Source: Coffea arabica
Taxonomy: Eukaryota > Streptophyta > Magnoliopsida > Gentianales > Rubiaceae
NCBI RefSeq assembly: GCF_036785885.1
Contig: NC_092323.1
Span: forward strand, 17,864,501-17,928,500
Length of the DNA stretch: 64,000 nucleotides
Reading direction: 5' to 3'
Under the pieces are notes generated by a model that worked only from the letters and a program-made list of their open reading frames with translations, was not told where the DNA came from and ran no database searches. Shown in pieces: positions 1 to 64,000 of the stretch (position 1 is its first letter; the number at the start of each line of letters is the position of its first letter). The translations under genes and the position numbers were made by a program.

Positions 1-134
1 TTCTATTGTTTAACTAAGTTTTGGCTATAGTGAGACCTGAGAGCTAGAAATGGATATACAAGAAAATACCCTACGTTATTTAGGAGCGCATGGATGAATT
101 CCGAGGACGAAATTCTTTTAAGTAGGGGAGATTG
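1..134 (+). pseudogene. Ty3/gypsy polyprotein tail and polypurine tract (partial)
   Basis: Positions 96-122 read EFRGRNSFK followed by a TAG, which matches the end that chromovirus-type Ty3/gypsy polyproteins commonly have just before the 3' LTR. A purine-rich tract (aagtaggggaga, about 119-131) follows and would be the plus-strand primer. Upstream in the same frame there is a TAG at 81-83, so the polyprotein tail is decayed. The rest of the element lies outside the window. Confidence 0.6.
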
Positions 135-2321
135 TGATACCCCAACTTTTAGGATACTATTGTTGTTTAGCCTCAAAGAGAATATTACGGTTTCTTTATT
201 TTATTGTTTTGTTTTACAGACTAGAAACCCTAAATTCTAGAAATAAAGTCTAATCAAAACCCTAGTTTCATTTGTAACTGACCATTTTCTCAAATTTCTC
301 ATATTTCAACCGAAACCCTAATTTTAATCACTGGAATTGTAAAACCCCTCACGTTTTCTCGAAAATGTACTTTTAATTGAAAATTATGATTTTATAATAA
401 CCCTACCACCCAATCACCTCACAATAAGTGCAAATGAACATGAAAGTAAAGGGTTTCACTTTTCGTTTTCAAGTTGGAGCGAGTTAGGTTTTTCACTTTT
501 TTCCGTCGTGTAATTATCCGGTACGGAGCGAGGATCAAATTTGGTGTTTAAGAGTGACTTTGGGTGAGAAATAATATGTGATTAGAAGAAATGATAAAAA
601 GTTAGTGAATAGGAAGTAAAAACCCTAGTACGTGTGATTTAAGGAAAAACGGTGCGAACCGACGTGTACCGTGCACTACCGATTGAACACACCGCTTGAC
701 CACCACTTTCTTACCATATAAGTTCATTAATATTTGAGCAAAATATCTCCTTATTTCCAGCTGGTTTTGACCGAAATTTAGGACTAAAAATGCAAGGAAA
801 GAAAAAGAAATTTTTGTTGGATTTGGTGGTGACAAGTGTCACACCCCTATGGCTCCTTGACCAAGCCAAGTCCAACCTTCTTATCATTTTGTTGCCTTCA
901 TTTTCACTGCATTTTTCTGCTAGTTGGCCGAGACAAGAGAGGGGGAAAGAGAGAGCAAGAGTTTCACCATTTCATCTTGATTTGCACCATCCAAGTGAGG
1001 AACTAAAATTCTAAACCGATTAAAGTTTGAGTTGTGAACTTGGGAAGCTAAGGGAACCAAAAATTTCAAGAGGAGGTGAAGTATTACTCTTGCAAGCTTC
1101 TTTTGTTGAGGTATAAGGTCTAACCCATAACTTTGGTTCTTTTATTTTTGATTAAGATGTTATATAATTCATGTTTTGGTTAGATTGGTTGTGATACAAG
1201 TTGTTGTGATGATTTTTAAGGTGATATATGTAAGTTAGGGTTTGATGATTTCTGCCTATACTTACTATATGGATGATATATGTTGTATCCAAGTTTATAT
1301 AAGTGATTGTGGTAGTGATTAAAGCAAGAAATGAAGAAAGTTTCCTTTGAAAATGAAAAATTTCATATTTCTGGAAAATTTGACTTCAGTTCTGTCCGGT
1401 TCTAGTTCGTGATGTTAGAGGCCGATTTAGGCTTAGCATAAAACATGAAAGTTGTAGAGAATGATATTTTATAAATGTCTACAAAATTTCAGCTCAATCT
1501 AAGTAACGTAGCCTATGAAAAGACTAAAATACCCTCGCTGCCCTAGGATGTTTCCAGTGATCTGTTTTAGACAGTTCATCTAGTTGACTGTGTCTAATCA
1601 CTATGATCCGTGCTGTTTTAGCCATTGGCCAAAATATCAAAGTTTTTGTACTCTGTCTTAATTTTCAACACCTCTAAGAACGCCTTAAACGTACTTGGTA
1701 GCCTGAAATATGACAATTTAAATGTAGTACGGTTAACTAGCCGGTTAGTTGGAAGTTGGTTCTGTAAATTGGGAATTTGACTGGATTACACTGAAAATTT
1801 GACTAAGTGATCTTCATGAAAGTTGTAGGCCTTCGTCTTAGCTTCGAAACGGTGGAAGTTGTAACCCAATCCGATAAGTGTAGTCTCGGATGTGTCCATT
1901 CCGCAAAAACCCATCAAATCTATCTTTTGTTAAATTTCATTTCCGCACTTGTTATTAGTTTGATTTTTGTCCTTGTATTGTCTTGAGTCTATGGAACGGC
2001 TATTGAAATGAATTTGTGTTGTGTATAAACTTGGTTTTGTTTGAGGGAAATAATGAAGCCATAAATGACTGGAAATAGAAAAATACAAAGGGCATGCTGC
2101 CCAAATTTACGCTCGAGAACTAGAGAAATACACTTGCGACTTAGGTAAAATTGATAAATGAATATCACTTGAACCATCTAGAACTTTTACTACTTTGGTT
2201 ATCGAGGGTTATACGTTAGAATCTAGCCGAACTTGTACCCTTGAGAAATAAACTAATGATTGCTCGAAACATGTTTTCCTTGTACTTTCGACTCAAATGG
2301 CATTTCCAAGTATAAAACATT
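135..2321 (+). mobile_element. 3' LTR of a Ty3/gypsy retrotransposon, truncated
   Basis: The sequence after the polypurine tract begins TGATACCCCAAC, a typical LTR start for Tekay/Del-like chromoviruses. About 2.2 kb of non-coding sequence follows. It contains phrases such as 'catgaaagttgtag' that recur near 29140, suggesting related LTR sequence elsewhere in the window. No clear CA end with a target duplication was found; the LTR seems to be cut off where LINE sequence begins near 2325. No coding capacity is credible here. The element type is inferred from the preceding polyprotein tail. Confidence 0.5.
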
Positions 2322-3157
2322 TTGAATTTTGAAAACAGCTTTATAGTTGAAGCTATGAACAAAACTGGCAGTATGGCCCTTTTCTGGAACAATGATGTGA
2401 AGATCTCTGAAGTACTAGAAACTGCTTTCACTATTGAGGCAAAAGTGGAAGATGAGGAGAAGAAGGAAAGCTGGTGGTTCATTGGAATTTATGCCAGTTG
2501 TGATAGTCATATAAGAAGGGGGCAGTGGGAAGTAATAAACAGAAGGAAAGCAGGTTGGGGGGCAAAATGGATTATCATGGGAGACTTCAATGATATTACC
2601 TCAAATGAAGAAAAATGGGTGGTAGGATGAGGGATAATAGAAGCTTTCATGATTTTAGGAAATTAATTAATGATAACCAGCTGTTAGATGTGGGTTATGA
2701 AGGGAAGCCATGGACATGGAGCAACAACTGGTATGGGAGTGGGGAAGTTAAAGAAAGAATAGATAGGGGTTTATGCACTGTAGAATGGTCACAATGTTAT
2801 GATGAAGCCTACTGCACACACATCGAATCCCATGCTTTAGATCATACCATGTTGATACTGGAAACTCAAAAGGAAAGGAAGAAAAGGAAAAAAAGATTCT
2901 AGTTTGATAAAAGGTGGCTCCAACAAGATGAGATAGAGGAAGTGGTCCAGAAGGCATGGAATATTCCCTGTGATGGAACAAAATGGTTTAAGGTGAAGGA
3001 AAAGATCAAAAATTGCAAAATTGAGTTATTAAAGTGGAGCAGCTGTAAGAAAGGAAATTCTCTTGAAAAGATTAAATGGTGCAAAAACCAGATTGAGGAC
3101 ATCAAGGCATCATCAGCTGAGAATAAAAAACAGCAAGTACAGGAAATGAAAAGATAA
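2322..3157 (+). pseudogene. LINE copy 1 endonuclease remnant
   Basis: This is the C-terminal half of an APE-type endonuclease. Visible motifs are SWWFIGIYASCD, MGDFND (catalytic D/N), PWTWSN, ERIDR and ALDH, the last corresponding to the usual catalytic SDH. A 1-bp deletion near 2616 shifts the frame after EEKW and the reading resumes at RDNRSF. A TAG at about 2900 interrupts RF*FDKRW, and a TAA at 3155 precedes the reverse transcriptase part. The WNCQG and SETK motifs found in copy 2 are absent because of 5' truncation. It cannot make a working enzyme. Confidence 0.8.
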
Positions 3158-4663
3158 TTGAAAGTGGCATATAATGAGGAAGAAGCTTACTGGAACCAGA
3201 AATCTAGACTGAGGTGGCTGAAGGAGGGGGATAAAAATACTCAGTTTTTCCATGCAACAGTTAAGGGAAGGAGAAAAAGAAATAGAATGCAGAAACTGAG
3301 AAAGGCGTGTGGTGAATGGACAGCAAATAAAGATGAGTTGGGTAAAGAAGTAGCTAATTACTATGATGAGTTGTTTAAATCCACAGCAGCTGGGGAGCTT
3401 GAGGAGATCTTAGATGGGATTCCTGCTACTATAACTGAACAAATGAACAAGGAATTGACTAAAAAAGTGGATGAAAATGAAATAAAGAATGCATTCTTCT
3501 CTATGGATCCTCATAAGGCTCCTGGGAGTGATGGTATGCCTCCCCTCTTTTTTCAAAAATTCTGGAGTCTTATTAAGAAGGACCTGGTAAATGCAATCCA
3601 AGGTTTCTTCCATCATGGTGTCATTCTTAAAGTCATAAATCATACTGTTATCTCTTTGATCCCAAAAGTTGAATGTCCCACAGGGATTAGTCAGTATAGG
3701 CCTATTAGTCTTTGCCAAGTGGTCTATAAAGCTCTAGCAAAAATCCTTGTTAACAGGCTAAAGCCTTTTCTTAGTAGGTGTATCGGCAAAAGTCAATATG
3801 CATTCGTTCCAGGTAGGCAAATCTTAGATAATGTCATACTGTCTCATGAGTTGATGCATTTTCTCAAAAATAAAAGGCATGGTAGAGTGGGATCTATGGC
3901 TGTGAAACTGGATATGTCAAAGGCCTACGACAGGGTGGGATGGAGATTCTTAAAGGCAATAATGGAGAAAATGGGATTCTGCTCCACTTGGATAAGCTGG
4001 ATCATTTCATGCATCAGTTCAGTTACTTATTCATTCAACATTAATGGAGAACACAAGGAGTTTGTTACCCCTTCAAGAGGTATCAGGCAAGGAGATCCAC
4101 TATCTCCCTACTTGTTTTTGTTATGTTCAGAAGGGCCATCAAATTTACTTCAGAAAGCTAAGTTGGGAAAGGAGTTAATTGGAGTTAAAATCAGCAGAAA
4201 GGCGCCTGCCATTACCCATTTGTTCTTTGCTGATGACTCCTTGGTGTTCTGTAATGCTAACAAACAAGAAGCTGAGAAACTGACCAAGATACTCAAAGTG
4301 TATGAAGAGGCAACAGGGCAGCTTATCAACATGGAAAAGTCATCAGTATTCTTTAGTAAAAATACAATGCCAGCTGTGAGGAGTGAAGTCTGTCAGGAGT
4401 TGGGGCCAATTAAACATGTAAAGCAAGGCAAATACCTTGGACTTCCCATGATTATAACAAAATCCAAAAGCCAGGTATTTGGATTTATAAGGAACTCTAT
4501 AGATAAGAAATTGCAAGGATGGAAAAATAAATTACTAAGCCAGGCAGGGAAAGAGATCATGCTCAAAGTTGTTGCTATGGCCATGCCTACCTACACAATG
4601 TCATGCTTCAGATTACACTCAAAGTTGTGCAGAGAAATGAGCTCGAAAATGGCAGACTACTAG
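3158..4663 (+). pseudogene. LINE copy 1 reverse transcriptase (501 codons)
   Basis: This is the longest open stretch of the element. It contains WLKEGDKNTQFFH, the APGSDGMPPLFFQ motif, YRPISLC, AFVPGRQILDN, KLDMSKAYDRV, GIRQGDPLSPYLF and the catalytic FFADDS (around residue 350), so it is a plant L1-clade reverse transcriptase. It ends at a TAG where the family has a tryptophan (MADY* against MANFWWG in copy 2), and the downstream part continues in another frame from about 4705. The open stretch begins after a stop rather than at a real start codon. It is inferred to be inactive. Confidence 0.85.
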
Positions 4664-4704
4664 TGGGGTGACACTGATGGGAAGAAAAAGATACACTGGA
4701 TAAG

Positions 4705-5550
4705 TTGGAAGAAGATGACAGAGAAGAGAAGCAAGGGGGGATGGGTTTTAAGGATTTGCAGTTGTTTAACAAAGCTCTACTGGCTAAACAAGTTTGGAAG
4801 CTGATCACGCAACCAAACTTGTTAGTCAGTAAAGTTTTAAAAGAGAAGTACTACCCCAAGCAATCAATTTTCAATTGCAAGGTGCCTCAGAATGCATCTT
4901 GGATCTGGCAGAGTTTATCAGGGGTTAGAAAGGAAATGCAAGAAGGAATTAGGAGGAAAATTGACAATAGGAAAGGAACTAGAATTTGGGATGATAATTG
5001 GATCCCAGATAGACCATAGAGGAAACCAACATTTATTAAACCTCAGGGATGTCAACTGGAACTTGTATTTGAACTGATCAAGAACGATAGATGGAATAGA
5101 GTGCTTGTCTTCAAAACATTTAATGCCTAAGATGCTGAGAGAATCCTGAGCATACCAATAAGTATGACAGGAATAGAGGACAGCTTCTATTGGATGGATT
5201 CTCAAAATGGAAAATACACGGTCCAATTTGGATACAAGGCTTGGATGAAGAAAAAAGAAATGGAGAGGTTAAGAAGGAGGGAGGAAGCCGGAACAAGCTA
5301 TGAAGAAACCACTCCTAAGACTTGGAACTCACTGTGGCAGGAAAATGTAAGTTAGAAACTGAAGGTGTTCGTTTGGAAATGCCTGCATGGTGGACTCCCA
5401 ATCAGAGAGGCAATCTATACTAGAACAAGACAAGGGAACCCCATATGTGCTGGATGTGGAGAAAAGGAAGAAACAATTGAACACATGCTACTCCAATGCA
5501 ACAAGGGAAGGAAATCTGGAAAATGGCACCAGTGCAGTGGGATGGAATAG
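4705..5550 (+). pseudogene. LINE copy 1 connector and zinc-finger RVT region
   Basis: Reading frames here carry GLGFKDL-like (GGMGFKDLQLFNKALLAKQVW) and DDNWIPD motifs, then the zf-RVT domain with ICAGCGEKEETIEHMLLQC. The last is the Cys-x2-Cys, His, Cys set found after the reverse transcriptase in plant LINEs. Stops occur at about 5017, 5128 and 5353, and the frame is lost again near 5500. It is part of the decayed LINE and not a separate gene. Confidence 0.75.
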
Positions 5551-5891
5551 AATATCTGTCAGACTGCTTTAACAAATAGTGGTCAGCAATTCAGGAAACT
5601 CAAGATAGAAGAGGAGTGGAGGACCAGGTCAATCTCACCATCAATATACTCTGGCAGATATGGAAAGCTAGGAATGACAGAGAGTTTAACCATAAGGAGA
5701 AGGAGCCTTTTAAGATAATAGAGAAGGCTCTAAGGGAATGGACAGAATTTGATTAAGTTAACAAAGGAAAGGATTCAAGAAAGAGCACTCAAGAAACAGA
5801 ACTACAGCAAAGGACTGATCACGATCAAAATGAGAGTCACTCTGGACTGACTTTAAAGATCCACACTCATCAGGATAAAGGACAAGCAGCA

Positions 5892-6272
5892 ATGGGAATT
5901 GGAATCTCAGCTACAGACAACTTGGGAAGAATGCAAGTAGCCTGGGCACTTAGAGAATGTTCATCAGGCGACATATTACAAGACCAAACTATTGCAGTTA
6001 CATTAGCTCTACTGAAAGTTGGAAGCCAAGGCTGGAGGAACATCAAAGTGGAACTGGACAACCGTAAGCTGGTAGAAGCCATACAGGAATCAAGGTACAA
6101 CAATCAGCTGATGGCTACCTTAATAGAGGACATTAGATCCATTTGTACTTTGTTTCATCAGTGCTCTATCTTTTTTGCCAATTCTAGGAAATTAGAATGT
6201 ATTAAGTTGAGCATTCATGCTCTAAACATCTGGTTAGATAAAGAATGGGTGAATCCCAATCTTAGATGCTAG
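5892..6272 (+). pseudogene. LINE copy 1 RNase H-like C-terminal domain
   Basis: A 126-codon open stretch aligns by eye with the C-terminus of LINE copy 2 (MGIGIS.. with LGIGVT.., MATLIEDI with MATLLEDI, LSIHALNIW with LSVDALGII). It corresponds to the RVT_3-type RNase H domain of plant L1 elements. The usual DGA start is not present, and the glutamate expected in the second motif is not seen (DQTIAVTLALLK). The domain appears catalytically degenerate in this lineage. Confidence 0.65.
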
Positions 6273-6387
6273 GCATCAGTGAATCTTGAAGGACAGTTTC
6301 TCCCTTTTGATTGGACCTTTGTCCAAATATTGTAAAGATTACGGTAATATATATATATATAAAGCTAACGTTTCGACCAAAAAAAAT

Positions 6388-6920
6388 ACTTGATTTTGCA
6401 TCCTCGATCATTCCCTTATCATCCACAATAAATAAAATTGTAAATATCTACATAGGATCCATATAAAAGTATAATATAGACATCTATTCATTTAAGCATC
6501 TTGATGTGAAAAGGATCACAATTAAGCTCTTAAAAAATAATAAAATAAAAAATTGGAAAAAAAGAGTTTCACGCGATTCTAGCGCACTTCCCACATGCAT
6601 TGCACATGCATCGTTGCTACCTATACTCTAATGTCCCTCTCGACTGTGAATTATTTTTTATTAGTAGACAATATCTTTTGTGTTTTTTTTTCTTTTCCTT
6701 TCCAAAATTCCATTTAAGTTAAGAGTTTGATCCTCTTACCTATGTGCTTAGGTAGGGAAAGATATAAGGGGTGCAAGTTGCAACTTCAATTAGGTCATTC
6801 TTTCAAGAAGAAGGCTCCATTGTTATCCTTTCCCTTTTTTTTTAATGGCCTGCCATCTCTTTCCATACCCTTTCTATCCTTAACTGTTAGGTACTATGTA
6901 TTTGAATTATGAATTTGACA
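6388..6920. repeat. 0.53 kb segment duplicated at 31316-31862
   Basis: From 'tacttgattttgcatcc' to 'tttgaattatgaatttga' this segment matches 31316-31862 with only scattered substitutions and short poly-T/poly-A length differences. Both copies are in the same orientation. LINE copy 1 ends exactly at its left edge. Neither copy has a convincing gene; a 61-codon frame is shared but is interrupted by variable homopolymers. Confidence 0.85.
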
Positions 6921-7893
6921 ATAGGGAAAATTCTAACAGTTTTCCTTTGACCACTGGATCTAAGTTCTTCATACACATAGATCATCTTGTGTGCTTTACG
7001 TGAAGCAATATCAAGTCTAATAGAGTTACCGTTCCTCTAAGCTTGTTCTACTAAATTTCTCCACGCTTGAATTGTCTGCTTTCGAGCAGACTAAGCCAGC
7101 CATAGATGGTTAACCTTGACAGGTCAGTGGGGTGTCACTAACATTTTTTATCTTCTTTTAGATCTAATTGATTATGATGATTTGGTGATACTATTAAACC
7201 TAAGTTAATTACCTATCATTAAGCTACTACAATTCCTCAAAATCTATTTACTATAAGATCTAGGTGCATTCTTTAATTACTTGGTATAGATGTTGTTGCA
7301 ACAAAAATACATACTCGGGCAAAAGTTTTTTTTTCATAAATTAATACATAGCATGAGGAATCACATGACACTCAATTATAATTGCTTTTTAGATTACTTA
7401 TGCCCAAAAAAGATGAATATTTTTGGGGCTCAAAGTGTTAATTCTTGTGTTATAAACAACAAAACAAATGTGGTTTAGACTGTAGTATATCATTAGTTCC
7501 ACTGAATTTAAGGATCAAACAAATAATGGAATCATACCCTAGGCACATGCCTCAACAACTCAAGTTTATATAGTGCCAGTTTATACCAAGTAAGTACTAC
7601 ACTTTATCATATCACTCTTGATAGAGTGAGATTATTTTGTATTATATTTGTAGTGTAGTTTTCCTCTGCTATTAGTGTGGATATCTCTCTTTGTGGAGTT
7701 GAGTTTACTACTAAATTAAAGGCATGAAACAAGTAGAAGGCGAATTAATATTCGAACTGGTGCAACTTGTTGAATTGGAAACTTTTGCACAATTTGCCTC
7801 TAATCTCAATAAAGCTACTCAGAATCAATTAGCAAGAGGTCAAGATAGTATAATTATTATTATTCTTTAGTCAACATTAATGTTCACCTTTTA
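6921..7893. other. Intergenic, no recognisable feature
   Basis: AT-rich sequence with no coding stretch above background and no clear inverted or direct terminal repeats. It separates the duplicated segment from the Mutator-like element. Confidence 0.5.
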
Positions 7894-7902
7894 AAAAGAT
7901 AA

Positions 7903-8918
7903 GGGATAATTTCAGAAACCTCCCTTGAGGTTTTTGACAATTTCACTCACCTCCCTTCAGGTTTGAATAATTACACTAACCTCCTTTCATGTAGTAAAAT
8001 GACTATAATATCCTTCACTTATAAATAATTCCTACAAACAAAAAAACTCTACAATCACAACTAGTCTTTTATTCTAAAACAACTGTTGCCACACAAATTA
8101 AACTCTTGTTCTATCTTTCCGACTCTTTCTCCTACCTTCTTTCTCTTACATCTCTTTTTTCACAAATAGACACACTCTCGCTTTTTTGTTTTCTTTTTTT
8201 TTATAAGTATTATTGAATTGAAATTACAAAATAACAAGTTATCGGATCATATTTGTTGTCAAGGTGAAAAAGATGGCGGTGATACAGAGTACATATAAGA
8301 AAATAAAAATGATAGCTAAATAGGAAATGTGGATTAAAGAAGGTTACGATATTATATCAATTGTGTAAAAAAAGAATTTTGAGATATAAAACTATAATCA
8401 GATTTGCCTAGAGACATGGGATGTGGTCTCTAGTGTTACTTTTGGTTACTCTGTGTTGGTATTCTTGGTAAGATACATTATTTTAGTAACAACAAGTTTA
8501 AATAGTGACATTGGTCAATTCAAACATTGAATTAGGCAAAAAAAAATGAGACTAAATATTAGGTTGAATGCATACTTTAATTGTCACAGTTGATCTGCAT
8601 GAGAAGCTTTGGGGCAACAATAGTAGGCTGTCAAAATTGTAAGAATATGGGAATTAAGGTGAAATGGTTTATTGAGTTTGTTAGGGTGATGGTTATGTCG
8701 TTTACAATAGTTGTAATGTAAAAGAAATTTATTAGTTTGTTTTTCCCCCTTCTAAGTAACAAAGGGGTGTTTTAGAATTTTTGAAGAGAAAGTTAGCATA
8801 TTGGGTCTATATTGTTACTGAAATGTTTATCATAGGGGAGGTAGGTGTAATTTTTTAAATTAGAAGGGAGCTTCCTACAATAGTCAGAAATCTCAGGGGA
8901 GGTTTCTGAAATTATCCC
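7903..8918. mobile_element. Mutator-like non-autonomous element with 9-bp target duplication
   Basis: The ends are inverted repeats. The left end reads GGGATAATTTCAGAAACCTC and the right end reads the same on the other strand, with further similarity (CCTTGAGGTTTTTGAC against CCCTGAGATTTCTGAC). It is flanked on both sides by the identical 9-mer AAAAGATAA (7894-7902 and 8919-8927). A 9-bp duplication and long inverted ends fit the Mutator superfamily. The 1,016-bp interior has no coding sequence. A related right end occurs at 54236. Confidence 0.8.
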
Positions 8919-9165
8919 AAAAGATAAAGATGGTAGTCATTCATTTGTAAACTCTCTTAACACTTTTGCTTCAATTATTAATTACAATTTTTGAAGCGAA
9001 ACTGAAAAATGTATGTTTTTTTGGTCATATGTAATTGTTCGCACGAATTTCTTGGTAGGGTTATTTTATTTAAACCGAGGTGCCAAGATTTTGGGGTTTT
9101 TGAGGGTTTAAACCGAGGCTTGATGGCCTCCAGTGGCTAAGGCATCAGCCCTGCTGGAGCGGAAA

Positions 9166-9236
9166 AAGAAGGAAAAAGAAGAAGAAGAAGAAGAGAAGGA
9201 AAAAAAAAGAAAGGAAGGAAAAGAAAAAATGAACGG
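9166..9236. repeat. Purine-rich (GAA/GGAAA) low-complexity tract
   Basis: About 70 bases of almost only A and G on the + strand, including (gaa) repeats. It lies near the left edge of the diverged LTR. Confidence 0.8.
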
Positions 9237-11431
9237 GCTAATGTTTTATTTTTTGGTGGGCCAATTTCTTTATTTTCGGTTGGGCTAGAGGTTTCCTTTT
9301 CTAGGTTTTATCCGGGCTTTTGGGTAATTTTTTAATTTGGGCTTGTATCTCTTTTAATGAAGATAGCCTGCATTTTTTTTTGGGCTGAAGGCGTCCAGGC
9401 TAAGAAATTAAAAATAAATGGCCCAGAAACTTTCTTCTTGCCCAAATCAGAAACCGAAATTTTCATTTTAGCCCCTGATCTTTGGAATAGTTTTATTGTG
9501 GCCCAAAAAATTTTAAATTTCTTTCATTTAGGCCCTTAATTTAATTATAATTTGGTCTCTAAACTTTATCTTTATTTAATGTTGACCCCTAAAATTTTGG
9601 AAAATTATATTTTTTGACCACAAAATTTTCTAATTTTTTCAATTTAAGTCCCTTGTGAATTTTTGACTCTCTTTATTACAATTATTTCTCTTCTTTAATA
9701 GCTAATTATGTTACTTTTGAATGTATTCAACTTGTAATTTTTAGAGGTCCTTAAGTTTCTTTATATTTGATATATTAATATGAATTTAGTACTTTTATTA
9801 TTATTATTATTATTTTCAATTAAATTGGTGCCATGATTTTTTTGTTCATTTTGAGTATAAATAGGACAATTTGGCTCCATTTAGTCACTACTTCAAAAGA
9901 AAGGTACCCCTATTATTATTTCAATGTCAATTATGTGCTTTTATATGCTCCTACGTGTTTATACGTTTTTACATGCTTTGTTATTTATTTAATTCAAATG
10001 TTTATTTAAATTTTCTTATGTTTGTTTAGTTAATTTTATAATTATTTGGGAGGTGTTTAAATACCTCAAGATGTAATAGATAGGTAATATTTTGTAAAAA
10101 AAAATTGTAATTAGATAAACTATTGTAATATATAGAATAGATATGTTTATTTTCTTATATTTTCCCATTTTAGATTGTAGTCAGACTCCCCGCTGTAATA
10201 GATAGGTTTTGCATGTTTACGTGTTTATGTGGTTTATGTGTTATGTGTTTTATCCGCTTTCCTTAGGATTTTTACATTTAGATATTATGTTTTATGTGTT
10301 ACGTGTTATGTGCTCTTATATGTTTATTTGTTTTAATTTATGCCTTATTCGTTTTATTATGTATTATTAATGCATGACGTCACCACACTAGTCTAACGCT
10401 AGTTGTGGCTTCTCTCTCCGCCTACTTGCTAGTCCAATTCTAGTAAGCTCTTTTAGAAATGGGTTATCCAATGTTAGACCCTTAGATCATTCACGCATTA
10501 GATTTATTTTTTGTGTGACATTCATTACATTTTCATGTATTTTTTGTTTTAGAATATTTTCTCATTTGCATGGTATTGTCTATTATATTATCCCCTACCC
10601 TATATATGTATTCATCATATCATTTAGGATTACATCTCATTTAAGAAATTGTAAAATAAGTTAGTTCATTTGCTTATTTAGATTAAAAAAATTTATCTTT
10701 TGAATATGAAAAATGGGCGATTATAACTTTTTAATTTAAATACCCCGTTAATCCCTACACAAGAAAATTATGGCATGAGTTTTTGCTTCCCATACCCATT
10801 ATATTGCACTCCTTATTCCTTGATCACTTATATTTATATATATAATTTAATTTTCTTTTCTTTTGAATTTCACTTTTCAATACTCGTGATCTTTTCAAGG
10901 GATTATTTTTGGTCTTCGCAATTAATGTGATCGATATCAATTAAACCATTGAATGGACATTTTGTCCCTTTCGATACTTTTTATAAATGTAGACTTGCAT
11001 CCATGTAGAAAACATCCAAACGTGACAAATTTAAGGGTTAGATTAGAGAAATTCTAGCTAAATCACATAACTAGCTTATATTAGGTGGAAAGGGTACCTT
11101 AGATTTGAGCTGATCATACCTTTGTCTTCCGTTTCTTCAATCGTGACTCCCGAGTTCATTTTTCTCTTGTTTTCGAAGATCTGGAGTTGTTGAAAAGGGT
11201 TTTATTTATTTATTTATTTTTATCAAAAAATATTTTTTTTGGTGATTTGGTACACTCAAACTCAATATCAAATGGCGACTCCTATTTTTCTTAAAAACCC
11301 TTTTAGACTAAATTTTAGGTCCAAACTGTCACATTTTTTAAAGTCCTATTTTAGGCCTTTTTCACTTATTTTAAAATAAAAATCACATCTTTTGTAAACA
11401 TGCTTTTCATCGCGAAAAATGGGGCGCGACA
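9200..11431 (+). mobile_element. Diverged LTR related to the solo LTR at 39936-43742
   Basis: Read on the + strand, this stretch matches the reverse complement of 39936-43742 in many blocks. Examples are 'aatttaattataatttgg', a promoter-like 'gagtataaatagg' (about 9854-9866), 'tagtcactacttcaaa' and an end in gggGCGCGACA at 11431 (the other copy ends GGGCACGACA). The left edge is not clear; the 5' part is missing or too diverged. It directly abuts SABATH-derived intron sequence at 11432. No target duplication could be established. Confidence 0.65.
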
Positions 11432-11700
11432 GTCAATTCTAAAAAATCTAAAATTGTGTTTAATTTGGCTTCTTTATTCACTGTTTTGAGTTCACATGAG
11501 CTTTATCAAATTGAGCTCGATTGAATTTTTCACATACAAATTTGTCACTTAAATTATTGAGAAAATATTTAATCAAATCATTAGAAATATTATATGTGGT
11601 TATTTAGGCCACACAAAATATATATTCTAACATGATGTCGTCAATCAAGCTTATAGTTGGACAATAAGATACGTGAGAATTTATTCTTTGTTAATCATCC
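11432..11700 (+). pseudogene. SABATH intron-2 remnant (copy D', + strand)
   Basis: This stretch is nearly identical to 49130-49400, which is the continuation of intron 2 of the + strand SABATH copy D. It includes 'gagttcacatgagctttat' and 'catatgtggttatttagg'. It therefore marks a lost + strand partner facing copy A, as D faces copy B. Its left side is cut by the LTR ending at 11431 and its right side by a LINE fragment. No exon survives. Confidence 0.65.
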
Positions 11701-12250
11701 AATCCGTACTTCCATTGCTCCACTCCACTGGACAAAGCCCCCTGTGGGCTTCCTAAAGGCAAACTTCGATGGCGTAGTTTTCTCCGAATATGGCTACTCT
11801 GGTGTTGGAGTTGTTGTGAGGGACGAGCGGGGCAATTTTGTTGCAGGAACTTCTCACAAAATCTCTGGTATCTTTTCCCCTGAGGTCATCGAAGCCTATG
11901 CTGCGAGAACTGCAATTTCCTTACTGCTTCAATGGAAAGTGCCCAACATTATTTTGGAGGGAGACTCTTTGAAGATCGTCAACATGCTTAAGCTTATGGA
12001 GTCTGATGACTCGGCCTATGGGGTGCTGTTAGATGATATCTTTGTTAGGTTATAGAACTTCGCCGCTTGGGAGGCTAATTGGGTCCCTAGGAAGGCCAAT
12101 GTGCCAGCACATTTATTAGCTAGAAATGCTAGCTCTATTTCAGATATCTGTAGTTGGAGTTATTCTCCACCACCTTTTCTTCTCTCCGCAATTTCGGCGG
12201 ACCTATCCTCACCTTAATAAAATTTTCTAGTTTGCTATCAAAAAAAAAAG
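11701..12250 (+). mobile_element. 5'-truncated LINE fragment with RNase H-like domain
   Basis: The reading frame gives PPVGFLKANFDGVVFSEYG, GVGVVVRDERGNFVAG, EAYAARTAIS and LEGDSLKIV. This is a good RNase H-like (RVT_3) domain with the D, E and D positions present, then a TAG at 12053, and after it WVPRKANVPAHLLAR in the same frame. It ends in a poly(A) at about 12240-12249. Compared with the duplicate block at 49380-49410, this segment is an insertion. It is a different LINE family from copies 1 and 2, because its RNase H motifs are intact. Single-copy RNase H-like genes of plants look similar, but the A tail and the precise insertion favour a LINE. Confidence 0.7.
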
Positions 12251-12410
12251 TTTCTTTTTATTCATCCATTACAATGGATAGCTTCTAGATATGCTGGATT
12301 ATGCAAGCTAATGTTCCACAGTCAGGAGCAGCTGTTTCAAAGCCATTTCTTGGGTTGCCCTTCGGAAACTAACAACACCAGCACAATCCATAAGGTCCGC
12401 TAAATTTGTT

Positions 12411-12758
12411 TCATGTTCTCATTTTTCGCTTCAGGAGGACAAAAATAACAACCACATCCTGATTCTCAGGGTTAAAGAGAGAGGAAGACTCTGCAAGTTT
12501 CTGCGTAAACAGTTCAAACAATTCATCCATGATATCACTTCCAAATTGTTTCTCTAGAAGTCCCTCTAATGCAACTCTGAGGTGCAAAGCAATTGCACAA
12601 GGGTTGGAGAGAAACTCATGCTTTCCTGGAATGCTTAATATCTCCATTCTCTGAACATTTAGATGTTCATTTGCCTTCATCAGGGTCTTTATCTCATTAA
12701 GAAATGGGAAATATAGTGGCAAGTTGAACATATCCACTTTCAATTCATCAACCAGTCC
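12411..12758 (-). CDS. SABATH copy A, exon 3
   Basis: Begins after a TTGCAG acceptor with GLVDELKVDMFNLPLYFP and ends at a TGA (116 codons including stop). It contains LEGLLEKQFGSDIMDELFEL, which fits the C-terminal cap of SABATH enzymes. It is open throughout and 348 bases long, the same length as exon 3 of copy B. Confidence 0.8.
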   Translation of the reverse strand, partial: GLVDELKVDMFNLPLYFPFLNEIKTLMKANEHLNVQRMEILSIPGKHEFLSNPCAIALHLRVALEGLLEKQFGSDIMDELFELFTQKLAESSSLFNPENQDVVVIFVLLKRKMRT

Positions 12759-13272
12759 CTGCAATAAGTGCATTTTAGTAATTAAAGTACTTTTTTTTAG
12801 CCAAAACCTGCAGTCGAAATTCGAAGATAAACTATGACCAAAACTCATACAATATATGGAAATTAGAGAAAATGTAAAATAAAAAATTCCAACTCATGGA
12901 TTTGCAACTGCTATTTGTAAGCTCAAGACATGTTTCAGAAATTATGGAGCTTAGTTAATAGCTTATTCATGACCAAGGAGGTATTCCATTCATTCTCTAC
13001 TCTACCATTGGTATATTATGCCTGATTTCGTTGATTTCCTATATCTGTTTTGTTTCATCCTGGATATTGATATAAATCAGAGGAAATATTGGAAAAAGAC
13101 ATTGGTGCCCTGCTTGTGATGCTTTTGGGCCTGCATTTGTTATCTTATATTCTTTTCTGTTCTATCCATGGTTGTTTTTTTTTTTTGTCGAAACGATAGG
13201 ATAATTTCATTATAGTAAGGGAAAAAATTTACAAATGCGAGCAACGGCTCGAGAGAACTTTACAAAAAGTGT

Positions 13273-14226
13273 TCAACGACACTGAGGAACATTCCTTTCC
13301 TCATCCACAATAATGCCTAAAGCATCAACACTTAATTTTCTACTATCTATCATATTTTCTTCCCTACTCAAACAAAAGGAGCACATGCAAAACAGTCTTT
13401 TCACATTCACAATATCCTCCAGCAATGTAGCCATTCTGCTCCCCAATGGCTGTGTTTTTGTTAGTTGTTTCAACAGCTCCTTGTTAGCAAAATTGAGCCT
13501 GATTCTACTCCACCGATATTGCGCAGCTTTGCATAAGACTAGCTTTAATGCTAGTGCATCATCTAGGCTTTGGTTCCCCAGGCTTCTTTCTTTTAGCTTC
13601 CATTCTGCAGTTTTGGTGCCTGAGGTTGTTCTAACTGTGACTCCAATGCCTAGATTGTTTTGTCCTTTCCTTGTAGCTGTTGACAGGTCCATGATCATAG
13701 CTCCCTGAGCTTCATTGCCTTGGCTTTGTTGATCATGCATGTGGGCTGTTTCTTCTGTACTCGTTCTATCTTTTGATTTCTCTACTTCCACTTGCTCCAG
13801 CCACTCTCTATGTGCTTTTTCTACTGTTCTCAGTGGTGATGATCTAGTTGAGCTCTCAAACTCCTTCTTATTCCTATCTTTCCATATTTGCCACAGAATA
13901 TTTGCTGTCAAGCCAATATGTTCCTTCCCTTCTGGTCTTACCTTTGCTTCTGAGATTCTAAGCCACCATCTTCTGAAGTCACCCTGCTGGTCCTGAGCCC
14001 TGTCCCAGTGAATAGGTGATGCCTTCCAGATGTCCACCGTGTGGGGGCATGTTAGCAATAGATGTTCAATTGTTTCCTGTGCCTCTCCACAGGTTCTACA
14101 TATTGGATCTCCTATTCTTGTTCTTCTACTCACGGCTTCTCTCACTGGTAAAGCTCCTTGTATACATTTCCAAATGAAGAGCTTGGTTTTGTGCTTAATG
14201 TTGAGCTGCCAGAGTGTGTTCCACAT
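13273..14226 (-). pseudogene. LINE copy 2 ORF2 C-terminal part: zf-RVT and RNase H-like
   Basis: Same frame as ORF2, separated only by one TAG. It carries the zf-RVT domain (LFIWKCIQGALPVREA, ICRTCGEAQETIEHLLLTC), ILWQIWKDRN, and a tail matching the RNase H-like part of copy 1 (LGIGVTVR, SRMATLLEDI). The acidic residues of active RNase H are not evident: the second motif reads LDDALALKLVL and the third LNFANKELL. The stop makes it untranslatable except by readthrough. Confidence 0.8.
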
Positions 14227-17200
14227 CTATGACACATGCTGGCTCCTCTCTATATAACTCGAACCAGCTACCTCTGAGATACTTTTCCTTGCTTTCTTGT
14301 TGTTCTTCATTTGGATTTTGTAACTTGAGTTGACCGTATACTTCCCTCCTGCCTGTGGTTGCCAGTAATAGCTGTCTTCCCTCCCTGACAGACTTAGGGG
14401 GATACTTAGGATCCTCTCAGCATCATCTCTGTTGAAGACTCTAAATATGGTGTTCTTGTTCCATCTGTTGTGGCAAATGAGCTCATCCACTCTTTCCAAA
14501 TCGCAATTGTTTGGTTTAACTGCACTTGGCATTCCTGATATTGTCTCTGGTATCCATTTATGCTCCCAGATTCGTGTATTCCTTCCATTGCCAATTCGCC
14601 TAATCAGTCCCCTGTCCAGCAAACTTCTTGGTCCCATTAAGCCTTGCCAAATCATGGAGGCATTTTTGGGGGGATTGCAATGTAGTATGGATTCCTTAGG
14701 GAAGTATTTAGCTTTTAGCACCTTGCTCACAAGAAGGTTTGGCTTGGTGAGGATTCTCCATATCTGCTTCCCTAACAGTGCTTTATTGAAAGCTTCAAGG
14801 TCCTTGAAACCAAGTCCTCCCTCATTTCTCTTTCGTGCCATTCTTTCCCAAGAAGTCCAGTGCATTTTGTTCCTACCACTTGTTTCTCCCCACCAGAAGT
14901 TGGCCATTAGAGCACTGATATCTTTGCAAAGTTTTCTTGGTAGCTTGAAACATGACATGACATCCGTTGGCATGGCCATAGCTACTGACTTTAGCATTAC
15001 CTCTTTCCCTGCTGAGCTGAGGAACTTGCTTTTCCAGTTTTGAAGTCTTCTTTTGATGTTTTCTCGTACAAAGCCAAATATCTGGTCTTTGGTTCTTGAA
15101 ATCACCATCGGGAGGCCTAAATATTTTCCTTGCTTTGCCTCATTCATCCCTCTCAATGCTTGGCGCACTTCCTCCCTTTGATCACTGATCATGTTTCTGC
15201 TGAAAAAAACAGCAGATTTGTCTAGATTGATCAGTTGACCTGATGCAGCTTCATAGATTTTAAGAACATTCATAATCTCAGTAGCTTGCTGCTTGTCAGC
15301 TTTGCAAAAGATGAGGGAGTCATCAGCGAAGAAAAGATGGGTAAGTACAGGTCCTTGCCTACTGATTTTCAGTTCCTGAATTCTATTACTATCTTCAGCT
15401 TTCCTCAACAAATTGGAGAGTCCTTCAGAGTAGATTAAGAATAAATAAGGAGACAAAGGGTCTCCCTGTTGTATGCCTCTCCCTGGAGTCACAAAACCTT
15501 TGGCTTCTCCATTGCAATTGAAGGAGTAAGTTACAGTCTTCAAACAGCTATTGATCCAATTGATCCATACCGGACAAAAACCCATCTTTTCCATCATAGC
15601 CTGCAAAAAGTGCCACTCTACCCTATCATATGCTTTTGCCATGTCTAATTTGATTGCCATGTATCCATAGTTCCCTTGTCTTTTGTTTTTGAGGTAATGC
15701 ATATATTCATGTGCAATCATCACATTGTCAAGGATCTGTCTATCTGGGATGAAGGCAAATTGGGTTTTGCTTATGCATTTATCCAAGATAGATTTCAGTC
15801 GATTAGTAAGGATTTTAGAAATGATTTTGTAGAGTACACTACAAAGACTGATAGGCCTATAGTTCTTCAAACTGGTTTGGTGCAAGATTTTAGGGATCAG
15901 GGATATGACAGTATGATTTACTGATTTAAGCATGTATCCGGAGGTAAAGAAGGCTTTGATTGCTGGGATAACATCACATTTGATGGTGCTCCAGAACCTT
16001 TGGAAGAACAATGGGGTCATCCCATCTTGACCTGGGGCTTTTTCAGAGCTCATAGAAAAGAGTGCTTCATGAATTTCCTTCTCCTCCACAGCTTTAGTCA
16101 GCCTTTCATTCATTTCCTGGGTTATGGATTGAGGAATACCATCTAGAACTTCTGACATATCACCCCTCCTCCCACTGTTAAACAACTCCTTAAAAAATTC
16201 TGAGATTTCTGCCACAATCTCCTCCTCATTTGTTGTCCATGAACCATTCTCTCTCTGCAAGGTCCTGATTCTGTTACTCACTCTTCTGCCTTTTACATAG
16301 GAGTGGAAGTACTTAGTATTCTTATCACCCTCCCTAAGCCAACTGATCCTAACTTTTTGACACCAGAAATTTTCTTCCTCCTTATAAGCTGCTTTCAATT
16401 GGTCTTTTATGTGAGTTAGGATTTCTTTCCTATTGTCAAAACTCGATTCCTTAACTCTCTGAAAATCCTTTTTCAGATCAGTAATTCTTTGCCTAGAGTT
16501 TGCTTGGAAAGTATTCCTCCACTTCAAAAGCTCAATTTTGCAATTTTTAACCTTCTTAGTGATTTTGAACATTCTAGATCCTTGTTCTTCCTTACTCCAA
16601 GCTTTTTCTATCACCTGCTGGATCCCCTCCCTTTGGAGCCATCTTTTATCAAAACAGAATCTCTTCTTTCTCCTTTCTTTCCTCGGGTCAGACGCAAAGG
16701 TGTCTATATGCTGATATCTAGCCTTTTCAAAAACTTGGAACCATTCCATATTACACAAACATCTGTCCAACCTTTGTCTAACCTCTCCTTCATTATCCCA
16801 ATGGTTGCTCCAAGTCCAAGGTTGTCCCTCAAACCCAATATCTATTAAGCTATTCTGATCTATGAAGTCTCTAAAGTCCTTGAAACTTCTCTCCTGCCTT
16901 AGAACTCCTCCCCACTTTTCATCATTGGACAGAATGTCATTAAAGTCCCCAGTAATTATGTATCTAGTTCCCCACAAATTTCTCCTATTACTTAGGACCC
17001 TCCATTGTTCTTTTCTGATCATAGGGTCACAGCTAACATATATCCCAATAAACCACCAGCTAACCTGAGTATCAGGGTCTTCTAACTTAGCTTCTATCGT
17101 GAAAGCAGATTTATACACCTCCAAGATGTTTGCATCCTGACTCCACAGCAAAGCCGTACCACATGCTTTGTTCATAGCTTCAACAGTCACATTACCATCA

Positions 17201-17358
17201 CATCTTAAACCTCTAGTCAGTCTGTCTATCACATGCTTCCTATTCTTTGTCTCACTCAAGAAAACCAGGTTTGGAGAGGAGAGGTTATATACCTCCCTCA
17301 GATGGGGAACTGTCAAGGGGCTCCCCACACCTTGACAGTTCCACACCAAAACTCTCAT
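14227..17358 (-). CDS. LINE copy 2 ORF2: endonuclease and reverse transcriptase (1043 aa)
   Basis: It opens MRVLVWNCQGVGSPL, the start of an APE-type endonuclease. SETK, GDFND and RLDR follow at expected spacing within about 230 residues. The reverse transcriptase follows: WLREGDKNTKYFH, APGQDGMTPLFFQ, YRPISLC, AFIPDRQILDN, KLDMAKAYDRV, GIQQGDPLSPYLF and FFADDS. The expected SDH motif of the endonuclease reads ASDPRKER, so the catalytic histidine and about ten residues are missing compared with copy 1. The frame ends at a TAG at 14227-14229, after which the same frame continues as zf-RVT and RNase H. The start overlaps the ORF1 stop (ATGA). Confidence 0.88.
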   Translation of the reverse strand: MRVLVWNCQGVGSPLTVPHLREVYNLSSPNLVFLSETKNRKHVIDRLTRGLRCDGNVTVEAMNKACGTALLWSQDANILEVYKSAFTIEAKLEDPDTQVSWWFIGIYVSCDPMIRKEQWRVLSNRRNLWGTRYIITGDFNDILSNDEKWGGVLRQERSFKDFRDFIDQNSLIDIGFEGQPWTWSNHWDNEGEVRQRLDRCLCNMEWFQVFEKARYQHIDTFASDPRKERRKKRFCFDKRWLQREGIQQVIEKAWSKEEQGSRMFKITKKVKNCKIELLKWRNTFQANSRQRITDLKKDFQRVKESSFDNRKEILTHIKDQLKAAYKEEENFWCQKVRISWLREGDKNTKYFHSYVKGRRVSNRIRTLQRENGSWTTNEEEIVAEISEFFKELFNSGRRGDMSEVLDGIPQSITQEMNERLTKAVEEKEIHEALFSMSSEKAPGQDGMTPLFFQRFWSTIKCDVIPAIKAFFTSGYMLKSVNHTVISLIPKILHQTSLKNYRPISLCSVLYKIISKILTNRLKSILDKCISKTQFAFIPDRQILDNVMIAHEYMHYLKNKRQGNYGYMAIKLDMAKAYDRVEWHFLQAMMEKMGFCPVWINWINSCLKTVTYSFNCNGEAKGFVTPGRGIQQGDPLSPYLFLIYSEGLSNLLRKAEDSNRIQELKISRQGPVLTHLFFADDSLIFCKADKQQATEIMNVLKIYEAASGQLINLDKSAVFFSRNMISDQREEVRQALRGMNEAKQGKYLGLPMVISRTKDQIFGFVRENIKRRLQNWKSKFLSSAGKEVMLKSVAMAMPTDVMSCFKLPRKLCKDISALMANFWWGETSGRNKMHWTSWERMARKRNEGGLGFKDLEAFNKALLGKQIWRILTKPNLLVSKVLKAKYFPKESILHCNPPKNASMIWQGLMGPRSLLDRGLIRRIGNGRNTRIWEHKWIPETISGMPSAVKPNNCDLERVDELICHNRWNKNTIFRVFNRDDAERILSIPLSLSGREDSYYWQPQAGGKYTVNSSYKIQMKNNKKARKSISEVAGSSYIERSQHVS

Positions 17359-18830
17359 GTTCCTTGAGGGGTCCCTTTCAGGCAGGTCCCCCTAACCTCT
17401 CCCTTTATCTCAGCAGAATAGAATTCTATCATAGGTTTAGTCTTTTTCCACTGGATTATCTCAGAATTAGCTTCCTCCATCTCTTCATCCCTCAGCAAGA
17501 CTTTTCTCTTTCCAAAATTCGACTGACTTGCTCCATTTTCATTTAACTCTTTCAAAGGTCTCCTATTACTGGTTGGGGACTTCAGTCTTATGAACGTCCT
17601 CTTAGCTTGTTTGTCCTTAGCCTCCTGTACCTTTCCAGTCACCATTGATTCCTGGTGGATCACTAGCGCTCCTACAGATTTCTCATTGTCCACTAGTCCT
17701 TGATTTTGATTCTGCATCTCTATCTCTCTATCCTCCTCCCTCACTTCCACTGCCATAGGGGATTGATTTTCTTCCTCAAACTGGATCACTAGTGGGAGAT
17801 CAGGACCTCTCGTTTCTAGGTTCATGATGTCTTCACTACAGTCTTGGGTTCCTCCCTTATTTTCCTTTACTATTGGTGAGGCTCCCCTACCCTATTTTTC
17901 CTTCGCCTTCTCCCTTTCCTCCCTCCCTTTCTGCGAGCTATGGTCTTCCTTACCAGACGACAGCAGAGATTCTAAAAGACTTTGATTCAAAGGACTCCTA
18001 TTTCTATTTTGTTCAATCAATTCTCCTTCCTGGAATCTCCAATATCTTTTGTCACTCGAACCTTCATTCCTAGTAGGTTGTTTCTGAGGTGAGCTCCTAG
18101 TATTTCCAGCTCTCAACCAGGGCCCGTACTGGTGGCCTCCCATGCTTCCCCTTACCACTCTCTTATCCTTACAAGACCTCTCACTGTGTCCTACTAACCC
18201 ACAACTATAGCAAAAATCAGGACACCTCTCATACTTAAAAGCTATCCACTTCAGAGCTCCTGCAATCCTAACCACAGTACCCCTGAGCAGGGGTTTAGAC
18301 AGGTCAACTAAAGCTAAAATTTTCAAGTGCCTGCCCACTTTCCCTCCATTCTGAGGGATTAGCACCTCTCTTACTTCTTTGAAAACAACCCCTATCTTGT
18401 TTCCTACCTCTTTAGACAGCCAGTGAACTGGCAAATTCCAGAGTTGCACCCAAAGGGGCGCAGTCATAAAGGCCCTGTAATCCTCTTCTATCCCTTCCTT
18501 CCACCTATTTAAGACTAACAGTTGATTATCCATGACCCAAGGACCACCCTCAATAATTCTTTCCTTATCAACTAGGCTAGGGATGTTGAACTGAAAAATA
18601 TTTGGGCCAAGTTCCATCACTGTCATATTCCTAGGGTATCCCCAAGCAGCAGTTACGAAATTTTTTACCCCTGTAAAGTTGACAACTTTCTCACCTATAA
18701 CTCTTCCTATCAGGCTTTCATCGCAGGCTCTAACTTCTTGATGGAGATCTCCAAATTCTAACATGGCTCCAAGGAGCTCATTCCTCTCCAGAGAGAATTT
18801 TTTTAAGAGCTCAGCTAGGTCTTCTTCCAT
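17355..18830 (-). pseudogene. LINE copy 2 ORF1 (gag-like, CCHC), one in-frame stop
   Basis: Starts MEEDLAELLKKFSLERNELL and carries a DUF4283-like region (GGPWVMDNQLLVLNRW, WVQLWNLPVHWLS), then the zinc knuckle CYSCGLVGHSERSC at about residues 218-231. This is the RNA-binding ORF1 of plant L1 elements, thought to coat the element RNA. A TAG at 17892-17894 interrupts the frame after residue 312. The same frame then runs open to 17355, giving about 491 codons in all. The final TGA overlaps the ORF2 ATG as ATGA, suggesting coupled translation of ORF2. Confidence 0.85.
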
Positions 18831-19066
18831 CGATAATGTCAGATACTTCAGGATAGTATTCCACTACACACCCAGGAGGAAAACCAGAATGTAGGAGGAT
18901 TGGAACAGAAATATTAAACAATAAAAAACAAGGAAAGTTTTCTGGTGTTTAGGTGCATCTACTAACAGAAAATGATGAAAAAAAAGATGAAAAAAGATGA
19001 GGATGGCACATAAATAGAGTTCTCTGGTCGCAATACCTCTAAACATCAGACAGAGGAAGTAAAGAC
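18831..19066 (-). other. LINE copy 2 5' UTR, proximal part
   Basis: Non-coding sequence between the ORF1 start and the nested hAT. The remainder of the 5' UTR lies at 21767-22075. Together they give about 540 bases. No motif is recognised. Confidence 0.6.
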
Positions 19067-19311
19067 TAGGGATGTAATCGAGCCAAGTCAAACTCGAATA
19101 TTGCTATACTCGAGCTCGACTCGACTCATATATGCCTAGGCTTGAACTTGGCTCGAGCTCGATCGAGTCCAAAAAATCGATACTCGAAACTTGACTCGAG
19201 GAATTTCCTTTAGGCTCGAGACTCGACTCGATAAGGCTCGACCTTTAGTCAAGCCTTATCAAGTCGAGTCTAATCAAGCTTTTTGACTCGACTTGACCAA
19301 AAAATGAGATC

Positions 19312-19443
19312 AAAGGTGACGTTTTGGGAAGATTCAAAGGCAAGCAAGTAGCTATCAGTTGGAGTAAATGAGGCATAAAATCCATGATTCATCGATACAA
19401 ATACAACCAAAAGTATCCACATTCTACCTCCCACAGTTAGCAT
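19312..19443 (-). pseudogene. Captured CrRLK1L receptor-kinase N-terminus (gene fragment)
   Basis: From ATG at 19443 the frame gives MLTVGGRMWILLVVFVS, a hydrophobic signal peptide, then ASFTPTDSYLLAFESSQNVTF. This matches the start of the mature malectin-like domain in the THESEUS/HERCULES group (F.P.DNYLI.CGSSQN.TF). The usual cysteine is replaced (AFESS for ACGSS). The match stops at 19312, where hAT end sequence begins. An acceptor-like TTTTTAG precedes the start region at about 19460, as expected when the host gene has introns in its 5' UTR. Being cut off after about 44 codons, it cannot make a receptor. Confidence 0.7.
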
Positions 19444-21370
19444 CTTTAACACCCCTAAAAATCAGATTCACCACAAAGAAAAATAGAGAAGAAAAAAGGG
19501 AAATTCCCACCTGCTGGATTGCTTGACATGAAACTTTCAAATTCAGCAATTACCCACCAACGGTAGGTGCCCACAAGAGTAGCAAAAAATGGATGATTCT
19601 AATTCCTCGGACCATAGTTCCTAAGTGTGCTGCGAAAGTACCCAAACTAACCAAAATTCCTCACAAAATTCCAAAACTCAGCAAAACATGAGCTGAGCCA
19701 CCAAATTGAGAGACAAACAATTATCTCAAACAGCCACAATATCCCAACTACCACAAGCTCAATTCAAGAAACCAATGCCAAGATCTATCCAGAAATTCCT
19801 TTTCCCCACAAATATCACTAATTACTAACTAAAGAAAGCTGCTTTAAACAAGAACATGTCAGAAAAATATATTCCTGGTTCAGAAATGGACCATAGTCCA
19901 GCAGAATTACAAGTGTTTGAACAAGATATAGAAGAATGAAGTTGAAAACTCTTGTCACTAACCTGACCCAGCAAAGATGACCTCAATGCCACCATTAAAA
20001 TGAAATCCCAGAGGCTGGAGCCTTTTATAGCAAATTGCAACAGCTCTTTCCAGGCTGTTGATTAGGTTGTCATTTTACACAGAGGAAAGAGCAAAAGAAC
20101 TGGACCCACAAGCAAAACCTCTGAACCTTATACCACACACGACACACTCAAAAAACAAGTTTTCTAGATATTTATCCTACACATTAGCATGTCATTAGCC
20201 AGCGGCCAGCCTGCTCACATTAGCATGTCACAATAGCCAGCGGCCAGCTTGCTCACACAATAGTCATACATTCGGCAAATGAAAGAAAAAGGCTTCAAAA
20301 TATAAACATACTCCACAATACATAATAAGTTACATCTCATAAATTAACAAGGTCCAAATTATGAGCTAATCTAGATTTAGAAACATAAATCTTCAAAGCT
20401 TTGGCAAGTCGAATTCTTTGATTGTCTTGGCTTCCTACAAAAAGCATAGAGGTAAAAACACAAAAAAAGTTACATAACTTCCCAAAAGAATAAATTAACT
20501 TATACTTAATAACTCAAATATAGAAGTTTGGTAGTAAAACAATAAAGCTGACCTATTAGCAAGCAAAGTACACTATCTTCATGAATGGCAGAATATTGTT
20601 AAAAAAAAAATCATGAACAATTGGTGATATCATTTCTAAATTGAGGTTGTATAATATGCATTTACGGTAAGTTTAGCAAGAATAGTAAAGCATTGTAATT
20701 TTTCTTAAATAATAATTATACCATATCATGCTCTGTTTTATTCCATTTTATGTAGTGTCCTGGAGAGAAACAAACTATTTAAGCAGCTAAGTACTGCTAT
20801 GGAAGCATGGACGTATGCCCGACTTTGTCACAGGGAAATATGTCTACGCTAAACACTGAGGCCCCATGAGCATGACAGAACCAGTGGTGAGAAAGCATCT
20901 TTTTGATTAAGAATAATTAACACTAACGCTGGTTTTACTACGGCCAGAATACCAAGTTTTGAAGAAAATGACACAAATCTAACGCAACCTTTGGTGGATA
21001 AACAGTCAATAAACCCCTATTTAGAGAACAGTTCAAAAATGATTTTTACAGCACCGAGGCACAATCCAAGAAAGTTCGACAAAGCAAATCATCAAGCAAA
21101 GGATACCAGAAGAGTTGCGGCGAAAATTTCCAAGACACCAACTTTAACAAACTCAGAGTAACCAAATGCGGTAATCAATCATACTACATTAGAGCAGAGG
21201 CAGACATACCAGTAACCAGATGCGATGGCGATGGCGATGGCGATGGCGATGGAGTCTCACAGATGCGGCGAGCAACGGCGTCGGCGACGAACGAGAGACT
21301 GAGAGTAACGGAGTGAGGGTTTAGATCTAAATCAGTCAGAGTCAGTGGTTGGTAAAGTGAATTTTTCGGC
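19444..21370 (-). other. Probable captured 5' UTR exons and introns of the CrRLK1L gene
   Basis: On the - strand, a GC-rich leader at about 21205-21330 with a (GGCGAT) repeat ends in a donor-like site (ctg|GTATGT, about 21210). Further along, a candidate internal exon begins after TTTTTGTAG near 20434. This fits a gene whose introns were taken into the element by DNA copying. There is also a tandem duplication of about 33 bases around 20186-20255 (tagccagcggccagc twice). Exon borders are inferred by eye. Confidence 0.4.
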
Positions 21371-21766
21371 GAGGCTTTCTTCGAACAGAGAAGAAAGTTG
21401 AACAGAGAAGAAAGTCTTTTCTTCCTTTTTTTTAGACATTTTTTCTTTTTAGGTCTTTTTACAATTATGTTATTACTTTTTTGCCATTATGGGATTTTAT
21501 TATAAAGAAGGGTATATTGTAAATTCCATATAACTTAGACCCATAACGGTCATTTTATAATTATAATACATATATATTATTTAAATTATAAATATATTAT
21601 TTAAATAACCCCGACTCGTCGAGCTACTCGACGAGCCTCGAGCCGAGAAATTTTGGCTCGAAACTCGACTCGATTGTCATTCGAGCTACTCGAAACTCGG
21701 CTCGAACTCGGTCAAACCGAGTTCGAGCCAAGCCGTTAACCAAGCTATTCGCGAGCTACATCTCTA

Positions 21767-22075
21767 GTAAAGACACACAGAATCTCATTATACCTGTCAG
21801 ACGCATTCCAAAGGGTAGTTCCTTCTGGCGCTTGGACTTCTGCTTTCCATGCAACCTTCATCGATTGTGTTTGCTGCATTAATTAGCCTTTGATTCCAGA
21901 CAAGAATTGGAAATGGAGATGTTACAGAAAAGTGCGGGAGTGTTGGAGTTTGAAAATGTTTGATTTTGCTGCCTTTCCCACCAACGGGGAAGGTAGCTCT
22001 TATCCCAAGAGAGAGCACCTCAATTTAGAGTAAGAAACACCTCTACATAGAAAGAGGACTTTTTGGCTACGTTAG
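21767..22075 (-). other. LINE copy 2 5' UTR, distal part
   Basis: Sequence between the hAT duplication and the LINE target duplication. It represents the 5' end of LINE copy 2, which on the - strand begins ctaacgtagccaaaaagtcc. No coding sequence. Confidence 0.6.
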
Positions 22076-22089
22076 TCTATCCATGGTTG

Positions 22090-23007
22090 TTACAACTAGT
22101 AAATTTGACATATGAAGCTCACTTCCATCCAATACTTTGTACCTTTTTTTCAGCGAAATAAGTACATAAGTTTAGAGGGTAAGGACATAATATCAAAATA
22201 ATATTTTACCTTTGCAAATAGGAATGTCAAATGAGCGAAACTATGCTACACTCGACTTGAGGTTGAACTAGTCAAAGCTAATTTGCGCTTAGTTCTCCAA
22301 TTAATCAAACCAAATATGAACAATATTTAGTATCCAAAAAAATTTCAAATCTGAAATCGAGCTTGGCTGACTTAACATAGTATATGAAATTTATATGTGA
22401 AAAATTTAATTGAGTTTGACTTGATAAAATCTCATCTAAATTCAGCGCAATAAATAGATAAATTAAATTTAAATACAATTTTAAACTCTTTAGAATAGAT
22501 AGACAAGTTTGACAACTTGAGTGCTTGGCTCAATTAGCTTCACTCATAACCTTATTTGCAAGTAAAAGTTCTGAAATTTTTTGTGGGGCAAATATAAAAT
22601 GTCAACAATATTTCCACAGAATACCAGATTCTCAATTCTCAAGCTTGGGGAGAAGGGCAATTTCTTAAGGCAAAATTATAATACAAATAAACTTTTTAAA
22701 ATTCATAAGAGGGCAAATGAATTTTTTAAAATTCTTGAGGGGTGGCTGCCCCTCCCTGCAAAGATCCGATCCAACAAAACTCCTGTCCCGCAGGTTCATA
22801 GAAGTGTTAAAAAAGAATTCCAAATGTCATTTGAATTCAAAAATGAATAATTTAACTATCTAAAACTATTTAGGATATATTAGATGATAATTCGAATTTA
22901 ATATTATTCAAGTGACAATGAAAATCAAAATTCTATGTTGCATCCCTGCATTGAGATGTATTCGCATAGAGTTCTTAGTTGAAGATCTGAAACTAATGAA
23001 ATCTAAC
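22090..23007 (-). other. Intron 2 of SABATH copy A (5' part)
   Basis: Matches 50290-51146 (copy B intron 2) almost throughout, and the outer part of copy C. It keeps about 85 bases near 22300-22390 that copy B has lost. Open stretches in it are not coding. Confidence 0.7.
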
Positions 23008-23674
23008 CTTCTTAGCCAAGTCCATGAGACAAGATCCTAGAACTTCAAATCCTGTCTCTGTGACGATAGTTGTCTGAGATTCACGGATGGCATCAGGGAC
23101 AGTAGGAATAACAAGGGCCATCAACCGTCCATCGACGAGCTCGTGTGCCCTTGCATTCAGAAATGACTCCAGGTCCTTGGCAAATTGAGATGCATAAACC
23201 TCAAGAAGTTCCTTTTTGGCCCCTCCGTGGTGAATCTTTCCTTTGTTCCATGCAGGGGACGTGTTGTCTGTAACCTCTTTTGGCACATCTGAAAGCCACT
23301 GAAGCGCGCAAGATGAGTGAGCAAAATGGAGGGATGCCTTTGGGAGCAAAACCTTGTGGAAGTCACCTGGCACTCCAGCTGCAAGGTAGTGTCTCTCTGG
23401 TGGAAGTGAAGCAAAAAGTGTGTTGAAATCATTAGATATATGGTCATTAAAAAAGACTTGAAACTCGGACTTCAGATGCTAGTCCCTCTTTTCTGAGTTT
23501 TTCCTCCAGGGCTTCTCTTATCACTTTCGTGGCCACAAATGTATTTGGTCCTGTAGAACAGCCAAAATCTGCTATGCGAAATGGATGCACAGAGGTTGAA
23601 GAAAGTTGCTTGACATCAAGTTCTTTGTCAATCTCTTCTTTGATAAGTTCTTTTGCAACGTCTACTGCTCCTCT
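23008..23674 (-). pseudogene. SABATH copy A, exon 2 (2-bp deletion)
   Basis: Begins after an AG acceptor with RGAVDVAKELIKEEIDKELD and ends LMDLAKK at a GT donor. It is 667 bases long, two fewer than expected. The first 70 codons and the last 125 codons are in different frames because of the deletion near 23467 (SEVRVSS in place of SEVPEFQ). Apart from that both parts read well. It contains the SAM-binding motif and the GDFHKVLLPKASLHFAHSS region. Confidence 0.85.
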
Positions 23675-23772
23675 CTGCCACAAAAAAAAAAAAGAAAATA
23701 AATAAAATCTTTACGCAAGTCTTATATACCTTAGACATTTATAATGAGGTAATTGCAGTTTAAACTAGCAAC

Positions 23773-23841
23773 CTGATAGGATGAGTTTTGGGCATAGCTT
23801 TGAGGTCCATTTCCTCCATTCATGGCATATGCTTGAGGCAT
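23773..23841 (-). CDS. SABATH copy A, exon 1
   Basis: Encodes MPQAYAMNGGNGPQSYAQNS and three more residues (SYQ), the conserved N-terminal start of SABATH proteins (MNGG.G..SY..NS..Q). The exon ends in a complete codon at a GT donor. A TATA-like box lies 58 bases upstream of the ATG. Confidence 0.8.
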
Positions 23842-23898
23842 TTTTTCTATCTATATCTCTTCTCTTGCCATGTCTTGATACCTCTGCCTAGATGGTTT

Positions 23899-23906
23899 AA
23901 TTTATA
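23899..23906 (-). promoter_or_regulatory. TATA-like box of SABATH copy A
   Basis: TATAAATT on the - strand, 58 bases upstream of the ATG at 23841. The same box and its surroundings are conserved at 52368-52375 upstream of copy B. Confidence 0.45.
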
Positions 23907-23999
23907 CTAGGCAGAGGCTTAGGCTTAAGTGTTGTCTTTTAGCCCTTTACACGACGGGCATTTCTACTAATAAATGGCCATCCGAATACATAACAGGAT

Positions 24000-25380
24000 T
24001 GACATATGCAAAACAAACAAGAAACCAAAGCAGATTTGTATCTATCCCCCAACAACCCCATGAAAATCGGGTCAAATTATTTTTCTAAATGATATTTTAG
24101 TTTTCAATCGCTGCATTGCTTTTATTTTTTTTTAATTTTTTATTGAAGATATCACATGCATACAGCATATACCCTGCAGGCCATAATTCTATATTTGTTG
24201 TCCAATGACTAGGGTTGAAAGACGAATTAAACTACTCGAAACTCGAATCGACCTTAACTTCATTCGAGTTTAGTTAATTAACTAATAAAATTGAGGTTGA
24301 GCAGCGTTTTGTATTTGATAAATTTTCAAATTTGACTCGAGCTTCGCTTCCTTTCACTGTGAATTTGCCAAATTACTATGAATTAATTTCCTTTTTAAAT
24401 TACTCATCCAATATGACTCGAGCTTGGCTTTCCTTTCAAAATTTTTACTTTTACCCATGCTTTTTCTTTCCTGTTGGTTTTCTTTTGTGCCATGATGTAA
24501 AGAAATAAAGAACACAACTGCAAATGATAAGTATATTTAGAACTAGTCATTGGACATAACATGGATTTTTTTTACCTTCTCTTTTTGATAAAACAACATC
24601 ATAATTTCAATAAAATATGTATTAATGGCAGAAGTTACATAATCAAATATACAGAGATATCAAAGAACAGATCTGAAGAATAGATAAAAATTACACTATA
24701 AAGCTCTAAATTTTAAAAAAATGAGATAAAATAATTGTGGCTCCACAAACATCTGTGCATGCTTTCAAGCTTCCAATCTGTTAATTAACTGTTTCAAGTT
24801 CCAATATTATGGTGAGATCTATCAAATATATATAAGAAATTCCAGATCTAACAAAACTTAAAAAACTCAAATCTAATAAAAGAAAAATGAAAAAAATTAC
24901 ATAAAACTCTCACCAAGAATCCCTAGGAGAGAAGAAAACTCACTAGAAAGTCTAAGAAAAAGAAAACTCTCCCTTAACAACCCTATGAGAGAAGAAACTC
25001 TCATTAGTAAACCTTAGAAGAGATTCTATTCGCACAAATGAAAAAAATTATAGAGGGGGCTTCTCCCATGGGAAAGATTAGAAAAATCTGATCTCTCTCC
25101 CAAGGAAGTTTTGATTGGAGAGTTTTGCATAGAGATGTCAAAGAAAATCAACTTTTCTAGAGAGGAACAAGTGCCAAACATTTTGTTGTCATTTTTTTCC
25201 TTCTCTTTAATATTTTTTCAATTTTGATTGTGCTAGCGTAATTTGTTTCTTGACTGTGCTCTGGCTTTCAAAATATAAATTTACTGATATTTGCACATAT
25301 TATAGTCCTTTTTTGATAAAAAAACAGAATTTGTCAACGAATTATCGAAAATCATCCAGTACGATTTGATTTACATCCCT
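24000..25380. other. Intergenic, repeat-derived
   Basis: AT-rich, no gene seen. 24190-24470 contains 'gactcgagcttggctt'-type words similar to hAT ends at 19067-21766. 24780-25140 resembles the dispersed repeat at 25400-25830 (annotated separately). Confidence 0.4.
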
Positions 25381-25389
25381 GTCCTAATG

Positions 25390-25830
25390 GCAGGTTAAAT
25401 ATGTATTAGAAATAATAGATCAAATCTACAATTTAATAAATACAATACATTTAAAAATTTTTGAATAGATCTAAAAGTTATAACAAAATTTCAAATTATA
25501 TTCTAACAAGATAAATTTGCATCTCCCTGTGTTGCAATCGCCAAATCTACTAATCAATGGTTTTAAGTTCCAATAATGATGATATGATCTGAGAGAGACT
25601 CAATATCTAAAAAATTCTAAATCTAACAACTAGATTTAAAATAAATTTGGATCTAACAACAAAAGAAGAAAAGAAAAAAAATTCTCATTATAAACCCCTA
25701 GGAGAAACAAAAAAATTGCCCTCTGTGTCGTCAGTTTATTAGCAAACCTTCCTTTGGAGGTACGAATCATCAAGTAGTCTATAATGATCACCGGTATTGG
25801 TTTAAATTTCATCCGGTTTTACAAAGCAAC
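25390..25830. repeat. Dispersed repeat family R1, copy 1
   Basis: Runs from 'tattagaaataatagatc' to 'catcaagtagtctata' and matches 26360-26538 plus 27640-27870. In that second copy about 1.1 kb of other sequence lies between the two halves. Weaker similarity is seen at 24780-25140. Non-coding. Confidence 0.65.
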
Positions 25831-25919
25831 TAAAAAATTATAATCTGTAAAACTCATTTTATTGTTTACGGCAGATGGAAATATTAAACTTCACATAAAT
25901 AACAAACCCCGACCAGTGT

Positions 25920-26370
25920 TGCACATGTCCTAATAAAAAATGCATATATGTACTACAAAGCATATTAAGTATGCTAAAATCTAAAATTCATTTACCAAGA
26001 AGAATATATTCTATGTTGATTGATGACTACTAAATAAGAGAGCATAGAGGAGGAATTTTTTTTTTTTTTTTTTTTTTTAGAAGAGGAGAGGAGGAGCATG
26101 TTCAAGTTGAAACCTGCATGCAACACAATCGTTCAGGGATAGTCCTGATGATGACTGTCCCTATCCCCAAGTACTAAATAAATCCTTTGTGAAGTTGGAG
26201 CACGTTCGAAAACTGTGGGGAATCAAACTATTGAAATGATTGAAAAATCAAGAAGGGGAAAATTCTTGCTAGGAAAAAATGAATGTAATTAAATAATTGA
26301 TAAAAGAAGGGGATTAAATCCACACCCTTCCATCCTAGATCCACATCACAAGCGCTAATAAGACATTAAT
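25920..26370 (+). repeat. Dispersed repeat family R2, copy 1
   Basis: The block shares long stretches with 29705-29950 (same orientation, right part) and with 32590-32860 (opposite orientation, both parts). Words shared include 'aagtactaaataaat', 'ggagcacgttc' and 'cttccatcctagat'. It holds a 20-odd base T run near 26058. No coding. Confidence 0.7.
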
Positions 26371-27870
26371 ATGTGTTAGAAATAATAGATCGGATCTACA
26401 ATTTAACATATACAATAGATCTAAAATATTTTGAACAGATTTAAAAAATATAAGAAACTCTTAAGTTGTCTTCTAGCAAGATAAATCGTTGCAACTCTTT
26501 TGTGTGCATGTTGCAATTGCTAGATTTGTCAATCAACGTCTGCGGTGATGGAGAAAAAGTGGGGGCAATTGCCGCCATTGACCCCTCCTAAATCTCCATA
26601 TTAATTTATATATAAAATTAGAGTTTTGCCCCCACACTCAAATGAAATCGCCCCACTACTCTTCAACAAAATTCAAGTATTAGAGAATTGCCCTCACTAA
26701 GTTGTCCGTATCTGCATATAAAATTGTAAGTTTGCCCCCACACTTGAACGAAATTAACCTTACTACCCTTCAACAAAATCTAAAATAATAATGTACACTT
26801 TGTTTATATATCTCTACATCAAACAATTTAACAACACTTAAAATTAATGCAGTAGAAGTATAAATGCGATATATAAAGACTTGGATAAATAACCACTCAA
26901 AAATATATTTGATTAGAATATACCAAGTCGCGAGGCTCTAATTGATCACTCAAGAGGTGAAGGGAAATCGTATCACTTGGAAGGCAAAGAAACAAGGCAC
27001 AGATATTTTGGAACAATGCTTTAACATATACTAACTCAAATTTTACATGAGATTGCTCAATTGAGCATTCAGCCATAAGGCCATATATACAGGAAAGAAC
27101 CTAACAACTCCTTATTAGATTTTACTATCATAAACTCGTTCCAATTGTAATATCAAAAAACAATTTAACTTTGTTTCTTAAATCAATTTTGGCACCAATT
27201 CTAATCTAGTTACCAAATAATAATATAATCCTAAAACTGCTAAATTTCTAAAAAGGTTTGGTTTAAAATATGTCAACAACGGTCTTGTCTAAACAAAGAA
27301 AGAGACTCAATTTACATTTATTCTTTTTTTTATCTATTTTAACAAATCCATTAGAATTTTAAAAAACTTTTTTCACCACACATTGGAACTGACAAACATT
27401 GCTAATTTTTTTATTTCCTCTTAGAAAAATCTAGAGAAAATTTTTAGGGTTGTGAGAGGAAAAGTAGAAAAATCCTTTATTAGGAAATTAGAGATTTGTT
27501 TTGTTGTTAAATTATAGATTAATTATAAACATAACTTCTAGCATATATTGTTAGTTAAATATATTTTTATATTTTAATTAGTAATATTTTAGAAATTAAC
27601 TTTACTCCATTAAATTTCTTTTCTAACTCTGCCCCGAACATCGATAAGCAGCAATAATGTTGATGAGATCTGTCAAAAGGGACCCAAGACCTAAAAATTT
27701 CCAAATCTGAAATAAATTTAGATCTAACAATAAAAGAAAAAGAAAAAAATAGAAAATTCTTACAAGAAACCCCAGAAGAAATAGAAAATTGTCCTTTGTG
27801 TTGTCTGTCTATTAGCAAACCCTTCTTTGGAGGTACGACTCATCAAGTAGTCTATACTGATCACTACTAT
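26360..27870 (+). repeat. Dispersed repeat family R1, copy 2, interrupted
   Basis: 26360-26538 and 27640-27870 together match 25390-25830. The 26539-27640 interval is an insertion with no clear terminal repeats; it includes 'gggggcaattgccgcc' near 26564 and no gene. It may be a decayed transposon. Confidence 0.5.
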
Positions 27871-27879
27871 TTTTTTACA

Positions 27880-29700
27880 TTTATAAATTTTAAATATCCC
27901 ACACGCGATTTTTCACAAGTATACGAGTCGTGATTGAGTATAGGGTATTAATGGTCGAACCCAAAGAAAAGATTGTCAATTACCGATGATTTTAGAATTC
28001 TTTTATTATTTAGACTATCATAAATGCACAAAAATTAAATCTACACTATAAACATGAGATAAAAGTAAAAATAACAATAGAAAACTTCCAAAGATATGGA
28101 ATTCCTTACTACTCTTGCAAGTGAATCGAAGTTACCGGTTAAGTGAATGATTTATCTTGGCTAGTTATGGAGTAATTTTCTAATTATGTGAAACCTACTT
28201 TTGTGGTGAATCAACTATACTTGTAACTAAACCATACCTAATCTCGTGGTTATGAAATTAACTACAAGCTCTTTTTTTTTATGAAATTACATGAAACAAG
28301 TCACTAAAGCCATAAAGGTGCACCTCTACTCTCGTGAGTGTTTTCCCTAGGTTTATCACTTCCTTGAACTAGTGTTAAATTTCAATTCTCATTGCAAACT
28401 TAACACGTTACGATTATCACAATTAATGGTCGGTTAATCATGATTAGAAAAGAAAAAGTGATAGATAACTTACTCAATATATATTTGATATAGAAAGTTC
28501 ATCTATAACTCTAGGCATAAACTTTAACTAAACATGAAGAACAAGATCCAAACTTGTATTATAACTAAACATGAAATCAAATAAAAAAAGAAAGTGTTAG
28601 GAGAGAGGTCACCCTTATCACATGAGATCCATCTCTCCATCTTTGCTCCTTAATTCTTTATCCAAATCTAGCTACAAATGCAAAAAGAATAAACTACATT
28701 AACTATACTAATCTACCCTAACTAATGAACTAGGTATACTCTAGTGAAGACTACATTTTTGTGGAGTTTCTCTAGCCTTCCAAAGTTGTAAAAATGTTCT
28801 TCAAGGCCTCTATTTATAGAAAGATTCAAGCCACAAATGAGTTGTTTCTAGTTGGCAAAATTGGATCTTAAAACTCTCAAAGGTTGCTTCTCAAAGTTTT
28901 CATGCTCATCTACTTATTTCCAGCAGGAATCTTTGTAGAAAAAGTGGTAAAAAAAGTTGTGTGAACAAAGCACAAGTTGCAAAGCAAGTTGTAGCCGAAA
29001 TTAGAGAATACGCGATCTACCCATGTTTTGCTCTTTCGCAGGTTTGCTCATCTCTGGTTGTTCTTCACCCTTACTCTGTTTTTTTGCCAACTTCTACTGA
29101 TATTTTCTCAATAATGGCAGCTGAACTAGCTCTTGCACAAAACATGAAAGTTGTAGCCCTTTGAGTTAGCTTTCCAATGCATTAAAAACCATCCAATTTG
29201 AATCTCTGTAGACTGATAAATTATTAAAACACCCTCGATTGATCAGAGCTCTGTTTCAGCTTTCGATAACAAAATTGCATTTCTGTATTTCGATATTTTG
29301 ACAATGAAAATGACTAAACTGGATGTCGATGTCTTCATACCAAATGTAGATCTTTCTCTTAGTTTCAAAATGGTATAAGAATCAACTCAATCCAATGCTT
29401 GTAGCTCAACATATAGTTGAAATACCACAAAGTGTCAAAGCTGGAAAACTTCCTTAATTGCATTTCATCTCTTGCACTTCATATTATCTTAAAAACCACT
29501 TCAAATCATCAAAAATCATCCAATTATGTGCTCAACTCACTCCATTTGATGATTAAATCATTGAATCTATAAAAACATGAAGTTTTCACCATTAAAATCC
29601 ATAGAAATACAATTTTTACCACTTAAATCATAAAATGCATATTTTCACTAGAAACTTAGTTCATAAGCTATAAAACTAATTAAAACACATAAAAATAATT
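27880..29700. repeat. Non-coding retroelement-like repeat
   Basis: 28060-28260 resembles 63800-64000 at the window end (for example 'ttatgtgaaa' and 'aatcaactatac.tgtaact'). 29130-29250 shares phrases with the gypsy LTR near 1440-1530. No protein domain is visible. It is probably LTR or untranslated sequence of a decayed retrotransposon. Confidence 0.4.
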
Positions 29701-29704
29701 AATA

Positions 29705-29950
29705 AAACACAACCTGCATGCAATACGTACCGTGGTGCTAAATAAATCTTTTGTGAAGTAGGAGCACGTTCCAAAACCGTAGGGAATCAAACTGTTGAAA
29801 TAATTGAAAGAAAACTCAAGAAAAGAAAATTCTTGCTGGGGAGAAATCAATGCAATTAAATAATTGATAAAAGGAAGGGGCTAAATCCGCACCTTTCCAT
29901 CCTAGATCTACATCTTAAGTACTAATAAGACGTTAGGGCTCTTATAGTAT
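29705..29950 (+). repeat. Dispersed repeat family R2, copy 2 (partial)
   Basis: Matches 26112-26370, starting 'aacctgcatgcaa' and ending 'ctaataagac', with scattered changes and one 40-base length difference. Confidence 0.7.
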
Positions 29951-31315
29951 AAGTTAGTAACTTTTCTTTTGTAAAGTATCAATAAATTACCTGCATAATA
30001 CTATCCTTTGAATTATTTCCTAACAATTATGCTGCATAAAGCATCTTCCTAAAAATGTTCATAGTAAGGTACATTTTTTTCTCACATGAATTAACCACAA
30101 AATTCTGATCCTTAACACTCAGAAAATACAAAAGGATCATCTATTGATACATTAGACTAGCAGCACTACATTGTCATATAATAATCGAAACCTCGCTGGG
30201 ACATTTCGTAAATGTCAAAACATTAGTTTTTATGTTTTACAATGATCATTCATAGTTTGGCAAAATCTAATTGGTACATAATGAAAAGTCAAATTTTTTA
30301 TATTTTGCATATTTGGATAGGCCAAAAATATCTAAAGAAAATCTTGTGGGGAAATTCACTGTCATTAAATAGCTTTTATATATAAAAAGATTATAAAATT
30401 GGAATATATTTGAAAGGTATTAGAATGGAATAAATAGTTACAAGAATAATGCAAGGCAAATTATTTCTATTCCGTAAAAGCATAAAATTTGAGTAAACCA
30501 AAAAAAAAAAAAGAAGTTGGAGTAAACAAAGTTAGAAGAAAAAACCTATTAAATGTTAAGGGCTTCAATGTCACATTGGTCCATAGGATGTTTATTGAGG
30601 ATATGATGGGTGGATTTAGCCCGTTCGTTGACAAAAATATCCTAATAAAATTAAATGATATACTATCAGTCCTGATGAAGAACCTATATATTAATAACAT
30701 AATTTACATATTTACATGTTGCATATTCCACATTTATCCATCCGAATCGTAGTTAAGCTAGAAATCCTGTAATCATGGGCAAACTAGTTAGATCCAAAAG
30801 GAGAAACACTAAAGTCAGAAGCCCCCTTAGAACCTAAAAAAGTAATAGAATAGTGTAGACAATGTATAGGTGTAGTCAACATGATGATGCTGGATGGTTT
30901 CATTGACTTCATAACAATGAAGACTAGGCACATATTTCCTTTCATTACCCAAAAAAAAAAAAAAAGGAAGACTAGGTACAGTATTATTGGCTTCAGATAT
31001 CCGATTCTGCTACCACAGAAAATCACGCAATAGAAGAAAAAGAAATACGTCCAATTAGAAGTCGCTGATTTGAGTTTTGCTCTATAAAATAGGATTGCAA
31101 TTCCAATTAGTCTCTCCCATTCCCCTTTCCCCTCCATCTAACTTTTGAGTTATGAAGAAGTTATTAGTTAGTTGATCTACATAAATATTATTTTTAAGGA
31201 TATTACTATGTTTGTTTTTCTTTTTTTTTTTGGTCAAGTAATATATCTTGATGGTTAAATAGTGCATTTTTTGTTTAATTATTTCAATTTTCATCTACCA
31301 AATGTCCCTATTCAA
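29951..31315. other. Intergenic, nothing recognised
   Basis: AT-rich sequence with homopolymers. No open stretch has recognisable protein motifs, and no terminal repeats were noticed. Confidence 0.4.
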
Positions 31316-31862
31316 ATACTTGATTTTGCATCCTCGATCATTCCCTTATCATCCACAATAAATAAAATTGTAAATATCTACGTAGGATCCATATAAAAAG
31401 TACAATATAGACATCTATTCATTTAAGCATCTTGATGTGAAAAGGATCACAGTTAAGCTCTTAAAAACTAATAAAATAAAAAATTGGGAAAAAAAAAAAG
31501 AGTTTCACGCGATTCTAGCGCACTTTCCACAAGCATTGCACATGCATCGTTGCTACCTATACTCTAGTGTCCCTCTGGACTGTGAATTATTTTTTATTAG
31601 TAGACAATATCTTTTGTTTTTTTTTTTTTTTTCCTTTCCAAAATTCCATTTAAGTTAAGAGTTTGATCCTCTCACCTATGTGCTTAGGTAGGGAAAGATA
31701 TAAGGGTTGCAAGTTGCAACCTCAGCTAGGTCATTCTTTCAAGAAGAAGGCTCCATTCTTTATCCTTTCCGTTTTTTTTTTTTATGGTCTGTCATCTCTT
31801 TCCATACCCTTTCTATCCCTAACTGCTAGGTACTATATATTTGAATTGTGAATTTGATAATA
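31316..31862. repeat. Second copy of the 0.53 kb duplicated segment
   Basis: Matches 6388-6920 in the same orientation. Its left flank (tgtccctattcaaa) shows the segment without the adjoining LINE. It ends at 'tgaatttgataat', after which the two copies diverge. Confidence 0.85.
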
Positions 31863-32589
31863 TTGACTTTATGTGTTATACAAAAATAATTCACAAAAGA
31901 CAAACTTATTTTGAAAATTTTCTAAAAATTTTCATACATGATACTAACAATTGTCCCTTCTGTGCTGAAGGCATAATTATAGACCAACTTTAGATGGAAC
32001 AAGGACGTTAGTACCTTGGAATTAGACCTAAAATTGAACTTAGATAAGAATTTCACTAAATTGTACCATCCAACTAAATTGTACATTTTCTCACATGGTA
32101 TGAGAATACTAAAAACAAAAAATTTTAAATACATTACCCTTACTTGAATTAACAATGTGTTAGCATGTTTTTTGCATTGGTGAAATTAACTTGTTATTTG
32201 CATGCGTAACTAAGTTGAAAATTATTACGACTATATGATACCCCTTCTAATTTCAAAATCTCCATGTAAGGTGTAATTATCATTTTTTAATCTGTCTTTG
32301 AAAAAAAAAAAAAAAAAAGAATCTACGTTGTTATTCACTAGAACGTTACATGCTTTTAATCTTAAAAAAAATTTCGTGGAGGAGAGCTTGGTGTGAACCC
32401 AGTGAGTTTTTACTAATAAATCGTACCATGCCTTCTAACTTTTAATTCTTGAATTGTTTCTTATCATAAAAGCGCATTATCTATCAGTATTTTCTTGATG
32501 ACAATGATAAATAATTCAAAGAATAGTATTATGAAGGCAATTTATTGATATTTCACAAAAGAAAAGTTGTTAATTAACTTTTTTTATAT
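31863..32589. other. Intergenic, nothing recognised
   Basis: AT-rich, no credible gene or terminal repeat seen. Confidence 0.4.
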
Positions 32590-32870
32590 ACTATAAGGGC
32601 CCCAATGTCTTATTAGTGTATCTAGGATTGGAGGGTATGGATTTAAGTCCTTCCTTTTATGAATTATTTAATTCCATTGATTTCTTCCTAGCAAGAATTT
32701 TCCTCTTCTATGTTCTCTTATTTAGTAGTCATCAATCAACAAAGAATATAATCTTGTTGGTAGGTAAATTTCAGATTCTAGCATACCTAATATGCCCTAT
32801 AGTACATACATGCAATTCCTTTTTTTATTATTTTATTATTAGGACATATGCATCATTGGTTGGAAGGAGT
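32590..32870 (-). repeat. Dispersed repeat family R2, copy 3 (inverted)
   Basis: The reverse complement of this stretch matches 25920-26060 and 26280-26380. It runs through 'gtagtcatcaatcaac' and 'tagcatacctaatatgc'. It lacks the poly(T) and about 200 bases present in copy 1. The long open stretch that covers it is accidental. Confidence 0.65.
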
Positions 32871-33143
32871 AAAGGTATAGGAAACAAAGTCATGGATACT
32901 AGTACTATTTTATATTTATTCCAAACAATTTCCAAAGAGAAGTCAAATGAAATCCTTCTTCAAAATTTCTCAAGAACAATAAGGAGGCAAGAAAAAAGGA
33001 TAGCAAGAAAGCAAAGCAAAATCAAAGTTCAAACTTTCTTTAAAAAAAAATAAAAAAATAAAAAATGCCCCAAATATCCAATGCCTAAATTGCATTTCTT
33101 GGGCCGAGTTAAGTAAAGACAAACTATCTCCTTATAAGCCATG

Positions 33144-35022
33144 GGTGTGTTTGGATCCCTTGTTTTTGGGGTTGTTTTTGAAAAACTGTTTTTCACATTC
33201 CAAATGCTACAGTAAATGTGTATTTTCAAAACAACTCCAAAAACACCATATCCAAATATTATATCAAAAACAACTACATATGTATATTTCAATTATGTAT
33301 ATTATATATATAAATATATATATATTATATTAATATAAATTGAAATATACAAATTGAAAATTATATATATTATATATTATATAAATATTTATATAAATTA
33401 ATATTATACATAATATTGTATATTATACATAATATAATATAATATACATAATATGTAATATTGTATACATACATGTGTAAATATTTATACATAATATATT
33501 ATGTACATTATATTATAATATATACATTATTAATGTATAATATTATTATGTACATTATTGTGTATAATAATGTTATGTATAATATATAATATACATAATA
33601 TGTAATAATGTAATAATGTATATTATGTATAATATATTATATTATGTATATTATGTTATATATACAATATTATGTAGATTATACAAATTGAAAATTATAT
33701 ATTATATATTTATATAATATATATTATATGAATATTTATATAATGAAATATACAATAAATATTACAAATTGAAATATTATATAAACACCATATTTATAAT
33801 ATTATAATATTTATAATTAATATTAATGTATATAATAAATTTTAAATATTTATTTATTTATTTATACATATTATAAATACTTTTATATATTTATATGAAT
33901 ATTATATATTATATAAATTATATATCATATAACATATATTATATATTATATATATTATACATTTATATAAATGTACATTTATACATAATATATATATATA
34001 TATTAATGCATATTTATAATATACATTTATATTATGTATTATATATAATATAATACATTTATACATTTATATTAATATACATAATATTAATTATATATTT
34101 ATACATAATATTAATACATTTGTACATTTATATTAATTATATTAATACATTTATACTTAATACTAATATATATTATTAAAATTATAATTTATACATTTAT
34201 ATAATATTTAGTTGTAATTTATACATTTATAATAATATAGACTTATATGTTTATAAATATATTTATATTATATATTATATATTATATAATACATTTATAT
34301 ATTTTTATATAAATACATAAATATATTTATTTATAAATATTTATAAATGTATTATAAATGCATAAATGTATATTTATATAAAAATATAAAAATTATAATT
34401 TATAATTTATACATTTATATAATATTCAGCTATAATTTATACATTTACAATAATATACACTTATACATTTATAAATATATTTATATTATGTATTATATAT
34501 AATATAATAAATTTATAATACATTTATATATTTTTATATAAATATGTAAATATATTTATTTATAAATATTTATAAATGTATTATAAATGCATAAATGTAT
34601 ATTTATATAAAAATATAAAAATTATAAATTATAAATTGTAATTTATGCATTTATATAATATTCATTTATAATTTATACATTTATAATAATATACACTTAC
34701 ATATTTATAAATATATTTATATTATGTATTATATATAATATAATACATTTATATATTTTTTAGCGAATATATAAATATAATTATTTATAAATGTATTATA
34801 AATGCATAAATGTATATAAAAATTATAAAAATACCCAAAAATATGTTTTAAAAATACCTCTAAAAACAATCCAAAAAATATCTACAATAAAAGTTTTTCA
34901 TATAGTTTTTGAAAAACAACTCCAAAAATAACTAATCCAAACGGACTTGTATTTCAAAAACAAAATGCTACAGTACTGTTTTTGAAAAACAACCCAAAAA
35001 ACAGCTAATCCAAACGGAGCCC
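33144..35022. mobile_element. Terminal-inverted-repeat element with A/T-only interior
   Basis: The left end (ggtgtgtttggat, ttttggggttgtttttgaaaaactg, atgctacagt) is the inverted counterpart of the right end, which on the other strand reads GGGCTCCGTTTGGATTAGC and runs through ttgtttttcaaaaacag and tactgtagcatttt. The flanks carry ATG at 33141-33143 and 35023-35025, a possible 3-bp duplication. GGG(T/C)..GTTTGG ends with a 3-bp duplication suggest PIF/Harbinger, but the duplication is not the usual TWA. A second right-end-like stretch sits at about 34840-34945. Confidence 0.6.
33270..34830. repeat. 1.5 kb nearly pure A/T tract with ~220-240 bp tandem units
   Basis: Almost only A and T with very few C or G, built of 'tatata', 'ttataatatt' and 'atttatac' words. 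From about 34190 to 34830 a unit of roughly 220-240 bases recurs about three times (each with 'taatttatacattta' and 'tataaatgcataaatgtat'). It lies inside the terminal-inverted-repeat element. Confidence 0.85.
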
Positions 35023-35025
35023 ATG

Positions 35026-35388
35026 TTATTGGACAAACGCTCAACAACACATGCGCCCTACTCAATCGTTTCCGGGCATTTGAGGGCTCGCTCTGGACTG
35101 GGACTCGCCCCTACGCTTGGTTCAGAAAATGCCTTTGAAAACACTAATTACGATTATTAGCTCCAACCGTAGTTTGTTTGTGGAGGTCCAAGGCCGAACT
35201 TTCTCAGTAACTTTTGCTGTCGGTGGATGGTTGGAGTTATGAGCGGACACGAGGCGTGGATGCTATCAGTAACAATTGTTTGGAATAATGTAACATTTTT
35301 TTAATAAGGTATAAATTCACGTGAATTACTTATAAAATTTAGTATTACATATGAACCTTACATGAAGTATCGCAATTATTACTTTCAA
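35026..35388. other. Intergenic, nothing recognised
   Basis: Includes a locally GC-richer stretch (35035-35260) with no domain-bearing reading frame. Confidence 0.35.
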
Positions 35389-36877
35389 GGTTTATAAAAT
35401 CGGGATCCTACGTAAGATCGATTTTAATTTTACATAATCGGATCATAGAATCGTAAGATCCCACCAAAAGCTCCTAAATTAATGAATTTGAAATTCATAT
35501 ACCATTTTGCACATCCTAAAAGATTTCAAATAAATAGATAACTCATAAATATTTTATACTATATTGTCCATTTCCTGTTTTGAGTTTTAACAATCAGACA
35601 AGGAACCTTTACTTGATCTACTAATGTTTTCTTTACAACCTTTCAGCCGAAAAGTTGTGTTTTTGCACTGGCCTGTAGTAGAATGTAGAATAGATGATCA
35701 TAGCAAAACTAGCTGCTATAGATATAGACGATGATCCATATGGCTTGCAATAATAAACTAACATTGTAAAAAGGGCAACAAATGAAGCCTAATATATAGT
35801 TGAGTATCATTGACCACTATACATCACTTGTATGCATCTCAAGTCAAGTTTGAAACAAGCAAACAATTCCAGTTCATATTGGCTTGCCAGCCATTTAATT
35901 TTCAGACTTACATTTTATTAATTCTCCGTAATTTAATTCTAATGTGCTAAAATTAAGGAAGCAACCAATCAACACAACAACAGCGGCCTGAAATACGTGG
36001 CATGGGGGCCTCATAATCATTCATTCATGGGTTCAAAAGAAAAGATGAAAGAAAGCTGCCGACGATCATCAATTTGCAGGCATGTGGTGTGGAGCAACAA
36101 CTATGGAGGATTTGAGTAGAGAAATGCTTAGCCAAGCAAAAGGAATACTATAAGGCGATGAATAATCTTGGTCTTGGTCTTGGGGGCCCATCTAAAACAA
36201 AAAATAATTTGCAATGCGTGAAAGTGACTTAAGATCTAAATTCTAGAGTAATTCAGTTGGCTGGAATCCGGCGGCAACAGAGGAGATTTCGTCTTGAAGG
36301 TGCCAAAATCCGGCGGCAGCAGAGGAGATTTCGTCTTGAAGCCTTACGAAATCTAGCTTGAAGCCTTGAAGCTGTAGCTTGTTGGTAATTGGTAAAAGCC
36401 GCAGCGATTTCGTCTTGTTGGTAGGCGTAGGAGTTGCAGCAGTTTGATGGATAAATTCTAGGGTTTTGGGCAGCGGTGGAGAAGAAAAGAAAAGTGCAGG
36501 CTGAACCGCTGAAGAATGAAGTAAAGAGCAAAAGAAACGACGAAGGAAAGGAGTCAAAGGCTGACCGACTAAGGAAAGGCAAAGATGAGAAGAATCGGTG
36601 CTTTTTTTGACATTTTGAGCAAAAATGGTTAAAACATTGCAATTAAAGGCTGCAATTCTTTGATAAATTACAAGCCTACCCCAAATGTTTTCATTTACTT
36701 GCAAAATGAAGTCTCGAATTTCACATATTAGCAAAATTTTGTAGGATCGTACGATTCTATACGATCCTATCGATCTTACCAGCAATTAATGCAATTTGCG
36801 ATTTTGAATGCGATCCGGATCGATTTTGGTTATCCGGATCGTAGGATCGTACGATCCGGATCGCGATTTTGACAACC
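35389..36877. mobile_element. Candidate terminal-inverted-repeat element (hAT-like)
   Basis: The left end reads GGTTTATAAAATCGGGATCC. The right end on the other strand reads GGTTGTCAAAATCGCGATCC, and both sides are followed by clusters of 'ggatcgtacgatcc'-like words. No target duplication was found, so the call is tentative. Inside, a roughly 48-bp unit (ccggcggcaacagaggagat) is tandemly repeated at about 36255-36345. The long - strand frames here are repetitive and not a known protein. Confidence 0.4.
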
Positions 36878-37267
36878 AAAGGATGTACAAAAAATTTATA
36901 TAAAATTACAAATCGTTCAAAAAATATTACAATATTCGGGAACGACTGATCTAAGCCCTGCGTCCGTTGGGCATTCTAATCTCCCAAGTGATCCCGCAGC
37001 CCCAATCTGGCCTCCCCCTTCCTATGTTCCTATTGCATTTTTTTTCCTTTTCTAGGCTATTCCTTGTCTTGTTGATCATGGTTTCACTCTATCGTCTTTG
37101 ATTTTTTCCATGCCTAGTCTTTCTCATGCAATTTTCCATCCAATTAACGAATTCCGGTAAAAGGAAAAACTTTGCAGCACAAGGAAAATTATGAAACGTC
37201 AAAATGGTGGTGAATCATTCATTAGTCGCTAAATAGGAAATTTGCAATTTTTTGTCCACAATCGTGG
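36878..37267. other. Intergenic, nothing recognised
   Basis: No gene or repeat edge noticed. Confidence 0.35.
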
Positions 37268-37275
37268 CCTTAGAT

Positions 37276-39010
37276 CAATGTTTTCAGAATCGGACCGGAC
37301 CGGCCGGTTCAACCGGTTGGACAGCGAACCGAACAGGCCACCGGTCCAGTCTAGAGCTAAAGTCGAAGAGTAATGAAAAATCGCTAGAAACAGGATGACT
37401 CGGACGAACCGTGAAAAACCGCACATACCGTGAACCGGCAGTTTTTGAAACTTTTCAAAATTAATTTCCAATTTGCAACCACCAAGAATCGAACACCCGG
37501 ACGAACCGTGAAAAACCGCACGAACCATGAACCAGCAGTTTTTGAAACTTTTCAAAATTAATTTCCAATTTGTAGCCACCAAGAATCGAACACCAGACCT
37601 TGCATTTGTCACAAGGAGCCCTTTACCATTGAACCATAGCCAGCAGACAATTGTTTTGTGTAGATATCTACTTAATTTATTAAGTGAAAAACTAAAAATA
37701 CCAACCTAAGACACATCAAACTTATTTCTTTGTATATAAAAAATATATAAATGCAAAGATAGTAATAATTGTTAGAATATTTATATATATATATAATAAA
37801 TTAGGTGAATATTAAATGTGTTAGGGCAACCGTTAGAAAAATTCTTTAATAAAATAGCTTTTTCAAATTATTTTTTTTAATTTTTGTAGAAAAATGTACA
37901 ACAACAGTTTAATGTGTGTAGCATAAAGACAATCAATAAATAGATTAGTGAAAAAATAAAAAATTTAAAAAATGACAATCCAAACAAGGTCTAATTTGGT
38001 AACTAAATTGAATTGTTTAGATAAGTTATTATTTAAAAAATTTTTAATTACATCAGAAACACTTATGCTTTACATCATAAATACATTGTTGGTATATCAA
38101 TGTTTGTTAATGTACTCCCCTTGATTATTAATGTAATCCCCTTGATTTTTTAATTTGTGAAAATAAATAAAAATACTCAAACTTTTAATTTCAGTTACAA
38201 TCTCACAATAAAATAGTGGTTGAAATGCAATAACAGATAGAAAGATTGAATAGGGATATTCCTGCTCAATTGACATTGTAGACAAGTATTTAGGAAAAAA
38301 ATTGATAAATAATTATTATTTTAAAAAATTATTTATAATTACATTGTACACATTCGTACTTTACATCATAACTCCTAGATTTTTTTTTATTTGTGTGAAT
38401 AAACAAAATACTTAAAAATTTTAATTTCAATTACAATCTCAAAACAATATCGTAGGTAGTAAGATTGAATAAGGATATTGTTACCTAATTGACTGGTAGA
38501 TAAGTATTAGAAAAGGGAACATCGATAAATAATTCGGCGCTAATAACAATTTTCTAGTGGACAAAAAATGTGAATATGGAGAATTTTTTTCTTTTCTTTT
38601 TTCCTTTCCAATGAATATGGATCGAGTGAGAATGTCAAATGGCCGAAATGAAAACACAAATTTGGTATCTGGCTAGATGTCAAATTTGAAAACACAAATT
38701 TCAGATTCGTGTGATAGAGGATATCGGGCTGGATATTTTTTAGTATTACTTCAAGAAGGTTCCACATTCCTCTGAAGTCTTATTTAGACCCATCTCAAAT
38801 TTGAATTGCATCATTACCGAGTTGGGCCTGACAATAGCCTGTACCATGTTCTTGGACATCAACCTTCAAAGTTTAAGCTTGTAGCTGTAGGCAGTGAACT
38901 ATTTCCGGAAAGAAAGATGTTTATTTAAAAAAAAAAACAGTGAACCGGCCGGTCGGACCGCGAACCGGTACCTTCTCCGGTTCACTGCCGGTCCGGTTCT
39001 GAAAACATTG
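37276..39010. mobile_element. hAT element with 8-bp target duplication
   Basis: The inverted ends read CAATGTTTTCAGAATCGGAC on the left and CAATGTTTTCAGAACCGGAC on the right (other strand), followed by 'ccggttc'-rich subterminal sequence. The exact 8-mer CCTTAGAT flanks both sides (37268-37275 and 39011-39018). It is 1,735 bp and non-autonomous. A 97-bp unit is tandemly repeated at 37401-37497 and 37498-37594. The open frames across that repeat are not proteins. Confidence 0.88.
37575..37645 (-). repeat. tRNA-like module inside the hAT element
   Basis: On the - strand 'tatggttcaatggtaaaggg' resembles a Pol III A box region, and 'ggtgttcgattc', about 35 bases later, resembles a B box. It is too diverged and truncated to fold as a tRNA. 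It could be a SINE head or a tRNA-derived piece. Confidence 0.35.
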
Positions 39011-39018
39011 CCTTAGAT

Positions 39019-39930
39019 AAGGACCTACTTGGTTTATCCAGTTTTTCAACAAGACACATGAAACTTTTTCAACTTGGGCTCATTAAGTAAAAGTAGTTAC
39101 CAAAACAAAGCCCTCATGAGTAGTAGTATTGCAGTACATGAAGTTAACAATAAATGTAGTCAAGGGATACCCTGCAAAAATAAGAGGTGTTTACAATACC
39201 TAGAAATGGGCACGCCTCTATGTGAATTGACATCATAGGATTTTTTTTTAATAGGAGAGGGATGGGATTTAAGATGCATGAAGGGAATAGGAAAATTTGA
39301 ATCCAATACCTCGGAGCTCTCAAAAATAGCATCAAAGTCATTTTCAAAGAAGTATACGTACTCCCTCATTCCCACTTTGATAGTTTTGGTTTTTCTTTTT
39401 AACATAGTTTAAGTGAAACTAATTAATTTTGTTGGAAGAGTAAATCTAGTCTAGTATTTTTTTAAAATACCCTTATATTGATATTAGGACTATAACTAAT
39501 CGCTATAGTTTTACATTAATTACAATAACAATACTATGAAAGTTGCACCATTCAAGATATGAATCTAAGCAATTAATGAATGATGTAGATTATATTCACT
39601 GATAACAAAGTACATTAAATAAGAATATTTTAGAGAAGTTATAAGTTAAGTATATTTTTCAATTGAAAAGTAGATTATAGTTTGGGACGAATGAATAAGG
39701 AAAACAAGATTATCAATTTGGGATGGAGAACGTATATAGAATGTGTGACGCTTTTGTACAATAATATGAAATGAGAATACAAAACAATACCTAGTTTTAT
39801 GGAAACATGGATCTTCACCTAAGAATACTCAATTTGTAGAAATGAAGACTTGGATTCCTTATTAATTGGGCAAGAAGCTATATAGGAGTATACTAAAAGA
39901 ATGGTAAATATTACTTAAGAACTTCAAATG
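39019..39930. other. Intergenic, nothing recognised
   Basis: AT-rich. No gene, and no repeat edges were noticed before the solo LTR. Confidence 0.4.
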
Positions 39931-39935
39931 TTTTG

Positions 39936-42900
39936 TGTCGTGCCCTATTTTTGAAAAATAAAAAGGGAAAGGTGTTAGAAAAATGTGTTTTTTATTTTAT
40001 TTTTAGAAAATAAAGAAAAATGGCCTAACATGGGACATATAAAGTGTGATGGTTTGGGCTCAAAATTTAGTCTTAAAAAGGGCTTTTTTAAAGAAAAATA
40101 AGAGGAGCCACTTGGTATCGAGTTTAGGTGTACCAAATCATCTAAAATGTATTTTAAATAAAAAACCAATAAAACCATTTTAGACGACTCCAGATCTTTG
40201 AAAACGAGAGAAAAGAGTTCGGGAGTCACGTTTGAAAAAAGAGAAGACAAAGATTTGATTTAAAGCACCATTTCAACTTAACCATAGTTAGTTGAGAGAT
40301 TTAGTCAAAAATTCTCCTAATCTAACCTATAAAACTTATCACATTTTTTATGTTTCTATATGGATGCAATTCTAGACCTAAGGGATATCAGAAGGATTGA
40401 AATGTCTCTTCAAAGTTAGACGACTACAGATCTTTAAAAATGAGAGAAAAGAGTTCGGGAATCACGTTTGAAGAAAGAGAAGACAAAGATTTGATTTAAA
40501 GCACCTTTTCAACCTAACCAAAGTTAGTTGCGAGATTTAGTCAAAAATTCTCCTAATCTAACCTATAAAACTTATCACATTTTTTATGTTTCTATATGGA
40601 TGCAAGTCTAGACCTAAAGGATATCAGAAAGACTGAAATGTCTCTTCAAAGTTTAATTGGTATCAATCACATTAATTATGAAGTCCAAGAATAATTCTTT
40701 GAATAGGTCATGAAAAATGCAAAAGATGAGACACAAAAAAAAAAAAGAAAATATAATATATAGATAAACATACATGACTTAGAAGAGAGGAATGCAACAT
40801 AACGGGTATGGGATGCTAAAATTCGTCACTCAATTTTCCTTCTTATAGAGGGGTAATAGCGTGTTAAGGTTAAAAAACCATAATCGCTCATTTTCCACAT
40901 TCGAAGAGTGACACTTTTAATCTAAGCAAGCAAATGAACTAGCCTATTTCTAAAATGAAATACAATTTTAAATGATATGGTCCAAACATATAAAGGGTAA
41001 GAGGATAATAGTAGGGAAAATATCATGCAAATGATAAAAATTCTAAAATAGGAAAAAATGCATGAGATGCAATAAATGTCACACCAAAGCATGAATCTAA
41101 TGTATGAATGATCTAAAGAGTCTAGCGTTGGGTTAGCCCATTTCTAAAAGTCCTCACTAGCGTTGAATTAGTGAGAAATCGAAAAGAAAAGTCACAACTA
41201 GCGTTGGACTAGTGTGGTGATGTCATGCACTCATTATAAATAAATAAAGCATATAAAACATAATTAAAGTCAATAAACACATAAACACATAGAGCACGTA
41301 GTACATAGGCATAATATTTAAATGCAAAATCTTAGAGAAAACGAATAAAACACATAAGCACACAAGCATGCAAGCAAATAAAAACTAATTATTGCATTGG
41401 GGGTCCTAACTACAATCTAGAAAGGGAATTGTGAAAATAATAAACCTATCTATTATATTTATCTAACTAATTATATTTTTGATAAAAATAAAATCTATCT
41501 ATTACATGGTCTAACTAAATACATTTCTTGGACACCTATTTATTACAATTTGGCATTCACAAATAAGCATAAAAAATTCAATAAAATGAATGAAAACCTA
41601 AATGGATAAAATGAGTAAATGAAAAAAAAGCATTCAAAACATTTAATCATACATAAAAACACATAGGAGCACATAAAGGAATTTAAAATAATAATAGAAG
41701 GTACCTCCTTTGAAGTAGTGGTTAAATGAGGTAGAATTTGCCCTATTTATACTCCAAAACCGACAAAAAAGTTAAGACACCAATTTAATTAACAATTAAA
41801 AGAAAAATGTAAACATATAGCAAATTCACTTTATTATTATAAAGAAATATGAATATACATAAAGTCCCTAAAATTTACTAATTAAAAACATTTAAATGAA
41901 GCATGATTGACAATTAAAGAAGGTAAACAATTATACTTAAGAAATCAAACCATTAGGGAATTAATTGTAAAAAATTGAAAAGTTTTTAGGCCAAATTATA
42001 GTTTTTACAAAGATTAGGGGCCAAAATTAAATAAAAGATAAAGTTTAGGGATCAAAATATAATTAAATTAAGAACCTTATCGAAAGAAATTCAAATGCTT
42101 TCAGGGCTGAAGTGAAATTACTCAAAAGATCAGGAGCTTGGTTGCAAAATTCGTTTTCTAGTTTAACCAGAAAACAAACCTTGGGCCCTTTTACATTGAA
42201 TTTTATGCCGGACCTCTCTTCGGCCCAAAGAAAAAAGCAGACCCTTTTTGTTTAAAAATGGAACAACCCACTTATTCTTACTAAACTAAAGCCAACAAAA
42301 ACATTGGGTTTAAGTATTAAAGCCCATATACAAACCCAAACAAATAAAACTACCAGCTCATTAAACTAAACCCATCTACATATATTCCTAAAATTATCTT
42401 GATTAAATGATCTAAACCCAACAAATTTCATTCAAAGCCCCAATTATACTCCAAAATCCAGAATTAATTTATTCAAAGCATGTACAAAAGAAATCAATAG
42501 GCTTTAAAGGAAGAAAAATATGTCCACTTTTTCACAATTTTAGGCCTTAGTGCAATTATTCTTTTTTTGGGGGGGGGAGCTGCAAATTGTGGATTTCTCC
42601 ATGCAAGAACAACGAAGAATTCTGCACTTTGGAAGTTCACCAAACCCCGAAACCGTACCAAAATGGTTTCCAAAATTTCGGATCCATATACACAAGATTA
42701 TGCAACCTCAAACATCAACACCAAATCTCATCACCCAAATACAAGATTCAACACAAGATTATATAGTAGAAATTTGAGCTAACGGCCAGCAAAAAAAAAA
42801 GAAAAAGGAAGAGGAAAACAGCAGCGAAGATTTTCACAGATCTGGTGCGGATCTAAGCTTTTATGAAAGGAAAGAAATGAAATAAACTACCTTTGATACC

Positions 42901-43742
42901 TTGTGGAGTTGAATAAACGCGGCAAATCTCAAAAAAAAACAAAAAAGGATCCAAATACTAGAAGATGAAGCTGACAGCTTCTTGGGATCGGTTTCAAGGG
43001 TTGGCAAAGCAAGGAATTTCAAGCCCAAATTCAAAGAACCTAGAGGCGTTTTTTCTAAAAATTTTCTGAACAAAAGTTGTCCCTTGATGAATGTAGATAG
43101 TGCAAAAACAAAAAAAAAAAATCACCTAAAGAACTAAAATCGAGATCGGATTTTGATCAGAAAGGAGGCTGAATCATTAGTCTTGGCTCAAGAAATTTTT
43201 CAGCAATTTTCTGCTATATTTTTTCTCTCTCCCCATTCTCTCTTTTCCTCTCTTTTTTTGTTCTTTTCTTTGCCGTCTTCCCCCCAACTCTCTTTACCCT
43301 AAAGCTGCGTCCTTTTAAATGAGACTAAAACAACAAAACCCTCATCTCAATGGTGAGGATGGAATGGGTTTTGTTGGCTCATTTTTGGCATGATCTTGTT
43401 TCCAGAGGTTTCTTGATAATTCTTGCAAGGATGAGGTGGCCTTTGTACCGGTAAATTTGGGGAAAAAGAAAAGGAAGAAAAATCGAATCCAAAATGGTCC
43501 AAAAATCCAGCTATTGTACTGGTTTTTGGTGTGCTGCGTGTTGCACGAGCGCGTCAGGGAGAATTTTTTTTTTTTTTTTAACAAAAATTTGATTTTTCAT
43601 TTCCATTTTCTTTCTTTTCCTATCTTCACTTTCCTATAAAAACCAATCAAATAAAAAAAATGATCTTTCTTGAAATAAGAATTAAATGGTCAAACGTAAA
43701 AAAATATATAAATAAATGAATTATCAAATTTTGGTGTCTACA
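39936..43742 (-). mobile_element. Solo LTR (3.8 kb) of a Ty3/gypsy-type element
   Basis: On the - strand it begins TGTAGACACCAAAATTTGAT and ends GGGCACGACA, so it has TG and CA ends. The 5-mer TTTTG flanks both sides (39931-39935 and 43743-43747). No internal domain lies beside it, so it is a solo LTR left by recombination. A promoter-like 'gagtataaatagggc' occurs on the - strand near 41745. The TGTAGACACCAAA start and the large size suggest the Tat/Ogre-like group, which is an inference. A 236-bp unit is tandemly duplicated at 40182 and 40418. Confidence 0.88.
40182..40655. repeat. 236-bp tandem duplication inside the solo LTR
   Basis: Two units beginning 'agacgactcc' (40182) and 'agacgactac' (40418) are almost identical through 'gaaatgtctcttcaaagtt'. 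The few differences suggest a fairly recent duplication. Confidence 0.85.
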
Positions 43743-44343
43743 TTTTGCATAAAAAAATAGTAAGATTTGTTAATAAAGTCATGAGTTTTACCTGAAAATA
43801 GTAGTAAATTTTGTTTTAAAAAATGGTAAATTTTGCTTCAAAGTTAGTTGAATTTATTAATTTTGCACTAAGTTTTACTAAAAAAAAAGTGGTAAAATTT
43901 GTCAATGAAATCATAAATTTTTCTTGAAAAAATACTGTATGTTTTGTATAAAAGTGGTAAGTTCTGCTAAAAATTTAGTAAGATTTGTTATATAAAGAAT
44001 AACTTGCACAATAACACTTACTTGTTTTATAAGAAACTTACTATCACAATATTAGGTTAAAACCTATACATGGCATCACATGAACCACTCATTTATGACT
44101 TGTGGTGACTCTTTGTCACTTCAGACTTTTCCATAATTCTTTTCATGGATTATCAAATATTTTTGTGTATGTCAAATAAACCTTTTTTTTTTAAAATTTT
44201 TGCAAAAAGGAGTAAAGATGTGATTTAAGAAGTGCAGAGGGGGAATGGAAAATTGAATCAAATATTTTTAATTCCTAATGTCTCAATATAATTTTTTTCC
44301 TATAGCCACCTAGGCGTGACTTTTTCAAAGTTAAACAGAAGCA

Positions 44344-44490
44344 CACCTTAATATTTTTTTCCACCCCTCCCCTAATCGCAATCATTACCGAAAAGTAAAA
44401 ACCATAAACTTGAATCACACCTTAATATTTTCTTCCACCCCTCCCCTAATCGCAATCATTACCTAAAAGTTAAAACCATAAATTCTTAAG
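44344..44490. repeat. 74-bp tandem duplication
   Basis: Two copies of 'caccttaatatttt...ccacccctcccctaatcgc' start at 44344 and 44418. No function is suggested. Sequence between 43748 and 44343 is AT-rich, with repeated 'taagttttgct' type words and no gene. Confidence 0.8.
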
Positions 44491-45241
44491 CAATAATGAC
44501 ATCTCCTACTTCATTATTATTATGGGCGTATTTAATAAGGGTAAAACACAAAGGGCCTTCACATATCCATTTTAGAAGGCGTTATCTCAAACTCATAAGA
44601 AAGTCCACGTCTTGAGATTTATGCCCTTAAGGGCGTGAATTCTAGGAAGAACCTCTTTTTTTTTTTTTTTGGGCATAAGTGAGAGATTTTAAATCCTGAA
44701 CTTCTTGCTTCACAATCCCTCCGTCCTGCCTTCATACATCCCAAAACTCAAGGACTTTTGCGGCCGTGAAAGTCATAACAGAAGCCCTCCAGGAAAAACT
44801 CAGAACAGAGGGACTAACAGTAACATCTGAAGTCCCTGAGTTTTGAGTCCTCTTTAGTGATCATATATCTAATGATTTCAACACTCTTTTCTCTTCACTT
44901 CCACCGGAGAATAACTGCCATGCAGCGGGAGTGCTTGGTGATTTCCACAAGGCCTTGTTCCCAAAGGCATCCCTTCATTTTGCTTGCTTATCTTGCGCGC
45001 TTCACTGCCTTTCAGACGTGCCAAAAAAGGTTGCAGACATCATGTCCCCTGCATGGAACAAAGGAAAGATTCACTATGGAGGTGCCAAGATGGAAGTTTT
45101 CGAGGCTTATGCGTCTCAATTTGCCAAGGACGTGGAGTCATTTACATGGAGAAATTTCTAATTTTGTGATGACTTTTAAAAAAATTCTACAAAAGGGGTG
45201 ATTTTGGTTGGGTATTCCGTAGGGGGTCTTCGCATTTGCGG

Positions 45242-45271
45242 AATGCGAGCTCTGCTTATTGAGCTCGCATT
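45242..45271. repeat. Hairpin palindrome near the left end of the Mutator-like element
   Basis: Arms aatgcgagctc and gagctcgcatt, 8 bases apart. The same arms form the hairpins at 48269-48295 and 48331-48357 near the right end. Confidence 0.85.
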
Positions 45272-46774
45272 AATAGAGCGTATAATTTTTTTTTTCTCAT
45301 TAAATTTTTTCCAGAAAATAGTATGAGCTAAATGCGAGCGGCTAAATAAAAATTTTCAAATAGCTTGCATTTGATAAATTTGACCTCCAAAAATTGTATT
45401 TAATTTTTTTTGTTACATTTCGCATTTATAAGTATGACTTTCAGAAAATTAAATTCAAAGTTGCTAGAAAAAAAAATTTTAAATGAAATTTACGAGCTTC
45501 CACCAAAATGTATCTTTTTCAGAAAATGTTGTTTATTTTGTAAAATTTGCCTTTACTAAAATGCTGTCGGTAGTAAAATCTTATTTTAAAAACTCTACTA
45601 AGATCTTATATTTCACAGAAATGTTAGAGAAATGTTATTTAAAAATCTGTAATTAGCAGAGGAATAAATTTTTTTATTTTAAAACTTGCACGTGCCTAAA
45701 GTCATCAAATTTGTGTTCTAAAAAAATCATATTTCTTTTATATTAAAAAAATTGGTAATTGTACGGTTGAAAATACGTTATTTTATTATAATACATTTAA
45801 ATGGTGGAAAAAGTACATATGCATAGTTCTTTCTATTTCATATATCAATGAAAAAATAGAATGAAATTGTTAACATGTAAGGTGTTGACTATATTTTATG
45901 AATAAAATACTAACTTATTTTCCTTTTTTATAAAATAATTTTTTTTAACAAATTCTAATTTTCCTTTGTTATTAATGAATCGTATTTATTCGTTAACACC
46001 GACGAATATTAGTTATAAGAATCTAATAGTTAATAGTCATTAATATCTGTTACATTTTCAACTGTAATTTCAGAAATTTCATAACGCAATGTTTTTTTAA
46101 AAAAATTATATAAGTTATTTTTATGAAGTGCATGTTATTTGTTTGGTAGTTGAAAAGGAAAAGAAAAAAATTAAATCAAATATCTAGCGATTAAATCTTG
46201 CGTATTTCACCTTTTACAATTATTGGCAGGATTACTATTTTGATTAAAAAAATAAAGCGATAATCAAGGCAAATTTATTGCCATGCAAAAATCCTAAAAC
46301 CCTAAGTGCTGAAGGCATAAAACACGAAATCGTAAATCTTAGAAACCAAATCCTTGTAAACCCTAAAACATTAAATCAAGGTTGTTGGGTTAATTAAAAT
46401 CCATTAAAAAATATTTTTGCGGCTCGATAGGATTACTATTTTAATTAAAAATCTAAAGTCCTAATCAAGGCACACTATTGTCAAATTAAAATCCTACAAC
46501 CCTAAACCCGAAAGTGCTATTCTCCTAAAACACTAAATCTTGATCTCTAAAACCCTAAAACCCTGAATCCTAAAAGCCTCAAACCCTGAGTGCTATATCT
46601 AATGTAGTTGATGGGCTGAACCAAAGATAAGATGTTTTCTTTTGTCTACAACTCATTTGGTCTTCTCTTTTGTTGCAGAAACATGTGCCACCGATTTCTG
46701 TCCCTCAAAATAGTTGGAAAAGTTGTGAGAAAGGTAAAGGAAAACGGCTGTGCCACTTGCTGAAGAGATAGGCA

Positions 46775-46947
46775 AATCCGAGCCTCGGATCCAAGGGTTG
46801 AATATAGATCCGAGCTCGGATCTTTAGGATCCGAGGACTTCCCATGATGGATCCGGGGTCGGATCTTCTGACTTTGGATACATTCCTCCGGAAGTACAGA
46901 CGAGGGATCGGATCTCTTTTTGCTCTCACGGATCCGAGCTCGGATCC
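46775..46947. repeat. Palindrome cluster based on ATCCGAGCTCGGAT
   Basis: Perfect units occur at 46806-46823 (agatccgagctcggatct) and 46930-46947 (ggatccgagctcggatcc). Diverged units (cctcggatcc, ggggtcggatc, gggatcggatc) lie between and beside them. Confidence 0.85.
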
Positions 46948-47382
46948 GTGCCATTAAATTTCCAGTTTTTTCGCTTCTTGCCTTTTTCCTTCATTTTTCC
47001 TCCTAATTTCTTGTGTACTTTATCCTCTGGACAATCCTTACACTTGTTTCAGCTAGTGCATGAACTTCATATATCGATGTCTCTCACATTTCACAAAATT
47101 AATGCATTAATCCACTCACAATTTCACAAAATTGAACATTTTGGCCATTAACTTGAAATATTGGAAAATTTTTTAAAATCTTCTCGGGAAACACAACTCT
47201 AATGTACGATTTACGCATAGCTGCCTTAGAGAAATTCGTTTCTCATTTGCATCTCATGTTTAATTCCCTTAATTAGAACCCATTTTCTATTTTAAACGGA
47301 GCTTGCCCCTTTTTTCTTTTTTTTTTTGTTTTATCTTCCTCAACGCAAAAAAATAGACATTTTTAAAAAAATTATAATAACA

Positions 47383-47500
47383 GAGAAATTTCTAAAATTA
47401 TGATGAATTTTAAAAGAATTCTACAAATGGGACATTTTGAGCATGGGATTCCGTCCAAAGGGTCTTCACATTCAGCAAATGCGAACTCACGGAGCTCGAA
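47383..47500. repeat. Internal copy of the Mutator-like terminal sequence
   Basis: Direct repeat of the left end at 45149-45270, starting gagaaatttcta and including gaattctaca, gggattccgt, agggtcttc and atgcgaactca. This could be the start of a second element ending at 48452. Confidence 0.75.
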
Positions 47501-47570
47501 TTTTTGAACAACGAAATCCAAAAAAAAAATTAAATGAAAAAAAACCAGACCTCGCATTTATGAAATGCGA

Positions 47571-47767
47571 GGATCCGAGCTCGGATTATTTCTGGCATCC
47601 CTCGGATCCAACAGGGTTCGGATCCGTCTCAACAGATGCTCAGACGAGCCCTCGGATCTTAGTTAACAACTATGGATCCGAGGTCGTATCACCCATTTTC
47701 GCCTTTGATTCTCAAAGGATCCGAGGTCAGATCCGTCTGTGTTGCGTCGGATCCGACCTCGGATCTT
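47571..47767. repeat. Second palindrome cluster based on ATCCGAGCTCGGAT
   Basis: Starts with ggatccgagctcggatt at 47571-47587. At least six diverged units follow (ccctcggatcc, gttcggatcc, ccctcggatct, ggatccgaggtcg, ggatccgaggtcagatcc, tcggatccgacctcggatc). Confidence 0.8.
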
Positions 47768-48268
47768 GCTTTTTCTGCACTAATTGCAGAAACTGCAAAT
47801 AAACTGCAACAAATTGGAAACAGAAAAATTGCAAGAATTCGAAAAATGTAACGTATATCTTCAAGTCCACCACAAAAATTGCAAAATTAAGCACAACCCA
47901 CATCAAATTTATACCCAAATTTCACAACAAATCTGAACTTGCCCTTGGATTCAAGTATTCAAGTATTAATTCAAGTATTAAGTGACGCATTGCAAGTGGA
48001 AAAGCCTCACCTTTATGCTGTTTGAGAGTCACAATGGGACGGCAATGCTGGCAAATTTTGGGAAGCGGCACTCGCGGAACCAGTCTTTCGATGCTCCGGT
48101 CAGCTCCGATGTTTGGATGCTTCGATGTGCAGAACCCAGCTCTGTTTTCTTTGTTTTGCTGTTCGGCCACTCTGTTTTCTTTGTTTTGCTATTTGACAGA
48201 CTCACTTTTCTCTTTTTTTTTTCGAAATGGGGTGTTGGCGCTCCTCAGTGTGTGACCTCGCATTCGGG

Positions 48269-48357
48269 GAATGCGAGCTCACTGAGCTCGCATTCGAGGT
48301 CAGTGGTCACACACTGACCTCGCATTCGGGGAATGCGAGCTCAGTGAGCTCGCATTC
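48269..48357. repeat. Paired hairpin palindromes near the right end
   Basis: Two hairpins with arms gaatgcgagctc and gagctcgcattc separated by 3 bases, at 48269-48295 and 48331-48357. Between them lies 'gaggtcagtggtcacacactgacctc', itself an inverted repeat. Confidence 0.9.
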
Positions 48358-48590
48358 CCCAAATGCGAAGACCCTATTTTTAGAAACCACTCCGCAAAAC
48401 GCCCTCGTTGTAGAATTCCTTTTGTTTTCCATCATAAACTAAGAATTCACCCCATTTACATGAGCTGGTCGATGGAGGGTTGATGGCCCTTCTACCCCTG
48501 TTGCTGTCCGTGAATCTCAGACAACTACCATCACAGAGGTAGAACTAGAAGTTCTAGGATCTTGCCTCATGGATTTGGCTAAGAAGGTGA

Positions 48591-49400
48591 GATTTCACTA
48601 GTTTCAGATCTTCTTCAACTAAGAACTCTATTTGAATAACCCTCAATGTTGGGACGCAAAGTAGAATTTTGATTTTTTTTTTCAACACTTGAATAGTATT
48701 AAATTCGAACATTTATCTTCTAGCATTGGATAGTAAACAGTTTTAGATAGTCAAATTAGTTAAATTATTCATTTTTGAATTCAAATGGCATTCGGAATTC
48801 ATTTTTTACGCTTCTACGAACATGTGGGATGGGATTTTTCTGGATCAGATCGTTGCAGGAAGGGGCAGCGGCCCCTCAAGAATTTTAAAAATTTCACTCG
48901 CACTCTTATGAATTCTAAAAAGTTAATTTGTATTATGAATTTGGCCTTAAGAAATTATTCTGATATCAGTTACTTGCCCCTCTTCCCAAGCTTGAGTGAG
49001 AATTTGGTATCCTGTTGAAATATTTTTGACATTTTACTTTTGCCCCACAAAAACTTCAAACATTTTACTTCCAAACAACAATGTAAATGAGTCTAATTAA
49101 ATCAAACACTCAAGTCTTCAAACTTGTCTGTAAATTTTAAAGAATTTAAAATTGCGTTTAAATTTGGCTTCTTTATTCATTGTTTTGAGTTCACATGAGC
49201 TTTTATCGAATTGAGCTCGATTGAATTTTTCACATACAAACTTGTCACTTAAATTAGTGAGAAAATATTTAATCAAATCATTAGAAATATCATATGTGGT
49301 TATTTAGGCCACACAAAATATATATTCTAACATGATGTCGTCAACCAAGCTTATAGTTGGACAATAAGGTATGTGAGATTTTATTCTTTGTTATTCATCC
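48591..49400 (+). other. SABATH copy D intron 2 (partial)
   Basis: Reverse complement similarity to intron 2 of copies A and B (for example 'ttcagatcttcttcaactaag', 'caagcttgagtgagaatttggtatcctg', 'acactcaag.cttcaaacttgtct'). It stops before exon 3, joining the 3' flank of copy B. The join defines the tail-to-tail inverted pair. Confidence 0.65.
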
Positions 49401-49567
49401 TTTATAAGTTCTTTTTTATTCATCCATTACAATGGATAGCTTCTAGATATGCTTGATTATGCAAGCTAATGCTACACAGTCAGGAGCAGCTGTTTCAAAG
49501 CCATTTCTTGGGTTGCCTTTGGCAACTAACAACACCAGCACAGTCCATAAGGTCCACTAAATTTGTT

Positions 49568-49915
49568 TCATGTTCTCTTTTTGCGCTTCAGGAGGACAAA
49601 AATAACCACCACATCCTGATTCTCAGGGTTAAAGAGAGAGGAAGACTCTGCAAGTTTCTGCGTAAACAGTTCAAACAATTCATCCATGATATCACTTCCA
49701 AATTGTTTCTCTAGAAGTCCCTCTAATGCAGCTCTGAGGTACAAAGCAATTCCACTAGGGTTGGAGAAAACCACATGCTTTCCTGGAATGCTTAATATCT
49801 CCATTCTCTGAACATTTAGATGTTCATTTGCCTTCATCAGGGTCTTTATCTCATTAGGAGATGGGAGATATAGTGGCAAGTTGAACATATCCACTTTCAA
49901 TTCATCGACCAATCC
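49568..49915 (-). CDS. SABATH copy B, exon 3
   Basis: 348 bases, open to a TGA. It reads GLVDELKVDMFNLPLYLPSP through LEGLLEKQFGSDIMDELFEL. It differs from copy A exon 3 at a few positions, for example KHVVFSNPSG against KHEFLSNPCA. Confidence 0.8.
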   Translation of the reverse strand, partial: GLVDELKVDMFNLPLYLPSPNEIKTLMKANEHLNVQRMEILSIPGKHVVFSNPSGIALYLRAALEGLLEKQFGSDIMDELFELFTQKLAESSSLFNPENQDVVVIFVLLKRKKRT

Positions 49916-51146
49916 CTGCAATAGGTGCATCTTAGTATTTAAAGTACTTTTTTTTTGTTAGCCAAAACCTATAGTCGAAATTCGAAGATAAACTTTGACC
50001 AAAACTCATTCTTATGTAGTATATGCAAAATAAAGAAACTGTAAAATTAAAAAATCCTACTCATGGATTTGCAACTGCTATTTTTAAGCTGAAGACATGT
50101 TTCAGAAATTATGGAGCTTACTCGTGACCAAGGAGGTATTCCATTCATTCTCTGCCATTGGTATATTATGCCTGATTTGGTTGATTTCCTATATCTGTTT
50201 TGTTTCATCCTGGAAGAAATGTTGGGAAAAGAGATTGGTGCCTTGTTGTGACGCTTTTGGGGCAGCATTAATTATCTGGTATGATTTCTATTCTGTCCAT
50301 GTTTGTTACAAGTAGTAAATTTGACGTATGAAGCTCACTTCCATCCAATACTTTGTACCTTTTTATTTCAGCGAAATAAGTACATAAGTTTAGAGGGTAA
50401 GGACTTAATATCAAAATAATATCTTATATTTGCAAATAGGAATGAAAAACGAACGAAAATATATTATACTTGAATTGATGTTGAAATAGTAAAAGCTAAT
50501 TTGCGCTTAGTTCACCAATGAAATTTATATGTGAAAAATTTAATTGAGTTTGACTTGATAAAAGCTAATCTAAATTCAGCGTAATAAATAAATGAATTAA
50601 ATTTAAATACAATTTTAAACTCTTTAGAATAGATAGACAAGTTTGACAACTTGAGCGCTTGGCTCAATTAGCTTCATTCATAACCCTATTTGCAAGTAAA
50701 AGTTTTGAAATTTTTTGTGGGGCAAAAAAAAATGTCAAAAATATTTCCACAGAATACCAGATTCTCAATTCTCATGCTTGGGGAGAAGGGTAATTTCTTA
50801 AGGCTAATTATAATACAAATAAACTTTTTAAAATTCATAAGAGGGAAAATGAATTTTTTAAAATTCTTGAGGGGGTGGCTGCCCTCCCTGCAAAGATCCG
50901 ATCCAACAAAACTCCTGTCCCGCAGGTTCATAGAAGTGTTAAAAAAGAATTCCAAATGTCATTTGAATTCAAAAATGAATAATTTAACTATCTAAAACTA
51001 TCTAGGATATATTAGATCATAATTCAAATTTAATATTATTCAAGTGACAAAGAAAATCAAAATTCTATATATGTTGCATCCCTGCATTGCGATGTATTCG
51101 CATAGAGTTCTTAGTTGAAGAAGATCTGAAACTAATGAAATCTAAC

Positions 51147-51814
51147 CTTCTTAGCCAAGTCCATGAGGCAAGATCCTAGAACTTCAAATTCTTTCTCTGT
51201 GACGATAGTTGTCTGAGATTCACGGATGGCATCAGGGACAGCAGGAATAACAAGGGCCATCAGCCCTCCATCGACTAGCTCGTGTGCCCTTGCATTCAGA
51301 AATGACTCCAAGTCCTTTGCAAATTGAGATGCATAAACCTCAAGAACTTTCTTTTTGGCCCCTCCGTGGTGAATCTTTCCTTTGTTCCATGCAGGGGACG
51401 TGTTGTCTGTAACCTCTTTTGGCACATCTGAAAGCCAGTGAAGTGCGCAAGATGAGTGAGCAAAATGAAGGGATGTCTTTGGGAGCAAAACCTTGTGGAA
51501 GTCACCAGGCACTCCAGCTGCAAGGTAGTGTCTCTCTGGTGGAAGTGAAGCAAAAAGTGTGTTGAAATCATTAGATATATGGTCATTAAAGAAGACTTGA
51601 AACTCAGGGACTTCAGATGTTAGTCCCTCTTTTCTGACTTTTTCCTCCAGGGCTTCTCTTATGACTTTCATGGCCACAAATGTATTTGGTCCTGTAGAGC
51701 AGCCAAAATCTGCTATGCGAAATGGATGCACAGAGGTTGAAAAGGTTGCTTGACATCAAGTTCTTTGTCAATCTCTTCTTTGATAAGTTCTTTTGCAACC
51801 TCTACTGCTCCTCT
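51147..51814 (-). pseudogene. SABATH copy B, exon 2 (1-bp deletion)
   Basis: 668 bases, one fewer than a 669-base ancestral exon. From 51731 to the donor at 51147 the frame is fully open and reads normal SABATH sequence (SEVPEFQVFFNDHIS is intact here, unlike copy A). Confidence 0.8.
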
Positions 51815-51897
51815 CTGCCACAAAAAAAAAAAAAAATCTTTATACTTACATACCTTACACATTTTATACTGAGGTAACTGCAGTTTAAACTAGCAAC

Positions 51898-51966
51898 CTG
51901 AAAGGATGAGTTTTGGTTATAGCTTTGAGGTCCATTTCCTCCATTCATGGCATATACTTGAGGCAT
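51898..51966 (-). CDS. SABATH copy B, exon 1
   Basis: Encodes MPQVYAMNGGNGPQSYNQNS and three more residues (SFQ). Same length and donor site as copy A exon 1. Confidence 0.75.
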
Positions 51967-51976
51967 TTTTTCTATT

Positions 51977-52325
51977 CCTCGGCTGCTAGGAGATTTTTCA
52001 TAAGAATAAAAATGCTCCCAATTTTTTATTCTCTAGTTAGAATGAGAAACAATTTAGATAGATAAAAGGAAGGCAGACGAAAGGCCGCCTTATCAACCAG
52101 CAGCCCCTTTGGGCTAGTGGCCACCACTAAGCTATTAAAGGCTTGATAGGGTAGGAGGCAAGAGTTCAAACCTTACCTCTCATTAATTGTCACATTAAGT
52201 GGTTTATTAAAAAATTCAGACGGGTATGTACCCCGTCATTATGAGCCACACAATTTTTTAGCTGTAGCAATTATAAAATAGAAAGAATCCTATGCGTGTA
52301 GCGAGATCAAGGATTTGATGCCCTA
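51977..52325. mobile_element. ~350-bp insertion in copy B leader, with SINE-like boxes
   Basis: Compared with copy A (23850-23880), this stretch is extra sequence between the start codon and the conserved upstream region. On the + strand 'tttgggctagtggcc' (about 52106) resembles a Pol III A box and 'agagttcaaacctt' (about 52162) a B box, spaced as in tRNA-derived SINEs. The full insertion may include more than one element, and no target duplication was confirmed. Confidence 0.45.
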
Positions 52326-52367
52326 TATGTATATTCTCTTGTCTTTATGTCTCTGTCTAGATGGTTT

Positions 52368-52375
52368 AATTTATA
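52368..52375 (-). promoter_or_regulatory. TATA-like box of SABATH copy B, displaced
   Basis: TATAAATT on the - strand in the same context as 23899-23906. Here it lies about 400 bases from the ATG at 51966 because of the insertion at 51977-52325. Confidence 0.4.
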
Positions 52376-52564
52376 CTAGGCAGAGGCTCAGGCTCAAGTG
52401 TTGTCTTTTAGCCCTTTACACCACAGGCATTTCTATTAATAAATATGGGAAAAAAAGAGATACACACATGGTAAAATATCTCTCAAACATATGTTATGGA
52501 TCATTTTGTGCATATATTGAATTTAATTTAAATTATACAATTTGTGAATGTAAAATATCTCCAT

Positions 52565-53546
52565 TCTTTCCTGGAATGCTTATTATCTCCATTCTCTAAA
52601 CATTTAGATGTTCATTTGTCCTCATCAGGGTCTCTATCTCATTAGGAGATGGGAAATATAGTGGCGTGTTGAACATATCCACTTTCAATTCATCGACCAG
52701 TCCCTGCAATAGGTGCATCTTAGTATTTAAAGTATTTTTTTTTTTAAAACCAAAACCTGCAGTCGAAATTGGAAGAAACACTTTGACTAAAACTCATTCT
52801 TATACGGTATATGAAAATTAGAGAAACTGTAAAATAAAAAATTCCTACTTGTGGATTTGCAACTGCTATTTTTAAGCTGAAGACATGTTTCAGAAATTAT
52901 GGAACATAGTTAATAGCTTGTTCATGACCAAGGAGGCATTCCATTCATTCTCTGCCATTGGTATATTATGCCTGCAGATTTGGTTGATTTCCTATATCTG
53001 TTTTGTTTCATCCTGGATATTGATATTAATCAGAGGAAATGTTGGAAAAAGAAATTGGTGCCTTGTTGTGATGCTTTTGGGCCAGCATTAATTGTCTGAT
53101 ATGATTTTCTATTCTGTCCATGTTTGTTACAAGTAGTAAACTTGACATATGAAGCTCACTTTTCCATCCAATACTTGTACTTTTTTTTTCAGTGAAATAA
53201 GTACTTAAGTTTAGAGGGTAAGGACTTAATATCAAAATAGTATTTTATATTTGCAAATAGGAATGAAAAATGAACGAGACTATGCTATACTCAAAATGAG
53301 GTTGAATTAGTAAAAGCTAATTTGTGCTTAGTTCACCAATTAATCAAACCAAACATGAACAACATTTTGTATCCAATAAAATTTCAAATCTGAAATCGAG
53401 CTTGGCTGACTTAACGTAGTATATGAAATTTATATGTGAAAAATTCAATCAAGTTCGAATTGGTAAAAGCTCATCTAAATTCATCGCAATAAATAAATAA
53501 ATTAAATTTAAATACAATTTTAAACTCTTTAGAATAGATAGACAAG
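52565..53546 (-). pseudogene. SABATH copy C (partial exon 3 and intron 2)
   Basis: 52565-52703 is the first 46 codons of exon 3 (GLVDELKVDMFNTPLYFPSP...NEHLNV), then a TAG where copies A and B have a glutamine codon. The sequence breaks at 52565 inside the exon. 52704-53546 is intron 2, matching copies A and B up to 'agaatagatagacaag'. No exon 1 or 2 remains. It is a tandem partial duplicate on the same strand as B. Confidence 0.8.
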
Positions 53547-54236
53547 GTTGAATTAGGAAGCGGAATAGGAACTCATTATAGGTTATACTATTATGATAGT
53601 TATGAAAAAAAGTGTTCTTGGTATATTTATAACTATATTTTTTTTTTCTATTTTTGATTTACAACTACTGGTGTTATTCTATAGAGAATTTGATTGATTT
53701 TGAACTCTATGCCATTGGAGTATATTATATATTGATATTAGTAGTGATGGTTTAAATTATTTTGTATTATAAAAAAGTGGTAGCCATGGAATTGAAATTT
53801 AATGATATTCATGAATATTGTTGTGTATTAAGTAAAATTTGATATTGATATGAGATTGAAGGTAAACTTTCGGGTATGTGATGTAGCGTTTATAGTTAAT
53901 ACAATGATCTGCATCATAAACTTTTAGGTAAAAGAGAAATATTAAAATAAATATAAGTGTTTATTTAGTGGTGATTTGGATTTTGATGGATAGGCACTAG
54001 TGATAGTATGTAAGGATGAATGAGATAGAGACTGTGAACCTTTTTTTTTCTTTTTATTTTTAGTGTGAATTATAACTGAAGGGCATTGTAGGATTTTTGA
54101 AAAAAAAGTCTAGACTTTTGGACCTACAATGTTACTGAAACAATGAAAATATAGGAGGTAAGTGTAATGTTTAGAACTTAAGGGGAGCATCCTGAAATTA
54201 TTAAAAACCTCAGGGGAGGTATGTGAAATTATCCTA
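53547..54236. mobile_element. Mutator-like element remnant, right end related to 7903-8918
   Basis: The right part matches the right end of the element at 7903-8918: gggcattgtaggatttttga, caatgttactgaaa, ggaggtaagtgtaat and ctcaggggaggtatgtgaaattatcc. The left inverted end is absent, so it is truncated. The left boundary is taken where SABATH copy C sequence stops. Confidence 0.55.
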
Positions 54237-54243
54237 AGCTTTT

Positions 54244-54790
54244 ATGATCAGGCGAGATTGCCGTTGTTATGGGCAGGGTGATGAGTACGACGAGGAAACT
54301 AGACGGAGGAGAGAAGAGGAGAGAAGAATAGCTGAGAAGCTAAAGCATGAGTTTCCCAGGATTCTTGCCATGTTGGCGGCGATGGCCGCAAAAGTAACCG
54401 CTGAAGCCAATGCTAAAGACGAACCTCCTTTTAGATAGGATCAGAGTACTAAAAAAGTATCTTGGGACAATAGCTCTAACAACGATTCATGTGGTGGTTA
54501 CACGGCGCATAGTTTGCAGAAATTATTTGGGAGATTTGGAGAGGTTGAGGACGTTTTAGTGAGCAAGAAGAAGAAAGAAGAATGGGAATGGGGGATGTTC
54601 GGCTCTAGTTGTGATGGCTCACAAGGATCAGCTGTCGCTGCCTGCTGGACTGTGCTGGGTGATTTGTCCAATCCTTTGATGGTTCAGCCACTGGATTCCA
54701 CCCCTCCCCCTCCTCCCCCCACCTGGCAATCATAGTAAATTTGAAGAATTGGTCCTTGCTAAGCTGAAACAGGCAAAAGGCAGAGTTAAT
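54244..54790 (+). pseudogene. DNAJC17-type protein pseudogene (C-terminal half)
   Basis: Reads a charged helix EEERRIAEKLKHEFPRILAM, then KKVSWDN, an RRM-like segment (GGYTAHSLQKLFGRFGEVED, VLVSKKKK, then in another frame SALVVMAHKDQ at 54598-54630, then back to AVAACWTVLGDLSNPLMVQP) and finally, in the third frame, SKFEELVLAKLKQA near 54735-54780. This matches plant DNAJC17-like proteins, which have an N-terminal J domain, an RRM with ..GDLSNPL.. and a C-terminal ..LRQA helix. The J domain is missing, and there is a TAG at 54436 plus frameshifts. It abuts the Mutator-like remnant. No introns are visible in the piece. Confidence 0.75.
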
Positions 54791-55251
54791 TATGTGACAG
54801 CATGTATGTACTCCTGTCCAATCAAAGCCTTTGTGGTTTTTTGCGATCTCTTATGCTGAACCTTTTTACTCTTTATTCCATTGTTGTAAATAAACTAGTT
54901 GAATCTTGCTGATTCTGATTCCATCGTGTAGCTATCAGTTCCATTTTCTTTCTGACCCCTGTATTCAGCTTATATTATAATTTCCATTTGGAGTAGAATT
55001 GTTTTCTTTCAGCAGTCTTTTAGACCTCAAAGAAGGCAAGGAGTAGGCTGCTAGTTTATTGGTGATAATTAAGTTGGTAGAAGTGTAATACGTAAGACTG
55101 ATGCCTACTGAGCTTGAAAAGATAAAATTTCGGAAAGGAAATATTTTCAAGAGTAGAGGAGATCCTGTAGCAACTATATTAATAGGAAATATATCTAGAA
55201 TGTCGACTTGAGACTTGGAGTACACCTATGTGGAAAGCAGCTATACCATTC
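54791..55251. other. Intergenic, nothing recognised
   Basis: Follows the DNAJC17-like piece and could contain its old 3' UTR. No coding seen. Confidence 0.35.
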
Positions 55252-55259
55252 ATAGGAAA

Positions 55260-55400
55260 GGCAAAAACTTGGGTAGACCTGACCTTTGTAGACCTAGTGC
55301 CTTAATTGTGCCACATCTTTAATACTTGAGTTGGTGAGATGGTGTGGCAAATTTTGAGCCGCTAGGTCTTTACAGACCGAGTCTACCCAAGTGTTTGTCC
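55260..55400. mobile_element. 141-bp MITE
   Basis: The ends are inverted repeats of about 38 bases: left ggcaaaaacttgggtagacc, right on the other strand ggacaaacacttgggtagac. The flanks are ataggaaa (55252-55259) and atatgaaa (55401-55408), an 8-bp duplication with one mismatch. Probably hAT-derived. Confidence 0.7.
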
Positions 55401-55408
55401 ATATGAAA

Positions 55409-55991
55409 AGGGAGTAAAGCTGAAAATTACAGCAATTGCAACTTGTGTTGCTCCCATGGTTTAGTCTGCATTGAGCGGAAGAACAAATCTTTTCAGCAAA
55501 ATTGGGGGCTAGAGGCCTTCAGTTTTCACTAGCCCAGTAAACTTTTCTCTGTTATTTGTTGTTTGCCCTAATGCTCTTTTCTGTTGAATGATTTAGTTGA
55601 TTCATATGTGATGGGATGATGTAGATGTTGACTTGTCTTCTAAGCATGCTTAGTCTGGATCGGATGTTTCGTTCCAGTGTTGCAACTTGAGTATTCTTCA
55701 GTTAATTCCCTCGTACTTGCATAAGTTGCATTAGCAAAGCATGTGGTCAGGACGATTCAATTGAATACTTTCATTGTGGATTGTGAAAGGATTCAGGGAA
55801 TGAAACTGAACTTTTTTTTAAAGGAGATGAAGTAGAGACTCCATTGTAGATGGACAACAAAGAGTCGCAATCAAGTTGAATGCATGAAGCCTGGCTAGTA
55901 GTATTCTCATAGCTAGCAAGGAAAAACCAAGATGAAGACAGTCAGCAGCTGCATAAATAAAAAGCAGCAGCAGATAGAGGGATGATGAATA

Positions 55992-56022
<31 letters not shown>

Positions 56023-56766
56023 AATTTTGGGACCCATAAGCAGCATTTAAGTTTAACCACAGACAAAAGAGAGGATGTTGAAATCTTTTGAAAACGAGAA
56101 ACAAGACGTTTACCACAAGCCTATATCCAATTCTCATAACAAAAGTTAAAACTCTTTCAAATATTTTATGCAAATGTTTCTCATTTAAGTGAAGCATTTT
56201 AATCTTTCAAGATTTGTAGCAGTGCAGTCATCCACACAACTATTTTTTGTGAAAACCAGACGCCAATTGTTTCACGTTACCCTGCAAAAAAGAGGCAAAA
56301 CAAACATTATTGGTTCGCTTTTAAAATCAAACTGTGTGCAATGTAATGGCTGGTGACACTTGCTGCAATCATACTCATCCACATGCTGCTCAACTATGTC
56401 AATCACAAGATATTTTGGCCTTATGCAAAAAGTCATGTATAATCTTTGCTTGTTTTCTCCAAGAATATGGGCTGCACAGACTAAACCACTGCATATTAAA
56501 CTTGACATACAAAAACTAGATGCTTTATGAGTCTAGGGATCTTGACAACTATTTGCTCGCTCATATATTGGCAATATTCAGAAGTACCAGTCAATAAGTC
56601 CGGTATAGCATATTTCACTTCATCTAAATATCATTCTCACAGCAAAAACAACTAGATTCTTTGGGTCATTACTACCATTCTAACTAGATGAAGGAATCGA
56701 GGACTCACAAAAAAGCATTGAGCAATGAATAGAGCAATAGGACAAGTTTAGTAGTTCCAGACATTT
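55409..56766. other. Intergenic, nothing recognised
   Basis: Contains a (TA) run followed by poly(T) at about 55988-56022. One - strand frame at 56272-56508 has no family match that I recognise, and its base composition is not convincing. Confidence 0.35.
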
Positions 56767-57600
56767 TTACAGGGACCGTATGTGCTTCATTTTCTGGATT
56801 GCCTGTTTTAACTTTGTCGATGGTTCATCACATAAAATGGTGGGATCAACAAAATCAGCAGCCAAGCTTGCTTCCCAAAGTAAAGCATGAAAAGAATCTC
56901 CCACTGAGTATGATAGGGAATTGAGGTTATATCCTCCCAAGGAAAAGACAGTTCCCACCACATAAATCTTTGGCAAGTTTTTTCATACTTGAAGCAAGGA
57001 TGTAGTATGTCCCTGTTGTATACTGGACGCTTGCCAATGGATCCAAGATATGCCCATCAAATCTGGAAATCTTTTAGTCACAACTCACAAGTGAATCTAG
57101 AATTATTTTTTTCTTTTTTAGGTCATGAAAGGAAACTAAGCTTACAGTAACATGGAATACCATCTGGGATATATTACTACTATGTACCAAAGACCTGCTA
57201 AAGTTTTCCATGTTACTGCAGAACCAAAATTTGATATGTCAACATACCTTCTCGGATGCAGAAGGGAGAACAAATGAATGCTTGTTAATTCATTGAATTC
57301 ATAATGTAGAGAAAACATACTATAGAAATATGTGAAATAAAGCAAGATAGAAGAATAGAAATAACTCAAAAAGATTTACTGTCCACAGTTTGCTATGCAA
57401 CTCTAATTTGTTTTTATAGAGAGTTTTCACAAATAGAAGATACAACAAAATATGGAAGGCAAAAGCTGAAGGACCCTAGAATCCGAAGTCAGAAATGGAT
57501 GGATATGTTAGCTAGATAATTACCCTGCTGAAATGAGGATTATGCCTGGCTTGAACCCACTGGTAATGATAGATTCAGAGTTGGCATCTGTTATCTGAGT
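56767..57600 (-). pseudogene. HDA14-like histone deacetylase, 3' exons with frameshift
   Basis: An upstream exon ends GFKPGIILISAG at a GT donor (57524). After an intron of about 460 bases an AG acceptor leads to FDGHILDPLASVQYTTGTYY and LAKDLCGGNCLFL. This matches the C-terminal catalytic region of plant class II deacetylases of the HDA14 type (SAGYDAHVLDPLA; CGG.C.F.LEGGYNL). Two bases are missing where LEGGYNL is expected (near 56950). The other frame then reads GGYNLNSLSYSVGDSFHALL and ends IQKMKHIRSL at a stop (56767). Earlier exons were not found, so it is a fragment. The active-site loop aspartate of SAG(F/Y)D is present. Confidence 0.72.
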
Positions 57601-59154
57601 AACGGAAGGTGTGTTAGGATTGTAGTCTGAGAAATTTGAACAATAAACACAACCTATACTAATCTTGAAGGACTATCCATTTTGCAGCTTCAGGGAAAAA
57701 TATGCTTTTTGCATCAAATCTATACATGTGATCGTTCTTGGACATGCAAACCGGGTGCCTCGTCTGAAAATGAACACTGCCTTCTGAAAGACAAAATACT
57801 TTCTCTGGATAATCATACAAAACCATGATGTGTAACCAGGGTGAACAAGTAAATTATGCAACAGAAAGATTGAAAGTTCAGAACTTATTCTAATCGCTCA
57901 GCATGCTGAAGCAGATAAGATTCGCTCAAATGTAGGAGAACGAGCACTTAAAAGGAAATTATAACACTTCCAAAATATCAAGATAAGATTATAATCCTTC
58001 TACATCTGTTATTGGTTCAGTGACGCAAACATAACCATATAGTCACTTGCTATCATGCCCATTTCACTTCTCAGTTTTAACCAAAAGTTGGCCAGTTAAC
58101 TAAGACTTATTGGGGAAAACTAGCCATCAGCATCCACAATTCATTAGGCGAAACTAGTGTCCTGAGGCAGCATTAAAGCTTCACCTAACAAAGATGCAGA
58201 AGCCTGCCATGTATCATTCTATTGCACATGTATTATTCTTCCTCACATGTATTAGGAGGACTACAACATTTTCATGTTTATCAAGTTACAGATTAACAAA
58301 ATCAAACACAATAACACCAGTGGAGCCAGGATTTTGCAAATCTGAGGCAGGGGAGAGGGGAAGCGCCGCAACTTGTGATAAAAAAAAGGGAAAAAAAAAG
58401 AAAGATTCCAATCTTTCGAATCCACTAGGAAGCATCCAAAAAAACTTTCTACCAAGTCATGTAAAACAAAGAAATTCAAGCTTTTCATATTCAGCACAAA
58501 AGGGATCAATTGCAGGTTTGAAAAAGATAAGAGGTAATGGTAAATCCTAAAACACAAGATAAACAAATTACACATTAATCATTGATTAACATAAGATCTG
58601 ATAGTTACAAAAAGATGACCGTACTGTGTAACTTCTATCTCCCTTCTGTTTCCCAGCAACCCAACCTATTCTTCTCCGCCTCTGTGAACACCCTTGATCA
58701 TCTACCTTCAAGATGTATGTTATAATCCCAAATTTTCATAGAAGTCAATTTGAAAGTATAAACTAAAAACTCATACTACACATTTCTATTACACAGGATT
58801 CCAGAAATTTCAGTTGAAACACAATAAGAATACTAACTCATGTGGTTCATGGCAACTTTTGGACATTGACAAAAATGAAGCCATTGGAAAGGGGAAACAT
58901 TTTGAACCAATTAGTTATTAGACAAAACAAGAATTAAGTCTTCTCTCCACTAATCAGCTGAATTCTACGTTCAAAAATATCCTTTAAGAGCAGAAGTGGT
59001 TAAATTCCTAATTCAGGATGTAAAACTGATCAAAATTTACCTAATTCATGATGTAATTTGACTGATGTAAAGAGTTTAAGAAGTCTCTTAAAGAGACGGT
59101 GCAATAGCAAAATTACTAGGAGGTAACTCTGAATTCTGAAAAGAGTCTACTGTC
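57601..59154. other. Intergenic or 3' flank of the PPR gene
   Basis: No coding stretch recognised; includes an A-rich tract near 58380-58400. It might hold the 3' UTR of the PPR gene next to 59155. Confidence 0.35.
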
Positions 59155-61425
59155 TCAAGGTGTAAAACTGAATAAAGCCGCTTTCATTTGTTCTGGAGAA
59201 TAAAATTGAAATTCTGCACATGATTCTATATTTGCCTTAAGATGCTTCAGAGTTGCATAAATCATATTACAGCAAGGATGGGTTCTATCTTCTACACTGA
59301 ATATATTGGTTCTGCTATTTATATCAATCCAGCTACATCCAGGATCCTTCTTCACTTCTAGCTCTTTCATTATCTTTCGGGCTTTTATCTTCTCCCCCCA
59401 CTTCCCCAATGCGGCATACATGTTAGACATCAAAACACATGTAGGCTTAGGGTCCAAAGTAAACATCTTGTGGGCCACTCTCTCACCCACATCAATGTCA
59501 ATCCAAGACCAACATGCGTTTAACATTGTAATCAAGAGAATTTCATCAGCCACAAATGGCATCTCCTTCATAAGCTCCTCAGCTTCCAGAAGCAGACCAG
59601 ATCGACATAAAAGAGCCACCGCACAAGTAAGATGCTCCAACGATGGGGCTAGACCATAAGCTTGTTCCATTGATAGGAAAATCTCCATCCCCTTATTGAC
59701 CAAACCAGCAGCAGTACATGCAGCTAAGACAGCAACAAGGGTTGCAGCATTTGGGTTTATTCCCTGATCCAACATTTGCTCAAAAAGCAAGGTTGCCTCA
59801 GATCCAAGACCATGATGTGCGTAGCCACAAATTAAAGCTGTCCAAGCTGCTACATTAGGATTTGAAATGCAAATAAAAGATGCTTGAGCATCAGAAATGC
59901 TCCCACACTTGGAATACATGTCAACAAGAGCTGTACCAACATAAATATTCAACTCGAATGGAGTTTTAGTCAATTGACTATGGATCTGCTGCCCTTTCTG
60001 AAGAGCCCCAAGACATGAACATGCACGAAGCAAAGCAGAAAAAGTTGATCTGGTTGGGGATATTGACAACCTACGCATGTCTATATATAAATTTATTGCA
60101 TTCTCATGTTGATCATTTTCAATATACCCTGAAATCATGGAATTCCAAGTAACAGGGCTTCCTTGTTCTTTAGTTTCTTCAAAAAGCTCCAGAGCTTTAT
60201 GAATTTCACCAGTCTTGCACAGCACATGAATCATTGTATTCAAGCAAATTAAACTTCTTGCTGGCGTTTCCAGAAATAACTTCTTTGAATCCTCTACTCG
60301 ACCAAACAATGCATATCCCTTGATCATCAGACTATATGAAACTGAATTCCTCTCAACTAATCCACTAAAAACCAATTCAGCTTCCTCAACCTTACCCATT
60401 CTTAGAAGCCCACCAATTAAAGTGTTCGAAATGTTCCTACATGGATTCTCCAATGTATCATAAATCTTCTTGGCATCGCCAATAACTTCACTGTTACTGT
60501 AAAAGTCGACAAGAGCACCACTAATTGAAAGTTCAAGCTCAAACCCCAATTTTATCAGAAGCCCGTGTACTACTTTTCCTTCAGGCAAAGCGCCCAATCT
60601 TCCACAAGCCCTTATGATGGAATCCAAAGTGAACTCATTAGGGACTGCTTCGGTTCTCATCCTCTGAAACAACTCCAGAGCCTCTTTACATCCACCATCA
60701 ATCTTCACATAACCTGAAATCAATGTAGTCCATTCAACAACACCCCGGCGAGGCATCTTGTTGAAAACACTCAACGCATCATCCAGTAGATTATTCTGAA
60801 CATAGCCCACAAGCATCAAGCTCCATAACAACTCATTCGTCTCATGTAAATCATCAAACACTTGTCTAGCTTTCCCAATATCGCAACAACTTGCATAAAA
60901 GTAGAGCAAAGAACTCCCCACAAACTTAAAACTCTCAAGACCAGATTTTAAAACCAAACCATGAATTTGCTGTCCTTCCTCACCCAATGACCGGCCACAG
61001 ACGCTTAGTGCTGACGAGCAAGTGGTCTCGTTGAGCTTTGCATTGGAGCAGTGCATCAGAGAAAGCAAAGACAGTGCTTCATTGAACTTGCCCCATTTCG
61101 AGTATCCAGAGATCATGGCGTTCCATGAGACTACTGTTCGTTCAGGCATTTCGTCGAACACTCTTCGGGCATGTTCGAGTTGCCCGTTCTGGACGTGCCC
61201 CGTAATAGTCATGTTCATGGATTTAATGCCTTTATATCCAGAGCAATGGGGTCCCTGACGACGGCCATCGGGTACGGTGCAATACAATCTTGACATACTT
61301 TTCCAGCGTCGGTGCTTCCAGCTGCCCAAAAATGAGGATTTCATAACCTCGTGATATGTCTTTAGAGTGCAAAACTGGGGACTGGGACGAGCGCACGGCC
61401 TGAAAGGCTGAGAGCGACTGAGCAT
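59155..61425 (-). CDS. Pentatricopeptide repeat protein, PLS class with E domain (756 aa)
   Basis: A single open frame without introns, typical of plant PPR genes. The N-terminal 60 residues are rich in R and S and lack acids early on (MLSRSQPFRPCARPSPQFC), suggesting an organelle transit peptide. About sixteen PPR motifs follow from residue 65 to 650, with ARRVFDEMPERTVVSWNAMI, IHGLVLKSGL, ALVDMYSKCGSISDAQ and NVAAWTALICGYAHHGLGSE in P, L and S types. An E/E+ tail is seen near the end (DPGCSWIDINSRTNIFSVED). There is no DYW domain. Such proteins bind organelle RNA in a sequence-specific way, often for C-to-U editing together with a separate deaminase. This is the only clearly intact host gene in the window. 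Confidence 0.93.
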   Translation of the reverse strand: MLSRSQPFRPCARPSPQFCTLKTYHEVMKSSFLGSWKHRRWKSMSRLYCTVPDGRRQGPHCSGYKGIKSMNMTITGHVQNGQLEHARRVFDEMPERTVVSWNAMISGYSKWGKFNEALSLLSLMHCSNAKLNETTCSSALSVCGRSLGEEGQQIHGLVLKSGLESFKFVGSSLLYFYASCCDIGKARQVFDDLHETNELLWSLMLVGYVQNNLLDDALSVFNKMPRRGVVEWTTLISGYVKIDGGCKEALELFQRMRTEAVPNEFTLDSIIRACGRLGALPEGKVVHGLLIKLGFELELSISGALVDFYSNSEVIGDAKKIYDTLENPCRNISNTLIGGLLRMGKVEEAELVFSGLVERNSVSYSLMIKGYALFGRVEDSKKLFLETPARSLICLNTMIHVLCKTGEIHKALELFEETKEQGSPVTWNSMISGYIENDQHENAINLYIDMRRLSISPTRSTFSALLRACSCLGALQKGQQIHSQLTKTPFELNIYVGTALVDMYSKCGSISDAQASFICISNPNVAAWTALICGYAHHGLGSEATLLFEQMLDQGINPNAATLVAVLAACTAAGLVNKGMEIFLSMEQAYGLAPSLEHLTCAVALLCRSGLLLEAEELMKEMPFVADEILLITMLNACWSWIDIDVGERVAHKMFTLDPKPTCVLMSNMYAALGKWGEKIKARKIMKELEVKKDPGCSWIDINSRTNIFSVEDRTHPCCNMIYATLKHLKANIESCAEFQFYSPEQMKAALFSFTP

Positions 61426-61985
61426 TGTGTTGTAGGAATTTCAAAGTTGCGCCTTCGGAGAAGACGGGGGTTTGAGACACAGTTGAAAAACACGCTTCCA
61501 ACCACTTACAGAGGGACAATTTGTATGGTTTCCAAGTGTATTATTTATAATTGACAATTAGAATTGACTATCACTTAATAGTTTATGTTTTTATTTGAAA
61601 ATTATATTTACACAATCTGCATGATAATTAGCTAACCTTTATGCAGGTGGTACTAGATAGTTTCCTTGATCTCATTCCTTAAAAAGAAAAAAAAACATGA
61701 ACAGAGAAAGGATAGGACTTAAGAAACGAAGAAAGAGCAGGAAATTTGAATCCAAAATTTCTAATTCATAAGGCCTCAACCTTGATCTCATTATCTATTG
61801 TTAATCAAATAAATAAATGAAAGCATATAACTCTCCTGTATTGCAAAATCCTATTACAAAGTATGTGCTAATATTAGTGTAACTTTAGATTTTCTTACTT
61901 TGAAATTCAAGCTCTCAATCACAAGAAATAATGGGATCTAGGAGCACCACTTGGGGATGGCTAACTATCAATTTTTTCGTAGTAA
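61426..61985. other. Upstream flank of the PPR gene
   Basis: AT-rich, presumably with promoter and 5' UTR of the PPR gene (read to the left). No distinct TATA box could be chosen. Nothing else seen. Confidence 0.4.
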
Positions 61986-61990
61986 GTTAG

Positions 61991-63631
61991 TGTTGGAATG
62001 TATGCCCTAAAACAATGATTTTGTTTAATACATTCCTTATTATGTTTTGTATTTTAATAACTTCTTTTTTCTGTTAAATGTTAGATATAACTGATAAAGT
62101 CCTTAGAATACTTACTAATGTGATGGTGGTCACAAATATTGATGACTATGAGATATCAATCACATTTATAGTAATATTCTTAAATTTTCCTAGTTATAGT
62201 ACTAATGAGATAGGACATCATTAGTACGGTAAGACTAGTACACAATTAGTCTCTACTTAATGTAAGTAGTGATTGTTCTCATCAACCATGGTATATAGAT
62301 ACCTAGGTTAATGTGTAGATGATTTGTAAAGTACAAATACATTGGAATGATCCGCTTAGAGATCCCATTAGGATATCTATCTAATGCCAATGGTTGTATC
62401 TCTTGTGGTAAGTTATGTAAATGATCCTACGACTTGAGATCATCATAGTATCTTGAGTGTGAATCACTACATTTTGACTCTATTGCTTGTTACTCATTGA
62501 GAGTGACTTAGAGAACAGAGATTGGGTATAGTGTGAAGCACAGAAAGGTAATGAGTGATCAAGATAGGATTTACCACTCCGATAGTAGGAGTTGATATCC
62601 GGATGACCACTAGTAGGAAATTAACCCTAAAAGGTCGACTACATTAGGTTAATTGAAGAATATTTTCAAGTTAACCTAATCTAGGGTTAATTCTGGAAAC
62701 TAGTAAATTTAATTAGCCATTAAGGAATTGGCACTTATTCCTTATTCTTTGACTAATTGGATATTGGTGGTGAAAGGATAATAATTAGATGGTAACTTCT
62801 CATGGAAAGGTTAGGTCAAAATTCCCTTGACTAATTTCGGGTACTTGGGTGGTCATGATGTGTTGCTAGACACCGCTCATGATTTATAATTATGAATTAA
62901 TTAATTATTGTAATTAATGATAGAATAAAGTTGTTTATTTTATCTAATTCCTTTTGGGAATTATAAGTCATAATTATTGCCAATGTATTTGGAGCCTATT
63001 GGATCACACGCATTAGAGTTTTGGTTCTGGATTAAAATTATGTGTCCGAGTGAAGATTTGGAAATAAAGTATAAGATACTTTCGGGATTTAATTACAAAG
63101 AATAAATTTCAGGCCTATTTGAACAGATAGGAGAAAATAGTTATCTCCTGTCTATCAGATAGCTGAAGGATAGAGTTTGTTTATTGGATAAAAAACCTAT
63201 CTCTTCCTTTTTTTCTTTCTACGAATCTTATCTCTATTAGAACAATGAAAAACCTATGACTCTCTCAAGGGAAAATAGGGTTTTGAAAAAGATAGAGAGT
63301 GGAGAACAAAGGTGTGTGAGACATACATAGAGAGAAAAAATAAAGACAAGGAAAAGTGAAAAAGAAAGGCTTGCAACTTTCATCACTTTCACACATATAT
63401 CATAGAGACGATCGAGATATCACTCTCGCGTGGATTTCGGTAGGGCAGGATATTTGGACTGCTCAAGGGGTTGTTCGTCTTCTCCAATTTGGCAGAGGAA
63501 CATCAAATGGATTAAGGTAATCCGTTTTTCCCTCTCTTCTTGCACCATACGCAAAATCTAAGGTGATCCTTGAGTGGGTTTTTGGAAAAAATTTTTAATT
63601 TCCGCTGCCTTTCTGTCCCAAAAACCCATCA
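61991..63631 (+). mobile_element. Solo LTR (1.6 kb), Ty1/copia-like
   Basis: Starts TGTTGGAATGTATGCCCTAA and ends AAAACCCATCA. The 5-mer GTTAG flanks both sides (61986-61990 and 63632-63636). TGTTGGAATGTATG starts and about 1.6 kb length suggest Ty1/copia; assignment to a family is an inference. No internal region is attached. The orientation is taken from the TG start and from the C/T-rich and 'tttccgctgcctttctg' end typical of such LTRs. Confidence 0.85.
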
Positions 63632-63636
63632 GTTAG

Positions 63637-64000
63637 TATCTTCTTACTAGACTAAAGAAAATAGGCTTCTATTCTTGATGGTTAGTAGTTTTAATTATAC
63701 TCAAACTTTCACTCTACAAGTCCACACAGTGTATAATTAAGGAAAAGATGATCAACTACTCACGCTATTCAAATTCCTATATTATTTAGACCAATATAAA
63801 TAACAAGAAAGTAAAACTACATTAGAAGCATAAATAAACAAAAGATACATATACAAGAAAAGCTCCTAGGATTGATTTTCTCTCTAACCTTGCTAGATAA
63901 ACAACCCAATTATTGCAATCTATCGCCTTGGCTAAGGATAGCGTAATTTTTCAATTTATGTGAAATTTACTCTCGTAATAAATCAACTATACCTATAACT
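63637..64000. repeat. Repeat related to 28060-28260, runs off the window
   Basis: The last about 200 bases share order and words with 28090-28260 (cttggcta, gtaattttc.aatt.atgtgaaa, aatcaactatacctataact). Non-coding, probably part of an untranslated retroelement region. Confidence 0.5.

Follow-up and report, generated by a model that had tools for sequence, protein, structure and literature searches.

A palindrome-rich Mutator-like element inserted into a SABATH methyltransferase pseudogene of Coffea arabica, and its long and short relatives

A SABATH methyltransferase pseudogene in the window (the whole 64,000-nucleotide stretch of Coffea arabica DNA analyzed here) is interrupted by ~3.3 kb of sequence (45149-48452) that contains arrays of short palindromes and an additional copy of its own terminal sequence. 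The questions raised by this locus are where the insertion comes from and which of its parts are needed for its movement. The interpretation that we consider probable as a whole is that it is a deleted, non-autonomous copy of a MUDR-type transposon that would be mobilized in trans, with the palindrome arrays serving as regulatory sites rather than as transposition signals.

The insertion and its terminal repeats

A preliminary description, made from the sequence alone, identified a Mutator-like insertion inside a SABATH gene, and this observation is confirmed as a whole. The element is flanked by a perfect duplication of 10 bp, CATTTACATG (45139-45148 and 48453-48462, 10/10 identical), in agreement with the 9-10 bp originally proposed. 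The left part of the pseudogene (44754-45148, plus strand) is 85% and 84% identical to two paralogs within the window (51300-51683 and 23161-23542, respectively), and the right part with the following sequence (48458-48800, plus strand) is 80% and 79% identical to the same two paralogs. These paralogs, which are located on the minus strand and match the SABATH family PF03492 in Pfam (2e-66 and 1e-47), are continuous across the insertion site (23161/23146 and 51300/51285) and lack the element; its absence from orthologous SABATH exons, on which the preliminary description depended, was thus checked and holds for the paralogous exon. Both paralogs contain, at the insertion site, 14 bp that are missing from the interrupted copy, so the target probably lacked these 14 bp before the insertion. 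The 10-bp duplication falls within the 9-11 bp expected of Mutator-like elements (MULEs); membership in hAT, which requires 8 bp, was rejected.

The element also has the related, long terminal inverted repeats (TIRs) of a MULE. As identified by alignment and shuffling, the left TIR (45149-45271, plus strand) and the reverse complement of the right TIR (48332-48452, minus strand) are identical in 85 of 127 aligned columns, so that the ~120-bp inverted ends noted at the outset are indeed related. A third terminal sequence, reported at 47383 in direct orientation, is real as well: this inner TIR (47383-47502, plus strand) agrees with the left end in 93 of 127 columns and, when compared to the right end, in 84 of 121. 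The three pairs score 79-108, compared to a maximum of 4 among 200 dinucleotide shuffles per pair. A genome search with the left end (45149-45400) gave 51 matches, from 40 scored of 725 first-look candidates.

The inner third of the left TIR is a hairpin, GAATGCGAGCTC / GAGCTCGCATT (z -5.9). At the right end, repeated GAATGCGAG half-sites form an extended hairpin (48258-48368) that contains a period-30 repeat (3.4 copies, 71% matches by TRF); its DNA fold, calculated over 48240-48376, has an energy of -58.3 kcal/mol (z -13.6). The hairpin of the inner TIR is badly decayed (z -0.83). The hairpins described near both outer ends are real but do not represent a separate feature, being the inner third of the TIR that recurs in all three terminal sequences. 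When one mismatch is allowed, 11 of the 18 GAATGCGAG sites in the window are inside the element (shuffle mean 0.6, maximum 3).

Long relatives, internal deletion and the inner repeat

Long elements with the same termini as the window copy (GAGAAATTTCTA ... AAGAATTCACCC) are present in the same genome, namely A (10,978 bp), B (15,420 bp) and C (9,472 bp). Element A is flanked by a duplication of 10-11 bp with one mismatch, B by one of 9 bp that starts one base off the left end, and C by a perfect one of 10 bp; a fourth long locus, D, has none (three of four long loci with a duplication). The window copy is collinear with A (45149-47178 at 95%, 47169-48452 at 91%) and with B (the same blocks at 93% and 95%). 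The left block matches the long elements up to 47178/47182 and the right block from 47169, and at this junction (47169-47182), which contains an imperfect microhomology, TTTTNTAAAAT, the window copy lacks ~12.0 kb of element B. Internal deletion of elements 9.5-15.4 kb in length, which have the same ends and duplications, gave rise to the window copy.

The minus strand of B encodes a MULE transposase domain (PF10551, 1.7e-18), a SWIM finger (PF04434, 8.1e-9), a plant mobile domain (PMD; PF10536, 2.6e-50, profile positions 9-182 of 347) and a PF20167 gene (2.5e-22); DBD_Tnp_Mut (PF03108) scores 0.001, below its cut-off. The Mutator-like assignment is thus supported by the long relatives, one of which, B, is also a transposase-bearing element with the same ends, as the preliminary description had suggested looking for. 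The transposase frame of B is interrupted by in-frame stops, with the domain matches falling in pieces of it, so no intact transposase donor is identified. Among the ten ORFs of the window copy, no MULE transposase was detected with Pfam; the single match of any kind is below the cut-off, and coding capacity was rejected. An Rfam identity was rejected likewise (five matches to four families, all under the gathering scores).

By its features, rather than by a tree, the long family would belong to the MUDR-type elements with a PMD gene (MUDR, MDR and MUDRAVI2 clades; PMC6446971), with which it shares a MURA-like transposase with a SWIM finger, the PMD gene, duplications of 9-10 bp and a TIR length inside the 30-320 bp range. 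In contrast to most MUDR members tabulated in that source, in which the PMD gene is antisense to the transposase, both are on the same strand here, and the additional PF20167 gene, the three TIR copies and the palindrome arrays are further differences from the MUDR-type elements described there (PMC6446971). Under the preferred interpretation, a large MUDR-type transposon carrying a PMD gene would have given rise to the non-autonomous copy 45149-48452 by internal deletion. We infer that the MURA-type transposase of a long relative acts in trans on the ~120-bp TIRs, the inner third of which is the hairpin, and that the copy mobilized in this manner inserted into the SABATH pseudogene with the 10-bp duplication. 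The arrays would provide a sequence-specific regulatory protein, of the promoter or anti-silencing type, with clusters of binding sites.

Both A and B have the inner TIR at the equivalent position, with 99% identity, which indicates that it was inherited and is not a joint made in the window copy. With a length of at least 100 bp, an outer duplication and no duplication beside it in the window copy, it conforms to the solo-extra-TIR MULEs (Ferguson and Jiang 2012, PMC3310237), in which, similarly, the transposase, where present, is broken. In that study, a second copy existed for only one of the 12 distinct solo-TIR elements, and the authors use the term 'death on birth'; here, in contrast, the inner TIR has been inherited by a multi-copy lineage with a (broken) transposase gene in its long member. 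The third terminal sequence had originally been taken to suggest that a pair of related elements had been joined head to tail before moving as a unit, and a direct copy with its own array close behind, mirroring the left end that also has an array behind it, is what such a dimer would look like. However, given the presence of the inner TIR in the long relatives and the lack of convincing duplications around the segment from the inner TIR to the right end, no joining event need belong to the window copy, for which this explanation is not supported and appears unlikely; the family as a whole may still have arisen by head-to-tail joining long ago. That segment was rejected as a mobile unit because none of five pairs has a convincing duplication: of these pairs, which come from the five usable loci of 12 (one being the window copy; the other seven loci are reversed or have an incomplete right end), four have no duplication and one shows no more than 8 matching bp that include two mismatches. 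Matches to the inner TIR at 40 scored places start at base 12 in 29 cases and at base 10 or later in 32, so the outer tip is mostly lost among the matches listed.

Palindrome arrays and the short copies

The two palindrome clusters initially placed at 46775-46947 and 47571-47767 match the arrays found here. Array 1 (46774-46950) contains 15 GGATCCGAG half-sites with at most two mismatches, several of them arranged as head-to-head palindromes, and its corresponding position is occupied in A and B. Array 2 (47568-47766) contains 16 such half-sites and was aligned with 13 other loci; a CTCGCATTTATGAAATGCGAG hairpin (47551-47571) continues directly into it (z -6.1 including the adjoining palindrome), and it is adjoined by a CTGCACTAATTGCAG box (47775-47789) that is also found next to the middle array of the long elements and the arrays of two other loci, L054 and L057. 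All 15 exact GRATSCGAG half-sites of the window are inside the element and none outside; with one mismatch allowed, this is the case for 19 of 25 GGATCCGAG sites (shuffle mean 0.26, maximum 2). Hairpin seeds (7-base arms, at least 3 G+C, loop of at most 12) number 49 in the element, compared to an average of 1.18 over 100 shuffles, in which the highest count is 6. Perfect uninterrupted palindromes (at least 10 bases, at least 4 G+C) show no excess in number (4 versus a shuffle mean of 1.65 and a maximum of 7) and exceed the shuffles by length alone, up to 24 bases.

Around the 19 array half-sites with at most one mismatch, information content is 0.73-2.29 bits in the motif; beyond the motif and its mirror half, it falls to 0-0.63 bits, the scatter of the flanks, so that the sites are dispersed rather than a plain tandem repeat. 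A tandem minisatellite as the source of the arrays was rejected, TRF at score 30 finding no array there. In the long elements, 29 of 29 half-sites in A and 25 of 26 in B (at most one mismatch) belong to three clusters outside the main ORFs, ORFs being taken as genes: one near the left end, beyond the last gene; one upstream of the PF20167 gene; and one, accompanied by the inner TIR, in the stretch that separates the right end from the transposase gene. The palindromes, whose conservation in position had been proposed as a check, are kept in position in the long copies read. To some extent, the arrays at different positions are duplicates of each other, so the shared motifs reflect, in part, shared ancestry. 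Purifying selection on the half-sites among related copies was rejected: in array 2 (14 sequences), their conservation of 0.937 versus 0.917 for the spacers is not significant (equaled or exceeded by 8 of 58 shifted masks) and, in array 1 (9 sequences), the difference has the wrong direction (0.894 versus 0.922; 41 of 48).

Short copies, in contrast, have lost the internal clusters. Fifteen left-to-right pairs were measured, in 13 of 20 fetched left-end loci that were picked as best matches rather than at random; excluded were a locus with right-end pieces 3 kb apart (L022), an inverted arrangement (1400-4442 in L018) and the long-element loci L015, L016, L017, L023, L026 and L027. A target duplication of 9-11 bp flanks nine of the 15 pairs (eight perfect, one with one mismatch) and is absent from six, in one of which (L030) the right edge was set by the analyst; L020 and L024, which have one common duplication sequence, probably represent a single insertion that was duplicated along with the surrounding sequence. 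There are no GGATCCGAG sites in 13 of the 15 short copies and one each in the other two; among the nine with duplications, the respective numbers are seven and two. All 15 keep the GAATGCGAG end palindromes, with 7-18 sites each. Because array-free short copies have target duplications, the GGATCCGAG arrays seem to be dispensable in cis for movement.

Subterminal repeats bind transposase in other superfamilies, which counts in favor of the arrays being transposase-binding or excision signals. Muta1 of Aedes aegypti, also a MULE, has a palindromic terminal motif, repeated subterminal motifs in its TIR and many derivatives with altered interiors (PMC5225508), but these repeats are tandem and confined to the TIR, and Muta1 is not known to have internal arrays or extra genes. 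Given that the nine of 15 short copies with target duplications hold no array, this explanation is very improbable, and the original suggestion of transposase, replication or excision signals is weakened for the ATCCGAGCTCGGAT clusters but may apply to the GAATGCGAG hairpins, which all 15 measured short copies retain. That retention, the z-score of the right-end hairpin and the alignment by shape of microRNA-precursor models (four families, all below gathering scores) would fit end palindromes that act as DNA or RNA hairpins, either as a cruciform at cleavage or as a transcript hairpin feeding small-RNA silencing. We doubt that this is the case, considering that the palindromes are located inside the TIR, where transposase binding alone explains their retention, and that the inner-TIR hairpin has decayed. 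The long, medium and short copies, many with flanking duplications, form a natural deletion series that separates what a plant MULE needs for movement (TIR and hairpin) from other cargo (palindrome arrays and inner TIR).

The palindrome in other repeats and its possible roles

The 16-base palindrome that is the core of GGATCCGAGCTCGGATCC has 1994 copies in the genome, compared to one for the reversed control, and palindrome clusters occur in at least two other repeats besides the MULE family. Arrays are present in L049/L055/L062 and in L054/L057, repeats that are not clearly of this family; in L054/L057, the array is accompanied by a CTGCACTNATTGCAG box, the remaining similarity to the MULE is short and patchy, and the ORF matches no Pfam family. 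None of the fetched loci provided a control repeat with enough copies. Six viral-contig matches to the 16-mer were judged to be due to chance and were not used, the end-hairpin pattern has no match in viral contigs, the end-sequence pattern has none in genome contigs, and the 18-mer does not occur in the literature text searched.

This distribution raises the possibility that the arrays have no function and are passengers, carried along as a palindrome-rich cassette gained from or given to other repeats. The 1994 genome copies, the shared array and box in the otherwise dissimilar L054/L057 and the non-significant half-site conservation are compatible with such an origin, whereas the three separate array positions outside the main ORFs of two long elements and the retention of the motif with differing spacers are not readily explained by it; we regard it as a tentative, less probable alternative.

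Alternatively, an anti-silencing protein encoded by the element itself could bind to the arrays, by analogy with VANDAL21 and its VANC protein. VANDAL21 and VANDAL6 are likewise multi-gene MULEs whose noncoding regions contain arrays of a short motif (PMC5735166, PMC10398659), and the arrays here, as judged from ORFs, are outside the main genes, as for VANC21 (PMC5735166). The CpG observed/expected ratio is 1.03-1.39 in 11 of 11 short copies versus 0.16-0.98 in their own flanks and 0.83-0.88 in A, B and C, and C-to-T changes at CG (3.7%) are little above those at CHH (3.3%) and below those at CHG (5.9%; 20 copies). However, the high-CpG short copies lack arrays, so the arrays do not explain the CpG level, which, measured against the copies' own flanks and no control transposon, may reflect youth and CpG in the TIRs. 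Unlike the VANC21 motif YAGTATTAY, which is not palindromic and has a single orientation (PMC5735166, PMC10398659), the GGATCCGAG motif forms palindromes. Dense arrays are not confined to this family: the same palindrome is found in L049/L055/L062 and L054/L057, a spread that would not be expected of a private anti-silencing system. The element is not assigned to VANDAL, and an anti-silencing role is an unlikely, if conceivable, explanation.

A still weaker candidate, which we would put forward with considerable reserve, is that GGATCCGAGCTCGGATCC and the neighboring CTGCACTNATTGCAG box constitute a cis-regulatory module recognized by a single DNA-binding protein, either from the host or of the PMD type, and that this module is present in at least three unrelated repeat families that either acquired it independently or passed it among themselves. 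If so, one factor would switch several transposon families together. GGATCCGAGCTCGGATCC provides a concrete DNA probe for the sharing or theft of regulatory modules among transposons, and for the recognition of any of these modules by PMD proteins, whose contact with DNA is treated as unsettled in PMC7156037 and PMC9899485. Next to array 2, there are two TGCAGTTT boxes (47790-47808, minus strand), TGCAGTTT being the core of the PMD-dependent DOWN motif CATGCAGTTT (PMC9899485). Their location by the arrays of a PMD-carrying transposon would, were the module real, be a first hint at the pathway; as a pointer to the DOWN-motif pathway, they are a weak lead, with two occurrences in the element versus 0.156 expected, a number reached in 7 of 500 shuffles, and three more elsewhere in the window.

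The element and its long relatives

The Mutator-like insertion at 45149-48452 proposed in the preliminary description is real: it is flanked on both sides by CATTTACATG, its two ends can be aligned with each other over approximately 120 bp, and the third terminal sequence in direct orientation (the inner terminal inverted repeat, or inner TIR, 47383-47502) is alignable with these ends as well. Its anticipated absence from related SABATH sequences is also borne out, with an element-free site in two SABATH paralogues within the window, both of which contain PF03492. Exactly at the insertion point, the interrupted copy lacks 14 bp that the paralogous exons hold (23147-23160 and 51286-51299), and therefore the target, judging from this comparison, was probably an already damaged pseudogene; the gap could be either the scar of an older excision or a plain deletion.

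In the 1.198-Gb assembly that includes the window, searches with the left end and with segment 47383-47800 gave at least 51 (40 scored of 725 candidates) and at least 41 matches (40 scored of 1060), respectively, and 20 left-end loci, taken as the best matches, were read. Four long relatives were found. Element A (contig C19; 10,978 bp; duplication of 10-11 bp with one mismatch) and element B (contig C18; 15,420 bp; 9-bp duplication) are collinear with the blocks of the window copy; element C (contig C5; 9,472 bp; 10-bp duplication) is collinear with rearrangements; and element D (contig C9), for which no duplication was detected at the bounds used, resembles a shorter relative. The left block (45149 to ~47180) and the right block (from 47169) of the window copy correspond collinearly to the two ends of the long elements, so that ~12.0 kb of B is missing from it; imperfect microhomology is present at the deletion junction.

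B is a transposase-bearing relative with the same ends, of the kind envisaged in the preliminary description. On its minus strand, pieces between stops match the MULE transposase and the SWIM finger, with a below-cut-off match to the MuDR DNA-binding domain; the transposase pieces are followed by a plant mobile domain (PMD) and then by an additional gene, PF20167. The transposase frame of B is interrupted by in-frame stops. By its features, B fits the MUDR-type plant MULEs with PMD presented in PMC6446971. In its main part, the window copy is of an ordinary kind, having arisen by deletion from a plant MUDR-type MULE.

Palindromic half-sites and the natural deletion series

All 15 exact occurrences of the half-site consensus GRATSCGAG in the 64-kb window lie within the element. 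Its perfect uninterrupted palindromes of at least 10 bases are not unusual in number (4, where shuffles average 1.65 and reach at most 7), whereas short hairpin seeds are (49 versus a mean of 1.18, maximum 6). A 27-base end hairpin occurs 23 times in the genome (control, 0). Two palindrome families had been claimed. The end type, GAATGCGAG, and the internal type, GGATCCGAG, are identical at 7 of 9 bases, each pair head to head about GAGCTC, and adjoin at 47551-47586. The two may be variants of one motif family; their different behavior among copies stands. One unusual trait of this lineage is that repeated palindromic half-sites form the basis of its TIR.

This behavior is apparent in a natural deletion series of 15 short left-to-right pairs (L018, L019, L020, L021, L024, L025, two in L028, two in L029, one in L030, and L031-L034; the inverted arrangement L018 1400-4442 and the interrupted copy L022 were left out). 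A 9-11 bp duplication was detected in nine of these pairs (eight perfect, one with a mismatch) and none in the other six (L025, both L028, both L029, and L030). L020 and L024 have the same duplication sequence and are probably a single insertion that was duplicated. When one mismatch is allowed, every short copy carries between 7 and 18 GAATGCGAG sites; GGATCCGAG sites are absent from 13 and occur once each in L018 and L021. Conservation of the palindromes in other copies, a check proposed in the preliminary description, holds among these short copies for the end type and fails in most of them for the internal one. Since the short copies keep GAATGCGAG, mostly lack GGATCCGAG, and in 9 of 15 cases show a duplication, mobility appears to be accompanied by the end palindromes but not by the internal arrays. 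The excluded L018 1400-4442, with two inverted left ends around right-end pieces, is a fold-back arrangement of the MULE family.

In the long elements, the half-sites (up to one mismatch throughout) number 29 in three clusters in A, 26 in B, 18 in two clusters in C, and 16 in D (15 in two clusters, one stray). In B, 25 form three clusters, one lying beyond where the PF20167 ORF ends (1842-1996), one upstream of this ORF (5653-5808), and one in the interval from the transposase ORFs to the right end (14690-14885), with one stray within an ORF at 6595; ORFs shorter than 100 codons that overlap the middle cluster were not taken as genes. TCTGCACTAATTGCAGAAACTGCAA follows the middle and right clusters. 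Around the array half-sites, information content falls off beyond the motif and its mirror half. Pairwise identity of half-sites versus spacers is 0.937 versus 0.917 in array 2 of the element (47568-47766; 14 sequences; equalled or exceeded by 8 of 58 shifted masks) and 0.894 versus 0.922 in array 1 (46774-46950; nine sequences; equalled or exceeded by 41 of 48), which argues against a simple functional reading of the arrays. CpGs are kept in 111 of 117 motif cells versus 54 of 72 spacer cells in array 2, and in 55 of 65 versus 29 of 37 in array 1, although these counts are biased by a mask drawn on the window copy. Although movement seems to be possible without them, the arrays are found at several positions in the long element as well as in other repeats, a second unusual trait.

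Inheritance of the inner terminal repeat

The preliminary description explained the third terminal sequence by the joining of two related elements head to tail. As an event in this copy, such joining is not supported: in A and B, the inner TIR lies at the corresponding place, ~1 kb from the right end, and is 99% identical to that in the window. Moreover, five inner-TIR-to-right-end pairs, including that of the window, yielded no convincing duplication: four have none, and the fifth shows an 8-bp match with two mismatches (5 of 12 loci were covered; the other seven, reversed or with incomplete right ends, were skipped). Being present at the same place in A and B and free of a convincing duplication in the tested pairs, the inner TIR is best interpreted, from these alignments, as inherited and internal. 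In eight of the 40 scored matches to 47383-47800, similarity starts at base 1 or 2 of the inner TIR, and in the other 32 it starts no earlier than base 10 (at base 12 in 29 of them); the outermost bases of the inner TIR are thus mostly not retained in this set. Solo extra TIRs in MULEs were described by Ferguson and Jiang (PMC3310237), who speak of 'death on birth'; the present lineage differs from the MULEs described there in being multi-copy. The third unusual trait is the inheritance of an inner TIR by a lineage with multiple copies.

Palindromes beyond the family, CpG content and other features of the window

The genome holds 1994 copies of GATCCGAGCTCGGATC, against a single occurrence of the reversed control. 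Stretches were read around 14 sites, all on the first-listed contig (C1) and thus not a random sample. With the motif masked, seven (L050, L052, L056, and L058-L061) show long matches to the MULE family; L051 is connected with these at 67-78% and matches C once, over 49 bases. L054 and L057 are 90% identical, with a 73-base match to the MULE family in the former and, in the latter, matching stretches of up to 272 bases that fall at several places and appear repetitive. L049, L055, and L062 are 85-91% identical to one another, and L053 is 74-75% identical to two of them; in this masked comparison, L049, L053, and L055 have no MULE-family match outside the motif, and L062 has a single one (58 bases, to C). 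Without masking, the matches of L054 and L049 to the family are confined to short segments at arrays, apart from the 73 bases of C in L054. An array with a CTGCACTNATTGCAG box is common to L054, L057, and the MULE. Two repeats that are not clearly of the MULE family, L049/L055/L062/L063 and L054/L057, carry GGATCCGAG arrays. The site near L049 is repeated 6,941 bp and another 6,949 bp further on; the nearer of these two repeats shows 99.7% identity across 1,385 bp, as expected of LTRs or a large tandem array, and a simple primer-site pattern revealed no LTR hallmark. In the literature searches made, no paper turned up that contained the 18-base palindrome or dealt with one palindrome common to unrelated transposons.

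CpG observed/expected is 1.03 in the element versus a mean of 0.46 in 109 element-free window tiles (step 500; maximum 1.1, reached in the AT-rich part at 33-36 kb), 1.03-1.39 in 11 short copies versus 0.16-0.98 in their flanks, and 0.83-0.88 in A, B, and C. In a 20-copy alignment of the element family alone, transition rates are 3.7% for CG, 5.9% for CHG, 3.3% for CHH, and 0.6% for A/T; CG decay is not specially high, and C-to-T change is raised in every context. CATGCAGTTT is a MORC1-promoter motif that, according to PMC9899485, may depend on PMD proteins. TGCAGTTT lies beside array 2 (47790 and 47801, minus strand) and near arrays of A, B, C, and D. The element has 2 copies versus 0.156 expected (7 of 500 shuffles; a single motif picked after the fact), and B has 3 versus 0.85 (15 of 300 shuffles); three of the five copies in the window lie outside the element. 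A PMD connection through TGCAGTTT is a lead only.

Further palindromes were observed in the window. The element at 37276-39010, with ends CAATGTTTTCAGAA / TTCTGAAAACATTG, is flanked on both sides by CCTTAGAT and is presumably hAT-like, a class judged from the 8-bp flank; CG-rich CCGGT palindromes lie close to each of its ends, and its left part has at least 49 genome matches (40 scored of 782 candidates). Dense GATCGTACGATCC / CGATCCGGATCG palindromes, a further CG-palindrome cluster, occupy the short stretch 36741-36871, and a CTCGA-rich stretch with CTCGAGCTCGA palindromes lies at 19060-19300. Two reverse transcriptases, which we take to be LINE-type, are encoded at 14227-17391 (minus strand; PF00078, 1.1e-37; open over 1054 codons), adjoining a DUF4283/zinc-knuckle ORF (17892-18863), and at 3158-4663 (plus strand; PF00078, 3.9e-37). 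The very AT-rich region 32000-36000 (GC 0.21-0.23), where CpG observed/expected is also high, is perhaps plastid DNA in the nucleus; the translation of 32574-33053, which has no Pfam match, looks to us ycf1-like. The minus strand at 59155-61440 carries a pentatricopeptide-repeat gene that is open and includes an E motif.
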